Part shown: positions 1 through 64,000 of the stretch, piece after piece | Layout of the letters: each line of letters starts with the position of its first letter | Numbering within the stretch: the stretch's first letter is position 1 | Origin: Novibacillus thermophilus | GTDB lineage: Bacteria; Bacillota; Bacilli; Thermoactinomycetales; Novibacillaceae | Direction: 5' to 3' | Length of the DNA: 64,000 nucleotides | Assembly (NCBI RefSeq): GCF_002005165.1 | Contig: NZ_CP019699.1 | Span: 2,542,001-2,606,000 of the forward strand | Made by a program: the position numbers and the translations under genes | The notes under the pieces: model-generated | The model's input: only the letters and a program-made list of their open reading frames with translations | The model's database searches: none | What the model was told of the DNA's origin: nothing

Positions 1-2
1 TC

Positions 3-374
3 GAGGGTCTGCTCGCAAGAGAGCAGGCCGGAGGGGTGGCCATTCCGGAGACGTCTCTTGCTCTGTTTCACGTTCGCACAGAGGAGATTGAGAAGCCGTG
101 TGTTTCCATGTGTGAGTTAAAAGTTCCCGCCCTTCGAAAAGGCATGGACGGGATGAGGGTCCCTGTCAAGCGCGCGCTCGTTTTACTCGCCCCTTTAAGT
201 ATGAGCGAACAGCGCCTTTCGCTGATGAGTTCCATCAGTGCTCTCCTCATCAAAAGTGAGGCACATACGACGGTGTTTGAAAAAGGATCAGAGACAGAGA
301 TTCGTGCATTGCTGGCGGAATCGTGTCAGAACTACGTGCGGAATTTAATCAATCAAGGAGTGGACGATGCATGA
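3..374 (+). CDS. mtlR: Mannitol operon activator MtlR, C-terminal fragment
   Basis: Partial gene: the reading frame is open from the window edge, so only the last 123 codons are seen. The residues match the C-terminal EIIA-Mtl-like domain of PTS-regulated activators of the MtlR type, with GGVAIPETSLALFHVRTEEI followed by a conserved LLAP and AHTTVFEKG tail. In Bacillales MtlR activates mannitol operon transcription and is controlled by phosphorylation of its PTS regulation domains. The stop codon overlaps the start of mtlF (ATGA at 371-374), so the two are translationally coupled. Identification rests on this domain plus the two mannitol genes that follow; the DNA-binding part lies outside the window. 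Confidence 0.85.
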   Translation, partial: EGLLAREQAGGVAIPETSLALFHVRTEEIEKPCVSMCELKVPALRKGMDGMRVPVKRALVLLAPLSMSEQRLSLMSSISALLIKSEAHTTVFEKGSETEIRALLAESCQNYVRNLINQGVDDA

Positions 375-811
375 GCCTTTCCATTTTGACAGAGAAGAAC
401 ATTACGATGAGAGCGAAAGCAGCGTCTAGAGAGGAGGCGATTCGCGAAGCCGGTGATGTACTGGTTCAAAACGGGTATGTCGAGCCCGCTTATGTCGAAA
501 AAATGCTGGAACGTGAACGAGTGACCACGACGTATATGGGAAATCTGTTGGCCATTCCCCACGGAACAGAGGACGCAAAAGCAAACATCAAAGCATCAGG
601 AATTTCTGTCCTGTTGTTTGAACAGCCCGTGGACTGGGACGGCCATGACGTACGGCTCGTCATCGGCATTGCAGGGAAGGGGAACGAACATTTGGACGTG
701 CTGTCAAAAATAGCAATTTTATGTTCGAAAGAAGAGAATGTCCGCAAACTGCTGCAAATTCAATCGGCGGATGAAGTGCTTCGCTTTTTCTCAGAAGGGA
801 ATGCAACATGA
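371..811 (+). CDS. mtlF: Mannitol-specific PTS enzyme IIA component
   Basis: A 146-residue soluble EIIA protein that passes phosphate from HPr to the mannitol permease EIICB. The start ATG at 371 is preceded by AAGGAG at about 355-360, and an upstream in-frame GTG/ATG would extend it unnaturally into mtlR. The sequence has the EIIA-Mtl hallmarks: the active-site histidine in AIPHGTEDAK, and the GKGNEHLDVLSKIA segment. It overlaps mtlR by four bases and mtlD by four bases (ATGA at 808-811), so the three genes form one tightly coupled unit. Size is typical of the family. The permease gene mtlA is not in the window and is presumably upstream. Confidence 0.95.
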   Translation: MSLSILTEKNITMRAKAASREEAIREAGDVLVQNGYVEPAYVEKMLERERVTTTYMGNLLAIPHGTEDAKANIKASGISVLLFEQPVDWDGHDVRLVIGIAGKGNEHLDVLSKIAILCSKEENVRKLLQIQSADEVLRFFSEGNAT

Positions 812-1947
812 AAGCTGTTCACTTCGGGGCCGGAAACATCGGCAGGGGGTTTATCGGGGCACTGTTGCGCCAATCTGGTTACGATGTCGTTTTTGTCGAC
901 GTCGACGCACGGATTATCCATGAACTGAATACCCGCCGAGCGTATGAGGTGAAGGTGGCGGAGCAAACCGTTGAACCTTTCACCGTAGAAGGGATTCGCG
1001 GACTGAACAGCCGGACGGACGAACCAGAAGTCATAGAGGAGATCGCTTCCGCTGACCTTATCACGACAGCGGTGGGCGTTGCTGTTCTGAAGTTCGTCGC
1101 CGCACCGATCGCCGCGGGACTTGTCGCGCGGAAAGATTCACAGACACCGCTCAACATCATCGCCTGCGAAAACGCCATCGGGGCGAGCACAATGCTCCAG
1201 GAATACGTGCGAGCGCTGCTCACGAAAGAAGAGTGGCTACGGCTTAAAGAACGGGTCGGTTTTCCCAACGCTGCTGTCGATCGGATTGTGCCCAACCAAG
1301 GCGAAAGGGATCTGCTGTCCGTGACGGTAGAGCCTTATTATGAATGGGTAGTCGATGAAACGGCAATCAACGGACCGGCCCCTTCCATTCACGGCGTGAC
1401 GTACGTGAAGGACTTGTTGCCTTATATCGAGCGGAAACTGTTTACGGTGAACACGGGACATGCGATGACTGCGTACCTCGGTTTCAAACAGGGCATGAAG
1501 ACGATTCAGGAAGCGATTCACGACGAGCCGATCGCATCGCGCGTCAGGCAAGCGCTCAGTGAAACGACTGCGCTCCTCGCCGACGTACACGGCTTTTCTG
1601 AAGCGGAACTGCGGACGTATGCGGAAAAAATTTGGCTCCGTTTTAGGAACCCGCATTTATCCGACCGGGTGGAACGGGTCGGTCGGAATCCGATTCGCAA
1701 GCTCGGCTACAACGATCGGTTGGTCAAACCGGCGAGACTGTTACTCGATCGGGGTTATGAACCGCAGGCGTTGGTTCAAGGAATTGTTGCCGCGCTCGCG
1801 TTTGACGTCAGCGAGGATGAAGAGAGTGTACGCCTGCAGAAGATGCTGAGCGAAAACGGTGTGGAGTCGACGATTGTTGAAGTGACAGGGTTAAAACGCG
1901 ACGATGAGCTCGTGAAACGCATTGTAAAGAGTGAAATGGAAGATTGA
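808..1947 (+). CDS. mtlD: Mannitol-1-phosphate 5-dehydrogenase
   Basis: A 379-residue cytoplasmic polyol dehydrogenase that oxidises mannitol 1-phosphate to fructose 6-phosphate with NAD. The N-terminus MKAVHFGAGNIGRGFIG is the classic MtlD nucleotide-binding motif, and NTGHAMTAYLG and the preceding KLF match the family's catalytic region. Length is normal. It is last in the mtlR-mtlF-mtlD unit and is followed at once by a strong terminator at 1951-1975, which closes the operon. No defects are seen. Confidence 0.97.
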   Translation: MKAVHFGAGNIGRGFIGALLRQSGYDVVFVDVDARIIHELNTRRAYEVKVAEQTVEPFTVEGIRGLNSRTDEPEVIEEIASADLITTAVGVAVLKFVAAPIAAGLVARKDSQTPLNIIACENAIGASTMLQEYVRALLTKEEWLRLKERVGFPNAAVDRIVPNQGERDLLSVTVEPYYEWVVDETAINGPAPSIHGVTYVKDLLPYIERKLFTVNTGHAMTAYLGFKQGMKTIQEAIHDEPIASRVRQALSETTALLADVHGFSEAELRTYAEKIWLRFRNPHLSDRVERVGRNPIRKLGYNDRLVKPARLLLDRGYEPQALVQGIVAALAFDVSEDEESVRLQKMLSENGVESTIVEVTGLKRDDELVKRIVKSEMED

Positions 1948-1950
1948 ATT

Positions 1951-1976
1951 GACCCGGAGATCCGGGTCTTTTTTTG
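1951..1976 (+). terminator. Rho-independent terminator of the mannitol operon
   Basis: The stem GACCCGGA / TCCGGGTC (1951-1958 and 1961-1968) has a two-base apex and is followed directly by a run of seven T. It sits 3 bases after the mtlD stop codon. Confidence 0.93.
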
Positions 1977-2395
1977 CCCTTTCCCCATTTCCTTCGCGAT
2001 TGTTCAGCATGATCACGTTGTGTGCTTCGTCCTTCGGTTTCACGGCAACAACAAGTCCACCAATGAGGTTGTCTCCCCTTGATGGATGTCGTCGTCAACA
2101 AGGGACACATTTTGTTCTGCACACGCGTTCACCCTCCTGATTTTTGTTTATAAATGAACATAATTGACGAACCGTTTTTCTCTCCGGCAACGTAACTTAT
2201 TGTTAACAATGTTTTCGACAATCTTACAGTTGTTCGCATTTTGTTCAATAATTCACAAACAGATTGTCATATCTCGCGCGTTCAGAGAGACAGACTGTAT
2301 GTGACAATAAAAGTAAAAGCTCTAGCGAGTCGTGCGCGACAATTTTGAACGTTCGACTGTCGCATGACACACAGGAGGAAAGGTGGGGAAACGAC
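1977..2395 (+). promoter_or_regulatory. Leader and control region of the cytochrome bd operon
   Basis: About 420 bases without a convincing gene. Two features stand out. The palindrome ATTGTTAACAAT lies at 2199-2210. The sequence TTGTTCAATAATTCACAA at 2241-2258 has a perfect right half and a two-mismatch left half against the Rex operator consensus known from Gram-positive bacteria (TTGTGAA-N4-TTCACAA). Rex is the usual NADH-sensing repressor of cydABCD, so a Rex or similar redox control point is plausible. An untranslated leader of about 135 bases follows to the cydA start. Site calls are by eye. Confidence 0.45.
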
Positions 2396-3802
2396 GTGGA
2401 TGTGCTCACCTTATCGAGAATCCAATTTGCAGCTACGACGATATTCCACTACTTATTCGTGCCCTTGTCGATTGGGTTGGTATTGTTAATCGCGATTATG
2501 GAGACGATGTATGTCATCAGGGGAAATAAAACGTACAAAACCATGGCCCAATTTTGGGGGAAATTGTTTCTGATCAACTTTGCGGTCGGGGTTGTGACCG
2601 GGATTATTCAGGAATTCCAGTTCGGGATGAACTGGTCTGATTACTCCCGCTTTGTGGGAGATGTCTTCGGAGCGCCGCTGGCGATAGAAGCGTTGCTTGC
2701 GTTTTTTATGGAATCGACGTTTATCGGGTTGTGGATCTTCGGATGGGACCGTCTGTCGAAAAAAGTACACCTCGCCTGCATTTGGCTCGTATCGGTCGGC
2801 ACAGTGTTGTCCGCGTTCTGGATCTTGGCAGCCAATTCGTTCATGCAGCGTCCCGTCGGCTTTGAAATCAACAACGGCCGAGCGGAAATGAATGATTTCT
2901 TCGCTTTGATCACGAACGGACAGTTGTGGGTAGAATTTCCTCACACCCTCTTTGCTGCTTTTGCCACTGGGGCGTTCTTCGTGACGGGGGTGAGCGCTTG
3001 GAAATTACTCAAAAAGCAGGACGTAGCTCTGTTCAAACGATCGTTCCAAATCGGGATCGTCGTCGCCTTGATTTCTTCCTTACTCGTTGCGCTTTTCGGT
3101 CATCAACAGGCACAGTATTTAATTCACACACAACCGATGAAGATGGCGGCCAGTGAAGGATTGTGGGAAACGAGCGAAGACCCGGCTCCTTGGACGGTGT
3201 TTGCGGCAATCGACCCGGAGAATCAGGAAAATCGAGCTGAAGTCAAAATTCCGTACTTGCTCAGCTATTTGTCCTACAACCAATTCTCTGGGGAAGTAAA
3301 GGGAATGAAGGAGCTGCAAGCAGAGTACGAGCAAACGTACGGCCCTGGACACTACATTCCCCCGGTTCGTACGACGTTCTGGAGTTTCCGCATCATGATC
3401 GCTGCGGGAATGCTGATGCTTGCCTTCGGATTGTACGGCGTGTACTTGACACTTCGCAAAAGACTGGAGCAAGGCAACACATGGTTCATGCGTCTGATGG
3501 TTCCGGCCATCTTTTTGCCGCACATTGCCAATACGTCCGGGTGGATTATGACGGAGATCGGCCGTCAACCGTGGACCGTCTTTGGTTATTTGCGAACAGA
3601 GGACAGCATTTCGCCGGGTGTCACCGCTCAAGAAGTGTTGTTTTCGTTGATCTCCTTCTCGACGATTTACACGATACTAGCGGCTGTGATGGTCGTTTTG
3701 TTCGTACGTGTCATTAAAAAAGGACCGTATGAAACGGCCAACGTTGATGATGGAACATCCGAAGACCCGTTTGATCGGAGGGAACACCATGCTGTCTCTT
3801 AA
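2396..3802 (+). CDS. cydA: Cytochrome bd ubiquinol/menaquinol oxidase subunit I
   Basis: A 468-residue integral membrane haem subunit of the high-affinity terminal oxidase. I place the start at GTG 2396, giving MDVLTLSRIQFAATTIFHYL, because this matches CydA N-termini and AGGAGG lies at 2373-2378. The frame runs upstream to 2264 but that part looks nothing like CydA. Visible family marks are the haem b595 ligand His18 in TTIFH, GLNWSD-like GMNWSDYSRFVGDVFG, EFPHTLF, and GWIMTEIGRQPW, which carries the haem b558 region. The quinol loop is of the short Bacillus type. The gene overlaps cydB by 14 bases. Confidence 0.96.
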   Translation: MDVLTLSRIQFAATTIFHYLFVPLSIGLVLLIAIMETMYVIRGNKTYKTMAQFWGKLFLINFAVGVVTGIIQEFQFGMNWSDYSRFVGDVFGAPLAIEALLAFFMESTFIGLWIFGWDRLSKKVHLACIWLVSVGTVLSAFWILAANSFMQRPVGFEINNGRAEMNDFFALITNGQLWVEFPHTLFAAFATGAFFVTGVSAWKLLKKQDVALFKRSFQIGIVVALISSLLVALFGHQQAQYLIHTQPMKMAASEGLWETSEDPAPWTVFAAIDPENQENRAEVKIPYLLSYLSYNQFSGEVKGMKELQAEYEQTYGPGHYIPPVRTTFWSFRIMIAAGMLMLAFGLYGVYLTLRKRLEQGNTWFMRLMVPAIFLPHIANTSGWIMTEIGRQPWTVFGYLRTEDSISPGVTAQEVLFSLISFSTIYTILAAVMVVLFVRVIKKGPYETANVDDGTSEDPFDRREHHAVS

Positions 3803-4805
3803 CGAGTTGTGGTTTCTGATTGTCGCGGGGTTGTTTATCGGTTTTTTCTTCTTGGAAGGGTTTGACTTTGGTGTCGGCATGTCGACAAAGTTTCTCGCCA
3901 GGACGGAAGGAGAACGCCGTACGCTCATCAACGCCATCGGACCGTTCTGGGACGCCAATGAAGTGTGGTTGATAACGGCGGGTGGGGCCATGTTCGCAGC
4001 CTTTCCCCACTGGTATGCCACGTTGTTCAGTGGCTATTACGCACCGTTCGTCGTCGTCTTGCTGGCTTTGATCGGACGCGGAGTCGCTTTCGAATTTCGC
4101 GGAAAAGTCGACAACAGGCGGTGGAAGAACGCGTGGGATCACGTCATTTTCCTGGGGAGTTTGCTGCCGCCGTTTTTGTTCGGAGTCGTCTTCGCCGGTC
4201 TGCTTTACGGACTGCCGATTGACCGGCAGATGGAGATGCAAGCCGGTCTGTTCGATATCGTCAATGTGTATACAGTAACGGGGGGGATCACCGTCACGTT
4301 GCTATGTTTCGTCCACGGATTGCTGTTCACCGCGTTGCGCACGGTAGGGGATTTGCAGGAACGGGCGCGTTTCACGGCACAGCGGCTCCTTTTTCCGCTG
4401 GCCTTCCTGCTCTTCGCATTCAGTGCGATGACGGTCTTTATGACTGACGTGTTTCACGTGCGTGGCGAGATACTGTCCGCTACGGCCGCTTGCGGTGTGA
4501 TCGCGTTTGTGCTTGCAGGGGCGTTCATTTCAAAGCGGAAAGACGGATGGGCCTTCTCCATGTCGGGACTCGTCATCGTTCTTGCCATTGCTTCAGTGTT
4601 TATGGGGTTGTTTCCGCGGGTGATGATCAGTGAGATCGACCGTGCGTTCAACTTGACAGTGTATAACGCAGCATCTGGGCCGTATTCGCTCAAAGTGATG
4701 ACGATTGTGGCTGTGACTCTCATACCGTTTGTACTCGGTTATCAAATGTGGAGCTATTACGTATTTCGCAAACGCGTCAGTGAGAAGGAGCATTTGGAAT
4801 ACTGA
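3789..4805 (+). CDS. cydB: Cytochrome bd oxidase subunit II
   Basis: A 338-residue membrane subunit that partners CydA. The start ATG 3789 has GGAGGG a few bases upstream (3777-3782); the reading frame continues further upstream but only inside the cydA coding region. Family signatures include FLEGFDFGVGM, IGPFWDANEVWLITAGGAMFAAFP and GRGVAFEFRGK. Several hydrophobic transmembrane segments are evident. Its stop overlaps the cydD start by one base (TGATG), which shows tight coupling with the assembly factors. Confidence 0.96.
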   Translation: MLSLNELWFLIVAGLFIGFFFLEGFDFGVGMSTKFLARTEGERRTLINAIGPFWDANEVWLITAGGAMFAAFPHWYATLFSGYYAPFVVVLLALIGRGVAFEFRGKVDNRRWKNAWDHVIFLGSLLPPFLFGVVFAGLLYGLPIDRQMEMQAGLFDIVNVYTVTGGITVTLLCFVHGLLFTALRTVGDLQERARFTAQRLLFPLAFLLFAFSAMTVFMTDVFHVRGEILSATAACGVIAFVLAGAFISKRKDGWAFSMSGLVIVLAIASVFMGLFPRVMISEIDRAFNLTVYNAASGPYSLKVMTIVAVTLIPFVLGYQMWSYYVFRKRVSEKEHLEY

Positions 4806-6529
4806 TGGATCGTACATTGCGGGAGCTTCCGGGAATCAAAGCGGTTCTCGTGCAGCTGTTCATGCTGACACTTGTGCAGAGTGTCGCCATCATCTTGGCG
4901 GCAAAATGGTTGGCTGAAGGGGTTTCGTCTCTGTTTGCCGGGGAACCGCTTCCGCAACAGTTCGGGATTATGGGATTGTTTGTGCTCGCTTTTCTCATCC
5001 GGCACGGGATGGCTTCCCTCAAGCAAAAGGTCGCATACCGTTTCGCCGAACGAGCGGGGACGGACGTGCGGAAGCGGCTGCTGGAACGGCTGTTTCAACA
5101 CGGGCCAAAGTTTGCCAAATCAGAGGGGACTGGCCATCTGGTAACCCTTGTGCTCGAAGGCGTGTCCCAGTTTCGCACGTACGTGGAGCTATTTCTGCCC
5201 CGCATGATTGGGACTTCCCTCACACCCGCTCTCCTGCTTGCGTTTATTTTTACACAGGATGCCGTTTCAGGCGTGATTCTAGTTGTGACGATGCCGCTTC
5301 TTATCGTGTTCCTCATCCTCATCGGATTAGCGGCGCGTAAACAAACAGAGGGGCAGTGGCACACGTACCGGACACTGTCGAACCATTTCGTCGATTCGCT
5401 CCGCGGCTTGGAGACGCTAAAGGTTCTCGGTCAGAGCCGTAAACACAGTGACACGATCAGCCAGGTGAGTGACAAGTACCGGCGGGCGACGATGCGTACC
5501 CTGCGCGTCGCCTTTCTGTCCTCTTTTGCCCTCGATTTTTTCACGATGCTGTCTGTTGCTTTAGTCGCTGTCAGCTTAGGGCTGCGCCTCATTGACGGAC
5601 ACGCGGTGCTCGGGACAGCGCTCACCGTCCTCATTCTGGCACCGGAGTATTTCCTGCCCGTGCGCATGTTGGGCGCCGATTACCATGCCACTTTAAACGG
5701 CAAACAGGCGGGGGAAGCGATTCAGGCGATCATCGAGCGGGAGGAGGAGCTCGACGAAGCCCAACCGATACCTTCCGTTACTTGGACAGACGACAGTGTG
5801 CTCACGCTTTCGTCGATTAGTGTCCGTTACCAAGGAGAGGGAGTCTCTTCCTTGAACAACGTATCCGCTGAAATCCAGGGATTCAGCAAAATCGGAATTG
5901 TCGGGGAGAGCGGTGCTGGAAAGTCGACACTGATCGATGTGCTGGCCGGCTTTCTGCGTCCGACGTCTGGGACATTCACGTTGGATGGAGCGAAGTTACA
6001 GTCGCTCACCTTTGAGGCGTGGCGGAAGCAAACCACCTACATTCCGCAACATCCCTACCTGTTTCATGCGTCACTAGCAGACAACATCCGCTTTTACAAT
6101 CCTGATGCGTCCAAGGAACAAGTCGAACGTGCGGTGGAATTTGCAGGATTGCGCCACTTGACCGAACGTTTACCACATGGCTTAAACGAACGGATCGGGG
6201 ATGGTGGACGAAAGCTCAGCGGCGGTCAGGAACAGCGCGTCGCCTTGGCTCGTGCGTTCTTAAGCGAGCGGCCGATCTTGTTGTTCGATGAGCCGACTGC
6301 TCACCTGGACATCGAAACTGAGTACGAACTGAAAGAAACGATGCTCCGCTTGTTTCAGCACAAGCTCGTTTTTTTCGCCACCCATCGCCTGCACTGGATG
6401 CCGCACATGGATCGCGTGATCGTGCTGGACAATGGCAGGGTGGTCGAGACCGGAACGCATGAGGAACTGCTGGCACGAAATGGCGCGTACGTCAAATTAG
6501 TTCGAGCGCTGGGAGGGGCGATTGTATGA
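4805..6529 (+). CDS. cydD: Thiol reductant ABC exporter subunit CydD
   Basis: A 574-residue half-transporter, an N-terminal membrane domain fused to an ATPase. With CydC it forms the exporter of reduced thiols and haem-related factors required for cytochrome bd assembly. Walker A reads GESGAGKST, the ABC signature LSGGQEQR, and Walker B ILLFDEPTAHLD, followed by the switch histidine in ATHRL. Its position directly after cydB and before a second such gene supports CydD rather than a generic multidrug exporter. The ATGA overlap with cydC (6526-6529) couples the two. Confidence 0.93.
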   Translation: MDRTLRELPGIKAVLVQLFMLTLVQSVAIILAAKWLAEGVSSLFAGEPLPQQFGIMGLFVLAFLIRHGMASLKQKVAYRFAERAGTDVRKRLLERLFQHGPKFAKSEGTGHLVTLVLEGVSQFRTYVELFLPRMIGTSLTPALLLAFIFTQDAVSGVILVVTMPLLIVFLILIGLAARKQTEGQWHTYRTLSNHFVDSLRGLETLKVLGQSRKHSDTISQVSDKYRRATMRTLRVAFLSSFALDFFTMLSVALVAVSLGLRLIDGHAVLGTALTVLILAPEYFLPVRMLGADYHATLNGKQAGEAIQAIIEREEELDEAQPIPSVTWTDDSVLTLSSISVRYQGEGVSSLNNVSAEIQGFSKIGIVGESGAGKSTLIDVLAGFLRPTSGTFTLDGAKLQSLTFEAWRKQTTYIPQHPYLFHASLADNIRFYNPDASKEQVERAVEFAGLRHLTERLPHGLNERIGDGGRKLSGGQEQRVALARAFLSERPILLFDEPTAHLDIETEYELKETMLRLFQHKLVFFATHRLHWMPHMDRVIVLDNGRVVETGTHEELLARNGAYVKLVRALGGAIV

Positions 6530-8277
6530 AACAGGAGTCTTGGATTCGACTTCATTTTCGAAAGCAACGGTGGCGTTTTATGTGGATCGCAGTTTTAAGC
6601 GTGCTGACGCCGTCGTGTGCGGGTGCCCTCATGTTCACGTCCGGCTACCTCATCTCGAAGGCTGCGCTTCGTCCGGAAAACATTTTAATGGTGTACGTGC
6701 CTATTGTACTCGTGCGCACATTCGGGATCGGGAGGGCTGTCGTGCACTACGTCGAACGTTTGGCAGGTCACGATGCCGTCCTGCGCATCCTGGCAAACAT
6801 GCGCGTCCGTCTGTACCGTATTTTGGAACCGCAGGCACTGTTCATCCGCTCTCGCTACCGTACAGGGGATGTGCTTAGTGCGCTCGCTGACGACATCGAG
6901 CACTTGCAGGACGTTTATCTCCGCACAGTATTTCCGACAATAGCCGCTGTGGTGATGTATGGACTGTGTATCGCCGCTCTCGGCTGGTTCGATCTGCCGT
7001 TTGCGTTGCTCATGGCACTGTACGTGTTCGTCCTCGTCTTTATACTTCCCGCGGTTTCTCTATGGCTGAAGAACGCGAAGCAGCGACATGTGAAACAGAA
7101 ACGCAATGGGTTGTACCGGATACTCACGGACGCTGTGCTCGGCATGAGTGACTGGGTGATCAGCGGGCGTGCGTCGCAGTTCGTGCAGTCGTATGAATCG
7201 GATGAAGCAAAAGTGGCCGAAGTTGAACGTACACTGCACCAGTGGACCACCTGGAGAACGTTCCTCGCCCAGTGTGTCGTCGCTATCGCAGTGATCTCCA
7301 CCATGTATTGGGCGGGACAGCAATTCGCGGGAGGGGAGCTGGCGGCTACGATGATTGCGGCGTTTACGCTCGTCGTTTTTCCAGTGATGGACGCATTTCT
7401 AGCCGTACCGGAAGCGGTCGAGAAAATTCCGGAGTACCGGGAATCTTTGGATCGGATAAACAGAATGAGCGGTACAGAAAAAGCTAGCTCACACACAGAG
7501 CGGACACTTCAGGCTGAAGGGGTGCATGCGGCACAGCTGCAGGCTCACATTCGGCTGGAACGCGTCCGTTATCGTTATCCGCAATCAGAAGAGTGGAGTG
7601 TCAACGGCATTTCACTCGACATCCCACAGGGGAAAAAGATCGCCGTACTCGGGCGCAGTGGTGCGGGAAAATCGACCTTGATCAAGCTGATACAAGGTGC
7701 CGTCGTTCCTCAAGAGGGGCGCGCGACGATCAACGGCAAACATGCGGCCCGTTTCGGGGACGAGATCCCGCGGGTCATCTCTGTACTGAACCAACGTCCG
7801 CATTTGTTTGACACGACGGTGGGGAATAACATTCGCCTCGGAAAACCAGATGCCGGAGACGAAGAGGTCCGCCAGGTGGCGCAAAAAGTGAAATTAGACA
7901 AGTTGATCGAATCTCTGCCTGCGGGATATGATACGCCAATGTTGGAGACGGGAGAGCGTTTCTCGGGCGGAGAGCGACAACGGATTGCGCTAGCGCGAGT
8001 CTTGCTTCAGGACACCCCTGTTGTCATATTGGACGAACCGACCGTAGGACTCGACCCTCACACGGAGCGTGACTTACTTAGGACGATCTTCCGTACGGTT
8101 CAAGGGAAAACACTGATCTGGATTACACACCACCTAGTCGGGGTAGAACAGATGGATGAGGTGATCTTTATAGAGGACGGCCGAATAACCATGCACGGCC
8201 CGCACGCCGTGTTAATCGAGAAAGTCTCTCGCTATCGTCACCTTTACCATCTCGACCGTCCGGATGACTCTCCGTGA
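6526..8277 (+). CDS. cydC: Thiol reductant ABC exporter subunit CydC
   Basis: A 583-residue second half of the CydDC exporter. N-terminal transmembrane segments are followed by an ATPase with Walker A GRSGAGKST, signature FSGGERQR, and Walker B VVILDEPTVGLD. The early segment FTSGYLISKAALRPENILMV resembles CydC proteins. It overlaps cydD by four bases and ends the cydABDC operon. No clear terminator with a good stem is visible afterwards, only a T-rich stretch near 8305-8312. Confidence 0.93.
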   Translation: MKQESWIRLHFRKQRWRFMWIAVLSVLTPSCAGALMFTSGYLISKAALRPENILMVYVPIVLVRTFGIGRAVVHYVERLAGHDAVLRILANMRVRLYRILEPQALFIRSRYRTGDVLSALADDIEHLQDVYLRTVFPTIAAVVMYGLCIAALGWFDLPFALLMALYVFVLVFILPAVSLWLKNAKQRHVKQKRNGLYRILTDAVLGMSDWVISGRASQFVQSYESDEAKVAEVERTLHQWTTWRTFLAQCVVAIAVISTMYWAGQQFAGGELAATMIAAFTLVVFPVMDAFLAVPEAVEKIPEYRESLDRINRMSGTEKASSHTERTLQAEGVHAAQLQAHIRLERVRYRYPQSEEWSVNGISLDIPQGKKIAVLGRSGAGKSTLIKLIQGAVVPQEGRATINGKHAARFGDEIPRVISVLNQRPHLFDTTVGNNIRLGKPDAGDEEVRQVAQKVKLDKLIESLPAGYDTPMLETGERFSGGERQRIALARVLLQDTPVVILDEPTVGLDPHTERDLLRTIFRTVQGKTLIWITHHLVGVEQMDEVIFIEDGRITMHGPHAVLIEKVSRYRHLYHLDRPDDSP

Positions 8278-8831
8278 TTCATAACGTTTTGATTGACTTA
8301 GTCGTTTTTTTATCGCTGGAATATATACGCCAAGTATCGATAAGCAAAGCCAACAAATGGTCGGTGCACATCGGGGTTAGAGTGCGCACAAAATACTGAT
8401 TTACACTTGACAAATATATTTTTCTTATTCAAAATAAACTAAAAAAATAAAAAACGAACAAAAATAATTATAAAAAACAATTTTACTGCTAGAGTGAAAC
8501 GATATGAATTATAGTTTTCAAAATCGTGGGCAAAAGAGAAAGTAAGTCTTGTCTCATTAGAATGTGAATGGCAGAATCCGAAATGGTTGCTCGTTCTCGG
8601 ACATATCGTGTGTTACAGCGAAATGAATGTTGGTAAACGGACCTTGAAAGTGAAGGATTCGATGACACAGCATTGTGAAGTAGATTTTCGCTATACAAAA
8701 AGGGGGGAGGCCTCACACCGAAAACCAGTGGTTACAGGTTAACGGGGAAGCGAAGTTCTGCATTGTCAAAACTCTTCTAGGAACAGAGTGGCTATAAGCA
8801 GTACTGAACGTAGAGAGGAGAATGCCAAACA
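8278..8831 (+). other. Intergenic region without a recognised gene
   Basis: About 550 bases between cydC and the phospholipase D-like gene. Positions 8400-8480 are very AT-rich. A stop-free stretch on the plus strand (about 8511-8745) and one on the minus strand (8489-8716) lack convincing starts, ribosome-binding sites and familiar residues. GAGAGGAG at 8814-8821 is the likely ribosome-binding site of the next gene. It may hold remnants, but nothing I can identify. Confidence 0.5.
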
Positions 8832-10025
8832 ATGCCTAAAGCGGTCAAGAGTTTTTTAGTGACGTTAGTTATAATCGTAGTGACAGCAACAGCGATTACT
8901 CCCAGCTCGGCTAAGGAAATGGAAGAGGATCCGCAGCCTTATCAGGACGCTTCGGAGGTTACCACAAAAGCTGTCTTCAACAACCCTGCTGGGGGAGACC
9001 CTGAAACGATCGTTCGGGAGATCTGCAACCTTATTCGCCAGGCCCCTTCTGGGTCGCGGATACGCATTGCACAGTTCGTAATATCCGGGGCGGCTGGCAT
9101 GGACTTTGCGAAAGAGGTGATCGCAGCTCATCGGAGGGGGGTTGACGTTCAAATCGTGATCGACGGATGGCAAGTGGACAACCCTGCCATGGCAGCTATT
9201 ATCGCTGAACTCGGTCGCGACAAATCCGCTCGGTCGTGGGTTCACATCTGTAGTCGACGCTCCCCGGAAGGGAACACGTCAGCCTGCATCGGGGACAAGG
9301 GTCAGCATAACAAGTTCTACCTGTTCTCCGAGACCGGTGGAAAGTCCAACGTCGTCGTGCAGTCTTCTGCAAACGTTACCGACCTGAACTCAACGACGTA
9401 TTGGAATAACGCTCTCATTCTTGTGGGCAACTGGCGTTTGTACCGCGCCTACAATACCTACTTCGAGGATCTTGCCGCTGAAGTCGAAAGTGACGACTAC
9501 TATTGGACAGTCACGACGGGCATGGCCGGGGGTTCGGTGCGGGCGCACTTTTTTCCTCGCGCAGGTACTGATGCCTCCACCGATCCCATCGTCGAGGCGC
9601 TAAAGAAGGTTGACTGTAGGAGCGGAACGTTTATAGGTATCGGCATGTCCGAGTGGGACGCATATCGGATCAAGATCGCCGAAAAGCTTGCAGACTTGGC
9701 CAACGACGGCTGCTCGGTCCTCGTCGTTCACGGCCCCATAGACGATGAGGTTCGCGATGTGTTGCAATCGGTACCAAGGATAGAAGTTCGAGAGCTCAAT
9801 GATGGCAGTCAACTGCCGGGGCGCATCCACTCTAAGTACATGATCATAAACGGTATGTATGACGGCGACACCGACGCGAAGTGGGTGTTCACTGGGAGTC
9901 ACAACTACAACCTGACCTCGCTTCGTCGCAATGACGAGACGATGCTACAGACTAACATCCGAGGTATCTATGAGTTGTACAAGGCTAACCTTCTCACCAT
10001 GCGTAAAGCAGCAACGGTTCAATGA
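8832..10025 (+). CDS. Secreted phospholipase D-like (HKD family) protein
   Basis: A 397-residue predicted exported protein: a basic N-terminus (MPKAVK), a hydrophobic stretch to about residue 22, and a possible cleavage after PSSAK. Two PLD half-domains follow. The first has H159-x-K161 in GQHNKFYLF, then QSSAN. The second has H333-x-K335 in RIHSKYMIIN, then GSHNYN. In both, the residue at the usual Asp position of HxK(x4)D is not Asp (Ser166 and Asn340), although the catalytic His and Lys are kept. Five internal cysteines could form disulfides outside the cell. It is a single-gene unit with its own terminator at 10089. Substrate (phospholipid or nucleic acid) is unknown. Codon choice looks richer in G+C than the block that follows, which may point to transfer. 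Confidence 0.78.
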   Translation: MPKAVKSFLVTLVIIVVTATAITPSSAKEMEEDPQPYQDASEVTTKAVFNNPAGGDPETIVREICNLIRQAPSGSRIRIAQFVISGAAGMDFAKEVIAAHRRGVDVQIVIDGWQVDNPAMAAIIAELGRDKSARSWVHICSRRSPEGNTSACIGDKGQHNKFYLFSETGGKSNVVVQSSANVTDLNSTTYWNNALILVGNWRLYRAYNTYFEDLAAEVESDDYYWTVTTGMAGGSVRAHFFPRAGTDASTDPIVEALKKVDCRSGTFIGIGMSEWDAYRIKIAEKLADLANDGCSVLVVHGPIDDEVRDVLQSVPRIEVRELNDGSQLPGRIHSKYMIINGMYDGDTDAKWVFTGSHNYNLTSLRRNDETMLQTNIRGIYELYKANLLTMRKAATVQ

Positions 10026-10088
10026 GTTTAAAAAACGTAGGGGAGGTACTGCTAAGAGGGCGCAGTGATTAGAGTTAACGTACCGCAC

Positions 10089-10115
10089 AGCTGGGACCAG
10101 TTGTCCCAGCTTTTC
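10089..10115 (+). terminator. Rho-independent terminator after the PLD-like gene
   Basis: Perfect 9-bp stem AGCTGGGAC / GTCCCAGCT (10089-10097 and 10103-10111) with a five-base loop, followed by TTT and C. It lies 63 bases after the stop codon. Confidence 0.85.
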
Positions 10116-10291
10116 TGCATTAGTCTTCGTTCGACTACACGGCCACTGTTCCGCGAAGCGTTCCGGCTGATCGGTTATTCACTCGTCCTCCTTCAGATCG
10201 AATAATATCGCCCGTGCAAGCGTCACAAAAATTGAGTTTTGTATGTGCACGTTTAGTGTTAGATTTTGTTCATAACGAGTGTTTTCCTTGA

Positions 10292-11107
10292 TTATACCCT
10301 GTTCTGTTGACGGTATTTTGACGGACTCACGTTCATATGACGACTGAATACGCGACTTAGGTAGAATCCGTTATCATAACCGCACCGTTTGGCGATTTGA
10401 TCTAATGTTAGATCAGTGTCCAGAAGCAGCTTTGCTGCTTTACGGATGCGCAGGGTGCGAACTAGTTCTGAAGGTGTGATATGAAATGCCTTTCGAAAAC
10501 GGCGTGTAAACTGAACTGGGCTTAATTCCAACATCTCGGAAAGTTCGCGCATACTGAATTGCGTATGTGCTTTATTAAATAACCATTCTGCAGCCCGATT
10601 CATTAGTTCATCGTCCGAATTTGTCAATTTGGTTAACTCATCTTGGTGAGAGGAGTTGTCCCATTCGTTACAGGCGAGTTGCCATATATCGTTAAGTATC
10701 CACTGTTTGAGAAGCATATTCCGCGTGTCAGTCGCGAGATGGAGCTTTCGTAAATAAGCAAAATCTGAAGCGAGACGTTTTTCGTCTGCAGGTTGTGATT
10801 TAAACGACGGCATTAGAACTGGAATATCCAATGTGGGTTTCTTGTCAAATTCGAATCCTATAAAATGAAGCGACATCGGCGATAACATTTCTCTTTGGAA
10901 CGAGTAACCTGGCGGGCAGAATACCAGTTCACTCTTCTCTGCAATCCCTCTTTCAACACCAATTTGATATTGGAAACTACCTGATTCAACGGCGAATACT
11001 ACCCATACAGGATACGTGTCCGTGCGAAACCTGAACCGATCTTTTCGTTCCCAGTAAACATGAGAAATTAAGTGCAATGAACAGTCGCATAAATATTGTG
11101 AAGTCAC
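10292..11107 (-). CDS. AraC family transcriptional regulator
   Basis: A 271-residue regulator with an N-terminal cupin-like sensing domain and a C-terminal double helix-turn-helix (about residues 170-270). Diagnostic segments are FSMRELSEMLELSPVQFTRRF for the first helix-turn-helix, and DLTLDQIAKRCGYDNGFYLS plus SRHMNVSPSKYR for the second. It is divergent from the ABC transporter operon starting at 11437, the usual geometry for a local activator of an uptake and catabolic cluster. Related sequence blocks at 11264-11301 and 20655-20693 could be its targets. Confidence 0.9.
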   Translation of the reverse strand: MTSQYLCDCSLHLISHVYWERKDRFRFRTDTYPVWVVFAVESGSFQYQIGVERGIAEKSELVFCPPGYSFQREMLSPMSLHFIGFEFDKKPTLDIPVLMPSFKSQPADEKRLASDFAYLRKLHLATDTRNMLLKQWILNDIWQLACNEWDNSSHQDELTKLTNSDDELMNRAAEWLFNKAHTQFSMRELSEMLELSPVQFTRRFRKAFHITPSELVRTLRIRKAAKLLLDTDLTLDQIAKRCGYDNGFYLSRVFSRHMNVSPSKYRQQNRV

Positions 11108-11427
11108 AAATATCCCACTTTCATTATGAAATAAAGTACATGCTTATTATAATACAGCATTTTTTGTTCAAATACTACTTCTTAACTTAAGGTTTTTGAA
11201 ATCAAATAAATTTAAAACGGAATTGACAATTTAGGGTGTAACTATATATAATGTTTTATAAACAAGCATATAAAAGCATGTATGATCAAAAAAGAGCATA
11301 ACCCAGCGGGAAGTCAGTTATAAAAATATATTTAAATGAATTTGTCCATTATGTAATCAGTGTAGTTTGAGTCTTATCACTTCGGTAATGAAAGCACTGA
11401 AAACCCTTTCTACTGTCTAAGACGGAG
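11108..11427 (+). promoter_or_regulatory. Divergent control region between araC-type gene and ABC operon
   Basis: A 320-base AT-rich region. A good sigma-A promoter is visible reading rightward: TTGACA at 11223-11228, an 18-base spacer, and TATAAT at 11247-11252. Downstream lies a block (11264-11301) starting AAGCATATAAAAGCAT and ending ATGATCAAAAAAGAGCATAA. It is closely repeated before the second transporter at 20655-20693, so it is a candidate operator for the AraC regulator. No small gene is evident. Confidence 0.65.
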
Positions 11428-11436
11428 GTGGATCGT

Positions 11437-12366
11437 TTGGCGGGATATTTAATCCGGCGAATATTGTATTCATTATTTGTTATTTGGGGAGCTGTTACCA
11501 TTATATTTTTTGTTATTCGTGTTGTTCCCGGTGATCCAGCTACAGTAATGCTGGGAACATCTGCTACTGAAGAGCAAATACTAGAACTGCAGAAAGAACT
11601 CGGGCTGAATGATCCTTTATTGGTTCAATACGTGAATTACCTGAAAGATGCGGTAAATCTCGATTTCGGGGAATCGTTTAAATTGGGCGGTTCAGCACTT
11701 GATCATGTATTTTATCGGTTTCCATTTACAATCACACTAGCGGTTACAGCAATAATTATTTCGATCACTGTTAGCCTGCCGTTAGGAATTTTAGCGGCAA
11801 AAAAATCCAACGGAATCATTGACTGGATGATTTCTACGACGTCCTTGCTTGGACAATCACTACCGACTTTTTGGGTTGGGATAATGTTAATTATTATTTT
11901 TGCTCGTTTTTTAGGTTTGTTTCCTAGTGGAGGTTCAGGATCGATTGCTCATTTAATTCTTCCTGCAACTACTTTATGTCTTCCTTTTATTGGTATGATT
12001 ATCCGTTTGATTAGAAATGGCCTTCTTGATGAACTTAGCCGTGGGTATGTTCAAACGGCAAGATCGAAAGGTCTTAAGGAAAACAGTATTTTGTATATCC
12101 ATGTGTTACGAAACGTACTTATTCCGGTCATTACCGTTATGGGACTTTTATTAGGAGAATTTATAGGTAGTGCGATCATAATTGAAGTCGTTTTCTCCTG
12201 GCCTGGTATAGGCAGATTGTTAGTAGATTCTATTCTCAATCGTGATTATGCGATTGTCCAAGCTTCTGTTGTGTTATTAGCGACCGTGTATGTTTTTCTT
12301 AATCTTGTGGTTGATATCTTATACGGTTATATCGATCCGCGTATTCAGGTGGAGGAATCACGATGA
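11437..12366 (+). CDS. ABC transporter permease, peptide/nickel type (DppB/OppB-like)
   Basis: A 309-residue inner-membrane permease of the binding-protein-dependent peptide/nickel family. The likely start is TTG 11437 because GGAGG at 11424-11428 is eight bases upstream; the GTG at 11428 would overlap the ribosome-binding site itself. YLIRRILYSLFVIWGAVTI and VVPGDPA are typical DppB N-terminal motifs, and the EAA-like loop region reads RGYVQTARSKGL. It overlaps the next permease gene by four bases. The substrate cannot be told from sequence; the cluster context (sugar isomerase, oxidoreductase, CUT1 importer) suggests a carbohydrate-related compound, since this family also carries oligosaccharides. 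Confidence 0.9.
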   Translation: MAGYLIRRILYSLFVIWGAVTIIFFVIRVVPGDPATVMLGTSATEEQILELQKELGLNDPLLVQYVNYLKDAVNLDFGESFKLGGSALDHVFYRFPFTITLAVTAIIISITVSLPLGILAAKKSNGIIDWMISTTSLLGQSLPTFWVGIMLIIIFARFLGLFPSGGSGSIAHLILPATTLCLPFIGMIIRLIRNGLLDELSRGYVQTARSKGLKENSILYIHVLRNVLIPVITVMGLLLGEFIGSAIIIEVVFSWPGIGRLLVDSILNRDYAIVQASVVLLATVYVFLNLVVDILYGYIDPRIQVEESR

Positions 12367-13247
12367 CACAAGAGAGTACGATGTCTGTCTCTAATGAGAT
12401 GGTAATGAAAAGGACTACATTAGTTAAATGGGATTGGGGAATCATTATTGCCTGTATACCCGTTACCATGTATGTCCTAATTGGAATTTTCGGTCCGATA
12501 TTTATCGATTTTGATCCAACCAAAACGTTTACCGGCAGTCGGTTGCTACCACCGGGATCCGTCCTTGAAAATGGAAAAACTGCTTGGCTTGGAACAGATC
12601 AAGTAGGAAGGGATATCCTTTCCCAAATTATTTACGGAACACGCATATCACTATTAGTATCCCTTGCCACCGTTTTGATCGGCGGATCTGTCGGTGTCTT
12701 GTTAGGGCTGATCTCTGGTTATTTTGGTGGTTTAGTAGATTCCATCATCATGAGAATTGCGGATATTCAACTTGCGTTCCCAGCTATATTACTTGCTATT
12801 TTAATTGCTGGTGTCCTCGGGCCCAGTATAACCAATGTTATTATCACGCTATCCATAACCCGATGGGTGACTTTCGCCAGGGTAACGCGAGGGGCGACCA
12901 TGGCGACAAAAAAACGTGAATTTGTTGATTCCGCAAGAGTATTAGGTGTTTCTAATCTTAAAATATTGTTTAAACATGTTTTTCCGATGTGTGTATCTCC
13001 GCTCATGGTTATCATAACGGTACAAATAGGGTTAGTTATCATTTCTGAAGCCTCTCTTAGTTTCCTTGGCTTGGGTGTGCCTCCTTCCCAACCGTCATGG
13101 GGATTATTGATTTCGCATGGACGTGATTACATTAATTCTGCATGGTGGATTGCAACGATGCCTGGCATCGCCTTAGCAATCCTAGTTGTGAGTGTAGGTT
13201 TTTTAGGAGATAAACTAAGAGATAAATTTGATCCATCTTTAGATTGA
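12363..13247 (+). CDS. ABC transporter permease, peptide/nickel type (DppC/OppC-like)
   Basis: A 294-residue second permease subunit. The N-terminal transmembrane segment is followed by HxLGTDQ-like WLGTDQVGRDILSQIIYGTR, the family's most conserved region, and later by LSFLGLGVPPSQPSWG near the C-terminus. The ATGA overlap with the upstream permease indicates coupled translation. Together with the binding protein and two ATPases downstream it forms a complete five-gene importer (11437-17085). Confidence 0.92.
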   Translation: MTQESTMSVSNEMVMKRTTLVKWDWGIIIACIPVTMYVLIGIFGPIFIDFDPTKTFTGSRLLPPGSVLENGKTAWLGTDQVGRDILSQIIYGTRISLLVSLATVLIGGSVGVLLGLISGYFGGLVDSIIMRIADIQLAFPAILLAILIAGVLGPSITNVIITLSITRWVTFARVTRGATMATKKREFVDSARVLGVSNLKILFKHVFPMCVSPLMVIITVQIGLVIISEASLSFLGLGVPPSQPSWGLLISHGRDYINSAWWIATMPGIALAILVVSVGFLGDKLRDKFDPSLD

Positions 13248-13371
13248 GAAATGTACATATAACTGAGCGACAAACATTATCGCAATTTACATTTTGATCA
13301 GATACTCGGTGATCATCGTGCTTTTTAGAGTTTTCGATGACACAAAACAACCTAACGGGAGGGTTTACACT

Positions 13372-14937
13372 ATGCAGAAATGGCGTTTTACGGTAAACAA
13401 ATTCAAATTGATAGTGCTTGGATCCTTTCTGATCTTATTCGCTGGTTGCGCAGGAATCTCGGAAGAATATTCGGGAGGTGTGTCAAGTGAACCAACTGAC
13501 AAATCGACAGCCGCGAAAAGTGATGACCAAACACTCAAAGTTGCCTTTGATCAAAGTATTAATTCTCTTGATCCGTATGGTGCTCACAACGGTGAGCCGT
13601 CCACGGTACTGGCGAGCAGGCAAATTTATGACACATTAGTTATTAAAGATGGTACAGATTACAAGCCTAGGCTTGCCGAAGAGTGGAAAGAAAAAGATGC
13701 TAATACGTGGGTCTTTAAAATAAGGAAAGGGGTTACCTTTCACGATGGTTCACCTTTAACGGCAGAAGACGTTAAATACTCCTTGGAGCAACAAGTGAAC
13801 TCAGAAGATTCTCCTTTAACCGTTTTGTGGAATGATTTTGAGGCTGTTGAAGCTACAAATGATCATACGCTGACCATTAAGACGAAAAAACCAATGGGCA
13901 CGATGCTATCTAACTTATCTCTCTTATTTATTACACCTGCCGATTCAAAAAATGATGATTTCTATGAAAAACCGGTAGGTAGTGGGCCGTTTAAAGTTGA
14001 ATCTTTTGTACCAGGGGAAAGCTTGATACTGACAGGTAATGAAGATTTTTGGGATGGGGCACCAGATCTAACGAAGCTTGAATTTGTCAATATACCGGAA
14101 ACAGCAGCAAGACTCACAGCATTGCAAACTGGAGAAATAGATGTCACGTGGACCATCCCTGCCGATCAAATTGCTGAATTAGAGCAAGCTGAAGACATAG
14201 AGATAATAAAAACTCCGAGTTATCTTTATTACTTTAACTGGTTCAACAGTAGTAGAGAGCCTTTTGATGACCCGTTGGTACGTAGAGCAATGTGGCACGC
14301 CATTGATACGAAAACGATCGTAAAGGATCTGTTCGGTGAAACAGGAGAAGTCATGAGCTCGCCGATCCCTAAAGAAGTATTCGGGTCTTCAGACATGGAA
14401 ACTTACGCGTATGATCCAGAGCTGGCGAAAGAACTGTTAGCGGAAGCCGGTTATCCAGACGGTTTTTCAACGAGTATGATGTGGAGTAATGGTGGTGGCC
14501 CGCAAATTCTCCAACTTGCGGAAACGATGATGTCCTATTGGTCAGAAATAGGTGTTCAAGTGGAACCGATTCAGATAGAAAGAGCAGAATGGATTGAAAA
14601 GCTTGTTGCTCTTGACTGGGATATGGACTTACAGACGAACTCTGTCATCACGGGTGATGGTGACTACACGCTCGGAAGGTTATATATTTCAGATGCGAAT
14701 CGAAACGGTTATAAAAACGAAGAATTAGATAAACTGTTGATTGCCGCCAAAGAAACGACGGACCAAGCAGAGCGTCAAAAGTTATACAATCAAGTAAATC
14801 AAATTATTTGGGATGAAGCTGTCGGTATTTTTCCCCTTGAATTAAAACAAATAGCAGCAATTCGAACTCATGTTGAAGGTTTTAAACCAAGTCCTTCAGA
14901 TGATCCGGAATTCAGGTATGTTTCTGTAAAGAAATAA
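13372..14937 (+). CDS. Extracellular solute-binding protein, family 5 (lipoprotein)
   Basis: A 521-residue substrate-binding lipoprotein of the DppA/OppA family. The start ATG 13372 follows GGGAGG (about 13358-13363) and yields a signal peptide ending in a lipobox, LFAGCAG. The frame is open upstream but without a signal-like sequence. Family features: SINSLDPYG near the mature N-terminus, FKIRKGVTFHDGSPLTAEDVKYS, and PFDDPLVRRAMWHAID. It captures the solute outside the membrane and delivers it to the two permeases. It lies between the permease and ATPase genes, in operon order. Confidence 0.92.
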   Translation: MQKWRFTVNKFKLIVLGSFLILFAGCAGISEEYSGGVSSEPTDKSTAAKSDDQTLKVAFDQSINSLDPYGAHNGEPSTVLASRQIYDTLVIKDGTDYKPRLAEEWKEKDANTWVFKIRKGVTFHDGSPLTAEDVKYSLEQQVNSEDSPLTVLWNDFEAVEATNDHTLTIKTKKPMGTMLSNLSLLFITPADSKNDDFYEKPVGSGPFKVESFVPGESLILTGNEDFWDGAPDLTKLEFVNIPETAARLTALQTGEIDVTWTIPADQIAELEQAEDIEIIKTPSYLYYFNWFNSSREPFDDPLVRRAMWHAIDTKTIVKDLFGETGEVMSSPIPKEVFGSSDMETYAYDPELAKELLAEAGYPDGFSTSMMWSNGGGPQILQLAETMMSYWSEIGVQVEPIQIERAEWIEKLVALDWDMDLQTNSVITGDGDYTLGRLYISDANRNGYKNEELDKLLIAAKETTDQAERQKLYNQVNQIIWDEAVGIFPLELKQIAAIRTHVEGFKPSPSDDPEFRYVSVKK

Positions 14938-15038
14938 GGCTGGAACCTATCTTTTAGTTCAACTTAGATACTTGTAGAGGGGTACTCAAATTCAATTGTA
15001 CGGATGAAACCAGTTTGCCCGATGGAGGAGGTCAGTCA

Positions 15039-16064
15039 ATGGGTGTAGACCAGGTTTTAGATAGAAGGCAACCTAACACGATAGAACCGTTGCTTGAAGT
15101 TCGTGACCTTTCTGTAGCGTTTCGTTCAAAAACTGGCAATGTTACTGTGGTCAAAGATGTCAATTTTTCATTACAACCATCTGAAACATTAGCAATACTC
15201 GGGGAGTCGGGAAGCGGTAAGAGCACTGTTGCATTAGCTTTAATGGGTTTACTGCCCAAACCAAATGGACGTATCTCCGGAGGGAGTATTTATTTCCAGG
15301 GTAAAGACCTTGTCCGTTTGGGAGAATCAGAAAGAAGGAAGCTCCGTGGTTCACAAATGTCGATGATTTTCCAAGACCCTTTGAGTGCTTTAAATCCAGT
15401 ATACACGGTAGGCTATCAAATTGGGGAAGTCCTTCGTATTCATAGACGGATGTCCAGAGACAAAATAAAGAATGCAGTTATCGAATTAATGGAGCAAGTT
15501 CACATCCCTGATGCTCGTAAACGTTACAACAATTATCCACATCAATTTTCAGGTGGTATGCAACAGCGTATCATGATTGCAATGGCATTGGCTTTGGAGC
15601 CGAAGGTCCTTATAGCGGATGAGCCTACAACGGCATTAGATGTAACGGTACAGGCACAGATTATGTATCTGCTAAAAGAACTTCAAAAAACTAAAAAAAT
15701 GGGATTAATTCTTATTTCCCACGATCTTGGTGTCGTCGCTAACCATGCGGATCGTATAGCGGTTATGTACGCTGGGCATATGGTGGAAACGGGGAAGGTG
15801 GAAGACGTATTCCGTAACCCTGCACACCCATATACCGTTGGTCTGATGGAGTCCCTTCCGACGCTTCACAAACATAGTACCCGCCTATCCCCCATAAAAG
15901 GTTCTCCGCCCAACATTCTGACACCTCCAAAAGGTTGTGCATTTCATCCTAGATGTCCAATAGCAAAGGACAGATGTAAGGATGATACGCCTTTGTTAAA
16001 TAAGGTGACTGAAGGTAGAGACAGTGCTTGTCATTTCTATGAGGAGGTTTTAGATAATGACTAG
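15039..16064 (+). CDS. ABC transporter ATP-binding protein (DppD/OppD-like)
   Basis: A 341-residue cytoplasmic ATPase that energises the importer. The start ATG 15039 follows GGAGGAGG at 15022-15029; an earlier in-frame ATG lies before this site. Walker A reads GESGSGKST, signature FSGGMQQR, Walker B VLIADEPTTALDVT, and the switch histidine is in ISHDLG. The C-terminal oligopeptide-transporter tail contains the cysteine-bearing GCAFHPRCPIAKDRC motif typical of OppD/DppD. It overlaps the next ATPase gene by eight bases. Confidence 0.93.
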   Translation: MGVDQVLDRRQPNTIEPLLEVRDLSVAFRSKTGNVTVVKDVNFSLQPSETLAILGESGSGKSTVALALMGLLPKPNGRISGGSIYFQGKDLVRLGESERRKLRGSQMSMIFQDPLSALNPVYTVGYQIGEVLRIHRRMSRDKIKNAVIELMEQVHIPDARKRYNNYPHQFSGGMQQRIMIAMALALEPKVLIADEPTTALDVTVQAQIMYLLKELQKTKKMGLILISHDLGVVANHADRIAVMYAGHMVETGKVEDVFRNPAHPYTVGLMESLPTLHKHSTRLSPIKGSPPNILTPPKGCAFHPRCPIAKDRCKDDTPLLNKVTEGRDSACHFYEEVLDND

Positions 16065-17085
16065 AGCGGAGAAGCCAATCTTAGACGTTGTTAATCTTGT
16101 GACATCCTTTCCTATCAAGGGAGGTATTCTTAAGCGAAAAGTCGGAGAAGTTCAAGCGGTTTCAAAAGTTAGTTTTAAGATCTATCAGGGCGAAACCCTA
16201 GGATTAGTGGGCGAGTCTGGTTGTGGGAAATCAACTGTTGCTCGAACAATTGTAGGTTTAGAAAAATCTGAAAGTGGCCACATTTATTTTAACGGTCTTG
16301 ATCTTACAAAGCTTTCAAATCGGAGAATGAGAAAAGTGCGCAAGGATATACAATTCATTTTTCAAGATCCCTTTGCTTCTTTACATCCTAAAATGACGGT
16401 TAAAGAACTGATTCAAGAACCTTGGGAAGTACACCCCGAGGTGGTAGACAGGTCTGACTGGGATAAAGAAGTGATGAGACTCATGGAGATGGTAGGATTA
16501 AATCCTGCTAGCCGATATAATTATGCCCATCAATTTTCTGGAGGCCAATGTCAGCGTATATGCATTGCACGGGCACTAGCTTTAAGACCTAAGTTAATCA
16601 TTTGTGACGAAGCCGTTTCAGCACTTGACGTATCTATCCAGGCGCAGATTTTAAATCTACTTCAAGATTTACAAAAAGAGTTAGGCTTAGCGTACTTGTT
16701 TATCTCCCATGATCTTTCTGTTGTCCGGCATATATGCGACCGCATTTGTGTCATGTATTTAGGAAAAATTGTTGAATTTGGTGACCGAGACCAAATTTTT
16801 CATTCACCTTCCCACCCCTATACCCAAGCATTGCTGTCTGCAGTTCCAGTTCCGGAACCGTGGAATATTGTGGAGCGTAAAGAGTTTATCTTAGAAGGAG
16901 ATATCCCTTCACCAGCCAATCCACCATCAGGTTGTCGGTTTCGAACTCGCTGTTGGAAAGCTCAAGAAATATGTAAATTAGAAGATCCACCACTCAATGA
17001 ACAAGAAGAGGGACACGCGAGTGCATGTCACTTTGCGGAAGCTGATAAAGGTGTCATCCCTAAATTTAAAGAGACGGTAAAGTAA
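16057..17085 (+). CDS. ABC transporter ATP-binding protein (DppF/OppF-like)
   Basis: A 342-residue partner ATPase. Walker A GESGCGKST, signature FSGGQCQR, Walker B LIICDEAVSALDVS and ISHDLSVVRHICDR are all intact. The Walker B reads DEAVSALD, as is usual for the OppF subgroup. The C-terminal cysteine tail GCRFRTRCWKAQEIC is present. It closes the five-gene importer unit. Confidence 0.93.
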   Translation: MTRAEKPILDVVNLVTSFPIKGGILKRKVGEVQAVSKVSFKIYQGETLGLVGESGCGKSTVARTIVGLEKSESGHIYFNGLDLTKLSNRRMRKVRKDIQFIFQDPFASLHPKMTVKELIQEPWEVHPEVVDRSDWDKEVMRLMEMVGLNPASRYNYAHQFSGGQCQRICIARALALRPKLIICDEAVSALDVSIQAQILNLLQDLQKELGLAYLFISHDLSVVRHICDRICVMYLGKIVEFGDRDQIFHSPSHPYTQALLSAVPVPEPWNIVERKEFILEGDIPSPANPPSGCRFRTRCWKAQEICKLEDPPLNEQEEGHASACHFAEADKGVIPKFKETVK

Positions 17086-17353
17086 AGAACTTGTCCTACA
17101 TTTATGCATGAGTATGTTTTTGATTTAACTGAAGTGCAGGCAACCCTTTTCACAAGGTGAGTAGATCCGATCCATGACGTTTTTTGACCATTTTTTTGAA
17201 ATAAAGTATATGGGAAATGACGTAATCGTGTATGTTAAATAGATTATATTGTCTATATAATGAAAAATAATACAAGGAAAGGCGTTTGAAATCTACTGTG
17301 ACAAGACTTCGTTTCTTGACGGTAACTGAAAATGTACGAAAGGATGAACCGCA
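17086..17353 (+). promoter_or_regulatory. Control region before the isomerase/oxidoreductase pair
   Basis: AT-rich spacer with a candidate promoter: TTGACC at 17184-17189, a 17-base spacer, and TATATG at 17207-17212. Within it GAAATAAAGTATATG (17198-17212) repeats, with one change, a stretch in front of the AraC gene (GAAATAAAGTACATG, 11128-11142). This could be a shared control element, but the strand context differs. No terminator with a clear stem was found after 17085. Confidence 0.4.
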
Positions 17354-18229
17354 TTGAGATTAGCGACTTCTACTTGTATATTCGGTCACACGTTAGATGG
17401 GCGTTATCTCTCCTACAAAGAATCAATCAGGCGGTGTAAGGCAGCTGGATTTAATGTGATCGACGTCAATTTTTGTCGGGCGCTTTCCGGAAAAACCGAC
17501 CTTGCGAAGGAAAATTGGCGACAATTAATAGACGACTTGAGAAATGAGGCAGAGAAAATCGGTGTTGAATTTTCACAATCACATCCTGTTTTTTTGCCAG
17601 GTCACGTTAAAGATCACCCTATAGAACTACAGGAATTATATGACGAAATGATGAGGCGCTCTATTATCGCGAGCTCGATTCTCGGTGTAAAGTGGGCTGT
17701 TATTCATCCTGTCGAAGAAAAAGAAAAGACGGTTTTTGACACTGAAGCGAGTATTAAAGCCAATTTGGAACTTCATGCCCCTATAGTTGAACTTGCCGTT
17801 AAACATGACGTTGGAATAGCCTTCGAAAACATGATAGACAAGGCTGATTCCAAAAGGCGCTTTGCCAGTCATGCCGGGGAACTTGCGGCTCTCATAGATG
17901 CTTATAACGATCCGGGTGTAGGAGCCTGTTGGGATTTTGGCCATGCTAACTTCCTTTACAAAGATCAGCGCATAGCGCTTCGAACTCTTGGGAAGCGTCT
18001 TAAAGCAACGCACGTAGATGATAACTATGGAACTAAAGACGAGCATATGTTTCCGTTTCATGGAAATATAGACTGGCATTCCATCATGCCAGTACTAAGC
18101 GAGATTGGATATGAGGGAGATTTTACTTACGAGACACAAAACGAATTTGATAACCTTCCTGATCACGTTAAAGACCATGTTGCAAAAGTGGGTTATGAAA
18201 TTGGGGTTTACTTACTGTCATTAGCGTAA
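17354..18229 (+). CDS. Sugar phosphate isomerase/epimerase (xylose isomerase-like TIM barrel)
   Basis: A 291-residue AP endonuclease 2/xylose-isomerase-like TIM barrel. The start TTG 17354 is eight bases after AAAGGA. Probable metal-binding residues occur at the expected places: Glu in IAFENM, Asp and His in CWDFGHAN, the HVDDNYG segment, and a final Glu in FTYETQ. Such enzymes isomerise or epimerise free or phosphorylated sugars and keto acids in the cytoplasm. It is directly followed by the FAD oxidoreductase, so the two probably handle the same imported compound. Exact reaction unknown. Confidence 0.82.
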   Translation: MRLATSTCIFGHTLDGRYLSYKESIRRCKAAGFNVIDVNFCRALSGKTDLAKENWRQLIDDLRNEAEKIGVEFSQSHPVFLPGHVKDHPIELQELYDEMMRRSIIASSILGVKWAVIHPVEEKEKTVFDTEASIKANLELHAPIVELAVKHDVGIAFENMIDKADSKRRFASHAGELAALIDAYNDPGVGACWDFGHANFLYKDQRIALRTLGKRLKATHVDDNYGTKDEHMFPFHGNIDWHSIMPVLSEIGYEGDFTYETQNEFDNLPDHVKDHVAKVGYEIGVYLLSLA

Positions 18230-18250
18230 TTATTAAAGGGAGTGATTGTC

Positions 18251-20503
18251 ATGAGATACGAATTTGTTCGATCAGACGTGACAGTGGTTGGCGGAGGTTT
18301 GGCAGGGGTTTGTGCAGCTGTATCAGCGGCAAGGATGGGTAAAAAGGTAGCTTTAGTCCAAAATCGTCCAGTTCTCGGGGGAAATTCTAGCAGTGAGATC
18401 CGGGTGTGGGTGTTAGGGGCCACTGGCCTCGGTGTTAACCGTTATGCACGGGAAACTGGTATTATCGGTGAAATGTTGGTTGAGAATCAATTTGTGAATC
18501 CTGACGGAAACCCATACTATTGGGACTTAGTCGTTTTAGAAACTGTTCGAAAAGAGTCTAATATTCAGCTGTTCCTCAATACAAATGTGTACGAAGTGGA
18601 AGCGGACGGTGATGAGTGGAACAGGAAGATTCATTCCGTTACTGGTTTTATGATGGGTTCAGAGAAAAAAATTCGCTTTGAAAGTCCAATATTTTTAGAT
18701 TGTACAGGTGATGGGACGGTTGCCTTTCTTGCAGGAGCGAAATATAGAATAGGGAGAGAAGCACAACATGAATTTAATGAAAGTTGGGCTCCTGAGAAAG
18801 CTGACAATATTACACTAGGGAGCACTATGTTTTTTTACACTAAAGATGCAGGCCATCCTGTGAAATATGTGGCTCCAAGTTTTGCGAAAGATATTACGAA
18901 AACTCCTATTCCAATGAAACGTGTATTTAAAGCTGGGGATAACGGTTGTTACTATTGGTGGATTGAATGGGGCGGGGAAGCTCACATTGACACCTTGTAT
19001 GATAATGAGCGCATCCGTGATGAACTCTGGTCTGTTATTTATGGTATTTGGGACTACATTAAAAACTCCGGGAAATTCGATGCGGACAATATGACATTAG
19101 AATGGGTGGGAAGTGTCCCTGGGAAAAGGGAGGTTCGACGTTTTGTAGGTGACTACATATTAACGCAAAACGATTTGGTAAACCAAGTTCAATTTGAAGA
19201 TAATGTTGCTTTTGGAGGCTGGTCGATGGATCTTCATCCACCAGAAGGAATGTATGCTTCTGATTATGTTTCGAAGCTACTTTGCCCGGACGGCATCTAT
19301 CAAATTCCATTCCGCAGTCTTTACTCTAAAAATGTTAACAACTTATTATTTGCAGGTCGAAATATTAGTGCAACTCACGTTGCATTTGGTTCAACTCGAG
19401 TAATGGCAACATGTTCAGTGATGGGTGAAGCAGCAGGAGCAGGTGCCGCCCTCTGTGTAGATAAAGGAGTAACTCCACGAGAGTTATATCAACATTATAT
19501 AAAGGAATTACAGCAAACTTTACTTTGGAAGGATGCTGCCATTATCGGGCTGAAGTACGAGGATCCAACAGATGTCGCACTTCAAGCGACAGTTACGGCT
19601 TCGAGTCATTTAACGAAGATAGAAGTTGAAAAGGCGAAAAATCCTTTTCATTTAGATACCGATGTCGCATTTTTGATCCCAGTAGATCCCAAAATGATGG
19701 ATATAGAAATTTTAATGGATGTAAAAAAAGACACTGAGGTAGAGGTTGAAGTGTGGGACACGGGTAAACCGGAAAACTACATTCCACATATTTTGCAGGT
19801 GAAAGATACTGTAACAGTAAAAAAAGGAGACCGTCAGTGGGTCAGTTTCCACCTTCCTTGGTCACCCGAAAAAGCACAAAACGCATTCGTCATTGTCAGA
19901 GAAAACGAAAATGTATCGCTTTATCAATCGGATGAACCGATGACCGGTACTTTAAGTTTTGTAAGAGAAAAAAAATCAAATATCTCAAGGTTATTGGAAG
20001 CGATAAACAACGAACAATTAGTTGTGCAATGGAGTCAAAAACCTGTCATCCGCAAGCCTTTTTGTTTTCGACTGAAGGATGATACGCGTGCGTTCCATCC
20101 AAGTAAAGTAACTAATGGTTATCTTCGCCCATACGGAGGACCTAACATGTGGGTTTCGGCCCCCATGGAAGCAGGTCAAGAAGAGTGGGTAAAGTTACAA
20201 TGGGAAAAACCGATAAGATTTTCACAAATTCATATTATTTTCAATAACGACGTTAATGAAGATTTAAACAACCTTCATTATAAACGTACACCCTTTGAAG
20301 TGTTTCCAGAACTTGTTGGGAGTTATCGAATCGAAGCAAAGATAAATGGCGATTGGAAAGTGATAGCTGAAGAAAAAGAAAATCGAGTAAGACGAAAGGT
20401 TCACTATCTAAAGCATGCAGAAAAGACGGATCAGTTGAGGGTTGTGGTTGAATCTACAAATGGATCGAGATTTGCAGAAATCGTAGCAATTAGAGTCGTT
20501 TAA
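18251..20503 (+). CDS. Large FAD-dependent oxidoreductase
   Basis: A 750-residue protein of the FAD_oxidored type. The N-terminal half (about residues 1-430) has the dinucleotide motif VTVVGGGLAGVCAAVSAARM, GGNSSSEIR, FLDCTGDGTVAFLAGA, and NLLFAGRNISATHVAFGSTR before a final ATG-like MATCSVMGEAAG stretch. The C-terminal 300 residues look like a beta-rich domain, perhaps discoidin-like, of unknown role. ATG 18251 is preferred because AAAGGGAG (18234-18241) is nine bases upstream. No signal peptide is seen, so it is cytoplasmic. Its partner isomerase and flanking importers suggest oxidation of a sugar or polyol derivative. The substrate cannot be assigned. Confidence 0.8.
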   Translation: MRYEFVRSDVTVVGGGLAGVCAAVSAARMGKKVALVQNRPVLGGNSSSEIRVWVLGATGLGVNRYARETGIIGEMLVENQFVNPDGNPYYWDLVVLETVRKESNIQLFLNTNVYEVEADGDEWNRKIHSVTGFMMGSEKKIRFESPIFLDCTGDGTVAFLAGAKYRIGREAQHEFNESWAPEKADNITLGSTMFFYTKDAGHPVKYVAPSFAKDITKTPIPMKRVFKAGDNGCYYWWIEWGGEAHIDTLYDNERIRDELWSVIYGIWDYIKNSGKFDADNMTLEWVGSVPGKREVRRFVGDYILTQNDLVNQVQFEDNVAFGGWSMDLHPPEGMYASDYVSKLLCPDGIYQIPFRSLYSKNVNNLLFAGRNISATHVAFGSTRVMATCSVMGEAAGAGAALCVDKGVTPRELYQHYIKELQQTLLWKDAAIIGLKYEDPTDVALQATVTASSHLTKIEVEKAKNPFHLDTDVAFLIPVDPKMMDIEILMDVKKDTEVEVEVWDTGKPENYIPHILQVKDTVTVKKGDRQWVSFHLPWSPEKAQNAFVIVRENENVSLYQSDEPMTGTLSFVREKKSNISRLLEAINNEQLVVQWSQKPVIRKPFCFRLKDDTRAFHPSKVTNGYLRPYGGPNMWVSAPMEAGQEEWVKLQWEKPIRFSQIHIIFNNDVNEDLNNLHYKRTPFEVFPELVGSYRIEAKINGDWKVIAEEKENRVRRKVHYLKHAEKTDQLRVVVESTNGSRFAEIVAIRVV

Positions 20504-20861
20504 ATACCAGATTTTTAAGACAATGTAAAGGGTGTATTTCCATTTTGAAAATATCTCCAATAGCTTTATTTTTAAAAATATAAACTAAAATAAGCATTAA
20601 AAATAACAATATTATATAAATAGTGCTATAAATATGATTAAAACCGTTGACTTTAAGCAATAAAAACATTTATAATGATCAAAAACGAGCAAAAAGAAAC
20701 AATAATGCTGACGGGAGTTGCATGGTGGAAAAAATACAGAGAGAGACGATAGAAGCAAAAGCGTACCGGTGAGTAGCACCCGGGAAATTGAGGATGATTA
20801 TTGTGTTTATTAGTAAGGTGGATTGTTAATTAAGTAAGGGTTTACAGGAGGTCAATCAGTA
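20504..20861 (+). promoter_or_regulatory. Promoter region of the CUT1 importer at 20.9 kb
   Basis: A 358-base AT-rich region. A strong promoter is visible: TTGACT at 20647-20652, an 18-base spacer, and TATAAT at 20671-20676. Overlapping it, 20655-20693 repeats most of the block found at 11264-11301 (AAGCA, ATAAAAACAT, ATGATCAAAAACGAGCA), so the same regulator may act on both. A 16-codon open frame at 20722-20772 has a GGGAG ribosome-binding site and could be a leader peptide, but support is weak. Confidence 0.6.
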
Positions 20862-21794
20862 ATGAGTCGAGGAACTAGCCGAACATCAGGCCTTAAAAGA
20901 ATTGGCAGACGTAGTAATAATACATCTATAAAAGACTTTGGCAGTGCAATGTTGTACCTCTTTCCCGCCCTTTTGATTTTTAGCGTTTTTATTTTTTACC
21001 CTATAGTGCGTACCGTTTACCTTAGCTTATTTTTAACTGATCGGCAACGAAATCCAGTTGAGTTTATTGGGTTACAAAATTACATAGACATGTTTTTATC
21101 AGAAGATTTTCTATCTACTCTAACTGCGACATTTCTATTTGTCCTATACATTGTACCTGCTACTATCTTCATTTCTTTATTCCTAGCGGTGCTAGCGCAC
21201 GTTAATTTAAAAGGTATAAAGTTTTATAAAGTCATCTATTCTTCCACTCTCGGTGTTTCAGTTGCAGCAAGTGCGATGATATTTCGCTATTTTTACCATC
21301 CAGATTTAGGACTATTTAATAAAATCTTAAGTTTTTTTAATATCGGAAAAATAGAGTGGTTGATTGACCCCGATTGGGCTCTATTTGCAATAGCAATCCC
21401 AACTGTTTGGATACACATCGGGTTTAATTTCATCGTCTTGACGGGCGGGTTACAAAACATTCCAAAAGAATTATATGAGAGCGCCCAGATTGACGGGGCA
21501 GGGTGGTGGCGACAACTGTTGAACATTACCATCCCCCAGTTATCGCCTATCCTATTTTTCGTCACAATCATTTTGGTTATTGGATCGTTTCAATCTTTCG
21601 CCCAGATTGATCTCTTGACAGGTGGCGGACCTTCAGGTGCTACGAACCTTATCGTTTACTCAATTTACCAAGATGCGTTTGTTCGGTACAATGTTGGTTC
21701 TGCATCTGCACAAGCGATCTTTTTATTTGTACTTATCATTTTGATTACTTTGTTGCAATTTAAATTTGGCGAAAAAAGGGTGCACTATCAATGA
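20862..21794 (+). CDS. Sugar ABC transporter permease (CUT1, MalF-like)
   Basis: A 310-residue inner-membrane permease of the carbohydrate uptake family. The start ATG 20862 lies ten bases after AGGAGGT. About six transmembrane segments are evident, beginning with LYLFPALLIFSVFIFYPIVR. The conserved cytoplasmic EAA loop reads ELYESAQIDGAGWW. It overlaps the second permease by the four bases ATGA (21791-21794). With the downstream permease and binding protein it would form a CUT1 importer; no dedicated ATPase is present, so a shared MsmK-type ATPase elsewhere is expected. Confidence 0.92.
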   Translation: MSRGTSRTSGLKRIGRRSNNTSIKDFGSAMLYLFPALLIFSVFIFYPIVRTVYLSLFLTDRQRNPVEFIGLQNYIDMFLSEDFLSTLTATFLFVLYIVPATIFISLFLAVLAHVNLKGIKFYKVIYSSTLGVSVAASAMIFRYFYHPDLGLFNKILSFFNIGKIEWLIDPDWALFAIAIPTVWIHIGFNFIVLTGGLQNIPKELYESAQIDGAGWWRQLLNITIPQLSPILFFVTIILVIGSFQSFAQIDLLTGGGPSGATNLIVYSIYQDAFVRYNVGSASAQAIFLFVLIILITLLQFKFGEKRVHYQ

Positions 21795-22602
21795 AAACAG
21801 TTGAAAAGGTTTTTAGATATATATTGCTGTCTATCGCCGCGTTCATTATCTTGTTCCCCTATTATACGCATTTTTCATTAGTTTAATGGAAACTGGACAG
21901 TACATTTATCCATCTAATGTTTTGTCATCGTTGACATTTGAAAATTATTATCTTGCTTTACAGACAGCACCTATTTTTAAGTTTTTACTAAACAGTCTTA
22001 TTTTTGCGGGGCTCATAACAGTTGGACATCTCATTACGAGTAGTTTAGCCGCTTTTGCTTTTGTGTTTATTCCCTTTAGGGGTAAGGGGGTTATGTTTTC
22101 AATTGTGTTGTCAACAATGATGATCCCCTGGGAAGCGACAATTATTCCAAATTACGACACGATTATTAAACTCGGGTGGTTGGATGCGTTTCCTGGGTTG
22201 ATTGTTCCTCATCTTGCTCTAACCTTGGGTATTTTTCTGCTAAGACAACATTTTTTAACGCTACCTAAGGAATTGTATGAAGCAGCTCGAATTGATGGCT
22301 GTTCACGTTTCCGTTTTTTCTTACAAATGGTTTTACCGTTATCACGCCCGATTTTAGCTGCTCTAGGAACGTATTCTTTTATCACGAATTGGAATCAATA
22401 TTTGTGGCCCCTGTTAGTTACCAACAGTAATGAGATTCGTACTGTTCAAATTGGGTTGAAAATGCTTATTTCTCAGGAAGAACAAAATGACTTTCCCATA
22501 ATCATGGCTGGTATCATCATGATTTTGTTGCCAACATTGCTTATTTTAGTCATTGGTCATAAGTATTTGCAAAAAGGTTTGGCGTCTTATTCACAAAAGT
22601 AA
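21791..22602 (+). pseudogene. Sugar ABC transporter permease (CUT1, MalG-like), frameshifted
   Basis: The natural start is ATG 21791, overlapping the previous stop. Translation from there gives MKTVEKVFRYILLSIAAFII and then hits a stop at about 21884. The rest of a normal permease continues in another frame to 22602 with the EAA loop ELYEAARIDGCSRFRFF. One extra C in the C4 run at 21856-21859 would restore FPLLYAFFISLMETG across the junction and give a 270-residue protein of normal length. Either a real loss-of-function mutation or a homopolymer sequencing error; a similar error-like site is in the next gene. Confidence 0.85.
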
Positions 22603-22736
22603 ACCGAGCGAGAGACAAATCCAAGGTGACGAAAGCTAAGCCCGATATCATGAGGAACAGGAGGGATGTCGAGAAATATGTAGGGATTGCCGTAATGGGC
22701 AACGTTCTTTAAAAGTATGTTTAATGAGGTGTTAAT

Positions 22737-24088
22737 ATGAGGAGAAAAATTATTGTAAGTTTCTTAATCACTGTATTAATGGTTTTTTCAGTAGCATGTC
22801 AAACTTCGCCTGAAGAAGAAGTAAATACTCGGACAGAAGATGGAAAAACCGTCGTAAACTTTTGGCATTCCATGGGGGGCACAATCTTACTATCTTGGAA
22901 GAATTAATAGAGCAATATCATAATAGTCAGGACAAAGTCGTAATTAACCCTATCTTTCAAGGAAATTACATTGAAGGGTTTAGTAAAATAAATTCGGTCT
23001 TGGGAACAGACGATGTGCCGGACCTCATGCAGTTGAATGAACACTCAAATAAGCCAATGGTTGATGCAGGATACATTACACCGATGCAAGACTTTATTGA
23101 TCGCGACAACATAGATATACGTTCTTTCGAACCAGCAGTTTTGGGTCGGTACGAAGTTGACGGCAAGCTCTATGCGATGCCCTTTAACCCATCTATTGCT
23201 GTCATTTATTACAATAAAGAAGCCTTTAGGGAAGTGGGCCTCGACCCAGAAACCCCACCTCATACCTACAGTGAATATGAAGAAGCCGCGGAAAAATTAA
23301 CAGTTCGTAACGGGGACAACATTGAACGATACGGTCTTAATATATTTACAACTGCGTGGCGTTTAGAACAACTTGTTGTGAATCAAGGTGGTTATCTCGT
23401 TAATAATGAGAACGGACAATCTGGGGAAGCGACAGAAGGAACGATTAACAGTGAAGAGTTTATTCGAGCTTTTACTTGGATAAAAGATATGTATGACAAA
23501 GGGATTTATGGGCATTATGGCCGAGATCCTGCGGACGCTCTTGATGCATTTAATGCTGGAAAATTAGCTATGGTGGCTCATACATCTTCGGCCGCAGTGC
23601 CCACTATCGACGAAGCCCCTTTTGAAGTAGGAATAGCATTATACCCTGTTCCGGACGGAGTTGAACCACATGGATCGGTTATTGGCGGAGCTTCATTGTG
23701 GATTTTTGATGATATCCCTGAAGAGAAACAGGAGGCTGCATGGGATTTTGTTAAGTTTCTCGTGCAACCGGACACTCAAGCATATTGGACAACTAACACA
23801 GGATATTTCCCAGTGAACACTGAAGTATATGAAACAGAAGTTTATCAAGAATTCCTGAAAAAATATCCTCAAATTCAAACAACGTTAGACCAACTCCATC
23901 TCGGGGAAGTTGGGCCCGCAAACAAGGGCGCTTATATTGGAGTTTACCCAGACATTTACGACATACTCGAAACTCAGTTTGAAAAGGTGATAGACGGTTC
24001 TCTTGACATCAAGGATGCACTTTACGAAGGAAACGAATTAGTAACAAAAGAGCTTGAGAGGTATCAAAAGACACAAGGTTCAAATTAA
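22737..24088 (+). pseudogene. Sugar-binding lipoprotein of the CUT1 importer, frameshifted
   Basis: ATG 22737 follows GAGGTG and opens a signal peptide with lipobox VFSVACQ. Reading in this frame passes VNFWHSMGG and then stops in the wrong frame. The remaining 400 residues continue in another frame from the G6 run at 22874-22879. Adding one G gives FWHSMGGHNLTILEELIEQY, the usual start of a family 1 solute-binding protein, and a 450-residue product. Later motifs such as DLMQLNEH, YYNKEAF and the Trp-rich C-terminal half are intact. As with the permease, mutation and sequencing error cannot be separated here. Confidence 0.85.
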
Positions 24089-24102
24089 TCTTTGTAATTT
24101 AA

Positions 24103-24136
24103 TGTCAGGAGAGAGGAAAAGTTCCTCTCTCTGACA
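24103..24136 (+). terminator. Long hairpin after the binding-protein gene
   Basis: A near-perfect stem of about 15 bp, TGTCAGGAGAGAGGAA paired with TTCCTCTCTCTGACA with a single bulged G, and a three-base loop. There is no T run after it, so it may act as a partial terminator or as an mRNA-stabilising structure between the importer genes and the phosphatase gene. Confidence 0.6.
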
Positions 24137-24221
24137 CCATAGTTGAGCATCGAGTTTCGTTCAATCTGAAATCAAGATCTGTACGCTGTACAGTAACTCG
24201 AATCGGAAAAAGGGGTTAAAC

Positions 24222-24815
24222 ATGACAACCATTGCTTTTGTAAGACATGGTATCACTGATTGGAACATCAAAAAAAGAGCACAAGGACATTCTAATAATC
24301 CTTTAAATGAGATCGGGCGTCGACAAGCTCGGTCTGTTGCTAAACGCTTGTCGGATGAAAAGTGGGATGTGATCGTTTCAAGTGATCTCTTGCGAGCTCG
24401 AGAAACAGCTGAAATTATTTCATCTTATATAGGGAAGCCGATCACATTTGATAAAAGGCTGAGAGAGATTGGTCTGGGAGAAATTCAAGGCACTACTGAA
24501 GAGGAGCGAATACAAAAGTGGGGAAAGATTTGGCGACAACTTGACCTCGGTGTAGAAACAGATCAATCATTGGGAGAACGAGGGATAGCATTTGTCGAAG
24601 CTATGGCTCGAAAATATCCAGGCAAAAGAATTATTGCGGTGAGTCATGGAATAATTATCGGACAAACATTAAAAGAATTATTCCAGAGTGACACTCGGGA
24701 CAATAATTTAAATAATACTTCTGTAACAATAATAACGAAAAGTAAAGGCGCTTGGAGATATCTTCTTTATAATTGTACGTGTCACTTGAAGACTGAACTA
24801 ATAAATGAGCAATAA
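24222..24815 (+). CDS. Histidine phosphatase family protein (phosphoglycerate mutase-like)
   Basis: A 197-residue cytoplasmic phosphatase. The catalytic phospho-histidine motif is FVRHGITDWN at residues 6-15. The second conserved arginine/glutamate region is SSDLLRARETAEI, and the late histidine is in AVSHGIIIGQ. The size and the small inserted helix region fit the PhoE/CobC type of broad phosphatases, not the glycolytic mutase. It lies 133 bases after the sugar importer, so it may dephosphorylate a pathway intermediate, but this is a guess. The C-terminal tail (YNCTCHLKTELI) is unremarkable. Confidence 0.88.
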   Translation: MTTIAFVRHGITDWNIKKRAQGHSNNPLNEIGRRQARSVAKRLSDEKWDVIVSSDLLRARETAEIISSYIGKPITFDKRLREIGLGEIQGTTEEERIQKWGKIWRQLDLGVETDQSLGERGIAFVEAMARKYPGKRIIAVSHGIIIGQTLKELFQSDTRDNNLNNTSVTIITKSKGAWRYLLYNCTCHLKTELINEQ

Positions 24816-24922
24816 CAGACTGGTATCCAGTAAATAACAATTACTCATTTTATCGTAAAAGAACCAGATTCTGTTTTTACGGTTCCGGTTATACTGTACC
24901 AATAGTTTAAGGGGAGAATATA

Positions 24923-25615
24923 GTGGCATTAGAAATAAGTTACACGGTTGTCGCAGAAAGGCTTGTCCTCGCGGCAGTACTCGGCGGAATGATCGGATGG
25001 GAGCGGGAACGGCGCAATAAGCAGGCGGGGTTTAAAACCCACTTACTCGTCTCCGTCGGTTCCGCTCTCATTATGTTGACGTCTATTTACGGCTTCGGCG
25101 ATCTCGTCGACCATCCGAACGCCCGTTTCGACCCGGCCCGGCTCGCCGCGCAGGTGGTGAGCGGCATCGGGTTTCTCGGTGCCGGTGCCATTTTGCGCCA
25201 TTCTAACATGGTGGTTTCCGGATTGACGACGGCCGCGACACTGTGGGTTGTGGCGGCCATCGGTTTAAGTGTGGGAGCGGGGTTTTACTTCCCCGCCGTC
25301 GCGACAACAGGCATCGTGTTAATCAGCGTGGTCGTGCTGAGAGGGGTCGAGGTCCGGTTTGCGAAGAAAAAAGTGAAAGAGCTGAACATCACGGTTGAAG
25401 ACGTGGAAGGAACGCTCGTGGACATTAGCGACGTCCTGGACAAAGAGAGGGTAGACGTCCGCAAAGTGACCTTTTCAACCAAACAGGGCGGAGAGGAAGC
25501 GGCCCTCACTGTCGTCAAGTTCCGCATTCGGATGCCAGCCAAGAAAGATTCCCTCGAACTTGTGAATCGACTGCACAACATTCACGGCGTCAAAGAAGTG
25601 CAGTTGAATAAATGA
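24923..25615 (+). CDS. MgtC/SapB family membrane protein
   Basis: A 230-residue protein with a GTG start at 24923, after GGGGAG. The N-terminal membrane domain of about 140 residues carries the MgtC hallmark GGMIGWERERRNKQAGFKTH and the RLAAQVVSGIGFLGAGAILR segment. A soluble ACT-like C-terminal domain follows. MgtC proteins affect magnesium homeostasis and F-ATPase activity in several bacteria. Its G+C content is clearly higher than that of the preceding block, so it looks like a resident gene next to an island edge. The only neighbours downstream are decayed genes. Confidence 0.9.
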   Translation: MALEISYTVVAERLVLAAVLGGMIGWERERRNKQAGFKTHLLVSVGSALIMLTSIYGFGDLVDHPNARFDPARLAAQVVSGIGFLGAGAILRHSNMVVSGLTTAATLWVVAAIGLSVGAGFYFPAVATTGIVLISVVVLRGVEVRFAKKKVKELNITVEDVEGTLVDISDVLDKERVDVRKVTFSTKQGGEEAALTVVKFRIRMPAKKDSLELVNRLHNIHGVKEVQLNK

Positions 25616-25619
25616 AACT

Positions 25620-25870
25620 TTTGACAGGGGAGACGGTTACATTTCCCTCTTCTGTCTGGAGATCAACTGATGCGTCGAGCTGTTGCAGTGTTATATTTCC
25701 AAACTCAACTGTACCTTTAAGGACCTCTCCCTGACATCCGTTTAGAACAACATCCCCTTCTGCTGCCTTGACATTAATGTTTTTGGCTAATAACGTTTGA
25801 TCTGACGTGAGATCCCCCAAACTTGTCTTCAGATTCAATGTTTCATGCATTTTGTCAGGGATGTACACGT
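25620..25870 (-). pseudogene. Remnant of a DUF4097-like beta-repeat gene
   Basis: The minus-strand frame reads HETLNLKTSLGDLTSDQTLL, then AAEGDVVLNGCQGEVLKGTV and DLQTEEGNVTVS. This is the repeating strand pattern of DUF4097 (LiaG/YvlB-like) proteins. There is no start or signal; it follows directly on a permease remnant in another frame, so a deletion has joined the two. Family assignment is by pattern only. Confidence 0.5.
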
Positions 25871-26421
25871 TGAACTGAGAGGCACAAACAGGGAAAGCAG
25901 AAACAAAATCATCCCTCCGCTGTGCCACCAAAGGGGGACGCTTCTGCACATCAGCTTCAGTTCGGAGCGAAAGAGATCATAAAACGAATGTTTTCGCACA
26001 CTTTCCACTGGTTGTAATGTGATCGTTTCGACTCCTTCAGGCCCATGTTTGAGCCCATCCGTCACAACGTCTGCGTTCGTTTTCCGGATAGATGTTGTGT
26101 TTGGTGAGGACAAAAGGGAACTCCTCTGGAACATCGGGACCGAGACCAGAAACAAGAAAGCACCGACCAACAACCAAACTAGACGTCCTGTGACATAGTT
26201 TTTGGTTCAAGTGATCCCTGTCCATTCAAATGTTGAAAGAGATTGGGCTGTTTGATATCCAAAATTCATGTGCGTTGCGTTTACCGTCGGAAAGGCTCGT
26301 TTGATTCCATTCAAAACTTCAGTGAAGATTAATTGAGAACCAAAGATATCTATCTTCCCAACCCCTGAAAAACTTAAAGCACTGATCGCTGTCCATATAC
26401 TGAAGAAAACGATATTCCCCT
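25871..26421 (-). pseudogene. Remnant of an ABC-2 type permease gene
   Basis: One minus-strand frame can be followed with a single internal stop near 26205-26210. Before the stop it reads NIVFFSIWTAISALSFSGVG and YQTAQSLSTFEWTGIT; after it, TKNYVTGRLVWLLVGAFLFL and RSELKLMCRSVPLWWHSGG with a hydrophobic stretch. The TGA sits where Trp is expected in the usual WT..GRLLW segment, so a TGG to TGA change inactivated the gene. It lacks most of a complete permease. It belongs with the ATPase and kinase remnants upstream on the same strand. Confidence 0.55.
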
Positions 26422-26433
26422 ATGACCCAGTGC

Positions 26434-26481
26434 CTATTTTTTTCCATATTTTTTACTTACTTGGTGAATCTTCAGTTCCAT
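26434..26481 (-). pseudogene. First 15 codons of an ABC transporter ATPase
   Basis: A minus-strand ATG at 26479-26481, preceded by AAGGAG, starts MELKIHQVSKKYGKK and then stops. This is how ABC ATPases begin; the rest, including Walker A, has been deleted so that permease sequence follows almost immediately. Its value is as a marker of a deleted exporter operon. Confidence 0.5.
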
Positions 26482-26581
26482 TACAACCCTTCGCTCCTTA
26501 CCACTCAAATTCACATGTGGGTCTAAGAAGGATTGTAACCAATGAAAGTAAAATTGAGGTAAACGGCAGACAAAATCGAGA

Positions 26582-26895
26582 CTAATTCGAGAGTGGGAAC
26601 GAAATGTGCAATGCGGTTCCTTCGTTGACGTGGATGTGACCGTTGTGAGCGGAAATCAACTGGTGAGCCACAGCCATTCCCAGGCCGGTTCCTTCCGATA
26701 TTGTATCTGTTGAGGTTTCCCGATAGTATTAAACCGTACGGCGAACGAGTTCGACGACATCCCTGTTCTCTATTTCCAGAGGAACGTGTGATTCTTCCAG
26801 TCGGAATGACAAATTTAAATCTTGCATGAGTTCATTCATGTATTGAGCTTTTCCTTGAATTTCCGATAGGAATTCCCTTTTTTTCTACTCCATTG
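26582..26895 (-). pseudogene. Remnant of a sensor histidine kinase
   Basis: On the minus strand, REFLSEIQGKAQYMNELMQD and LSFRLEESHVPLEIENRDVV resemble the dimerisation and linker region after the phospho-accepting His. After a stop and a shift, EGTGLGMAVAHQLISAHNGH gives the G2 box of the ATPase domain, ending in HISFPLSN and a stop. The N and G1 boxes are missing. This is a clear kinase relic beside exporter relics, the usual grouping for antimicrobial-peptide sensing and efflux systems. Confidence 0.65.
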
Positions 26896-27050
26896 AAACT
26901 GGTTTCGTTATTTATAAGTTAAATTTATAAGCTAAATTGTTCTAAATACGGCGCATAATATATACACTATTTTTAGTATCTTGGGGGAATATTGCAAGGC
27001 TTGGAACCAAGCATTGCCTTGAAACTTGGACTAATCCGAGGTGAACGATT
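26896..27050 (+). promoter_or_regulatory. Upstream region of the isomerase/dehydrogenase operon
   Basis: A weak promoter candidate is TTGTTC at 26937-26942, 18 bases, and TATACA at 26961-26966. At 26995-27021 there is a nested inverted repeat: outer arms CAAGGC / GCCTTG around TTGGAACCAA. It could be an operator, for example for the FadR-type regulator encoded at 32441, or an RNA hairpin in the leader. Confidence 0.4.
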
Positions 27051-27923
27051 GTGAAAATCGGAGTCAGTACGTACAGCTTTTTGGATGCCGTGAAGGCAGG
27101 AGAAATGGATGTGCTGGATGTCGTTCAATGGATAGCTGACAATGGCGGAGAACATATGGAAATTGTCCCTTACGGCTTTACGTTGGTAGACAATTTGGAA
27201 CTAGCCGATGCAGTGCGTGACCAAGCGAAAAAGGCTGGGATTGAGTTATCGAACTACTCCATGCCTGCCAATTTCGTCCGGCGTACGAAAGATGAATTTG
27301 AAGCCGAAGTCGCAAGGGTGAAAGAGCATGTCGATCTCCTGGATCGCATGGGAATTCAGCATATGCGCCATGATGTGACAGCTTTTACACTGCCGCCTGA
27401 AAACGCGACGATCGAATACTTTGAAAACAGCTTGCCACAAATAGTAGAAGGTTGTCGCCGTATCGCTGATTATGCAGCTCAATTTGGGATTACAACCACC
27501 ATTGAAAACCACGGCGTTGCCGTCCAACACAGTGATCGCGTTCAACGGGTGCTCCATGCCGTCGATAGACCAAACTTTAAGACGACTCTCGATATAGGAA
27601 ATTTCATGTGTGTGGATGAAGACCCAATCGTCGGTGTGAGCAAAAATTTGCCGTATGCGTCGCTCGTTCATTTTAAGGACTTTTATGTCCGTCCGTTCTA
27701 CCACGATCCCGGCGGTGGAAAATGGTTTAAAACGGTTAACGGCAATTTTTTGCGAGGCTCCATCGTTGGACACGGAGACATTGAAGTTCGCGAGATCGTA
27801 AAACTGATTAAACGTTCAGGTTACGACGGGTATCTTACTTTGGAGTTTGAAGGCATGGAAGACTGCAGGGAAGCTTGTAAAATCGGTTTGGACAATTTGA
27901 GACGTTTTTGGGAGGAGGCATAA
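27051..27923 (+). CDS. Sugar phosphate isomerase/epimerase (TIM barrel)
   Basis: A 290-residue xylose-isomerase-like TIM-barrel enzyme. The start GTG 27051 lies eight bases after GAGGTG. Motifs: N-terminal IGVSTYSF, metal ligands in TIENHG (Glu), TLDIGNFM (Asp), SLVHFKDFY (His and Asp) and YLTLEFEGMED (Glu). It is paired with a Gfo/Idh/MocA oxidoreductase, an arrangement common in catabolic clusters for inositols, ketosugars and modified sugars, where the two act in sequence. It shows little resemblance to the isomerase at 17354 beyond the fold. Confidence 0.85.
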   Translation: MKIGVSTYSFLDAVKAGEMDVLDVVQWIADNGGEHMEIVPYGFTLVDNLELADAVRDQAKKAGIELSNYSMPANFVRRTKDEFEAEVARVKEHVDLLDRMGIQHMRHDVTAFTLPPENATIEYFENSLPQIVEGCRRIADYAAQFGITTTIENHGVAVQHSDRVQRVLHAVDRPNFKTTLDIGNFMCVDEDPIVGVSKNLPYASLVHFKDFYVRPFYHDPGGGKWFKTVNGNFLRGSIVGHGDIEVREIVKLIKRSGYDGYLTLEFEGMEDCREACKIGLDNLRRFWEEA

Positions 27924-27991
27924 GTTTACCATTTGAGGAAGTGCGCTGGAGCGTGTGCGCGAATTCAGAGGGGAGAAGAGAGGGAAACAAT

Positions 27992-29056
27992 GTGGAGCCA
28001 ATAAAAGTCGGTGTAATTGGTGCAGGTTCTATATCGGAAATGCACTTCGAATCTTATCAACACCATGACGATGTGGAAGTTTATGCCGTGTGTGACTTGA
28101 ATGGACAAAGGGCCAAGGCGAAAGCGGAAAAGTACGGTGCCGAGAAGTATTTTACAGACTACCGTCAACTTTTGGATCTTCCGGAAATCGATGCCGTTAG
28201 CGTGTGCACTTGGAACGACTCCCATGCGGAAATTTCCATAGCCGCCTTAAACTCAGGTAAACACGTGTTGGTCGAAAAGCCGTTGTGTAAAACAGTGGAA
28301 GAGGCACTGGCGATCGAAAAAGCCGTTCAAGAAAGTAATGGAAAAGTCCTTCAAGTGGGCTTTGTTCGTCGGTTTGGCACGAACACTCAAGTTTTAAAAA
28401 AGTTCATCGATGCCGGAGACCTCGGCGACATCTATTACGCTAAAGCCTCTTGCCTTCGGGTTCTCGGCAATCCGGGAGGTTGGTTTGCCGACAAGGAACG
28501 TTCGGGAGGCGGGCCTTTAATTGATCTGGGCGTGCATGTGATTGACCTGTGCTGGTATCTCATGGGCAAACCAAAGGTCCAGTCGGTTAGCGGCAACACG
28601 TACAGTCGGCTGGGTAACCGGTCAAATGTCGAAAACAAATCATTTTATAAAGCAGCCGACTACGATCGTCACAAAAATACGGTGGAAGATTTGGCAAATG
28701 CCATGATCCGGTTTGAAAACGGCGCTTCGTTAATGGTCGATGTCAGCTTTACTTTACATGCAAAAGGAGAATCTGTTGCAGTCAATGTATACGGAGAAAA
28801 GGGAGGGGCGGAAGTCGAACCTGAGCTACAAATTACAACCGAAAAACATAACACTATTTTGAATGCGACGCCACAGATTGACGCCTTATCTTTTGATTTT
28901 AAAAAGGGGTTTCAAAACGAAATCGACCACTTCGTATCTTGTTTAAAAGGTGATGTAGAAACCATTTGTCCAGTGCAAGACGGCGTCGAAATCATGAAAA
29001 TATTAGCTGGCGTATACGAGTCGAGCGAAAAAGGAAAAGAAATCTATTTGAGCTAG
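27992..29056 (+). CDS. Gfo/Idh/MocA family oxidoreductase
   Basis: A 354-residue NAD(P)-dependent dehydrogenase. GTG 27992 is preferred because AGAGGG lies seven bases upstream and it places the Rossmann motif VGVIGAGSIS at residues 5-14; the frame is open earlier without similarity. The catalytic motif is EKPLCKTVEEA, and RSGGGPLIDLGVHVIDLCWY holds the second conserved Asp/His pair. Such enzymes oxidise or reduce sugars at one carbon in the cytoplasm. Next in the operon is a CUT1 importer, so both probably act on the imported sugar. Confidence 0.9.
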   Translation: MEPIKVGVIGAGSISEMHFESYQHHDDVEVYAVCDLNGQRAKAKAEKYGAEKYFTDYRQLLDLPEIDAVSVCTWNDSHAEISIAALNSGKHVLVEKPLCKTVEEALAIEKAVQESNGKVLQVGFVRRFGTNTQVLKKFIDAGDLGDIYYAKASCLRVLGNPGGWFADKERSGGGPLIDLGVHVIDLCWYLMGKPKVQSVSGNTYSRLGNRSNVENKSFYKAADYDRHKNTVEDLANAMIRFENGASLMVDVSFTLHAKGESVAVNVYGEKGGAEVEPELQITTEKHNTILNATPQIDALSFDFKKGFQNEIDHFVSCLKGDVETICPVQDGVEIMKILAGVYESSEKGKEIYLS

Positions 29057-29155
29057 CCATTACCTCCTTCGCACCAAAGGGAGGTGGTTCTGTTCTCCGC
29101 TGTTGTGTATGCGATTACAATTTGTGCATTAATTTTTCAAGGGGGCTTTAGATTG

Positions 29156-30061
29156 ATGGGAGATGTGTCTCGCAGAAAGAGGTGGTTACAGCCGAAAGAT
29201 TGGGTCGGATTACTATTTTCCGGCCCGCTAATCATTGGTATGGCGGCCTTCGCCGTCTATCCGATGGTGGCTGCCCTGCTACTGAGTTTTCAGGAATCTA
29301 ACGGAATCTCGGGCACGTGGGTCGGGTTAGACAATTACAGCCGCATCTTTCGCGATCTCGCTTTTTGGAGAGCCCTTTCCAACACATTTTATATGGCGGC
29401 ACTGTCTGTGTTGCTCGGGACTTTTTTATCGTTTGTATTGGCGAGCCTGATCAACAGCCTCCCTTGGAGCAGAAGCAAAAATTTTTTCAAAAGCATCTTT
29501 TTTTTACCGAACGTTGTCTCTGCCGTCGCGACGAGTATCCTGTTTTCATTTCTTTTATATCCGGAAAACACCGGGTTGTTGAACTACGTGGCCGGTCTCT
29601 TTGGCATCGAACCAGTCGGGTGGTTTACCGACCCTGCCCATTCGAGGAACAGCATGGTGTTATTAAGTTTGTGGTCTTCGCTAGGCTATAACACCATTAT
29701 TTTTTTCGCTGCCCTGCAAAGCGTTCCCAAGCAATTGTATGAAGCGGCGGAAGTCGACGGCGCCGATGGCGTCAAAAGGTGGTGGCATATCACGATACCG
29801 TATGTAAGACCGATCTTTTTATTCGTGATCATCATCAGTACGATCAACGGCATGAAGCGTTTTACAGACGTTTGGCTCATTGGCGGAACCGCGGGCAACC
29901 CCGATGGAACGTTAATGACCGCGGTTTTGTATATTTACCGCTACGCCTTTGTATCTTCGGAGATGGGGATTGCCTCAGCCGCCTCCTACATCTTGTTTCT
30001 TGTGATCCTGGTTCTCACGGGGCTGATGTTAAAAACGAACAAGAAAGCGAGCGTTGATTGA
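29156..30061 (+). CDS. Sugar ABC transporter permease (CUT1, MalF-like)
   Basis: A 301-residue permease. The start ATG 29156 follows AAGGGGG by about ten bases; earlier in-frame starts would add an extra hydrophobic segment and lie on top of a ribosome-binding site. GLLFSGPLIIGMAAFAVYPM is the first membrane segment, and the EAA loop reads QLYEAAEVDGADGVKRWW. It pairs with the permease at 30077 and the binding protein at 30957. Confidence 0.9.
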   Translation: MGDVSRRKRWLQPKDWVGLLFSGPLIIGMAAFAVYPMVAALLLSFQESNGISGTWVGLDNYSRIFRDLAFWRALSNTFYMAALSVLLGTFLSFVLASLINSLPWSRSKNFFKSIFFLPNVVSAVATSILFSFLLYPENTGLLNYVAGLFGIEPVGWFTDPAHSRNSMVLLSLWSSLGYNTIIFFAALQSVPKQLYEAAEVDGADGVKRWWHITIPYVRPIFLFVIIISTINGMKRFTDVWLIGGTAGNPDGTLMTAVLYIYRYAFVSSEMGIASAASYILFLVILVLTGLMLKTNKKASVD

Positions 30062-30076
30062 GGGGAGAGAGAGTCC

Positions 30077-30913
30077 ATGGCGCGCAGTAAGGCAGTGACG
30101 CATGGGGGCGTTTTGGTGCTCTTGTCCGTCAGTTCGTTGATCATGGTGATTCCGTTTTTGTGGATGCTCATGACGAGTTTTGACTGGGCAGCCAGACTGA
30201 ATATACCGTTTCCGCCTAAATTTTGGCCACAAGATTTTTCACTGCAGACATACGAAGCGGCGTTTTTGAACATCGACATGCTCCGCTACATTTTTAATTC
30301 TCTTCTCGTATCCTTTGGCGTGATTGTCGTCAGTTTGTTCTCTGCGTTATTATCCGGATACGCCATCTCCAAGATACAATTCAAAGGGGCGAACGCCGTT
30401 CTCCTTTTAGCGCTCAGTACGATGATGATCCCTTTTGAAATGACGATGATCCCACAGTATTTGCTTTTTGATAAATTACAACTGCTCGACACCTATTGGG
30501 CATTTTACTTACCGGCGCTCAACTACGCGTTCGGCACGTTTTTAGCCAAACAGTTTATCGATCAACTTCCTTCCAGTTTAAGAGAAGCGGCGATCATGGA
30601 TGGGGCGAGGGAATTTACGGTATTTTGGCGTGTTTACTTTCCTATCTGTACGCCGATTGTGGCGACGATGACGATCTTGCAGTTTCTCGCCGTCTGGAAC
30701 GATTTGTTGTGGCCGCTGCTCGTTCTAAACGATCCTGCGAAGTACACGATTCAACTCGGCTTGGCCATGTTTAGCTACAACCAAGGGATGAATCACTTCC
30801 CTTCCATCATCATGGCGGCGACGACGATTAGTTTGATACCGATTCTCGCGGTATACGTCTTTTTGCAGCGGTACATCGTTGAAAGCATCGCTTTAACCGG
30901 CTTAAAACAATAG
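30077..30913 (+). CDS. Sugar ABC transporter permease (CUT1, MalG-like)
   Basis: A 278-residue second permease. ATG 30077 follows GGGGAGAG. N-terminal IPFLWMLMTSF is the usual MalG-type motif, and SLREAAIMDGAREFTVFWRV is the EAA loop. The C-terminus QRYIVESIALTGLKQ is typical for the family. No ATPase gene accompanies this set, as with the other CUT1 sets in the window. Confidence 0.92.
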   Translation: MARSKAVTHGGVLVLLSVSSLIMVIPFLWMLMTSFDWAARLNIPFPPKFWPQDFSLQTYEAAFLNIDMLRYIFNSLLVSFGVIVVSLFSALLSGYAISKIQFKGANAVLLLALSTMMIPFEMTMIPQYLLFDKLQLLDTYWAFYLPALNYAFGTFLAKQFIDQLPSSLREAAIMDGAREFTVFWRVYFPICTPIVATMTILQFLAVWNDLLWPLLVLNDPAKYTIQLGLAMFSYNQGMNHFPSIIMAATTISLIPILAVYVFLQRYIVESIALTGLKQ

Positions 30914-30956
30914 CTCGTAGAGGGGAGAAATGTCAGTGATTAATGGAGGGACGGTC

Positions 30957-32339
30957 ATGAACAAGCGTGTGCTCCTCACATGGACTTCCATATTGGTGAT
31001 CAGTCTTTCCGGGTGTTCATTGTGGAAGGCGAACAGCGATGAGGCCGATTCGGATATAGCCGTCGTCTCCGAAGTCTCGGGAAAAGTGCGGGTCGCGTTA
31101 GCCGGCTGGCAGGTTGCCAATGGGCTCGACCCTGTCACAGTCAAGAAAACGACCGGTTTTAGTGAGTACTCAAAGAAGACATTTAATCACATGTACCCGA
31201 ATATTGAGTTGGAAGTGATCCAGATCCCGTGGGAAAATGCCCAGGCGAAACAGAAAGCGCTGTTACTGTCGAGGGATGTGGACGTCTTGTACACCGGTGG
31301 CGCGTTTGCCTCCCAGTTTTACCAACAGGGTTTGTTGAGAAACATTGACGATCTCATTGAAAACGACAGACGTTTTGACCCTGACCTTTATATCCGGAAT
31401 GTTTATGAAAATTCGTTTAGCACGAAATCTTTAGACGGTCAGCACCAATTTGGATTGCCATCGGTCCTCGGAAGTTACATGATCGTGTACGATAAAAAGT
31501 TATTCGACGATTGGGGCGTCGAGTATTTGTCGGAGACCCCAACACCTGAAGAAGTGCTGCACAAAGCGAAGCGCATGACGGGGAAAAACCCGGTAACGGG
31601 CGAAAAAAATTACGGATTGTGGTTCCAAGGGAACAGTTTAAACCAGTACACGTTTGTGACGCTGACGTACGCCTACGGAGCGGAGGGAGCTGTTGGAAGT
31701 CTCAATGACTTGAAGCGTGTGCGATGGGAGTTGAACAAGCCTGAAATGAAAAAGGTGTTTGAATGGTTGAAAGAAGCGTCAACGCTTGCGCCTCCCGCCT
31801 TTATAAACGGTCAAGGAAAAGAAAACTTCGGTCTCGAAAACAACAACATCGCCATTGGCATTCTCAGTGCCAGCGCCTTTCCGGCGTTTAGCGAATACAA
31901 AAGTTCCGGCGACACAAAGCTGATCGAACGATTCGTGCCGGTAAAAAATTTCGGACCGGATGGAAAGGGATGGATCCCGACGGATCCGATTGTCATGGCT
32001 AAAAATGCAGACGATGTTCGAGCATCGTGGGAAGTGATGAAGTTTTTGGCCAGTTACGACACGCAAAAACATAACTACGAGAACTTTCAGTACAACCCTT
32101 CGATAGCGGACCCCGATTTCGTCGATCCACATGACGTCTACACACAAAAGGCAATCGAAATTGCGAAATTGGCGGAACCTACGTTAATGGATGAAGCGAA
32201 TCCTTTTTTTGGAACCAAGATGGTGCCTGTCATCAACGGGTTTATCAGTCAAGCGCACAATAACCGTGCACCGGATATTGACGAGCTATTAAAAAATCTG
32301 CAACAAGACGCAACGGAGTGGTCAAGACACCAAAAATGA
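30957..32339 (+). CDS. Sugar-binding lipoprotein (family 1 solute-binding protein)
   Basis: A 460-residue binding protein. ATG 30957, after GGAGGG, gives MNKRVLLTWTSILVISLSGC with a lipobox, so the earlier ATG at 30930 is less likely although it also has GGGGAG before it. The mature part contains VLYTGGAFASQFY, YMIVYDKKLF and the hinge region of family 1 proteins. It completes the importer of this operon. The gene ends 101 bases before the regulator gene at 32441, without an obvious terminator. Confidence 0.88.
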   Translation: MNKRVLLTWTSILVISLSGCSLWKANSDEADSDIAVVSEVSGKVRVALAGWQVANGLDPVTVKKTTGFSEYSKKTFNHMYPNIELEVIQIPWENAQAKQKALLLSRDVDVLYTGGAFASQFYQQGLLRNIDDLIENDRRFDPDLYIRNVYENSFSTKSLDGQHQFGLPSVLGSYMIVYDKKLFDDWGVEYLSETPTPEEVLHKAKRMTGKNPVTGEKNYGLWFQGNSLNQYTFVTLTYAYGAEGAVGSLNDLKRVRWELNKPEMKKVFEWLKEASTLAPPAFINGQGKENFGLENNNIAIGILSASAFPAFSEYKSSGDTKLIERFVPVKNFGPDGKGWIPTDPIVMAKNADDVRASWEVMKFLASYDTQKHNYENFQYNPSIADPDFVDPHDVYTQKAIEIAKLAEPTLMDEANPFFGTKMVPVINGFISQAHNNRAPDIDELLKNLQQDATEWSRHQK

Positions 32340-32440
32340 CGTTTCTCATTCATACATCCATATAATTCGGAATACAATGAACCTATCATACAGGTGTACC
32401 GTCATACTGGGTGGAAGGGTTGGGGAGAAGGGGACGAAGC

Positions 32441-33133
32441 ATGCGAAGAATTAAGAAAGTGTCGTTGAGCAAGATGATTGCAGATGAAATCAAAAATTAC
32501 ATTAAAAGCGAGCACTTACACGAAGGAGATAGACTCCCGTCTATGGATCGCTTGATGAAACAACTCAACGTTGGGCGTTCTTCCCTCCGCGAGGCCTTAA
32601 GGTTTTTGGAAGCTATCGAAGTGATTGAAGTGATCAACGGAAAAGGCATTTATGTCAAAGATGCCAACACGTACCGCATTGAGACGAAAATCAACATTCA
32701 GAACGAGAAGCAGTTTTTACTGCAAATGAGTGAAGTGCGACGAGCATTGGAAGGAAAAGCAGTAGAATTGGCTGCGAAAAGAGTGACAGAAGCGCAAATA
32801 AAAGAGCTCGAAGCTTACTTGACGCAATATAAACACTTTTTGGACAGAGGGGAAAGGGAGGAGGCGTCCGGGGCCGACGCCCGTTTCCACCAAACGCTTT
32901 ACCGGGCGGCGCAAAACGACATTTTGGAAGGCATTATACATTCGATTCGCGACAATCTTGACGAATTTTGGAAGAGCCCGTTCGGTATTCAGTCAATCTT
33001 TGACAATTCATACCCTTTCCACCTCACGTTGTTGGATGCGCTTAAAGCGGGGGACAGCGAGCGTGCGGTACAAGAGTTCGATAAGCTCATGGACGCTGTC
33101 GAGCACTCGATACACCAAGTTCACGTTGAGTAA
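32441..33133 (+). CDS. GntR/FadR family transcriptional regulator
   Basis: A 230-residue regulator with an N-terminal winged helix-turn-helix (SLSKMIADEIKNYIKSEHL, DRLPSMDRLMKQLNVGRSSL, REALRFLEAIEVIEV) and a C-terminal all-helical FCD ligand-binding domain (RRALEGKAVELAAKRV, ADARFHQTLYRAAQND). FCD regulators bind metal and small acids or sugars. The ATG at 32441, after AAGGGG, is the natural start. It sits between two CUT1 importer sets, so it is likely to control one or both. Confidence 0.9.
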   Translation: MRRIKKVSLSKMIADEIKNYIKSEHLHEGDRLPSMDRLMKQLNVGRSSLREALRFLEAIEVIEVINGKGIYVKDANTYRIETKINIQNEKQFLLQMSEVRRALEGKAVELAAKRVTEAQIKELEAYLTQYKHFLDRGEREEASGADARFHQTLYRAAQNDILEGIIHSIRDNLDEFWKSPFGIQSIFDNSYPFHLTLLDALKAGDSERAVQEFDKLMDAVEHSIHQVHVE

Positions 33134-33292
33134 TGGGATAACGTCGTCAGCTCTTAACAGGAGGTGAATCGCCAATGGATGACAAAATTCAGTGTCGACG
33201 AAGGGGGTGTTGACTGACCTACGACGGGAACTGCTGGGTGCCGGAAGCGGAAGAAGGCCAACCATGTGAACATGAGTTCGGGAGGGAAGGAA

Positions 33293-34585
33293 ATGAAACG
33301 CTCGAAACGTATCGATACAATCCTTTTAGCTGTGACCGTTGTGTGGACAACGGTTTTGGCCGGCTGTGCGTCTGGAGAAAGTGAAGTCACATCGGGCGGG
33401 AACGGGACAACCGTCACGTTTTGGCACGGGTCGACGGATGTAGAGCAAGAAGCCCTTGAAGAGATCGTAAAAGCGTTTAACGAGCAGCAATCTGACGTGA
33501 CGGTGGAAGCTGTTTACATCGCGCAACAAGGTGAAGGGCAAAACGAGAAGCTGCTTGCGGCCATTGCCGGTGGCAATCCGCCGGATGTCGCGTATTTTGA
33601 CCGTTTTGAGGTCGGTTCCTGGGCAGCTCAAGGATCGCTGACCGATCTGACAGAGTACGCCGACCAAGACAACATCGAAGACAACGATTATTACGAATAC
33701 GCGATAAACGAGGCGAAATACGAAGGAAAACTGTACGGTTTGCCGATGGACACTGACGCCCGTCTATTGTTTTACAATAAAGACCACTTTAAGGAAGCCG
33801 GGCTCGATCCCGAAAATCCGCCGAAAAAGATTGCCGAATTGGAAGAAGTCGCGGAGAAGTTGACGATTAAGAAAGGGAACCGCTTTGAGCGGATCGGCTT
33901 TATCCCGTGGTATGGCCAGGGATGGATGTACACGTGGGGATGGGTGTTTGGCGGTGAATTTTACGATGAAGATACCGGCCAAGTGACGGCGGACGATCCT
34001 AAAATTGTAGAATCCCTGCAGTGGATGACGGACTACGCCCAAGAGTACGGCATCGAAAATTTGACGGCGTTTACGGATTCGGCAGGCTCAGGGGCTGAAA
34101 GCCCATTTCTCACCGGTCAAATAAGCATGGTGGTAACGGTGCCGAGCATGGTCGGCAGTATTAAGAAATACAAACCGGATTTGAACTACGGGGTCGCTCC
34201 CATTCCTACTCCGACCGGAGATCATTTCACGACTTGGGCGGGAGGATGGAGTTTCGTCATCCCTAAAGGAGCCCAAAACGAGGAAGCCGCCTGGGAGTTT
34301 ATGAAATTTGCGGCAGGGCCGGCAGGGCAGAAAATTTACAGTGAAAAGACTGGAAATCTGGCTTCAATCAAAGCGATTAACGATGAATTGCATACAGATG
34401 ACCCGATTATGAAAGCATTTGTTGACATTTTGCCGCAGGCGCGTCACCGTCCCGTCATCTCGGAGGGCTCTCTGTTGTGGAACGAGTTGGTTCAGGCGAG
34501 GGACCTCGCGATTCGGGAGAAGGACACCCCGGAAAATTTGTTAAAAGCTGTGTCAGATAAAGTGAATAAGGCTCTGAATCAATGA
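33293..34585 (+). CDS. Sugar-binding lipoprotein (family 1 solute-binding protein)
   Basis: A 430-residue binding protein. ATG 33293 follows GGGAGGGAAGG and opens a signal peptide with lipobox VLAGCASG. The mature N-terminus begins VTFWHGSTDVEQEALEEIVK, typical for oligosaccharide-binding proteins. Aromatic residues suited to sugar stacking are common (PWYGQGWMYTWGWVFGG). It is the first gene of a unit that ends with the GH38 alpha-mannosidase, so a manno-oligosaccharide ligand is plausible but unproven. Confidence 0.9.
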   Translation: MKRSKRIDTILLAVTVVWTTVLAGCASGESEVTSGGNGTTVTFWHGSTDVEQEALEEIVKAFNEQQSDVTVEAVYIAQQGEGQNEKLLAAIAGGNPPDVAYFDRFEVGSWAAQGSLTDLTEYADQDNIEDNDYYEYAINEAKYEGKLYGLPMDTDARLLFYNKDHFKEAGLDPENPPKKIAELEEVAEKLTIKKGNRFERIGFIPWYGQGWMYTWGWVFGGEFYDEDTGQVTADDPKIVESLQWMTDYAQEYGIENLTAFTDSAGSGAESPFLTGQISMVVTVPSMVGSIKKYKPDLNYGVAPIPTPTGDHFTTWAGGWSFVIPKGAQNEEAAWEFMKFAAGPAGQKIYSEKTGNLASIKAINDELHTDDPIMKAFVDILPQARHRPVISEGSLLWNELVQARDLAIREKDTPENLLKAVSDKVNKALNQ

Positions 34586-34644
34586 CAAGGGAGGAGGCCG
34601 ACGGAGGACGGATTTCCGTTACTTCCCAGTAAGGAGGGATGACG

Positions 34645-35586
34645 GTGGCTAAAACGGAGCAGGTGGTGAGCACCAAAACGGGCAAACCGGTAAAGATGGG
34701 GATTTCGTGGCACAAGCGGGAACGGGTTTGGGGATGGCTGTTTGCGTCTCCGTGGATCATCGGGTTTTGCGTCTTCTTCGCTTTTCCGCTCTTTTCTTCC
34801 ATTTACTACAGTTTTACGAGCTACAGCATTTTGCAACCGGGAGAATTCGTCGGGTTGCAAAACTATCGGACACTCATGCAAGATCCAGTGTTTTGGGACG
34901 CGGTTTACAATACGGTGTACTTTACTGTTTTCTTTGTTCCCCTCAGTATCATTTTCGGTGTCAGTCTCGCCCTCTTCCTCAATATGAGAGTGAAAGGGAT
35001 GGCTGTCTACCGTACGATTTTCTTTCTTCCGACACTAGTGCCGCAAGTAGCTTTGGCCGTTTTGTGGGTCTGGCTGTTGAACCCCCAATTCGGCTTGGTC
35101 AACGGCATGCTGGCGTCAGTCGGAATCGATGGGCCGGCATGGCTCGGGGACGAATCGTGGTCAAAGCCGTCGCTCATTTTAATGTCTCTGTGGGCGATCG
35201 GGCAGGCAGTAGTCATCTACTTGGCAGGATTGCACGACATTCCACAAGACTACTACGATGCTGCCGATGTTGACGGGGCCAACTGGTTTCAAAAAATTAA
35301 AAGCGTGACGTTGCCACTGCTCACGCCTGTCATCTTTTATAACTTGGTTATGGGAGTGATCGGGGCTTTCCAGCAGTTTACCCTTCCGTATACGTTGACA
35401 AAAGGACAGGGTACGCCGGCCAACTCGCTCATGTTTTACGTCATGTATTTGTACGACAACGGGTTTAAATATTTCAAGATGGGCTATGCGTCGGCCATGG
35501 CGTGGATTCTTTTCCTAATCATCATGCTGTTAACGGGCCTGATTTTCCTGACGTCGAAGCGATGGGTCCATTATCAGGGGAGGTGA
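34645..35586 (+). CDS. Sugar ABC transporter permease (CUT1, MalF-like)
   Basis: A 313-residue permease. GTG 34645 is chosen because AAGGAGG at 34631-34637 is directly against the ATG at 34639 but correctly spaced for 34645. WLFASPWIIGFCVFFAFPLF is the first segment, and DYYDAADVDGANWFQKIKSV is the EAA loop. Belongs with 33293 and 35593. Confidence 0.9.
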   Translation: MAKTEQVVSTKTGKPVKMGISWHKRERVWGWLFASPWIIGFCVFFAFPLFSSIYYSFTSYSILQPGEFVGLQNYRTLMQDPVFWDAVYNTVYFTVFFVPLSIIFGVSLALFLNMRVKGMAVYRTIFFLPTLVPQVALAVLWVWLLNPQFGLVNGMLASVGIDGPAWLGDESWSKPSLILMSLWAIGQAVVIYLAGLHDIPQDYYDAADVDGANWFQKIKSVTLPLLTPVIFYNLVMGVIGAFQQFTLPYTLTKGQGTPANSLMFYVMYLYDNGFKYFKMGYASAMAWILFLIIMLLTGLIFLTSKRWVHYQGR

Positions 35587-35592
35587 GGGAGA

Positions 35593-36417
35593 ATGAAGAA
35601 CAAGGTGAAAAAAGTGTTGACACACGTTGTCTTGCTGCTCGCTTCTTGTTTTTTTATCATCCCCTTCGTGTGGTTGCTGTCCACGTCACTCAAACCCCCG
35701 ACGCAAATTTTCACTTGGCCTCCCGAATGGATTCCCAAGCCGTTCACGTGGTCCAATTACATCGACGCTGTGGCGTACATTCCTTTTTTTACGTATTTGA
35801 AAAATACAGTCGTCATTACAGTGTTGAGTACCGTCGGCGCGATGCTGTCGTGTCCGTTGGTCGCCTACAGTTTTGCCAAGCTGCGCTGGAAGGGGCGCAA
35901 TGTGTTGTTTGCCATTACGATCGCGGTGATGATGATTCCCACTCAGGTGACGATGATTCCGCTGTTCATCATGTTTGAAAAGTTCGGCTGGGTTGGGACA
36001 CCGTTACCTTTGATCGTCCCGGCATTTTTCGGTATCCCGCTGTTTATTTTCTTATTGAGGCAGTTTTTTCTCGGACTTCCTGGCGAACTCCTAGATTCTG
36101 CGAGAATTGACGGTGCGGGAGAATTTCGCATTTACTGGCAGATTATGCTCCCGCTGGCGAAACCGGCCGTCCTCGCAGTCGGATTGTTCCAGTTCATGAA
36201 CAGCTGGACAGACTTTATCGGCCCGCTCCTTTATTTGACAGAGCCGCAATCGTACACGTTATCCCTCGGACTGCAACAGTTCCACAATCTCCGGGGTGCA
36301 GAGTGGGGACTGATGATGGCTGTCGCGACGATGATGACGTTACCTGTCGTGGTGTTGTTTTTCCTCTTACAGAAGACGTTTATCCGGGGGATCACGTTTA
36401 CCGGTATAAAGGGATAG
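35593..36417 (+). CDS. Sugar ABC transporter permease (CUT1, MalG-like)
   Basis: A 274-residue permease starting six bases after the previous stop; GGGGAGG and GGGAG lie just upstream. IIPFVWLLSTSLKPPTQIF is typical of the family, and ELLDSARIDGAGEFRIYWQI is the EAA loop. The alpha-mannosidase gene begins 16 bases later, in the same operon. Confidence 0.93.
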   Translation: MKNKVKKVLTHVVLLLASCFFIIPFVWLLSTSLKPPTQIFTWPPEWIPKPFTWSNYIDAVAYIPFFTYLKNTVVITVLSTVGAMLSCPLVAYSFAKLRWKGRNVLFAITIAVMMIPTQVTMIPLFIMFEKFGWVGTPLPLIVPAFFGIPLFIFLLRQFFLGLPGELLDSARIDGAGEFRIYWQIMLPLAKPAVLAVGLFQFMNSWTDFIGPLLYLTEPQSYTLSLGLQQFHNLRGAEWGLMMAVATMMTLPVVVLFFLLQKTFIRGITFTGIKG

Positions 36418-36433
36418 TTAGGAGGCATGGTGC

Positions 36434-39400
36434 ATGTTACTGGCTGAAGCCAAGTTGAAAAAACGTTTGAAGGAGTTGGAACCGTATCGTTACCGGGATG
36501 CTGTCCGCGTCTCGCCACTCAAGTTTTGTCTCGACGAAAAACGTGAAGTGGTCAGTTACCCCCCCTCTTCCGCCAAGTGGAAAAGTATCCGTGTGGGTGA
36601 GAGGTGGAAAGGACGCGATCTGTACGCCTGGCTCACATCCGACGTTTACGTTCCTGGTGAATGGAACGGGAAGCAAGTGGTCGGTCTTTTCGATTTTGGA
36701 AAGACGGGCGGGGGGCACAATTCCGGATTTGAATCCCTGTTGTTTGTGAACGGGAAACCGTATCAGGGGGTGGATTCGAACCATCGAGAAGTGTTTCTTC
36801 CGGAGAGTGCCCCCGGCGACACGGTTCAGTTGGCATTCCGGTTGTGGTCCGGTCTCGAAGGGGGCGGGCCCCGGAAAGAGCAGGAACATGAAATCAGGCG
36901 TGCGGAGTTGGCGTGGCTGGATGAGGAGACGGATAATTTGTACTATACCGCACGGGCTGTTCTTGAAGCTGTCATGGTGTTGGAGGACAACAGCGCTGAG
37001 CGTACGCTGTTGCTTCAAACACTCGACCGTGCCTTTAAACAGATTGACTGGTCTAAGCCGGGTTCCGAAGCGTTTTACCGAAGTGTTCACGGGGCGAGGG
37101 AGCGTTTGTCCCGGGAATTGGAGCAGCTTCAAAAACACCATCCGGTGACGGTCCGTTGCATCGGCCATACCCACATCGATGTGGCCTGGTTGTGGCGGCT
37201 TAAACACACGCGGGAAAAATGCGCCCGTTCCTTCTCTACTGTATTGCGATTGATGGAACGGTATCCGGAGTACGTCTTTTTGCAGACACAACCGCAACTG
37301 TACGACTACGTGAAAGCGGATTACCCCGGCGTCTATGAGCAGATCAAGGAGAGGGTAAAAGAAGGGCGCTGGGAAGCGGGCGGCGGCATGTGGGTTGAAG
37401 CGGACTGCAACCTGCCTTCCGGTGAATCGCTCGTGCGGCAACTGTTGTTTGGGACACGATTTTTTCGCGACGAATTCGGAGTGGAATGCCGATACTTGTG
37501 GCTCCCCGATGTGTTCGGTTATAGCTGGGCGCTCCCGCAAATTTTAAAGAAATCCGGCATTGACGTCTTCATGACGACGAAAATCAGCTGGAACCAGTAT
37601 AACCGCATGCCGCACGACACGTTTTTTTGGCGCGGTATTGACGGCAGTGAAGTGTTGACTCACTTTATTACGACACCTGTCCCGGATCCCGAACCTGGCT
37701 CCTGGTTTTACACGTACAACGGTACAATTACGCCGGAGACCGTGAAAGGGATTTGGGACGCTTATCGCGATAAGACAGTCAATCGGGAGCTGCTCCTTGC
37801 TTACGGATACGGTGACGGTGGCGGTGGCGCGAACCGCGACATGCTCGAAATGCGCCGGCGGGTCGACAGGATTCCGGGCCTGCCGCATGCGGAAACGGGC
37901 AGGGCGGATGAATACTTTGCGAGGCTGAAGGAACGGATAACCGGTGCTGAAGATTATGTTCACACGTGGGACGGAGAATTGTATCTCGAATACCACCGCG
38001 GCACTTACACGAGCCAAGCGTACAACAAAAAGATGAACCGCAAACTGGAACTCATGTTTCGCGAAACGGAGTGGCTCGGCGCCATGGCGAGCGCGGTTCA
38101 TGCCGACTGGACTCACTATAAGGACAAGGAGCTGATCGAAGGGTGGAAGATCGTGTTGCGCAATCAGTTCCACGATATTATTCCCGGCTCCTCAATACGC
38201 GAAGTGTACGAGGACAGCAGAGAAGAGTACAGGGAAGCGGAAAAGCGCGTCACAGCTGTTTGGCAGAACGCAGTGCGATCTTTCGTGACTCCAAAAGACA
38301 ATGTTGTGACAGTGTTCAATTCGGCGCCGTGGACGCGTGAGGACCTGGTGAAAATCCCGGTCGGCGATGGTATGCGCACTGGAGAGTGGACCGATGTGAA
38401 GGGGCGGAAATTGGAGGCTGAACGTGTCGGCGACCAATGGTTAGTCACTGTGGGCGGATTGCCGCCGATGGGATATTCCACATTGACGTTCCACAGTGAA
38501 AAGCAGACGGCAAAAGGAAGTGAAGGGGCGGGTGCAGCTTCAAGTGACTCGTCAGAGGACAGCCAGGCCTTTAAACTATCCGCTTCGGGAATTGTTACTC
38601 CATTTTATGAACTGGAATGGAACAGCCAAGGGCAGCTCGTAAAGATATATGACCGCGAAAACCGACGGCATGTGCTAAAGTGCAAAGAGCGGGGGAACGT
38701 GTTGCAACTGTTTGAGGATAAGCCATTAGCTTTTGACGCGTGGGACATTGACCTTTTCTATCAGGAGAAGATGGAGGAAGTCGTCGATCTCGTATCGGTA
38801 GAGGTATGTGAACACAATGCGTTGCGGGCGGTCGTTCGATTCACGTGGCAGTATCGCGAGACGACAATCAAACAGGACATGATCGTGTACGCGAAAAGCC
38901 GCCGCATCGATTTCCGGACAGAAGTAGATTGGCAAGAAACCCAACGTTTGCTAAAAGTCGCTTTCCCTGTAAACATTCGGGCCACGGAAGCGACGTACGA
39001 CATTCAATTCGGCAATGTGAAGCGGCCTACTCACTGGAATACGAGCTGGGATTACGCCCGGTTTGAGACCGTCGGTCACCAGTGGGCAGACCTTTCTGAG
39101 CGAGGGTACGGTGTCAGCTTGTTAAACGACAGCAAATACGGTTACGACATTAAGGACAGTGTCATGCGGCTATCTTTACTGAAATCTGCCGTCTATCCCG
39201 ATACGGAAGCCGACCGCGGCCGGCATACCTTCACGTACTCACTGTACCCCCATCCAGGCGACTGGTTGGAAGGCGGAACGGTATACGAAGCCTGGGCGTT
39301 AAATCAACCCTTAACGTTTGTTCACGGTTCGTCTTCCGTTCCGGAACGGTCTCTTTTCCGCATCTCAAACCCGCATGTAATGATCGATGCCGTCAAAAAA

Positions 39401-39616
39401 AGTGAAGATCGAGAGCGTCTAATTTTACGCGTTCACGACTTTTCGGGCGGGCGTGAAGACGTTGAAATTTCGAGTGATTTCACGATTCGATCGTGGCAAG
39501 AGTGTAATTTGATGGAGCGTCCCATTGGGGAGGAAGTGCGAGAGGATCGAATCCGCTTCCATTTAAATCCGTATGAGATCAAGACGTTTCTAGTCGATAT
39601 CGTCGATCCCGACTAG
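36434..39616 (+). CDS. Alpha-mannosidase, glycoside hydrolase family 38
   Basis: A 1060-residue cytoplasmic retaining alpha-mannosidase (no signal peptide), a normal length for bacterial GH38. The zinc-binding motif is GHTHIDVAWLW with His247 and Asp249; the expected nucleophile is Asp359 in WLPDVFGYSW; another zinc-binding histidine is His580 in NQFHDIIPGSSI. N-terminal beta domain about 1-230, catalytic domain 235-510, helical linker 515-600, and beta-sandwich domains to the end. The ATG at 36434 is eight bases after GGAGG. It is the last gene of the 33293-39616 unit and would trim mannosides imported by the adjacent transporter. Targets could be N-glycans, yeast mannan or lipoarabinomannan. 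Confidence 0.95.
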   Translation: MLLAEAKLKKRLKELEPYRYRDAVRVSPLKFCLDEKREVVSYPPSSAKWKSIRVGERWKGRDLYAWLTSDVYVPGEWNGKQVVGLFDFGKTGGGHNSGFESLLFVNGKPYQGVDSNHREVFLPESAPGDTVQLAFRLWSGLEGGGPRKEQEHEIRRAELAWLDEETDNLYYTARAVLEAVMVLEDNSAERTLLLQTLDRAFKQIDWSKPGSEAFYRSVHGARERLSRELEQLQKHHPVTVRCIGHTHIDVAWLWRLKHTREKCARSFSTVLRLMERYPEYVFLQTQPQLYDYVKADYPGVYEQIKERVKEGRWEAGGGMWVEADCNLPSGESLVRQLLFGTRFFRDEFGVECRYLWLPDVFGYSWALPQILKKSGIDVFMTTKISWNQYNRMPHDTFFWRGIDGSEVLTHFITTPVPDPEPGSWFYTYNGTITPETVKGIWDAYRDKTVNRELLLAYGYGDGGGGANRDMLEMRRRVDRIPGLPHAETGRADEYFARLKERITGAEDYVHTWDGELYLEYHRGTYTSQAYNKKMNRKLELMFRETEWLGAMASAVHADWTHYKDKELIEGWKIVLRNQFHDIIPGSSIREVYEDSREEYREAEKRVTAVWQNAVRSFVTPKDNVVTVFNSAPWTREDLVKIPVGDGMRTGEWTDVKGRKLEAERVGDQWLVTVGGLPPMGYSTLTFHSEKQTAKGSEGAGAASSDSSEDSQAFKLSASGIVTPFYELEWNSQGQLVKIYDRENRRHVLKCKERGNVLQLFEDKPLAFDAWDIDLFYQEKMEEVVDLVSVEVCEHNALRAVVRFTWQYRETTIKQDMIVYAKSRRIDFRTEVDWQETQRLLKVAFPVNIRATEATYDIQFGNVKRPTHWNTSWDYARFETVGHQWADLSERGYGVSLLNDSKYGYDIKDSVMRLSLLKSAVYPDTEADRGRHTFTYSLYPHPGDWLEGGTVYEAWALNQPLTFVHGSSSVPERSLFRISNPHVMIDAVKKSEDRERLILRVHDFSGGREDVEISSDFTIRSWQECNLMERPIGEEVREDRIRFHLNPYEIKTFLVDIVDPD

Positions 39617-39667
39617 CTCAGCGGAGCAAGCGGCATAAGATTGTACACAAATGCGACGTGTTAGCAT

Positions 39668-39700
39668 GCCGGTATTCGGACGGGAGTAATACCGGCTTTT
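39668..39700 (+). terminator. Rho-independent terminator after the alpha-mannosidase gene
   Basis: A 9-bp stem GCCGGTATT / AATACCGGC (39668-39676 and 39688-39696), an 11-base loop, then TTTT and a C/T-rich tail. Confidence 0.88.
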
Positions 39701-39824
39701 CTCTGTACTTTCATGTTTCGACGAGCCATGCTGTTATAGCACAAAGACTGCCAAAATCGTAGCGAACGGATTGCGATTGTTCGTCTGATTTTTACAACGA
39801 TGACATCCGTTATCTGCATTTAAT

Positions 39825-39839
39825 ACGAAAGCGTTTTCT
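39825..39839 (+). promoter_or_regulatory. Possible CcpA (cre) site upstream of the GH28-like gene
   Basis: ACGAAAGCGTTTTCT differs from the Bacillus cre consensus WTGNAANCGNWNNCW at one position. It lies about 40 bases before the start codon at 39878, where catabolite repression of a secreted polysaccharide-degrading enzyme would be expected. Confidence 0.45.
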
Positions 39840-39877
39840 ATTAAACTAGTCGTAAATTATACGAGGGAGTTGAGAAG

Positions 39878-40060
39878 ATGAAGGCAGTATCGAAACTTCG
39901 GGTCGTTTACTTACAGCTGGTTCAACGGTGGAAAACGCAGCAGGTTGTACAAAAACTTCGACAGATAAAGGTACTCGGCTACACGTCCAATAGACGGTTC
40001 GTTAAGCCGACCGTGTCTGTGATCAAGTCCGAAATTGTGTGTAAAAAGCTCCTCGGTTAG
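39878..40060 (+). pseudogene. 5' end of the split GH28-like gene
   Basis: This 60-codon frame has a proper ATG and a GAGGGAG site, but it is the start of the secreted enzyme gene that resumes after the insertion sequence. Removing 40021-41412 plus one copy of the 8-bp duplication GTGTCTGT joins KPTVSV to LLTLLMACSFF in the same frame. The first 47 codons thus make a long, basic N-terminal extension ahead of the signal-peptide core; codons after 40020 belong to the element. On its own it is probably not functional. Confidence 0.88.
40013..40020. repeat. Target-site duplication of the IS256-family element (left copy)
   Basis: GTGTCTGT, identical to 41413-41420. Eight bases is the usual duplication length for IS256-family insertion. 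Confidence 0.88.
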
Positions 40061-41412
40061 ATAAGCTGCCTACATGATGCGTGTCACCTTACTATGTGTT
40101 TTTGCTGAATGGCTTTTGCGCCAGGTGAAGTAATCTTCCATATCGAGGTATTTCCGACCACTGGCCCACTTCTCATCCTGTTCCATGAGTAAGGCCCCCA
40201 ACAGACGAATCACCGATTGGCGGTTGGGAAAAATGCGAATCACACGTTCCCGTCTGCGGATTTCTTCGTTCAACCGCTCGACGCTGTTGGTGGTACGCAG
40301 TCGCTTACGGTACTTCTCAGGGAAAGCCAAAACGGCGGTGGCATCATCAAACCCGTTTTCCAAAATACGCATGGCTTTAGGCGCTTTCTCTTCAAAGACT
40401 TTCAGCGTTTCGTTCAAAAGCATTCTGGCTGTTTCGATATCCGCTGCATCCAGGATGCCACGGACATGGCGATGAACTTCGTCTCTCAGCGCTTTTGGTG
40501 TGGCATCCAGAATATTACGCATCAAATGGGTTTGACAGCGTTGCCAGGTGACCCCTTGGAAATGGTGACGAATGGCACGGACTAAACCGCCATGGTCATC
40601 AGAGGTGATCAAATCGACACCACCAAGACCACGTTGTTTTAACCAACTGAAAAATTCGCTCCAGCTGGCTTCCGATTCCGTGTCACCGGTCATGATCCCC
40701 AAGACTTCCCGGTAACCGTCTGTGTTGACACCGATTCCTATCATCACTCCTCTGGACCGTACCCGGCCATCCTCACGGACTTTGAGGTACAAGGCATCCA
40801 CCAGCACAAACGGGAACCGGCGGTCTGAAAGCGGACGATAATTCCAAGCCTCCACAATAGGATCAAGCCTTTTGCACAGGTCTGAAACGGTGGACTTGGA
40901 AAAATGAGTGCCGCAAAGCTCTTCGGTAATCTGAGTCACTTTACGTGTGGAAACCCCATTCACGACCATTTCCATCAAAGCCAACACCAAAGCTTGCTCG
41001 CTCCGTTGGTAACGGGCAAACAGTTCAGTGGAGAACTGACCGTTTCGAATCCGTGGAACACGTAACGTAATGGTCCCCACCCGAGTGGTTAATTGATGAG
41101 GATAGGATCCATTGCGATAGCCTTGACGGGAATCCGTGCGTTCATAGCGTTCAGCTGCCAGCTGTTCGGTCACCTGCGCTTGGAGAATTTGGTTTAATAC
41201 CGATTCCAGTAATTTCGCTACACCAGCGTCTTTTGAATGTCCTAAAAAAAGTTGCTGCAAAAGTTCTTGATCTACGGTAATCTGGTATTGAGCCATTTCA
41301 AAATTCTCCTCTCCAGAATGGTATTTCCGACAACTCCATTCTAACCGAGGATTTTGAAATTGGCTCCTTTATTTTTAAGGAATCCATTTTACACAATTAT
41401 AAGGACTTAACT
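40021..41412 (-). mobile_element. IS256-family insertion sequence (1392 bp)
   Basis: The element is bounded by 8-bp direct repeats GTGTCTGT. Its ends are imperfect inverted repeats of about 26 bp (17 of 26 positions match; shared AAGTCC near the tip and TGTGTAAAA further in). Inside the ends lies a second perfect 11-bp inverted pair, CCTCGGTTAGA at 40051-40061 and its complement at 41340-41350. It carries one transposase gene on the minus strand and interrupts the GH28-like gene in the opposite orientation. Confidence 0.88.
40070..41296 (-). CDS. IS256-family (mutator-type) transposase
   Basis: A 408-residue DDE transposase of full length and without stops, so the element may still be active. 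Typical segments are RYERTDSRQGYRNGSYPHQL, LTTRVGTITLRVPRIRNG, VLVDALYLKVRE (catalytic Asp), ITSDDHGGLVRAI, TWQRCQTHLMRNIL, and a late TNSVERLNEEIRRRERVIRI containing the catalytic Glu. It cuts and joins DNA at the element's ends. Confidence 0.97.
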   Translation of the reverse strand: MAQYQITVDQELLQQLFLGHSKDAGVAKLLESVLNQILQAQVTEQLAAERYERTDSRQGYRNGSYPHQLTTRVGTITLRVPRIRNGQFSTELFARYQRSEQALVLALMEMVVNGVSTRKVTQITEELCGTHFSKSTVSDLCKRLDPIVEAWNYRPLSDRRFPFVLVDALYLKVREDGRVRSRGVMIGIGVNTDGYREVLGIMTGDTESEASWSEFFSWLKQRGLGGVDLITSDDHGGLVRAIRHHFQGVTWQRCQTHLMRNILDATPKALRDEVHRHVRGILDAADIETARMLLNETLKVFEEKAPKAMRILENGFDDATAVLAFPEKYRKRLRTTNSVERLNEEIRRRERVIRIFPNRQSVIRLLGALLMEQDEKWASGRKYLDMEDYFTWRKSHSAKTHSKVTRIM

Positions 41413-41420
41413 GTGTCTGT
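41413..41420. repeat. Target-site duplication of the IS256-family element (right copy)
   Basis: GTGTCTGT, identical to 40013-40020. Its first codon, GTG, is also the first available start for the remaining part of the enzyme gene. Confidence 0.88.
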
Positions 41421-44400
41421 TCTTCTCACCTTATTAATGGCATGCAGTTTTTTCAGAGGGATATCTGAAGCGGAATCACGAGTTTCGGTACCAGAAGCGC
41501 CACGAAATTTACAAATACCGACTCTTGCGTATGACGAAAGCAGCATAACCCTTGTATGGGAAAAGCCTGAAAACTACGACGATATTGTGGATTTTAACGT
41601 CTACATGGATGGTAAAAAAATAGGGAGCTCGTCTAAAGATAACAGTGGACCAGCTAAAGCTTACATCGACAATTTTTATGAAAACATCGATAAAGATAAT
41701 TTCCACACAAACATTCTTATTCACAACTTTAAAGTAGAAAATCTCCAACCGGACACGGCATATGAATTTTATGTCACTTCGGTTAATGCAGACGGTGTCG
41801 AATCGATGCCATCTAACAAAATTACAGGGAGAACAACGCCTGTTAAAGACGTTTTTAACGTTGAAGACTTTGGCGCCACCGCAGATGACGATATAAAGGA
41901 TACAGAAGCAATCCAGGCTACAATTGATGCAGCGACACCAGGTTCCATCGTTTTAATTCCTGAAGGGAAATTCATCTCTGGCGAAATTTGGTTAAAGTCG
42001 GATATTACCTTTCAAGTGGACGGTTATTTACTCGGCTCCCCGGATGCGGAAGATTACAGCCGGGGTTTCTGGTTATACGACTATTCTACAGATGAGCGTT
42101 CTTTTTCCTTGATCAACGCCCACACGTACGATTACGGCAGCTTGAAAAATATTCGAATAGTCGGTGACGGAGTCATTGACGGCAACGGGTGGAAATACGA
42201 TGACAGACATCCGACGATAGACGAGCTGGGCAACGAACTGCCACGTCTGGTCGCAGGGGATAACGCTAAAGTGACGGGTGGGGTCAAAGTTGTCGATGGA
42301 CAAATGTCTCCGTTAGACTTAGACTCCAAGGACACACTTGGCATTTTAGCTGCCAACCAGTCCTATGCGGCTCAACAATCGGGGATGAACGCCAAATCGG
42401 CCTACGCGACCCGCTCGAATCTCATTACCGTGCGGGGGGTTGACGGCATGTACTACGAAGGGTTTACTCAACTCAATCCCGCCTTCCACGGTATCGTCAA
42501 CCTTCACAGTGAAAACATCGTAGTAAATGGAACCGTTTCTAAAACTTATGATGGAAACAATGCTGACGGATTCGAGTTCGGCAACTCTCGAAATATTATG
42601 GTGTTCAACAATTTCCTCGACACAGGAGATGACAGCATCAACTTTGCGTCAGGCATGGGTCAAGCTGCAGCAAACGCTGAACCGACAGGCAATGCGTGGA
42701 TCTTTAACAATTACATTCGGGAAGGGCATGGCGGCGTGGTGACAGGGAGCCATACAGGGGGGTGGATTCAAGAACTTCTAGTCGAAGATAATATCATGTA
42801 TAAAACGGACGTGGGCCTGCGTTGTAAGACGAATACGCCGATGGGGGGCGGCGCGCGGGATATCCTTTTTAGAGACAATGCACTGGAGAGCATCGATGGA
42901 GATGGTCCGTTCGTCTTTACATCTTCGTACACGGACCCGAACGCCGCTATTCTTTATGAGCCTGCAGAAACCATTTCTCAGTTTAAAGATATGGAAATTG
43001 TCAATACAACGGTTCGCAACCAGGAAGGTCAGGCGCAATCCATTCTCATCACAGGTCATCGCGATGTGGGTGAAGTCTTTCACGAAAATATCGTCTTTAG
43101 AGACGTGAAGTTTGATAACGTCCGATCAACTAACATTCGCTACGGAAAAGACATTCAATTTTACGATGTGGAATTTACGAATGTTCAAGACAATGACGGC
43201 GATCCATGGCGAATCGCAAATTCGACTGGACTAGTCTTTGAAAATACAACCATGTCACCCGTCGCCGAAGATGCGGCACAAAAACCGCAATGGGAGAAAG
43301 GTTCAACTGTTCGTGCGAAATCTTCATCCGATGGGAGAAGTGTCACGCTCACTTGGAGTGAAGCGACTGACAACGTAGGCGTACAGGGCTATACCGTGTA
43401 TAAAAATGGTGAAAAAATAGGAATGGACTACACGACCGTTTCCGGAACGAGTTATACGGTTCACGGTTTAGCTCCTGCGACAGAGTATACGTTCAAAATC
43501 GAAGCGACAGATGCAACAGGTAACCGCACATCTGATGGACCGGAAGTGAACATAACGACTTTAGGAGCTAAAGATACAACCCCTCCAACACTTCCGGAAA
43601 ATACAGAAATCAAAGAACTCACCACCCGGATACCAGCGAGCGATACGTTTAGCGGGAAGGAAGAAGAAGTGGTGTATCCTGGATTTACGTGGGCATCTGT
43701 CGCTTGGGAAAAGAGTTCTGATGAGAACGGGATTGCCGGTTACTACGTGTACGCCAATGGTGAGCTAAAAGGGTTTACGCCACAAAACCAATACACGTTG
43801 ACGAAGCTGGAGCCGGGAACAATCTATCGTGTGGAAGTCGAAGCTGTGGATGTTGCAGGTAACAAAGTGGATTACGGCACATCCCTTGAAATTGAAACTG
43901 CCCCGCCGTACCCAATTGGCGCCCCCACAATTGAAGGGGATCTAAACGCTACAGTAAAAGGCTCAAGTGTCGAGTTATCTTGGAACGAGGCAACAGCGGT
44001 CAACCAAGACATAGTGGGGTACCGGGTGTATGTCAACGGCCAACCCGTTAAGCCCGAAGGTGTAGAATTTACGCCAATTAACCGCGCTGTGACGACGAGG
44101 GACACCACCTTTACTGTGGATGGGCTTGATCAAGGAGATTACACGTTTAAAGTGGAAGCCGTTGGTCGCGGAGTCAAACTGTCCAAAAGGGAAAGACTTG
44201 CCAGTCAGATTCCGAACGGCCTCGTGGAAGTAGAAGAATTTAGGTGGAGTGGAAGTGGTCCAAGCACTGAAGTTTCATTGACAGCGGATGTAAGTGCAGC
44301 CGACATGAAGGCGCTCGTTGAGCGCTTTGAGGAAAAGGGAGAATTTGCGAACCGCGACGCTGCCCGTTCCTTAATCATCCACCTGACGGCAGTCGATCAC

Positions 44401-44565
44401 TTCGAAAGGCGAGAAGCGGCTGAAAAGGTAGTCAAACATATGAAACGCTTTAAAGTGTTACTTGACCATCAGCAAGACGGTGAGTTGATATCTGAAAGGG
44501 CGTTTCAAGCGCTTCACTCTCATGCGGATGCATTGATGAAAAAGTGGGAACAGTCCCTTCGGTAA
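41413..44565 (+). CDS. GH28-like secreted polysaccharidase with FN3 and FIMAH domains, 5' end removed by IS
   Basis: Remaining 1050 codons of an ancestral 1095-residue extracellular enzyme. Order: rest of the signal core (SVLLTLLMACSFF), an FN3 domain (to about residue 140), a GH28-type right-handed beta-helix, three more FN3-like domains (about 640-930), and a C-terminal FIMAH domain. GH28 active-site motifs are kept: NADGFEFGNS, TGDDSINF, GHGGVVTGSHTGG and RCKTN, which supports exo-polygalacturonase-like activity on a uronic-acid polymer. AAGGA at the end of the IS, eight bases before GTG 41413, might still allow translation, but the signal peptide would lack its basic n-region. The last 270 coding bases are nearly identical to those of the gene at 61570. 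Confidence 0.85.
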   Translation: MSVLLTLLMACSFFRGISEAESRVSVPEAPRNLQIPTLAYDESSITLVWEKPENYDDIVDFNVYMDGKKIGSSSKDNSGPAKAYIDNFYENIDKDNFHTNILIHNFKVENLQPDTAYEFYVTSVNADGVESMPSNKITGRTTPVKDVFNVEDFGATADDDIKDTEAIQATIDAATPGSIVLIPEGKFISGEIWLKSDITFQVDGYLLGSPDAEDYSRGFWLYDYSTDERSFSLINAHTYDYGSLKNIRIVGDGVIDGNGWKYDDRHPTIDELGNELPRLVAGDNAKVTGGVKVVDGQMSPLDLDSKDTLGILAANQSYAAQQSGMNAKSAYATRSNLITVRGVDGMYYEGFTQLNPAFHGIVNLHSENIVVNGTVSKTYDGNNADGFEFGNSRNIMVFNNFLDTGDDSINFASGMGQAAANAEPTGNAWIFNNYIREGHGGVVTGSHTGGWIQELLVEDNIMYKTDVGLRCKTNTPMGGGARDILFRDNALESIDGDGPFVFTSSYTDPNAAILYEPAETISQFKDMEIVNTTVRNQEGQAQSILITGHRDVGEVFHENIVFRDVKFDNVRSTNIRYGKDIQFYDVEFTNVQDNDGDPWRIANSTGLVFENTTMSPVAEDAAQKPQWEKGSTVRAKSSSDGRSVTLTWSEATDNVGVQGYTVYKNGEKIGMDYTTVSGTSYTVHGLAPATEYTFKIEATDATGNRTSDGPEVNITTLGAKDTTPPTLPENTEIKELTTRIPASDTFSGKEEEVVYPGFTWASVAWEKSSDENGIAGYYVYANGELKGFTPQNQYTLTKLEPGTIYRVEVEAVDVAGNKVDYGTSLEIETAPPYPIGAPTIEGDLNATVKGSSVELSWNEATAVNQDIVGYRVYVNGQPVKPEGVEFTPINRAVTTRDTTFTVDGLDQGDYTFKVEAVGRGVKLSKRERLASQIPNGLVEVEEFRWSGSGPSTEVSLTADVSAADMKALVERFEEKGEFANRDAARSLIIHLTAVDHFERREAAEKVVKHMKRFKVLLDHQQDGELISERAFQALHSHADALMKKWEQSLR

Positions 44566-44599
44566 CTCTCCCCCGTGACAGGCGATACTGTCACGGGGG
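44294..44599 (+). repeat. 306-bp near-identical repeat, copy 1 (FIMAH domain plus hairpin)
   Basis: Matches 63257-63562 over 306 bases with two differences that I can find (both silent third positions, GAA/GAG and GCG/GCA). It covers the C-terminal domain of about 90 residues, the stop codon and the following hairpin. Confidence 0.95.
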
Positions 44600-44600
44600 G
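44570..44600 (+). terminator. Hairpin terminator after the GH28-like gene
   Basis: Perfect 11-bp stem CCCCCGTGACA / TGTCACGGGGG with an eight-base loop GGCGATAC. The T run is poor (GATTAATATT), so termination may be partial. Confidence 0.75.
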
Positions 44601-44783
44601 ATTAATATTAGGGGCCTTGAAGTAGTCTCTCTGGCTGAAATAAACGTCAGGCTCTCGATTAACGTTTTTTTTGATTGAGGCGTTTTTTTATTGATGCAAA
44701 AAGATATAGAGGCGTTACTTTTAAACGACAGATACCGCGATCACGCCAGTGTAATTGACAAATAAAAAATTTAAAAAAAAGTG

Positions 44784-44849
44784 TTGAAATGGCAAACTGT
44801 TCAGTGTATACTAGTAATCGATTACATAAACGTTTACATAAACGATTAC
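44784..44849 (+). promoter_or_regulatory. Promoter with three tandem LacI-type operator boxes
   Basis: Promoter: TTGAAA at 44784-44789, a 17-base spacer, and TATACT at 44807-44812. Directly after it come three palindromic 10-mers spaced exactly 12 bases apart: TAATCGATTA (44815), TAAACGTTTA (44827) and TAAACGATTA (44839). These have the central CG typical of LacI-family operators. The same promoter and two of the boxes recur before the LacI gene at 51164-51216. The 44566-44783 stretch before it holds only the hairpin and T-rich sequence. Confidence 0.85.
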
Positions 44850-44869
44850 ATATGAATGGGGGCGTCGAA

Positions 44870-45967
44870 ATGCGATTTTTCGGTTCTTCTCTCAGAGATT
44901 TATACCGGGAAAGAAGCGGTAAAAGAAAAAGAGAGTCCAGTTATGACCGTACCGGCGGCAACCGTGACTTTTACAAAATTTATCCCGGAGATCGTTGTGA
45001 AATTTTCAATGTGACAGGGTCTGGATGCATCACTCACATTTGGATGACGATGGCTCCTTTAGAAGAAGTAGATGAATCATTTCTCCATCGAAAAATCGTC
45101 ATAAGGATGTACTGGGACGGAGAGACCATACCGAGCGTTGAGGCGCCCATCGGTGATTTCTTCGGGATGGGACACGGTATCACAAAAAACTATTGGTCTG
45201 CTCCGCTCGCCATGAGTCCAGAAGATGGTCGTTCCTTAAATTGTTTTTTTCCGATGCCGTATGCGACAAATGCCAGAATTGAGATCGAAAGTGAAGCTGA
45301 ACATCCTATTAAATTCTATTTTTACATCGATTACGAAGAGTATGAGGGGGAAGTTGATTCACAGCTGAGGTTTCACGCCCAATGGCGAAGAGAATTGACG
45401 AAAGGAATTGACGATAATATTTCGAACGCTTTATACCAGTTCGGCGGTAAAAATACGACAGGCGAAAACAACTACGTCATTTTGGAAGCAGAAGGAAGGG
45501 GCCACTATGTTGGTTGTAATTTAAATATTCACAACTTACGCTTTACCCATGAATGGAATTGGTATGGCGAAGGTGACGACATGATTTTCATTGACGGGGA
45601 AGCTTGGCCGCCGACACTGCATGGGACAGGGATGGAAGATTACTTTAATACAGCTTGGTGTCCGCAACAAGAGCAGAACACGCCCTATCACGGCATTATT
45701 CTCGGCGGAGGACCGAACTGGTCTGGGAAAATAACAGCTTATCGCTATCACATCCAAGATCCGATCATGTTTAATCAGTCCATCAAGGTGACGATTGAAC
45801 ACGGACACAACAATCACAGAAGCGATGATTACTCCAGTACGGCCTATTGGTACCAAACGTTACCGCATAAGACATATCAGCCGATCGCCTCTGTTGAGAA
45901 ACGGATGCCTCTTCCAGATACGTTGCCGTTTAACAGAGAAGACTTTGAAAAATGCTTCAACTATTGA
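44870..45967 (+). CDS. Glycoside hydrolase family 172 (DUF2961) protein
   Basis: A 365-residue cytoplasmic protein (no signal peptide). DUF2961 marks: CITHIWMTMAP, IRMYWDGETIPSVEAPIGDF, FHAQWRR, EGRGHYVGCNLNI, and GTGMEDYFNTAW, where the family's conserved Glu-Asp pair lies. Characterised GH172 members cleave alpha-D-fructofuranosides or D-arabinofuranosides. ATG 44870 is seven bases after GGGGG; the GTG/ATG starts further upstream lie within the operators. It is first in a LacI-controlled unit with a CUT1 importer, so an imported oligosaccharide is its likely substrate. Confidence 0.88.
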   Translation: MRFFGSSLRDLYRERSGKRKRESSYDRTGGNRDFYKIYPGDRCEIFNVTGSGCITHIWMTMAPLEEVDESFLHRKIVIRMYWDGETIPSVEAPIGDFFGMGHGITKNYWSAPLAMSPEDGRSLNCFFPMPYATNARIEIESEAEHPIKFYFYIDYEEYEGEVDSQLRFHAQWRRELTKGIDDNISNALYQFGGKNTTGENNYVILEAEGRGHYVGCNLNIHNLRFTHEWNWYGEGDDMIFIDGEAWPPTLHGTGMEDYFNTAWCPQQEQNTPYHGIILGGGPNWSGKITAYRYHIQDPIMFNQSIKVTIEHGHNNHRSDDYSSTAYWYQTLPHKTYQPIASVEKRMPLPDTLPFNREDFEKCFNY

Positions 45968-46021
45968 TCTCCTTTTTTAAATGTGTAGTTTACATATCTA
46001 TTTACAAAGGAGGGCGAAAGA

Positions 46022-47317
46022 GTGAAAAAATTGATCGGAGTATTCTTGTTTTTCTTGTTTGCTTTGTGTGTAGGGTGTTCTTCAGATGCTGATAATGGAA
46101 AAAAAGAAGGGTCTAACTCTAATAGCAGAGAGGATACTGTAGAAGTTACTTTTTGGAGACATGAACATGACCCTGAAGAAAAAGCAATGAAGAGATTAAT
46201 AGAGTCGTTTGAGGAGGAGCACCCTAATATTAAGGTCAAAATGGAAATAAAAACTGATTATGAAACAGCCCTAAGAACGGCTTTAGCAGGGGGGAATGCT
46301 CCAGACATAATGCAAATTGATAGCCCCACATTGGCTTCGTATGCTAATAATGGTGCCCTGTTACCACTTGATGCATTTTATGAGAGAGACGGTGGTAAAG
46401 AAGATATTACTGATGCGGTTGTAGAAAGTTTAACCTACAATGGTAAGATGTATGCTGCACCTTTGAACGATGCTAGCCTAGCCATGTTTTACAACAAAAA
46501 ATTGTTTGAGGAGAAAGGGGTGGAATTGCCTCCAACAGATGTAAATGAAGCATGGACTTGGGAGGAAGTGTTAAATGCCGCTAAAAAGTTGAATGACCCA
46601 GATCAAAACGTTTATGGTTGGGTTCCCACTATGGGCATAAGTTCAAACGAAGGGCAGGTATTTTCTGCAATGCCTTGGATATGGCAAGCTGGGGGAGACA
46701 TTTTAAGCGAAGATAACTCGACCGCCAGTGGTTATTTAGACTCAGATGAATCCAAAAAAGCACTTGATTTTTATAGATCTCTGTTTCATGAAGAGGAGGT
46801 TGCGCCACAAGAGATACCTGAAGATGGATTTGCGAATGGAAGACTAGCAATCGATGTTGTAGGACCGTGGCATATCTCTTATTTACAAAGCGAGTATCCT
46901 GATTTTGTTTTTGGAGAGGATTGGGATATCGCGCCATTGTGGAGGGGGAAAGAACAGGTGACTCCAATGGGCAGTTGGAATATGGCGATTTCTTCACAAT
47001 CGGACTACCCGGAGGAAGCATGGTTATTCGTCGATTGGGTGACAGGAGAAGAAGGTTCCAAGATATGGTATGAGCATACAGGTAATTTACCAGCCAGGCA
47101 TTCTACTTATGAAGCAATCGATTCTCTTAACGAACATCCAATGAACATCTTCGTAGAACAGGCGAAAAATTATGCTAAACCACGCCCTGTTACACCTCAT
47201 TATCCTGTCGTTAGCAAGGCCGTAGGAGATTTGTTTGAAGATTTAGCAATCAATAACACGGATGTTGATGAGGCGGTAGAAAAGGCGGTACAAGAAATAG
47301 ATGAATCATTAAAATAA
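46022..47317 (+). CDS. Sugar-binding lipoprotein (family 1 solute-binding protein)
   Basis: A 431-residue binding protein. GTG 46022 follows AAAGGAGGG; the signal peptide ends in lipobox LCVGCSSD. The mature region starts VTFWRHEHDPEEKAMKRLIE and contains DIMQIDSPTLASY and MFYNKKLFEEKG. It is the outer receptor of the importer completed by 47344 and 48255. Codon use is more AT-rich than in the neighbouring GH172 gene. Confidence 0.92.
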   Translation: MKKLIGVFLFFLFALCVGCSSDADNGKKEGSNSNSREDTVEVTFWRHEHDPEEKAMKRLIESFEEEHPNIKVKMEIKTDYETALRTALAGGNAPDIMQIDSPTLASYANNGALLPLDAFYERDGGKEDITDAVVESLTYNGKMYAAPLNDASLAMFYNKKLFEEKGVELPPTDVNEAWTWEEVLNAAKKLNDPDQNVYGWVPTMGISSNEGQVFSAMPWIWQAGGDILSEDNSTASGYLDSDESKKALDFYRSLFHEEEVAPQEIPEDGFANGRLAIDVVGPWHISYLQSEYPDFVFGEDWDIAPLWRGKEQVTPMGSWNMAISSQSDYPEEAWLFVDWVTGEEGSKIWYEHTGNLPARHSTYEAIDSLNEHPMNIFVEQAKNYAKPRPVTPHYPVVSKAVGDLFEDLAINNTDVDEAVEKAVQEIDESLK

Positions 47318-47343
47318 TACATTATTAATAAGGAGTGAAAAAC

Positions 47344-48243
47344 TTGAAATTTAAACAGTTTCCACTCCCTTATCGCCACCGAGAGACAATATCCGCATTA
47401 TTATTCTTATTGCCTGCTACTCTACTACTTTTAACGTTTATCATTTACCCCATGATGCAGGCGTTTCTTACAAGCTTTTACAATTATAACTTGATTAGTA
47501 CTAGCAAAACGTGGGTCGGAATTAACAATTATTTGAACTTATTTTGTGATCATACGTTTTACTCGAGTTTATGGCATTCATTTTATTTCGCCATAATCGT
47601 TATTCCTATACAGACTGCAATTGCGTTAGGACTTGCACTACTAGTAAAAAAGAAATTTGCTGGCGTCGGCATTTTTCGGTCTATTTATTTTCTGCCTGTT
47701 ATCATTTCAATGGGCGTAGCATCTTCCGTTTTTAAGTTAATTTTCAACAAAGATTATGGACTACTTAACGCTATATTAGAAAGGCTGGGTGTGTCTAGTA
47801 TTGATTTTCTATCCAACCCAAGAATCGCGATGATTGGAGTAGCTATTATAGGGATTTGGAAAGCCATGGGTTTTTTTATGATCGTGTTTCTGGCTGGCTT
47901 AAACAATATTCCAAATGATTTATATGAAGCAGCTGAAGTTGATGGAGCTAGTGTTTTCCAGCGTTTTATTTCTATTACATTACCACTAATTAAGCGGGTA
48001 ATGGCATTTGTTGTCATTATTACCACAATGGACGCCTTAAAAATATTTATCCCCGTCTACATCACGATGGAAGGAGGAGGGCCCGCTGGATCAACAAGAA
48101 CGTTTGCTTATTTCATATATCAGACAGCGTTTAATCAAATGGACATGGGATATGCTACAGCGGCAGCCTTCATATTTTTTGTAATTGTACTATTAATATC
48201 GATTATTCAATTACGACTATTTCGGTCCGACGTCGAATACTAG
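47344..48243 (+). CDS. Sugar ABC transporter permease (CUT1, MalF-like)
   Basis: A 299-residue permease. TTG 47344 is preferred since AAGGAG (47330-47335) is eight bases upstream; the GTG at 47335 overlaps that site. LLFLLPATLLLLTFIIYPMM is the first segment, and DLYEAAEVDGASVFQRFISI the EAA loop. Confidence 0.9.
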   Translation: MKFKQFPLPYRHRETISALLFLLPATLLLLTFIIYPMMQAFLTSFYNYNLISTSKTWVGINNYLNLFCDHTFYSSLWHSFYFAIIVIPIQTAIALGLALLVKKKFAGVGIFRSIYFLPVIISMGVASSVFKLIFNKDYGLLNAILERLGVSSIDFLSNPRIAMIGVAIIGIWKAMGFFMIVFLAGLNNIPNDLYEAAEVDGASVFQRFISITLPLIKRVMAFVVIITTMDALKIFIPVYITMEGGGPAGSTRTFAYFIYQTAFNQMDMGYATAAAFIFFVIVLLISIIQLRLFRSDVEY

Positions 48244-48254
48244 GAGGGTTGACA

Positions 48255-49088
48255 TTGAGGGGCTTAAAGGTCATCAAACTCATATTTATGATTTTACTTT
48301 CATTTATTGTATTGCTTCCCGTGATTTGGATGGTGACAAGTTCATTTCGGCCGCACTCAGAAATTTTTCGATATACTGAATTTGGTTGGGAATTATTCAT
48401 CCCAGTAGATTTTACATTTGAAAATTATGTAGACATTTTCTCAAATCAAGATCGTCCATTCGGTGTTTACATATTAAACACACTTTTTGTAGCAGTTGTA
48501 GGAACGGTAAGCGGTTTATTTATCAATGCCCTAGCTGCATTTTCCTTTGCTAAATTAAGGTTTCCACTAAAAAAAACCTTAATGGTATTGTTTTTGTCCA
48601 CCTTGGTCATCCCGTTTGAAGCGATAATGATCCCTCAGTATTTACTTATTAGAGATCTTGGTTGGTTGGACAGTTATAAAGCTTTGATCATACCTCAAAT
48701 TGTATGGGCATTTGGCATTTTCATGTTAATACAGTTTTTTTCAGATATCCCTAGGGACATGTTAGAAGCTGCACGAATTGATGGTGCCTCTTGGCTTCAA
48801 ATATTTTTTCGAATTGCTGTTCCGATAAGTACGCCTGCATTAATTACATTGGGAATAATGACTTTTATTAACAGATGGGATGAATTTTTATGGCCACTAA
48901 TTGTAATAAGTGATGATAGTAGACAATTAATCCAGGTTGCCATTGCTTCATATACAACACAATATTCAACTTCATGGGGATTAATTTTTGCTGCTTCAAC
49001 AGTAGCCTCTATCCCAACTTTGATTATATTTTTGTTTTTACAACGGTATTATGTGCAAGGAATTACGACTACAGGTTTAAAAGGGTAA
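48255..49088 (+). CDS. Sugar ABC transporter permease (CUT1, MalG-like)
   Basis: A 277-residue permease. TTG 48255 lies about seven bases after AGGAGGG; a second TTG at 48249 is too close to that site. LLPVIWMVTSSFRPHSEIF marks the N-terminus and DMLEAARIDGASWLQIFFRI the EAA loop. The C-terminus YYVQGITTTGLKG is typical. Confidence 0.9.
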   Translation: MRGLKVIKLIFMILLSFIVLLPVIWMVTSSFRPHSEIFRYTEFGWELFIPVDFTFENYVDIFSNQDRPFGVYILNTLFVAVVGTVSGLFINALAAFSFAKLRFPLKKTLMVLFLSTLVIPFEAIMIPQYLLIRDLGWLDSYKALIIPQIVWAFGIFMLIQFFSDIPRDMLEAARIDGASWLQIFFRIAVPISTPALITLGIMTFINRWDEFLWPLIVISDDSRQLIQVAIASYTTQYSTSWGLIFAASTVASIPTLIIFLFLQRYYVQGITTTGLKG

Positions 49089-49131
49089 CTTATTTCATCA
49101 AATGGCCTTACTTAAGGAAGGGGATAATAGG

Positions 49132-51156
49132 GTGCTTTGGTTTAATGAACAGGAACTGGCTATCAAATGGTTTGAAGATGGAGACTGGAAAAAATATTTA
49201 CTAGCGAGAAAAGATAGAGAACTATTTTGTAGTACTGCAGATCGAACAAGAATTAACGTTGTCATTCAAGAAGAGGAAGTACAGAATGACGATCAACATT
49301 TGTTATATCGTATAAAAGTGGAAATAACTCCGAATGCGGAAGGGAGGATAAGTGGAGTACAGCTTTTAATTCCTCTTGTATCGTCGCTAACATGTACATG
49401 GAAACCTCACCTTACTCCGAAAGAGGATATGGTGATTGGGGATAAGGTGTTCCGTTCACCGAGTATAATCGTAGAAAATAAGGAAGTGGTTTGTGCACTT
49501 ATCCCGGACCTAAATGACATCCAAGATAATAGGCCGATGCCTCACGTCATGGACTATGTACGGGATGGACATTATTTACTGTACGGATTGTGTGATTATA
49601 AAGCAATAGGTCATGTTTATTATCAAATGAAGCCAATGGAACGTAGTTACAATCAGACTATTAGGTTTCAATTCTATATGGCACAATGGGGAAAAGAAAA
49701 ACAAGCAAAACGCGATTTCCGTCCAATAGAACGTTTTCTATGGGATCGTTTTGCCAAACCGTATTTGGCTGCTGAGAAAAACCAAACACTTGATTTGAAG
49801 CGATTGGAACGCTATGTCAGCTACACTTATGATTGGGCCTTTAAGCGTTGGAAATCTGTCTGTTGGCAGGAATTTGACATTGATGGGCAAAGAGTAGGAG
49901 GGCATGTCTTTATAGTAACCGCTAAACAAAAGCCTGGCCAGGGCAAGGAAGAAGAGTGGCGGGAAGCTAAAAGTATTTGGAATCAGGCTTGGTTTTGCAG
50001 TTTGCGTAGTTCCTATGGGTATGCCTTATGGGGGAGACACTGGGGAGATCGAAACTTAATAGAGAAAGCAGAGAAGAACTTACAATTTGCACTTAGTGCG
50101 CCTCAAATCAATGGCTTGTTTCCCAGTTGTTATGTTGCTGGAAAGAAAAATAGCTGGGAAAAGGGTGGCTGGCAGATGTCTTCTAATCGATGTCCTGATC
50201 CTGGACACGTTGAATACGTTCATTTATTAGATGCATCCTGGACGTGTTATTGGCTACTAAAATGGTTTCGAGACATCAAGCGTGATGAGAAAATACTGGC
50301 ATATGTTCGTCGCTATGTGAACCGTTTGTTGTCTTTACAATTCGAAGGAGGAAATTTCCCATCTTGGGTTCGCCCCCACGACCTAGATTGCTCCCCTTAT
50401 TTGAAGGAGAGTCCAGAGACATCCATGCATATCATGCTCCTATGTTTATTACATGAAATAGAACCTAATTCAAAGTACATTCAAGCAGCCGAAAGAGCAG
50501 CAGCCTTTATTACTGACTATATTATGCCACTAGGGAGATGGGAAGATTTTGAAACGTATTGGTCTTGTTCCAATGAGTGGGAAGGCAAAAAGTACGGAAA
50601 GGTTGATCAAAGGAGTGGTTTATATAATCAATGTAACCTTGGTATGTATTGGACAGCAGAGGCGTTAAAAGAATTGTACCGGATAACTAGGAAATCCATA
50701 TACCTCGAACACGGGGAAAAAGTGTTGGCGGAAATGTCCCTTTACCAACAAATATGGCAGCCTCCCTTCTTCCAAATCCCGACAATGGGCGGGTTTGGTG
50801 TGATGACGAGTGACGATGAATGGAATGATGCCAGACAAAGTTTGTTTGCTCTTACTTATCTTGACTATTATAAGTTAACGGGAATTCAAAGATACCGAGA
50901 TCGGGGAATTTTAGCCATGAAAGCTTCTTTTTACATGATGTATTGTCCCGAAAATGATGAGGTGAAGGAACTGTATGATGCAACTCACCCCAATTTCGAT
51001 CAATATGATCACGGATTTCACATGGAAAATTTCAATCATGGTGACAGTGCGTTGCAAAATCGTGTAGGTGAATTTACCATTTTTGATTGGGGAAATGGGG
51101 CAGCAGCTACATCACTAGCTGAATGTATCCTAGGACACCATAAAAATGCGTTATGA
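49132..51156 (+). CDS. Unidentified large protein, probable (alpha/alpha)6-barrel glycosidase
   Basis: A 674-residue cytoplasmic protein that I do not recognise as a named family. GTG 49132 is likely because AAGGAAGGGG is eight bases upstream; the ATG at 49102 has no good site. The first 230 residues look beta-rich (VQLLIPLVSSLTCTWKPHL). The rest has helical pairs with aromatic/acidic loops, as in six-hairpin glycosidases: SLQFEGGNFPSWVRPHD, ETYWSCSNEWEGKKYG, NQCNLGMYWTAEALKELYRI, MGGFGVMTSDDEWNDARQSL. Acidic candidates for catalysis lie in these loops. It is last in the GH172/importer unit, so it probably acts on the same imported oligosaccharides. Confidence 0.6.
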   Translation: MLWFNEQELAIKWFEDGDWKKYLLARKDRELFCSTADRTRINVVIQEEEVQNDDQHLLYRIKVEITPNAEGRISGVQLLIPLVSSLTCTWKPHLTPKEDMVIGDKVFRSPSIIVENKEVVCALIPDLNDIQDNRPMPHVMDYVRDGHYLLYGLCDYKAIGHVYYQMKPMERSYNQTIRFQFYMAQWGKEKQAKRDFRPIERFLWDRFAKPYLAAEKNQTLDLKRLERYVSYTYDWAFKRWKSVCWQEFDIDGQRVGGHVFIVTAKQKPGQGKEEEWREAKSIWNQAWFCSLRSSYGYALWGRHWGDRNLIEKAEKNLQFALSAPQINGLFPSCYVAGKKNSWEKGGWQMSSNRCPDPGHVEYVHLLDASWTCYWLLKWFRDIKRDEKILAYVRRYVNRLLSLQFEGGNFPSWVRPHDLDCSPYLKESPETSMHIMLLCLLHEIEPNSKYIQAAERAAAFITDYIMPLGRWEDFETYWSCSNEWEGKKYGKVDQRSGLYNQCNLGMYWTAEALKELYRITRKSIYLEHGEKVLAEMSLYQQIWQPPFFQIPTMGGFGVMTSDDEWNDARQSLFALTYLDYYKLTGIQRYRDRGILAMKASFYMMYCPENDEVKELYDATHPNFDQYDHGFHMENFNHGDSALQNRVGEFTIFDWGNGAAATSLAECILGHHKNAL

Positions 51157-51163
51157 AAATATG

Positions 51164-51216
51164 TTGAAATAGTTAAAAACTCGTTGTATACTGGAAATCG
51201 ATTACATAAACGTTTA
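51164..51216 (+). promoter_or_regulatory. Promoter with two LacI-type operator boxes before the LacI gene
   Basis: TTGAAA 51164-51169, 17 bases, TATACT 51187-51192, then AAATCGATTA (51195) and TAAACGTTTA (51207), again 12 bases apart. The layout matches the promoter at 44784, so the LacI protein probably represses its own gene. A four-codon frame with a strong GGAGGAAAGG site (51243-51257) lies in the leader. Confidence 0.85.
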
Positions 51217-51334
51217 CATATCTTTTTGATGGAGGAAAGGAAATGAATTTTACCTGATATATCCAAGGACGTAAAGCTAAGAGTAACCATATGTTGACAT
51301 TAAGTAATGATTCAAAGAACTGGAGTAGAGTTAC

Positions 51335-52351
51335 ATGGCGAGAGTAACCATTAAAGATGTAGCAAAAAAAGCAAATGTATCGACAGCCACCGTATCAAGA
51401 GTTTTGAACAATGTTGGGTTCGTGAGTGAAGAAATCAAAAAACGGGTATTTGATGCTGTCGATCAGTTAAATTATCAGCCTAATGCTGTGGCAAGAAGTT
51501 TAAAACAGGACAAGACAAATACGATTGGCGTCGTCATCCCCGATATTTCCAATCCGTACTTCATGACGATTTCTAAAGGGATTGAAGATACCATTCAAGA
51601 ACTCGGCTATCAATTAATCTTTTGTAGCAGCGACGAAAACCCGGAAAAAGAAAGTGGGTTTTTGCGCCTCTTGTACGGGAATCGGGTCGAGGCTATCGTA
51701 TTGGCAACGTCTGGAAAAAATGAAGAGTTGATAGACGACATCCACCGCGCTGGTATCCCGATCATTTTAATGGATCGAAGGATCGAGCAGCCTGATTTAA
51801 AACTTAACTTAGTAGAAGAAGACAATTTACAAGCTGCTTACGACATTACAAAGTCACTTATAGAACAGGGACATACAAATATCGGTGTAGTAAATGGCCC
51901 AGATCACGTAAGTACTGCAAAAGATCGCTATTTGGGCTACAAAAAAGCGATTGATGCGTACGGGATAGCAGAGGATCCCAACCTTACTTTTAATGGTGCC
52001 TTCTCTCAAGAAGGCGGTAGGCAAGCTGTTGAACATTTTCTTAATTTAAAGAAAAAGCCGACAGCCATTTTAGCCCTTAACAACGCGATGGCATTCGGTG
52101 TCTTGCTAGAACTGTTTAAAAGAGGATACCGGGTTCCTGAAGATATGACGGTGGCTTCTTATGGTGAAATTGAGGCTGCAGAGTTACTACAAAATTTGTG
52201 CATCACGTCAATCAAACAATATCCTTACGAGATGGGTAAAAAAATCGGGAACCTCATTCTGAATTGTTTGCTAAAAAAAGATGTGCCTCCGAGTCACGAA
52301 GTAATTCAATCTACTTTGGTTTTACCAAACAAAAATCAAAAAAATGAATAG
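51335..52351 (+). CDS. LacI family transcriptional regulator
   Basis: A 338-residue repressor. N-terminal helix-turn-helix VTIKDVAKKANVSTATVSRV with the hinge helix NAVARSLKQ, then a periplasmic-binding-protein-like effector domain (IGVVIPDISNPYF, ILMDRRIEQ, TAILALNNAMAFG). It likely binds the CG-centred boxes at 44815-44848, 51195-51216 and 52372-52381. The inducer is probably a sugar or sugar phosphate released by the adjacent enzymes. It is the first gene of the 51.3-63.5 kb unit. Confidence 0.95.
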   Translation: MARVTIKDVAKKANVSTATVSRVLNNVGFVSEEIKKRVFDAVDQLNYQPNAVARSLKQDKTNTIGVVIPDISNPYFMTISKGIEDTIQELGYQLIFCSSDENPEKESGFLRLLYGNRVEAIVLATSGKNEELIDDIHRAGIPIILMDRRIEQPDLKLNLVEEDNLQAAYDITKSLIEQGHTNIGVVNGPDHVSTAKDRYLGYKKAIDAYGIAEDPNLTFNGAFSQEGGRQAVEHFLNLKKKPTAILALNNAMAFGVLLELFKRGYRVPEDMTVASYGEIEAAELLQNLCITSIKQYPYEMGKKIGNLILNCLLKKDVPPSHEVIQSTLVLPNKNQKNE

Positions 52352-52370
52352 GAAGTTTTTTTACACTCAT

Positions 52371-52382
52371 GTAATCGATTAC
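52371..52382 (+). promoter_or_regulatory. Single LacI-type operator box before the isomerase gene
   Basis: GTAATCGATTAC contains the same TAATCGATTA core as the box at 44815. It lies 20 bases after the lacI-type gene and about 80 bases before the SIS gene, possibly with its own weak promoter. The second box of the pair is degenerate here. Confidence 0.7.
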
Positions 52383-52462
52383 CTAAGTAAATAGTATGCA
52401 ATATTCACCGTTTTGCTTAGAAAGAATGAGTGTGTTGAAGAAATCAAGAGGGAGGATAAACC

Positions 52463-53053
52463 ATGAATGTCATCGACAGTTTACGAGATGTCATTAAGGC
52501 TGAAAGTGTCGCGATGCAGATGCTTCCTGAACAAATTGAAGAGAGCTTTGAAAAGGCGGTTCAGTTGATTTGGAATTGCAAAGGCAAAGTGATCCTATCA
52601 GGTGTCGGCAAATCGGGACACATCGGTAAAAAGATCGCTGCCTCTCTGGCAAGTACAGGGACCCCAGCTTTTTTTGTACACGCTACGGAAGGTCTTCACG
52701 GCGATTTGGGCATGATTCAACAGGACGATGTGGTCATCCTTATATCCAACAGCGGTGAGACAGAGGAAGTTCTCAGTCTGCTGCCCTCTCTAAAAAAAAT
52801 CGGTTCTGTACTTATTGCCATTACATCAAACAAAAATTCAACACTTGCGAAATATTGTGATACAGCCCTCACGTATCAGTATGACAGGGAAGCTGATCAC
52901 CTCGGTCTTGCACCGACCACGAGTACGACTTTAACGCTCGTGATTGGAGACGCCTTGGCAATCGTTTTGTCAAAGTTGAGGAATTTCAGAAAAGAGGACT
53001 TTCACTTATATCACCCCGGCGGCAGTTTGGGTCGACAGCTATCCAACAAATAA
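52463..53053 (+). CDS. SIS-domain sugar isomerase, arabinose-5-phosphate isomerase-like (KpsF/GutQ type)
   Basis: A 196-residue single SIS domain. Motifs match the KdsD/KpsF/GutQ group: SGVGKSGHIGKKIAASLAST, HATEGLHGDLGM, LISNSGETEEVL, LGLAPTTSTT and YHPGGSLGRQL. That group interconverts D-arabinose 5-phosphate and D-ribulose 5-phosphate. The CBS pair found in the biosynthetic enzymes is absent, which is usual for stand-alone catabolic forms. Gram-positives do not make KDO, so a catabolic role is expected. The ribokinase-like gene follows after 28 bases, suggesting kinase plus isomerase for a pentose such as D-arabinose. Confidence 0.87.
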   Translation: MNVIDSLRDVIKAESVAMQMLPEQIEESFEKAVQLIWNCKGKVILSGVGKSGHIGKKIAASLASTGTPAFFVHATEGLHGDLGMIQQDDVVILISNSGETEEVLSLLPSLKKIGSVLIAITSNKNSTLAKYCDTALTYQYDREADHLGLAPTTSTTLTLVIGDALAIVLSKLRNFRKEDFHLYHPGGSLGRQLSNK

Positions 53054-53081
53054 AAGATCTTATAAAGGAAGTGGAGAGTAG

Positions 53082-54014
53082 TTGAAGATACTTGTAGTTG
53101 GCAGTTTTATGATGGATATGGTCGTCCGAACGCCGAGGGTACCAGAAATGGGGGAAACAATTATAGGAAACAGCTTTTCACGCGTTCCTGGCGGGAAAGG
53201 AGCCAATCAGGCAGTTGCTGCTTCGCGACTTCAAGGTGACGTTGTGATGGCAGGGAAGCTAGGAAATGACATTTTCGCTGATGAGTTTCTAGAGATACTG
53301 AGGAATGAAGGGATCGACACACAGTATGTTTTAAGAGATTCAGCACTTCCAACGGGTATCGGGAACGTTACTGTAGACGAAACAGGAAATAATCGCATCA
53401 TTGTCGTCCCTGGAGCTAATTTGGCTTATCAGCCCACTGATTTAAACGCGATTGAAGATGTCATTCAAAAAGCAAGTGTCGTCATGTTGCAATTAGAAAT
53501 GCATATGGCGACGGTAGAACACGCTGTTGATCTCGCCTATAAATACGGGGTGCCCGTGATTCTCAATCCGGCACCTGCAAGAGCGTTAAGTGATGAATTA
53601 CTAAAAAAAGTGACGTATTTAACTCCAAATAAAGCAGAAGCAGAACAGTTAAGCGATATGAAAATCTGTGACAAGAAAGACGTAAAACGGTCTGCAGATG
53701 TCCTTCTCCGCAAAGGAGTCAAGAATGTGATCATTACGTTGGAAAAGGACGGTGCTTATTTCGCGAACGCCTCAGAAGAAAGATTTATACCCGGGTTTGA
53801 AGTCCAGCCGGTCGATACGGTTGCAGCTGGCGACTCGTTCAACGGGGCCCTAGCAGTCGCGATAGTACAAGGGAAAGACCTGAAACAAGCTGTAGGATTT
53901 GCCAACGCTGTAGGGGCTTTAACCGTGACCCATCAAGGTGCCATTCCATCCTTGCCCAATTTGCAGGATGTTGAAAGATTTATTCGCACGCATAAGGCCA
54001 CGCAACTATTTTAA
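53082..54014 (+). CDS. Ribokinase-like PfkB family carbohydrate kinase
   Basis: A 310-residue sugar kinase with TTG start at 53082 after AAAGGAAGTGGAG. N-terminal VVGSFMMDMV and the substrate motif RVPGGKGANQAVAASRL are those of ribokinase. The C-terminal PfkB signature reads DTVAAGDSFNGALAVAI, with the catalytic Asp in AAGD (usual GAGD). Length equals ribokinase. Adjacent to an arabinose-5-phosphate isomerase-like gene it would fit a kinase producing D-arabinose 5-phosphate, although D-ribose or another pentose is possible. Confidence 0.88.
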   Translation: MKILVVGSFMMDMVVRTPRVPEMGETIIGNSFSRVPGGKGANQAVAASRLQGDVVMAGKLGNDIFADEFLEILRNEGIDTQYVLRDSALPTGIGNVTVDETGNNRIIVVPGANLAYQPTDLNAIEDVIQKASVVMLQLEMHMATVEHAVDLAYKYGVPVILNPAPARALSDELLKKVTYLTPNKAEAEQLSDMKICDKKDVKRSADVLLRKGVKNVIITLEKDGAYFANASEERFIPGFEVQPVDTVAAGDSFNGALAVAIVQGKDLKQAVGFANAVGALTVTHQGAIPSLPNLQDVERFIRTHKATQLF

Positions 54015-54155
54015 GGGTTACATATAGCACCGATTCCATATCAAGGTGATGCCGTCTGTATTCTTTTGAAGGGGGGAGATAACGACAGTCAATCCATAGG
54101 AAGGGGAAGGTACGTTGGCTCAAAAAACCTAAAATGAAATCGGGAGGAATGTGAA

Positions 54156-55451
54156 ATGCGAAATCGTAAAGCCGCAGTCATTTTGGTCTCTGCGCTGTTA
54201 ACGGTTGCGTTATTTCTCAGCGCATGTACATCGGATGAAGGATCTGCCACACCGACAGAAGATAGCGAAGGTCCGGCGACATCTGGAGAAAAGGCCTCTC
54301 TACAGTTTTGGACCTTCCATACAGAAGCAGAGGAAACATTCTTTAGGGAGTTAGTTGATGAATACAACTCGATACAAGACGACGTTCACATTGAAATCTC
54401 ATTCTACAACCAAGACGATTATACCACAAAAACGTTACCTGTCGCATTTGCAGGCGAGTCAGGACCAGATATCTTCATGATTAGCCCGGGAGATTTTATG
54501 AAATTTGCCAACTCTGGCATTATGGCTGATTTAACGCCTTATTTTCCGGAAGGGTCCTTAAAGGATTTCTTACCGTCTGCGATCGAAGCTGTTACCGTGG
54601 ACGACAAAATTTTGGCGCTTCCGTTTGAGATGGAGCTGTTAGGCCTCTATTACAACGAAGAGATGTTAGAAGCGGCAAACGTTGAAGTTCCCCAAACGTG
54701 GGATGAACTGATTGAAGCTGCTCGAGCTCTGAATACAGATGAAACGGCAGGCATTGTTTTACCGACTGACACGGGACCGTACTTTAACTTCGTTTGGTAT
54801 CCTTTCCTGTGGCAACAGGGTGGGGATGTCCTGAATGAAGATTACACAAAATCTACATTCGACTCTCCGGAGGTAGTTCAGGCACTGGATTTATGGGGAA
54901 CGATCTTTCAAGAAGGATTAGCTCCATCAAAGCTGCAATACGGACCGACAGAAATTGACAACTTGGGCACCGGCAAGGCAGCGATGCAAGTTGTCGGTAC
55001 ATGGGCGATTCCGCGAATCGAAAGCGAATTCCCCGACGTACCGATTAACGTAGCGCCAATTCCGATCCCTGAGGGAGGACAACACGCAACGGCTGCGGGT
55101 GGTTGGAAAATGGCCGTCAACAGTGCAAGTACACACGTTGAAGAAGCAGCGAAATTTGTGATGTGGGCCTTCGGTGACGACCCGGCTCGTCCGCTGGAAT
55201 GGTCGACTGAAGTCAAGTTTGCATATCCTGCCAGACAGTCTGTCATTGATGCAGGTGAACACGTGTACACTGATGGATTGCGCAAAGTATTTACAGAAGA
55301 AATATATGATTCAGCCATTCCTGAACCTTCATTCCCGCCGGAAGTCGTAGACGCTGTTGGACAAGCGTTACACAGTGTGATGTTCGGTGGCGTTAGTGGT
55401 AAAGACGCCGCAAAGGAAGCGCATCAAAAAATTGTAAAGGAACTTGAATAG
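54156..55451 (+). CDS. Sugar-binding lipoprotein (family 1 solute-binding protein)
   Basis: A 431-residue binding protein with GGGAGG before ATG 54156 and lipobox LFLSACTSD. It is clearly a paralogue of the interrupted gene at 56633: both share LVDEYNSIQD, EMELLGL, PFLWQQGGDVLNED and EGLAPSKLQ. Because the paralogue is broken by an IS, this one probably supplies the receptor for the permeases at 59785 and 60668. Confidence 0.93.
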   Translation: MRNRKAAVILVSALLTVALFLSACTSDEGSATPTEDSEGPATSGEKASLQFWTFHTEAEETFFRELVDEYNSIQDDVHIEISFYNQDDYTTKTLPVAFAGESGPDIFMISPGDFMKFANSGIMADLTPYFPEGSLKDFLPSAIEAVTVDDKILALPFEMELLGLYYNEEMLEAANVEVPQTWDELIEAARALNTDETAGIVLPTDTGPYFNFVWYPFLWQQGGDVLNEDYTKSTFDSPEVVQALDLWGTIFQEGLAPSKLQYGPTEIDNLGTGKAAMQVVGTWAIPRIESEFPDVPINVAPIPIPEGGQHATAAGGWKMAVNSASTHVEEAAKFVMWAFGDDPARPLEWSTEVKFAYPARQSVIDAGEHVYTDGLRKVFTEEIYDSAIPEPSFPPEVVDAVGQALHSVMFGGVSGKDAAKEAHQKIVKELE

Positions 55452-55516
55452 GAGGATTCAAGTGTGGCTGGAGAAAAACCAGTCACACTTGAACCACGAG
55501 GAAGGTGATGAAAGAG

Positions 55517-56599
55517 ATGGATCAGTTTAACGGTTTAAACATGGGCTTAGGAACTCTCGTGAAACTTTCTAACGCGAAGACGAGATCAATCAGTGCCGAA
55601 AACTTTACCGGAGAAAAAGGAAAGGGGGGCATGGCGACGAGTGGAACGGGTGAATCTTTTGCACGAGATCTCGGGCAAGGGTGGAAGGTATCGCCTTCTG
55701 TCGAAATAGAACCTGGGTCAGTGTTTACAATGGCGGAGATCGATGAACCGGGAGCCATTCAACACATCTGGTTAACGTGTTTTCCAGAAAGTTGGCGGCA
55801 CATGATTCTTCGAATGTATTGGGATGGTGAAGATGAACCATCAGTGGAAGTGCCACTCGGTGACTTTTTTTGCAACGGTTGGTGTGAGAGAAGTAACGTC
55901 AATTCACTTCCTGTCGCTGTCAATCCTGCTGGTGGGATGAATTGCTATTGGCTTATGCCATTTCGTAAAAGTGCGAAAGTCACGGTGGAAAATCGCATGC
56001 CGGAAAAAGTCGTCCTTTACTATCAGATCGATTTTACTTTGACTGAAGTGCCTGATGATGTCGCTTATTTCCACGCTCAGTGGCGAAGGAGCCATCCGGT
56101 TAAATACAAGGATGTGCATACCATTGTGGACGGAGTGAAAGGGAGAGGCCATTACGTAGGAACTTATCTTGCGTGGCAGACGAACAATAACGGATGGTGG
56201 GGTGAGGGAGAAATAAAGTTTTACATGGACGGAGATGACAAATTTCCCACCATATGCGGAACCGGCACTGAAGATTATTTTGGCGGGGCGTGGAATTTCG
56301 AACAGCCGAAAGGAGAGTACGGCATTTATTCAACCCCTTTTCTCGGCCTTCATCAGGTCATTAAACCGGACGGACTGTACCGCAGTCAGCAGAGATTCGG
56401 GATGTACCGTTGGCATATCATGGATCCGATCCGCTTTCATGAAGATTTACGAGTCACGATACAAGCGCTAGGTTGGCGCTCTGGCCGTCGATACTTACCG
56501 CTTCAGGACGATATCGCATCAGTGGCCTACTGGTATCAAGCTGAACCGCACGCTTCGTTTAAACCGTTGCCGGACAACGATGGATTGGAAGTAATTTAA
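55517..56599 (+). CDS. Glycoside hydrolase family 172 (DUF2961) protein
   Basis: A 360-residue second GH172-type protein, without signal peptide. ATG 55517 is spaced correctly from GGAAGG (55499-55504); the GTG/ATG at 55505 and 55508 overlap or abut that site. Family marks: AIQHIWLTCFPESWRHMILR, MYWDGEDEPSVEVPLGDFF, FHAQWRRSHP, GRGHYVGTYLAW, and GTGTEDYFGGAWNF. It differs clearly from the one at 44870, so the two may hydrolyse different linkages. It lies between two paralogous binding-protein genes. Confidence 0.9.
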   Translation: MDQFNGLNMGLGTLVKLSNAKTRSISAENFTGEKGKGGMATSGTGESFARDLGQGWKVSPSVEIEPGSVFTMAEIDEPGAIQHIWLTCFPESWRHMILRMYWDGEDEPSVEVPLGDFFCNGWCERSNVNSLPVAVNPAGGMNCYWLMPFRKSAKVTVENRMPEKVVLYYQIDFTLTEVPDDVAYFHAQWRRSHPVKYKDVHTIVDGVKGRGHYVGTYLAWQTNNNGWWGEGEIKFYMDGDDKFPTICGTGTEDYFGGAWNFEQPKGEYGIYSTPFLGLHQVIKPDGLYRSQQRFGMYRWHIMDPIRFHEDLRVTIQALGWRSGRRYLPLQDDIASVAYWYQAEPHASFKPLPDNDGLEVI

Positions 56600-56632
56600 C
56601 TCGCAAGGAATCAATGGTGGAGGGGCATTCTA

Positions 56633-57327
56633 ATGAAGAGATGGAAAATTGTTACAATTATGGGTATTACTTTAAGTCTCCTGTTTCAAGTCGGCTGCTC
56701 TCCACAGGAGTCAGGGAGCAACCGTAAGGCATCAAAAGTGATAGAGCTGACCTTTTGGGATTTTCAGTTCGATATGCATCAAGAACTCTTTCAAGAACTG
56801 GTTGATGAATATAACTCGATTCAAGATGAGGTGAAAATTGAGTACTCCAGTCACGGCAATTCAACGGATTATTCTAATCAAAAACTGCCAGTTGCTTTTG
56901 CCAATAATGAAGGGCCAGATATTTTTATGACGAGTGCAGGAGATTTTAACAAGTATGCAGATGCAGGTCTGATGGCAGATTTAACTCCTTACTTTAAGGA
57001 AGGTGTTCAAGAGGATTTTCTTCCATCGACGATCGATGCCGTGACATACGATGAGAAAATTCTTGCGTTGCCCCTTGAAATGGAATTGTTGGGTCTGTTT
57101 TATAACAAGAAGATGTTAGAGGCACATCATATTAAACCCCCGGAAACATGGGAGGAGCTCTTAGATGCTGCTCGTAAGTTGAAAACGGATAAAGTTGCCG
57201 GGCTTGTACTTCCGACAGATAAAGGGCCATACTTAAACTTTATTTGGTATCCGTTTTTATGGCAACAAGGCGGAGACGTACTAAACGAAGATGGTACCCA
57301 ATCCACGTTTAATTCTCCTGAAGTTAC
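56633..57327 (+). pseudogene. Sugar-binding lipoprotein gene, 5' part (split by IS)
   Basis: ATG 56633 follows GGAGGGG; signal with lipobox FQVGCSPQ. Sequence runs as in the paralogue at 54156 to FNSPEVT and is then cut by the insertion sequence. Joining to 59109 (dropping 57328-59108) restores SPEVTAALDFWGTFF in frame and gives a 422-residue protein of normal size. Confidence 0.93.
57319..57327. repeat. Target-site duplication of the second IS (left copy)
   Basis: TGAAGTTAC, repeated exactly at 59100-59108. Nine bases. Confidence 0.9.
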
Positions 57328-59099
57328 CTGAAAAGATAACATAGCTAATCAATTGTCGAATCACCATTAGTTTTGTCGAAATGGGTCAGTCTACAAGGAA
57401 AATAGTGGTTCCGGAGCGAATGTCTTCATTCCAGATAAAAATCGGAATGAGGGATGATTGATGAGTAACTTCGCCCACATCTTAAACGACCGTTTTTCCA
57501 TTGTGGCCGCTACAAGGGATGATGAATACGTCGCCCAGGTGATCAGCACCACGAAAACGATGGACAGCGTACACAACCTGGAAGATGAAGCTATCTTGGA
57601 TGATTTTATGGGCTACTTGTCAGAAACCGGTGTCCTCCATTCTTTTTCCACCTTTCAAGCTAGCCAGTATCAACGGGTGATGATTCCGTTTTATTACTTC
57701 TTGATCACGTATTTGGCCAAAACATTGCTGGGCATTAAGGCGATGAAAAGTTTGCCTGCTCTGTTGTTTAGTGATCAGGGTGTGATGCGAACCTTGGGCT
57801 TTTCGGCTATGGTGTTGGAAGAAGGGTACTGTAATCGGGGTGCCGGTAAACGGCATAACGACACCCCACCCGCCAGCCCGTTTACCCCTCAGACACTGGC
57901 AGAATTCATGAATAAGGCGACACCACAGGAGATTGAACAACTGTTTAACACCAATATCGCCAACTTAGCGGCATCTGGTGCTTTCTACCAACAAGTGACG
58001 GGCATCATCGATGGCACCGATATCGAAACGACGCCGAACTACGAAGGTGCCGGAAAAGTGATGCGCAAAAAGAAAATCCACAACAAAAAGGGCGTCCGGG
58101 AGATCGAGTGTGTCGTTTACGGATGGAAAGCGATTGTGTTGTTTGACCAGCACACGGAAATTCCCCTTGCTCTAAAAGTCGTCCCCATTCATGAACACGA
58201 GTCCAAATATACGCGTGTGCTCATCGAGCAGGCTCAGCGCAATCTGGGCAAGCACAGCCGGATCACCCAAGTGTTGATGGATCGGGGCTTTCTGGACGGC
58301 ACCACCTTATATTGGCTCGACCAACAAAAGATCACATTTGTGATTCCCGCACGCTCCAACATGGACGTCGCCCAGGATGCACGGGACTTGGCTCAAGCGT
58401 CCATGGGGGTGACGGATACACGCCAAGAAAAACAGACGTCCGGTCGTGGCAAAAGCAAAACCGAGCACATCCTCGAGACCCAAGTTACTGGTGTCAAGGC
58501 GTTAACCAGTTATGTCGATTATCGGGACCCGGCAAAGCCCGCAAAGCAATACAGTAAGACGGGCGGCGGCGGTTGCCCAATCAACGCCGTGGTCATTCAA
58601 CGCTACCGAAACGAGGAGATCCCGGCAGACAAATGCCCTGTTTTTTTGACCAACAGTCCCGTTGACCGCCCTTTTGTTCCGTATGATGCTTATGATGGGC
58701 GCAGCCTTATTGAGAATTTACTTTTTCGTGAAGGCAAACAGGGCTGGAATCTGGAACATGCGCCAACCAAAACGGCCAATGGCATGGTATCGCACGTCTA
58801 TTTCACGTTTTTGACCATTGCCCTGACAACGGCTTATCGAACTTGGTGTGCCGAGCAAACGGAAGAAGGCGAAGAGAGTGAATCCTCTAATCAGCCGTCG
58901 AAAGGGATTCGCAATTGGCGTCGTCGCCTTATGCAAGAAAATCAAGATCAGATCATTGTGTTCAGTGGCCCTTATTATGGTATCTTCCATCTCATGACCT
59001 TTGTTCAGCTTATGGGAGGTCAAGTTAAAGACCAGTCTCCCCGTGAGACTGCCGTTTTTCGACAAAATCATCATTTTTCGCCTTAAGTTATCTTTTCAG
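57328..59099 (+). mobile_element. IS4-type insertion sequence (1772 bp)
   Basis: Ends are a perfect 13-bp inverted repeat, CTGAAAAGATAAC at 57328-57340 and its complement at 59087-59099, flanked by the 9-bp direct repeat TGAAGTTAC. One transposase gene fills the element, with its stop codon just before the right repeat. The element is intact, which suggests a fairly recent insertion. Confidence 0.92.
57461..59086 (+). CDS. DDE transposase of IS4-like type
   Basis: A 541-residue transposase, ATG 57461 after GAGGGATG. GIIDGTDIETTPNYEGAGKV holds the first catalytic Asp, QVLMDRGFLDGTTLYWL the second, and YDGRSLIENLLFREGKQGWN the catalytic Glu in the Y-(2)-R-(3)-E-type context of the IS4 group. 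The insertion between DDE motifs carries VSHVYFTFLTIALTTAYRTW. The exact IS subgroup is not settled here. Confidence 0.9.
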   Translation: MSNFAHILNDRFSIVAATRDDEYVAQVISTTKTMDSVHNLEDEAILDDFMGYLSETGVLHSFSTFQASQYQRVMIPFYYFLITYLAKTLLGIKAMKSLPALLFSDQGVMRTLGFSAMVLEEGYCNRGAGKRHNDTPPASPFTPQTLAEFMNKATPQEIEQLFNTNIANLAASGAFYQQVTGIIDGTDIETTPNYEGAGKVMRKKKIHNKKGVREIECVVYGWKAIVLFDQHTEIPLALKVVPIHEHESKYTRVLIEQAQRNLGKHSRITQVLMDRGFLDGTTLYWLDQQKITFVIPARSNMDVAQDARDLAQASMGVTDTRQEKQTSGRGKSKTEHILETQVTGVKALTSYVDYRDPAKPAKQYSKTGGGGCPINAVVIQRYRNEEIPADKCPVFLTNSPVDRPFVPYDAYDGRSLIENLLFREGKQGWNLEHAPTKTANGMVSHVYFTFLTIALTTAYRTWCAEQTEEGEESESSNQPSKGIRNWRRRLMQENQDQIIVFSGPYYGIFHLMTFVQLMGGQVKDQSPRETAVFRQNHHFSP

Positions 59100-59108
59100 T
59101 GAAGTTAC
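59100..59108. repeat. Target-site duplication of the second IS (right copy)
   Basis: TGAAGTTAC, identical to 57319-57327. Confidence 0.9.
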
Positions 59109-59682
59109 GGCAGCACTAGACTTTTGGGGCACATTTTTTAAAGAGGGATTAGCGCCGTCAAAACTGCAAGAAGGTGCAGGAGACATTGACAATTTAACGA
59201 ACGGTACTGCAGCCATGCAGATAACGGGAACTTGGGCCATTTCTGACTTGGAGAATAAATTTAGTGACTTCGATGCAGGTTTAGTCCCCTTACCAATACC
59301 GGAAGGGGGGACTCCTTCAACGGCTGCTGGGGGATGGAAACTTGCTGTCAATGCCAACAGCGAACATGTGGAAGAAGCAGCAGAGTTTATTATGTGGGCC
59401 TTTGGAGATGATCCGTCGCGGCCCTTAAAGTGGGCGAAGACGAAATCTGCTTATCCGGCAAGAAAATCGGTCATAGAAGAAGGAGAAGAATTCTACCAAA
59501 AAGGTCTGCGCAAAATTTTTACAAATGAAATTTACGAGACAGCAGTTCCTGAGCCTCGTTTTGGAGCAGAAGTGGTAGATGCGGTCGGAGAAGCGTTGCA
59601 GATGGTAATGTTTAGTGATGCGACGGGTGAAGAAGCAGCTCAAACCGCACACAAAAAAATCCAAGACGCACTCAAACAATAA
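59109..59682 (+). pseudogene. Sugar-binding lipoprotein gene, 3' part (split by IS)
   Basis: Continuation of the gene begun at 56633: AALDFWGTFFKEGLAPSKLQ, AMQITGTWAI, and EEAAEFIMWAFGDDPSRPLK to a natural stop at 59680-59682. No start or signal of its own, so not functional. It closely follows the intact paralogue at 54156. Confidence 0.92.
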
Positions 59683-59784
59683 ATACGTTCACTTCATCCG
59701 GTTGGATCTGGCTGGGTGCCAGCCGGATGAAACTTAAGAGGAGAACAAAAGGACCTCGGTGTTTGTGGGGAGGTAAAACTTGAA

Positions 59785-60648
59785 ATGAAAACAAATCGGA
59801 AAGAGGCATTTACCGCGTACGGATTTCTGTTGCCTAATCTATTAGGGTTAACCGTCTTTGTGTTTGTGCCGATGGTGTATGCCTTCTACGTTAGCCTGCA
59901 TGAGTGGAACGCGTTAAGTCCAAAAGTGTTTATCGGTTTTGACAATTATGTCCAATTGACTTCTGATCATGAGTGGTGGAACTCCGTATATAGAACCTTT
60001 ATATTTACTTTGATTTACGTGCCTGCGCTCTACATACTCGCTTTGTTTTTCGCTGTCATTGTAAACAGTTTGACTCCCAGGGTTCAAAGTTTAACCCGTA
60101 CAATGTTTCTGCTTCCGTTTGCGATAACGTCTGTCATATCTGCTGTGATCTGGATGTTTTTATACAACCCTCGGGACGGCTTTATAAACCAGTTTTTAAA
60201 TCTGTTTGGAATTCCAAATCAACAGTTTTTAGGTTCTACCAGTCAAGCGTTAATTTCGATAATCGTCGTCATCATCTGGATTAATCTAGGTTATAATATG
60301 GTCATTTTCATGGCCTCACTAAAAGAAATTCCGAAGGACTATTACGAAGCAGCACAAATAGACGGGGCAACGAGCTGGAAGGCCTTCAGGTATATTACAT
60401 TTCCGTTGCTGAAGGAAACGAGCATTTTTATTTTGGTCGTGACTACCATTGGTTCGTTTACAGTCTTTGACCAAATCATGGTCATGACAAAGGGTGGCCC
60501 GGCAAGTTCCACTGAGGTCAGTGTCCTTTATATATACAAACAGGCCTTTGAATTTTTGAATATAGGATACGCTTCCGCACTAGCCGTTGTTTTGTTCTTA
60601 ATTATTTTTGTGTTGTCTCTTGCACAAATGAGACTGTACTCGAAATGA
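59785..60648 (+). CDS. Sugar ABC transporter permease (CUT1, MalF-like)
   Basis: A 287-residue permease; ATG 59785 lies eight bases after GGGAGGT. GFLLPNLLGLTVFVFVPMVY is the first segment, and DYYEAAQIDGATSWKAFRYI the EAA loop. It lies downstream of the IS in the split binding-protein gene, so its expression may be reduced by polarity or driven from within the element. Confidence 0.92.
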   Translation: MKTNRKEAFTAYGFLLPNLLGLTVFVFVPMVYAFYVSLHEWNALSPKVFIGFDNYVQLTSDHEWWNSVYRTFIFTLIYVPALYILALFFAVIVNSLTPRVQSLTRTMFLLPFAITSVISAVIWMFLYNPRDGFINQFLNLFGIPNQQFLGSTSQALISIIVVIIWINLGYNMVIFMASLKEIPKDYYEAAQIDGATSWKAFRYITFPLLKETSIFILVVTTIGSFTVFDQIMVMTKGGPASSTEVSVLYIYKQAFEFLNIGYASALAVVLFLIIFVLSLAQMRLYSK

Positions 60649-60667
60649 AGTTAGGGGGCTTAAGGAA

Positions 60668-61474
60668 GTGACGAAACGTAACATTCCTCTGTCTGTTTTT
60701 GCGATTTTAGTCGGAATACTGTTGGTTGCACCCATTTACTTCTTGGTTATCGGCGCATTTAAAATACCAATTGAAGTTTTTAATCTGAACGTCAATTTCA
60801 CGAATTTAACTTTGGACAATTTTAAAGCCGCCCTGGAAACGAATATTTTAAGGTCGATCTGGAATTCATTCATTGTGTCAACGACTGTCACTGTCGTGGC
60901 ATTGCTTTTTCACTCCATGTCGGGATATGCGCTCGCCCGCTTAAACTTTCCAGGCAAGCACCTCATCTTTGGGTGGATGATCAGCACCTTGATGGTACCT
61001 TTTACTATTATTATGATCCCCCTTTACATGGTGACGAAAAATCTAGGGATGGCAAATTCATACTTCGGGTTGATCGTTCCAATGATTTTCAATGCGTATG
61101 GCATATTCCTGTTTCGTCAGTTCTACAAAGACTTCCCAAAAGAATTGGAGGAGGCTGCATACCTGGAAGGCTTGTCCATTGCGGGAACGTTCTTTCGCCT
61201 TGTTCTCCCTTTGTCTAAATCGATTATTATTCCGTTGACGATTGGCTTTTTCACGGCCAATTGGAACAATTACTTATGGCCGTTGATTATTAACCAAAAA
61301 GAAGAACTGATGGTCGTACAAGTGGCGCTGGCCAATATCGTCGGCGGTGGATATGAAACCGAGTGGAGCATTGTGTTAGCGGCTGCTCTGTTAGGTGCTA
61401 TTCCTACATTTATGCTGTTTTTCCTCATGCAGCGATATCTTGTCGACGGCATTAAAATGACGGGGATTAAGTAA
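60668..61474 (+). CDS. Sugar ABC transporter permease (CUT1, MalG-like)
   Basis: A 268-residue permease with a GTG start at 60668, nine bases after GGGGG. LLVAPIYFLVIGAFKIPIEVF is the MalG-like N-terminus and ELEEAAYLEGLSIAGTFFRL the EAA loop, here with AYLEG in place of the more common ARIDG. Partner of 59785. Confidence 0.92.
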   Translation: MTKRNIPLSVFAILVGILLVAPIYFLVIGAFKIPIEVFNLNVNFTNLTLDNFKAALETNILRSIWNSFIVSTTVTVVALLFHSMSGYALARLNFPGKHLIFGWMISTLMVPFTIIMIPLYMVTKNLGMANSYFGLIVPMIFNAYGIFLFRQFYKDFPKELEEAAYLEGLSIAGTFFRLVLPLSKSIIIPLTIGFFTANWNNYLWPLIINQKEELMVVQVALANIVGGGYETEWSIVLAAALLGAIPTFMLFFLMQRYLVDGIKMTGIK

Positions 61475-61569
61475 GAAAAGCCCTTTGGCAGAAAGGAGAG
61501 ATACAGACGCAACCGTTGATGACGACTGACTTTTGATCTTTCGAAAAAAATCGGGAAGGGTGAACAGTT

Positions 61570-63528
61570 GTGAAGAAAAGCAGACTGTGTCAAATACTGT
61601 ATTTCGTTACAGCGACAATCTTGATAGTGCCAATGTCCTTTGGAGGTGATGTCTTGGCAAATACAGCGGATGCCGAAGTCCCCGGAGATAGTACTTTTTT
61701 CTCAACCGTTTACGTGGAAGAATCTGACACACTGAACACAGACAGCCAAGGGGATTTATGGGCTTCGTGCTGGTCAGACGACGACTATTTGTATGCAGCA
61801 AACGGCGACGGAGACGGGTTTACAATCATTCCACCCAATACCCCCAATGTTCCGCCGGCCCATGAACACCTGACAGATATAGCAGTGAATAGAATCAGCG
61901 GTACACCTGGAAACCTTAAAGGTGAGACGATAGCTCGGTCCGATGACATCGGACAAATATGGAACGATCCCGATCACTACAATCGTAAACCTACCGGTAT
62001 GGCATGTGTCGATGGGGATCTGTATCTTGCTGTTCAAGATTTAAGTAAAGATTTTAATGATGTCCCTTCTGCCACGATTGTAAAGTCTACGGATAAAGGA
62101 AAAACATGGACTTGGGATAAGTCTGGTCCCATGTTTGACGACCACACGTTCACGACGATCATGTTTCTTGATTATGGAAAGGACTACGAAAACGCGATAG
62201 ACGACTACGTATATGCCTATGGATTAGATTACAACTGGAGAGATTCTTTTAACGACCGGGTTGAGGACCCGACCAAACTCTTTTTGGCTAGAGTACCTAA
62301 AACGAGCATCATGGACCGATCAGCATGGGAGTTTTACACAGGACTTGATGACGGTCACCCCACCTGGTCAAGCCATATTGATGAGAAAGTACCGGTTTTA
62401 CAAGACGATCGGTTAGTCTATCAAGACACATACTTTTCTTCCGATCCGAAGAACATGACAGTCATTTCACAAGGAAGTGTTGTTTACAATAAACCACTCG
62501 ATCGCTATATTTATTCATCGTGGACAGAATATACATTTGAATTTTATGAAGCGCCGACACCTTGGGGGCCGTGGAAACGCTTTTTATCGAAAGATTACGG
62601 TGCATACCCATGGACTGAAACAAAAAACGGAGGTTATGCAACCACTATTCCTTCGAAATTTATCAGTCCGGATGGGAAAACGATGTACGTACAGTCCAAT
62701 ACGTTTATGGGCGGCACGAATAATTATAACTTCTCTTTAAGAAAGATGGTGGTTGAACCTTATGTTTCCTCTACCCCTACTAATTCAAAAAACAATGACA
62801 ATTTGGCGGTAATTGATGAAAGCACGACCCCTATCAATAAAGTGGCACATTTCGGGAACGTAGATTACTTCAACAACGGCATTAAAGAAGAATCAGAAGA
62901 TAGCTGGAACAACGAGCGGAAAACAGTGGACTGGTGGGGGTATACGTGGAACAAGTCGTACAATATGAACACCGTGAAATATACGACGGGGAACATGTTC
63001 AGCGATGGCGGTTGGTTTACAGATGTAAAGGTACAGGTCAGACAAAATTTTGAATGGATCGATGTGAAGAATTTATCGGTGACACCTGATTATCCGAAAG
63101 ACCAAACAGCGGGCAAACATCAAACGTATACATTTACATTTGACGATACGTGGGGAGACGGTGTCAGAATCATCGGGACACCGGGAGGAAGTAAAACGTT
63201 TACTTCCATCGGTGAATTAGAGGTGTACTACGCTAAAGAGACGCCCCAAGGTGTAGGTGCAGCCGACATGAAGGCGCTCGTTGAGCGCTTTGAGGAGAAG
63301 GGAGAATTTGCAAACCGCGACGCTGCCCGTTCCTTAATCATCCACCTGACGGCAGTCGATCACTTCGAAAGGCGAGAAGCGGCTGAAAAGGTAGTCAAAC
63401 ATATGAAACGCTTTAAAGTGTTACTTGACCATCAGCAAGACGGTGAGTTGATATCTGAAAGGGCGTTTCAAGCGCTTCACTCTCATGCGGATGCATTGAT
63501 GAAAAAGTGGGAACAGTCCCTTCGGTAA
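61570..63528 (+). CDS. Secreted DUF4185-like (GH183-like) protein with discoidin-like and FIMAH domains
   Basis: A 652-residue exported protein. GTG 61570 is eight bases after AAGGGTG; signal MKKSRLCQILYFVTATILIV with likely cleavage after VLANTADA. Residues about 45-400 look like a five-bladed beta-propeller of the DUF4185 family: GDLWASCWSDDDYLYAANGD, KPTGMACVDGDLYLAVQDL, STDKGKTWTWDKSGPMFDD, SWTEYTFEFYEAPTPWGPWK, and GGYATTIPSKFISPDGKTMY. DUF4185 enzymes characterised as GH183 are endo-D-arabinanases. A discoidin-like domain (about 420-550) and a C-terminal FIMAH domain follow, both suggestive of glycan or surface attachment. It ends the LacI-controlled region and would start polymer breakdown outside the cell. 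Confidence 0.7.
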   Translation: MKKSRLCQILYFVTATILIVPMSFGGDVLANTADAEVPGDSTFFSTVYVEESDTLNTDSQGDLWASCWSDDDYLYAANGDGDGFTIIPPNTPNVPPAHEHLTDIAVNRISGTPGNLKGETIARSDDIGQIWNDPDHYNRKPTGMACVDGDLYLAVQDLSKDFNDVPSATIVKSTDKGKTWTWDKSGPMFDDHTFTTIMFLDYGKDYENAIDDYVYAYGLDYNWRDSFNDRVEDPTKLFLARVPKTSIMDRSAWEFYTGLDDGHPTWSSHIDEKVPVLQDDRLVYQDTYFSSDPKNMTVISQGSVVYNKPLDRYIYSSWTEYTFEFYEAPTPWGPWKRFLSKDYGAYPWTETKNGGYATTIPSKFISPDGKTMYVQSNTFMGGTNNYNFSLRKMVVEPYVSSTPTNSKNNDNLAVIDESTTPINKVAHFGNVDYFNNGIKEESEDSWNNERKTVDWWGYTWNKSYNMNTVKYTTGNMFSDGGWFTDVKVQVRQNFEWIDVKNLSVTPDYPKDQTAGKHQTYTFTFDDTWGDGVRIIGTPGGSKTFTSIGELEVYYAKETPQGVGAADMKALVERFEEKGEFANRDAARSLIIHLTAVDHFERREAAEKVVKHMKRFKVLLDHQQDGELISERAFQALHSHADALMKKWEQSLR

Positions 63529-63562
63529 CTCTCCCCCGTGACAGGCGATACTGTCACGGGGG
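63257..63562 (+). repeat. 306-bp near-identical repeat, copy 2 (FIMAH domain plus hairpin)
   Basis: Partner of 44294-44599, same length and orientation, two differences. The sequences diverge completely on either side, so the exchange covered exactly the domain, stop codon and hairpin. Confidence 0.95.
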
Positions 63563-63563
63563 T
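63533..63563 (+). terminator. Hairpin terminator after the DUF4185-like gene
   Basis: Perfect 11-bp stem CCCCCGTGACA / TGTCACGGGGG with loop GGCGATAC, followed by TTATTTTA. Same hairpin as at 44570. Confidence 0.8.
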
Positions 63564-64000
63564 TATTTTAGTCACCACAAAATAAACTGTTACATTTTCA
63601 TATTAACAAAAAAACTTTTACTGTTATCTTGCTTTAAAGAAGGTCTTTAATGATAAAATATGTCTCAAAAAAAATAAATAAATGTACATAAGAACTATTG
63701 TGAAAATATTTATTAGTCCTTATGTACTCTTTTTAGAAAATTGAGTTACTAGAACATTATCTGTTGCCTGAATTATTCATAACCGCGTCTCAAATGTTTT
63801 AAAAACCAGTTTCAAGCCTGATTTTTGTAAGTTTTTGGTTTCCCTAGATGTTTTCTCAAATATATTACCTAATCTACTGGAAAAACAGCAGGAAGTCATA
63901 CGCTAGCTTTCATAATCGGCTGTAAAAGGGCACACTGATCCTGTGGTCAATGTGAATGCTATGAGATTGACTTTTCTAATATCATCTCATTCAACCAAGC
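63564..64000 (+). other. AT-rich region without a recognised gene
   Basis: About 440 bases to the window end. Short stop-interrupted frames on both strands, no good ribosome-binding site and no familiar residues. I see no gene, RNA or repeat here. Confidence 0.6.

Follow-up and report, generated by a model that had tools for sequence, protein, structure and literature searches.

What the product of the open reading frame at 49132..51156 (+) does is the question raised by this locus. In the 64,000-nucleotide stretch of Novibacillus thermophilus DNA analysed here (the window), the frame encodes a protein, hereafter Q, of 674 residues from a GTG at 49132, its longest reading being 684 residues from an ATG at 49102. 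A preliminary description had taken Q for a probable glycosidase of no recognisable family, co-transcribed with an importer and a GH172 enzyme. The frame is free of stops through to 51156; the one reverse-strand frame translated across Q has many. The Shine-Dalgarno sequence AAGGAAGGGG lies at 49114-49123, 8 nt upstream of GTG 49132, and none comparable stands close upstream of ATG 49102, so that the GTG is, on sequence grounds, the likelier start. Residues 1-9 of the 684-residue reading, which was the query in all searches, have an AlphaFold2 pLDDT below 50. A scan of genome contigs confirmed 213 relatives, which places Q beyond a chance frame; the best 80 were kept, one of them (L002) being the window's own sequence. 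The relatives (at least 79, identity 37-64%) are spread over seven phyla (Bacillota, Bacteroidota, Planctomycetota, Acidobacteriota, Chloroflexota, Gemmatimonadota and Hydrogenedentota), and together with the open frame and the good Shine-Dalgarno sequence they establish the frame as real. Within its own lineage Q is patchy, as no copy was found in 60 related genomes searched (one carrier in 61 with the window's own). A search of plasmid records brought up no relative at E<=1e-5. No signal peptide is visible in Q by eye.

The genes around Q were then considered. Upstream lie GH172a, the first of two GH172 paralogs (DUF2961; 44789..45967 (+), Pfam E=1.3e-84), and an ABC sugar importer made up of a solute-binding protein (46022..47317 (+), SBP_bac_1 E=1.7e-43) and two permeases (47335..48243 (+) and 48249..49088 (+); BPD_transp_1 E=4.5e-17 and E=4.7e-16, respectively). 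Only 13 nt separate the stop of the second permease from ATG 49102, and the scan gave no terminator-like site on the + strand between 47671 and 51156; Q thus appears to share one operon with the importer and GH172, as had been suggested. Ahead of this putative operon, at 44784..44851 (+), a promoter-like TTGAAA-17-TATACT is followed by the operator-like array AATCGATTACATAAACGTTTACATAAACGATTACAT. Since the listed ATG of GH172a falls within the promoter-like site, its true start is probably ATG 44852 or 44870. A second copy of the promoter-operator-like module, with 24 nt identical, lies at 51164..51219 (+) ahead of the gene for a LacI-family repressor (51335..52351 (+), Pfam LacI E=1.9e-21), which is presumed to bind the shared repeat. 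The 24-nt pattern found no match in 100 shuffles; promoter-like sites as such are no commoner in the window than by chance (20 against 26.0 in shuffles). A third operator-like palindrome, TGTAATCGATTACC at 52370..52383 (+), precedes kdsD.

The KdsD-like D-arabinose-5-phosphate isomerase (52463..53053 (+), 196 aa, SIS domain only) belongs to the KpsF/GutQ subfamily TIGR00393 (222 bits, cut-off 203.7) and matches arabinose-5-phosphate isomerase 2XHZ at E=3.8e-47, second after phosphosugar isomerase 5UQI. It is followed by a ribokinase-family kinase (53082..54014 (+), TIGR02152 349.7 bits, cut-off 299.65) that here probably converts D-arabinose to D-arabinose-5-phosphate, by a second solute-binding protein (54156..55451 (+), SBP_bac_1 E=5.2e-39), and by GH172b (55505..56599 (+)), an ortholog of the exo-alpha-D-arabinofuranosidase ExoMA1 (8IC8, E=4.6e-140, 470 bits). 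GH172b keeps ExoMA1 Asn253 (position counted along the alignment), a residue that blocks fructofuranose according to PMC10509167. The PDB matches of GH172a are BACUNI 4KQ7 (293 bits), the fructofuranosidase alphaFFase1 7V1V (271) and DgGH172c 8AH3 (267); it is equally close to the latter two, an observation which counts against a D-arabinose reading. Further downstream, a secreted-looking protein (by eye; 61570..63528 (+)) with a C-terminal FIMAH domain includes a DUF4185/GH183-like stretch at 61990-62577 (46.2 bits, cut-off 39.5, six-frame search only). With the protein itself as query, neither hmmscan (DUF4185, E<=0.01) nor the PDB search (E<=0.1) gave a match, and the window contains no clear GH183 endo-D-arabinanase. 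By homology, the features of a D-arabinan locus that appear to be present are the ExoMA1-like GH172, a solute-binding protein with two permeases, the KdsD-like isomerase and the ribokinase.

Searches for the family of Q itself gave no answer. Neither Pfam nor NCBIfam returned a family at E<=1; among PDB sequences the single sequence found nothing below E=0.5 and the 40-row profile reached a best E of 1.4, rows at E 0.5-1.4 being taken as chance, as was the sole PHROG row (holin, E=0.37). The statement that Q has no recognisable family thus holds for Pfam, NCBIfam and PDB sequences, and a clear profile match to a known family with an unrelated substrate, named in the preliminary description as a refutation, was not obtained. 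When Pfam was searched at E<=1 with 40 sequences of the family, 16 families were matched by one member or another. The toroid families GH88, GH127, GH47, C5-epimerase and AGE each gave weak matches with 6 to 16 of the 40, the GH88/GH105 profile PF07470 with 16 (best E=5e-8) and the GH127/GH146 profile PF07944 likewise with 16 (best E=1.5e-4); Q had none. The match of L032 to GH88 (32.7 bits, cut-off 26.6) covers only residues 380-481, or 105 of 352 profile positions. Because several toroid families were matched and not one, the assignments of single members to these families were set aside, together with those to pectate lyase and, likewise, the NCBIfam rows of members (best E=0.0018, LanM). 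No paper could be tied to the family in a literature seen mostly as titles and abstract openings, and it is possible that the family already carries a recent GH number.

The AlphaFold2 model of Q (pLDDT 91.4, pTM 0.93) predicts, in the 684-residue reading, a mutarotase-like beta-sandwich at about residues 14-200 and an (alpha/alpha)6 toroid at about 207-684. Model and fold comparison confirm both the beta-rich N-terminal part and the helical toroid that had been read from the sequence, and the predicted fold supports one of glycosidase type. With the whole model, Foldseek matched PL27, GH94, GH52, GH116 and AGE-type toroids. The toroid aligns with GH76, epimerases and others at Z 22-27 (rmsd 3.0-4.2 Å over 284-374 residues) in 49 of the 50 matches listed, the remaining one being the whole-length 5NO8 row. 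Phosphorylases and GH116 are absent among these 50, an absence that does not speak against either. The fold search names no family: for the toroid, an uncharacterised exported protein ties with GH76 and with cellobiose epimerases.

The best whole-chain Foldseek match is PL27 5NO8 (E=1.6e-9), which we take to be the L-rhamnose-alpha-1,4-D-glucuronate lyase BACCELL_00875, and AGE-type epimerases reach Z 22-26 on the toroid. Q could on this evidence be a PL27-type polysaccharide lyase or an AGE-type epimerase or isomerase, which we consider improbable. 5NO8 has the same domain order, but its whole-length Z of 23.5 is no better than that of other toroids, at an rmsd of 5.9 Å over 479 residues and 9% identity, and the AGE-type alignment begins only at about residue 222, leaving the conserved 200-residue sandwich unexplained. 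No PDB chain resembles Q in sequence. The gene company of the family, with GH172, GH183 and GH116 enzymes that act on a neutral pentan, argues against the PL27 substrate Rha-GlcA. D-arabinan contains no uronic acid, and no uronate-catabolic gene was recognised among the flank genes scanned with Pfam; the lyase activity offered as an option in the preliminary description is therefore disfavoured.

The same pair of domains is used by phosphorylases as well as lyases. The N-terminal domain alone gives Z 8-10 with mutarotases and the sandwiches of GH2, GH38, GH15, PL17 and GH94; its first match is cellodextrin phosphorylase, with kojibiose phosphorylase among the top rows, at a weak E of 0.004-0.03, and cellobionic acid phosphorylase is the third Foldseek match of the whole model. 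An inverting phosphorylase of GH94/GH65-like type, releasing D-arabinose-1-phosphate, could be read from these matches; the clusters, however, have kinases for free sugars, and no phosphopentomutase was recognised among the flank genes scanned, which makes this reading very improbable.

Invariant residues were located by aligning Q itself with 39 of the 79 relatives (from the best 80 of 213), 40 sequences in all. The loop WEDFETYWSC (residues 480-489, 50539..50568 (+)) keeps E481, D482, E484 and C489 in all 40, and the loops D571-x-E573-x-N575-D576-x-R578 (50812..50835 (+)) and M641-E642-N643-x-x-H646 (51022..51039 (+)) are likewise kept in 40/40. Eight loop acids (E288, E481, D482, E484, D571, E573, D576 and E642) are invariant, as is D377 at the start of a helix. 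In the model most of the invariant acids lie at the mouth of the toroid. The sugar chain would run across this mouth, where two of the invariant acids may act as general acid and nucleophile or base.

The genomic company of the family points to a substrate. GH172 genes lie in the retrieved flanks of 35 of the 79 loci (best 80 of 213) and not in those of the other 44, some contigs being short. Among the 47 loci used to reach genomes, 28 have a GH172 neighbour against 1.36 expected, and 200,000 simulations never gave more than 8; on the family tree, having a GH172 neighbour requires 14 changes. Of 47 carrier genomes (reached through 46 of the 79 loci from the best 80 of 213, plus the window's genome), 46 have GH172, the sole exception being that of L004 (Cohnella cholangitidis). 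In 295 genomes of the Cohnella silvisoli family, GH172 occurs in 38/39 carriers and 75/256 others (Fisher p=4e-17, kinship ignored), and a listed GH172 lies within 12 kb at at least 17 of 56 Q-family places. Thirty of 46 carriers matched DUF4185 (E<=0.001), 27 of them above the cut-off (49 loci taken, two dropped); because many of these matches are partial (model positions ~160-290), they were weighted below GH172. GH172, as in ExoMA1 and DgGH172a/c, is thus a near-constant genome partner and a frequent cluster partner of the Q family. Q is not itself a GH172: the DUF2961 profile is absent from Q and the 40 members, and the model of Q, a sandwich with a toroid, is not the double jelly roll of GH172 (PMC10509167). 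Since the family keeps company with D-arabinan-degrading enzymes across phyla, Q is probably an enzyme of the D-arabinan pathway.

A structural parallel is the GH116 subfamily 4 enzyme ExoMA2 (8IC6/8IC7), which like Q has a beta-sandwich followed by an (alpha/alpha)6 barrel and shares some of its loci. ExoMA2, a Gram-positive example, lacks a signal peptide (PMC10509167), as Q seems to by eye. The predicted layout of Q is that of GH116, yet it is not diagnostic, being common to many other families. GH116 profiles PF04685 and PF12215 are absent among the 16 families matched by the 40 members, and hhalign of the Q family against eight GH116 sequences of the same loci gave a probability of 0.1% and E=0.64, so that no sequence relation is detectable, the catalytic Glu431 and Asp557 of ExoMA2 have no alignable counterpart by profile, and membership of GH116 was rejected.

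Tentatively, Q might still do the work of ExoMA2 in another way, as an exo-beta-D-arabinofuranosidase. An ExoMA1-like GH172 is encoded in the window's genome, where GH116 has no match at all, and 26 of the 47 carriers are without an ExoMA2-like GH116, a number that gaps in MAGs may inflate. ExoMA2-like was called from a best row of at least 51% identity over at least 360 residues of the L038 GH116; rows at up to 44% identity were dropped, as were C-terminal rows at 44-52% over ~150-215 residues from proteins otherwise matching at 30-34%, and G101, whose match at 53% spans just 130 residues where a contig ends, was not counted. Against this reading, 21 of the 47 carriers have both genes, sometimes adjacent or a few genes apart (e.g. 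L038, L063, L078 and L081), and the two subfamilies of Q, sorted by locus of entry, do not differ in their ExoMA2-like share (8/20 and 13/27). GH116 as a Pfam family (37 of 46 carriers, in 32 of them above the cut-off) was not used, as it covers GH116 kinds besides the ExoMA2-like. Occurring side by side, Q and ExoMA2 are not simple replacements, and replacement of GH116 by Q was rejected as a general rule. The beta-linkage activity which the preliminary description had thought missing is hence not generally so, though the window's genome has no such GH116.

By synteny, the family could be placed at a known D-arabinan locus. In Dysgonomonas sp. UBA7710, a close relative of Dysgonomonas gadei, the gene order fits HMPREF9455_02467-02481 at six named anchors, and the Q-family gene, of subfamily B and 40% identical to Q, falls at HMPREF9455_02470 of the D-arabinan locus PUL42. 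By gene count in this near-identical cluster, HMPREF9455_02470 of D. gadei should be a subfamily B member; the text available of PMC10509167 and PMC10115798 gives it no function. This synteny, the near-universal GH172 of the carriers and the window's own ExoMA1 ortholog, KdsD and ribokinase bear out the arabinan context proposed earlier. The UBA7710 cluster has a full endo/alpha/beta enzyme set beside the Q-family gene, and ExoMA1, ExoMA2 and EndoMA1 take the tested D-arabinan substrates to monomers (PMC10509167), so that a leftover linkage for Q is not known. An extra D-arabinosidase seems unneeded there, and Q may instead strip D-arabinan-type glycans of a cap or side group other than arabinose (mannose, another pentose or an amino sugar, for example) and so open them to GH172 and GH116; the good alignment of its toroid with the alpha-mannanase GH76, tied with others, would suit this. 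In L003, L010 and, by clustering, L007, however, a run of histidine kinase, response regulator, importer, Q-family gene, FucI and FGGY kinase has no other glycosidase inside, pointing to the pentose itself as the product, and cap removal is judged unlikely.

Two routes for the sugar are seen beside the family (best 80 of 213): kdsD at 5 of 79 loci and in the window, and a fucose/D-arabinose isomerase or FGGY kinase at 15 of 79; by clustering, no locus has the two routes together. L031, with flank genes sized like an isomerase and a kinase, was rejected, these genes encoding SpoIIE and GGDEF/HD proteins. Some members may serve other glycans, as some Bacillota loci also contain GH42 (L018, L020), GH31 (L009) or a sulfatase (L027), and in L003 a secreted S-layer protein encoded upstream of the run carries a PF06439 '3-keto-disaccharide hydrolase' domain.

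These results suggest, with moderate confidence, that Q acts as an exo-D-arabinosidase and belongs to a family missing from the libraries searched; hydrolysis, exo action and D-arabinose as the sugar are what we infer from fold and company. The ABC importer would take up D-arabinofuranose oligosaccharides, from which Q, acting in the cytoplasm as the lack of a visible signal peptide would imply, and the two GH172 enzymes would clip D-arabinose; the ribokinase-family kinase would then yield D-arabinose-5-phosphate, and KdsD would convert this to D-ribulose-5-phosphate. The most likely single linkage for Q is beta-D-Araf, itself a tentative choice, followed by the rather unlikely case of an alpha linkage or an acceptor poorly handled by GH172.

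D-arabinan is the hallmark polymer of arabinogalactan and lipoarabinomannan in mycobacteria. Linkage-specific enzymes that degrade it, from GH172, GH183 and GH116, were described in 2023. It is conceivable, if doubtful, that the Q family is an undescribed GH family, a core D-arabinosidase that is a hydrolase of PUL42 and takes the exo-beta-D-arabinofuranosidase step where GH116 is absent, as in this bacterium. The family makes the role of gene 02470 of PUL42 testable. A further D-arabinan family would, if true, be a new analytical tool, and the Q family would help in spotting loci for D-arabinan among Firmicutes, Planctomycetes and Acidobacteria of soil.

The gene for Q, the putative glycosidase studied here, is an open frame at 49102/49132-51156 on the forward strand; a single-frame translation of the opposite strand contains many stops. 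A textbook Shine-Dalgarno sequence lies 8 nt upstream of GTG 49132 and none accompanies ATG 49102, and residues 1-9 of the longer, 684-residue reading are disordered in the AlphaFold2 model. The 674-residue product starting at GTG 49132, as first described, is therefore the likelier. Residue numbers follow the 684-residue reading everywhere.

Neither Pfam nor NCBIfam gave a family for Q at E≤1. The view of the preliminary description that Q belongs to no recognisable family thus stands, and no known family acting on a different substrate gave a clear profile match. AlphaFold2 models of whole Q (pLDDT 91.4) and of residues 1-206 alone (pLDDT 91.3) concur on a mutarotase-like β-sandwich and an (α/α)6 toroid, bearing out the β-rich N-terminal part and helical toroid proposed from the sequence. 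In fold comparison, parts of Q fell among many carbohydrate-active toroid and sandwich folds, with no one family singled out. Profile comparison of the Q family with GH116 enzymes from the same loci gave nothing.

A scan of genome contigs yielded 213 related stretches, of which the best 80 were retained. One, on JAJYSO010000243.1 (0.97x coverage), is filed as a Bacteroidetes MAG contig and carries the window's own Q sequence at 100% identity; its lacI and permease likewise match the window's best. The contig is probably mis-binned and derived from the window's species, and it was left out. In the tree of the other 79 loci, subfamily A comprises 29 Bacillota loci (50-64% identity to Q) and subfamily B 50 loci (37-42%) which, by record titles, come from Bacteroidota, Bacillota, Planctomycetota, Acidobacteriota, Chloroflexota and Hydrogenedentota, with one Gemmatimonadota and one unplaced. 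The gene was found in 0/60 genomes related to the window's own, which suggests acquisition by transfer. In an alignment of Q with 39 of the 79 relatives, E288, D377, E481, D482, E484, C489, E544, D571, E573, N575, D576, R578, E642, N643 and H646, besides others, are invariant in 40/40. By the helix limits of the model, one end of the toroid bears E288, E481-E484, D571-D576 and E642 in its long loops, D377 lies close to a helix start, E544 within a helix and D151 in the sandwich.

GH172 (DUF2961) genes occur in the flanks of 35/79 loci (up to 10 kb, some contigs being short). The window's genome and 46 others, reached through 46 of the 79 loci, were searched: GH172 is present at the locus in 28/47, where the number of GH172 genes and the genome size would predict 1.36, and anywhere in the genome in 46/47. 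The family of Cohnella silvisoli (Paenibacillaceae by NCBI) was sampled with 295 genomes. A Q family gene (E≤1e-50) is present in 39 of them, and GH172 (E≤1e-10) in 38/39 carriers against 75/256 non-carriers (Fisher p=4e-17, shared ancestry ignored). The GH172-neighbour label needs 14 changes on the tree, a number that short contigs can inflate; this argues against inheritance as a single cluster.

In the window, GH172a (44789-45967, +; true start probably 44852 or 44870) lies upstream of Q, with genes for a solute-binding protein and then two permeases between them on the same strand. Downstream follow a LacI repressor, a KdsD-like isomerase, a ribokinase, a second solute-binding protein and GH172b (55505-56599). 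GH172b is an ortholog of ExoMA1, the exo-α-D-arabinofuranosidase of Microbacterium arabinogalactanolyticum (PMC10509167), which it matches at 470 bits in a PDB sequence search. It keeps Asn253 (position counted on the printed alignment), the residue reported to block fructofuranose (PMC10509167). GH172a matches BACUNI 4KQ7 (293 bits), the fructofuranosidase αFFase1 (271) and DgGH172c (267) almost equally, and its sugar is therefore less certain than that of GH172b. The isomerase scores above the KpsF/GutQ subfamily cut-off and matches arabinose-5-phosphate isomerase 2XHZ.

A promoter-operator-like module occurs in two near-copies, one preceding the Q operon and the other lacI. Within it the exact 24-nt repeat AATCGATTACATAAACGTTTACAT (44816-44839 and 51196-51219) lies 3′ of matching TTGAAA-17-TATACT sites; its pattern had 0 matches in 100 shuffles, and it is a likely LacI-type operator joining the two units in one regulon. 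A third operator-like palindrome lies upstream of kdsD. Palindrome matches at ≤3 mismatches number 8 in the window against 2.9 expected; promoter-like sites alone are not enriched (20 against 26.0 in shuffles). Since module copies precede both units and the third palindrome precedes kdsD, the Q operon and the lacI/kdsD unit probably form one regulon, whose operator-like sites, we infer, the repressor binds.

Other features were seen around these genes. A third solute-binding protein gene is apparently in two pieces (56633-57331 and 59215-59682), separated by a DDE transposase (57458-59086); they are similar to opposite ends of the intact gene at 54156-55451, the second at 60% identity and the first by eye. 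A GH28-like protein (41413-44565) and a DUF4185-like protein (61570-63528) have a C-terminal FIMAH domain in common (98.9% identity, 91 residues), which would reflect recent domain copying or gene conversion. The DUF4185 match of the latter (46.2 bits, over the cut-off, six-frame search) is absent from hmmscan at E≤0.01; the protein is possibly a divergent relative of GH183, the DUF4185 endo-D-arabinanases. Similar partial DUF4185 matches (model positions about 160-290) are also present in other carrier genomes. Shortly past the window's end, a RiPP cluster adjoins the arabinan locus (L083:9650-15302, that is, G000:C1 about 2609650-2615302), with a YcaO protein followed by a lantibiotic dehydratase in separate N and C parts.

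Two unrelated sugar routes accompany the Q family. kdsD is found in the window and at L016, L018, L022, L025 and L073, with ribokinase in the window and at L016, L022 and L025. L-fucose/D-arabinose isomerase or FGGY kinase is found at 15/79 loci (protein clustering, with Pfam on single members). By clustering, no locus among the 79 has both routes. From what these enzyme families are known to act on, we infer that D-arabinose is the sugar that suits both. L003 and L010 have the order histidine kinase, response regulator, solute-binding protein, two permeases, Q family, fucose-type isomerase, FGGY kinase, and L007 has the same gene clusters; no second glycosidase was found within the run among the flank genes scanned. 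Outside it, an S-layer protein encoded at L003 contains a PF06439 domain.

Synteny also predicts a member of the family in PUL42, the experimentally studied D-arabinan locus of Dysgonomonas gadei (tags HMPREF9455_024xx). The cluster of Dysgonomonas sp. UBA7710, read in frames of at least 90 residues, runs MFS, GH172, GH116, DUF6786, Q family, 1.5-domain GH172, FucI, SusC, SusD, 138-residue protein, SusC, SusD, 314-residue protein, GH172c, GH183, GH183, FGGY kinase. Its GH172c is 98% identical to DgGH172c (DG02479) over 322 residues. In D. gadei, 02467, 02471 and 02479 are GH172a, b and c, b having 1.5 DUF2961 domains, 02480 and 02481 are DUF4185 (PMC10115798), and 02468 is a putative GH116 (PMC10509167). 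Because all six named genes fit the UBA7710 order in register, the Q family member should be HMPREF9455_02470. Nine further PUL42 proteins, several unannotated, were within the 200 most abundant on D-arabinan (PMC10115798); a literature search on tags 02468, 02469 and 02470 turned up a single mention, of 02468. In this genus 4/25 genomes carry the Q family. DUF6786 (PF20583) proteins of about 340-465 residues adjoin subfamily B in Bacteroidota (L038, L044, L059, L063, L067, L069, L074, L076 and L080; one cluster of 9 loci, one member Pfam-named); by gene count they correspond to slot 02469 and, like the Q family, lack a known function.

Q had been suggested to supply a missing β-linkage activity. 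Consistent with this, a search of the window's whole genome found no match to GH116, the family of the exo-β-D-arabinofuranosidase ExoMA2; against it, 21/47 carriers also have an ExoMA2-like GH116, and that of L038, one gene from the Q family member, matches ExoMA2 at E=7e-112. The endo-D-arabinanase EndoMA1 with ExoMA1 and ExoMA2 jointly converts the tested D-arabinan substrates to monomers (PMC10509167). Because GH116 coexists in carriers and these three enzymes reach monomers, Q would either repeat the β step with another preference or take a linkage or cap missing from the tested substrates. Among single linkages β-D-Araf comes first, as a tentative choice. The Q family is thus uncharacterised and glycosidase-like, of a fold class and pathway already known; its genomic tie to D-arabinan is strong, and Q is a putative enzyme of this pathway.
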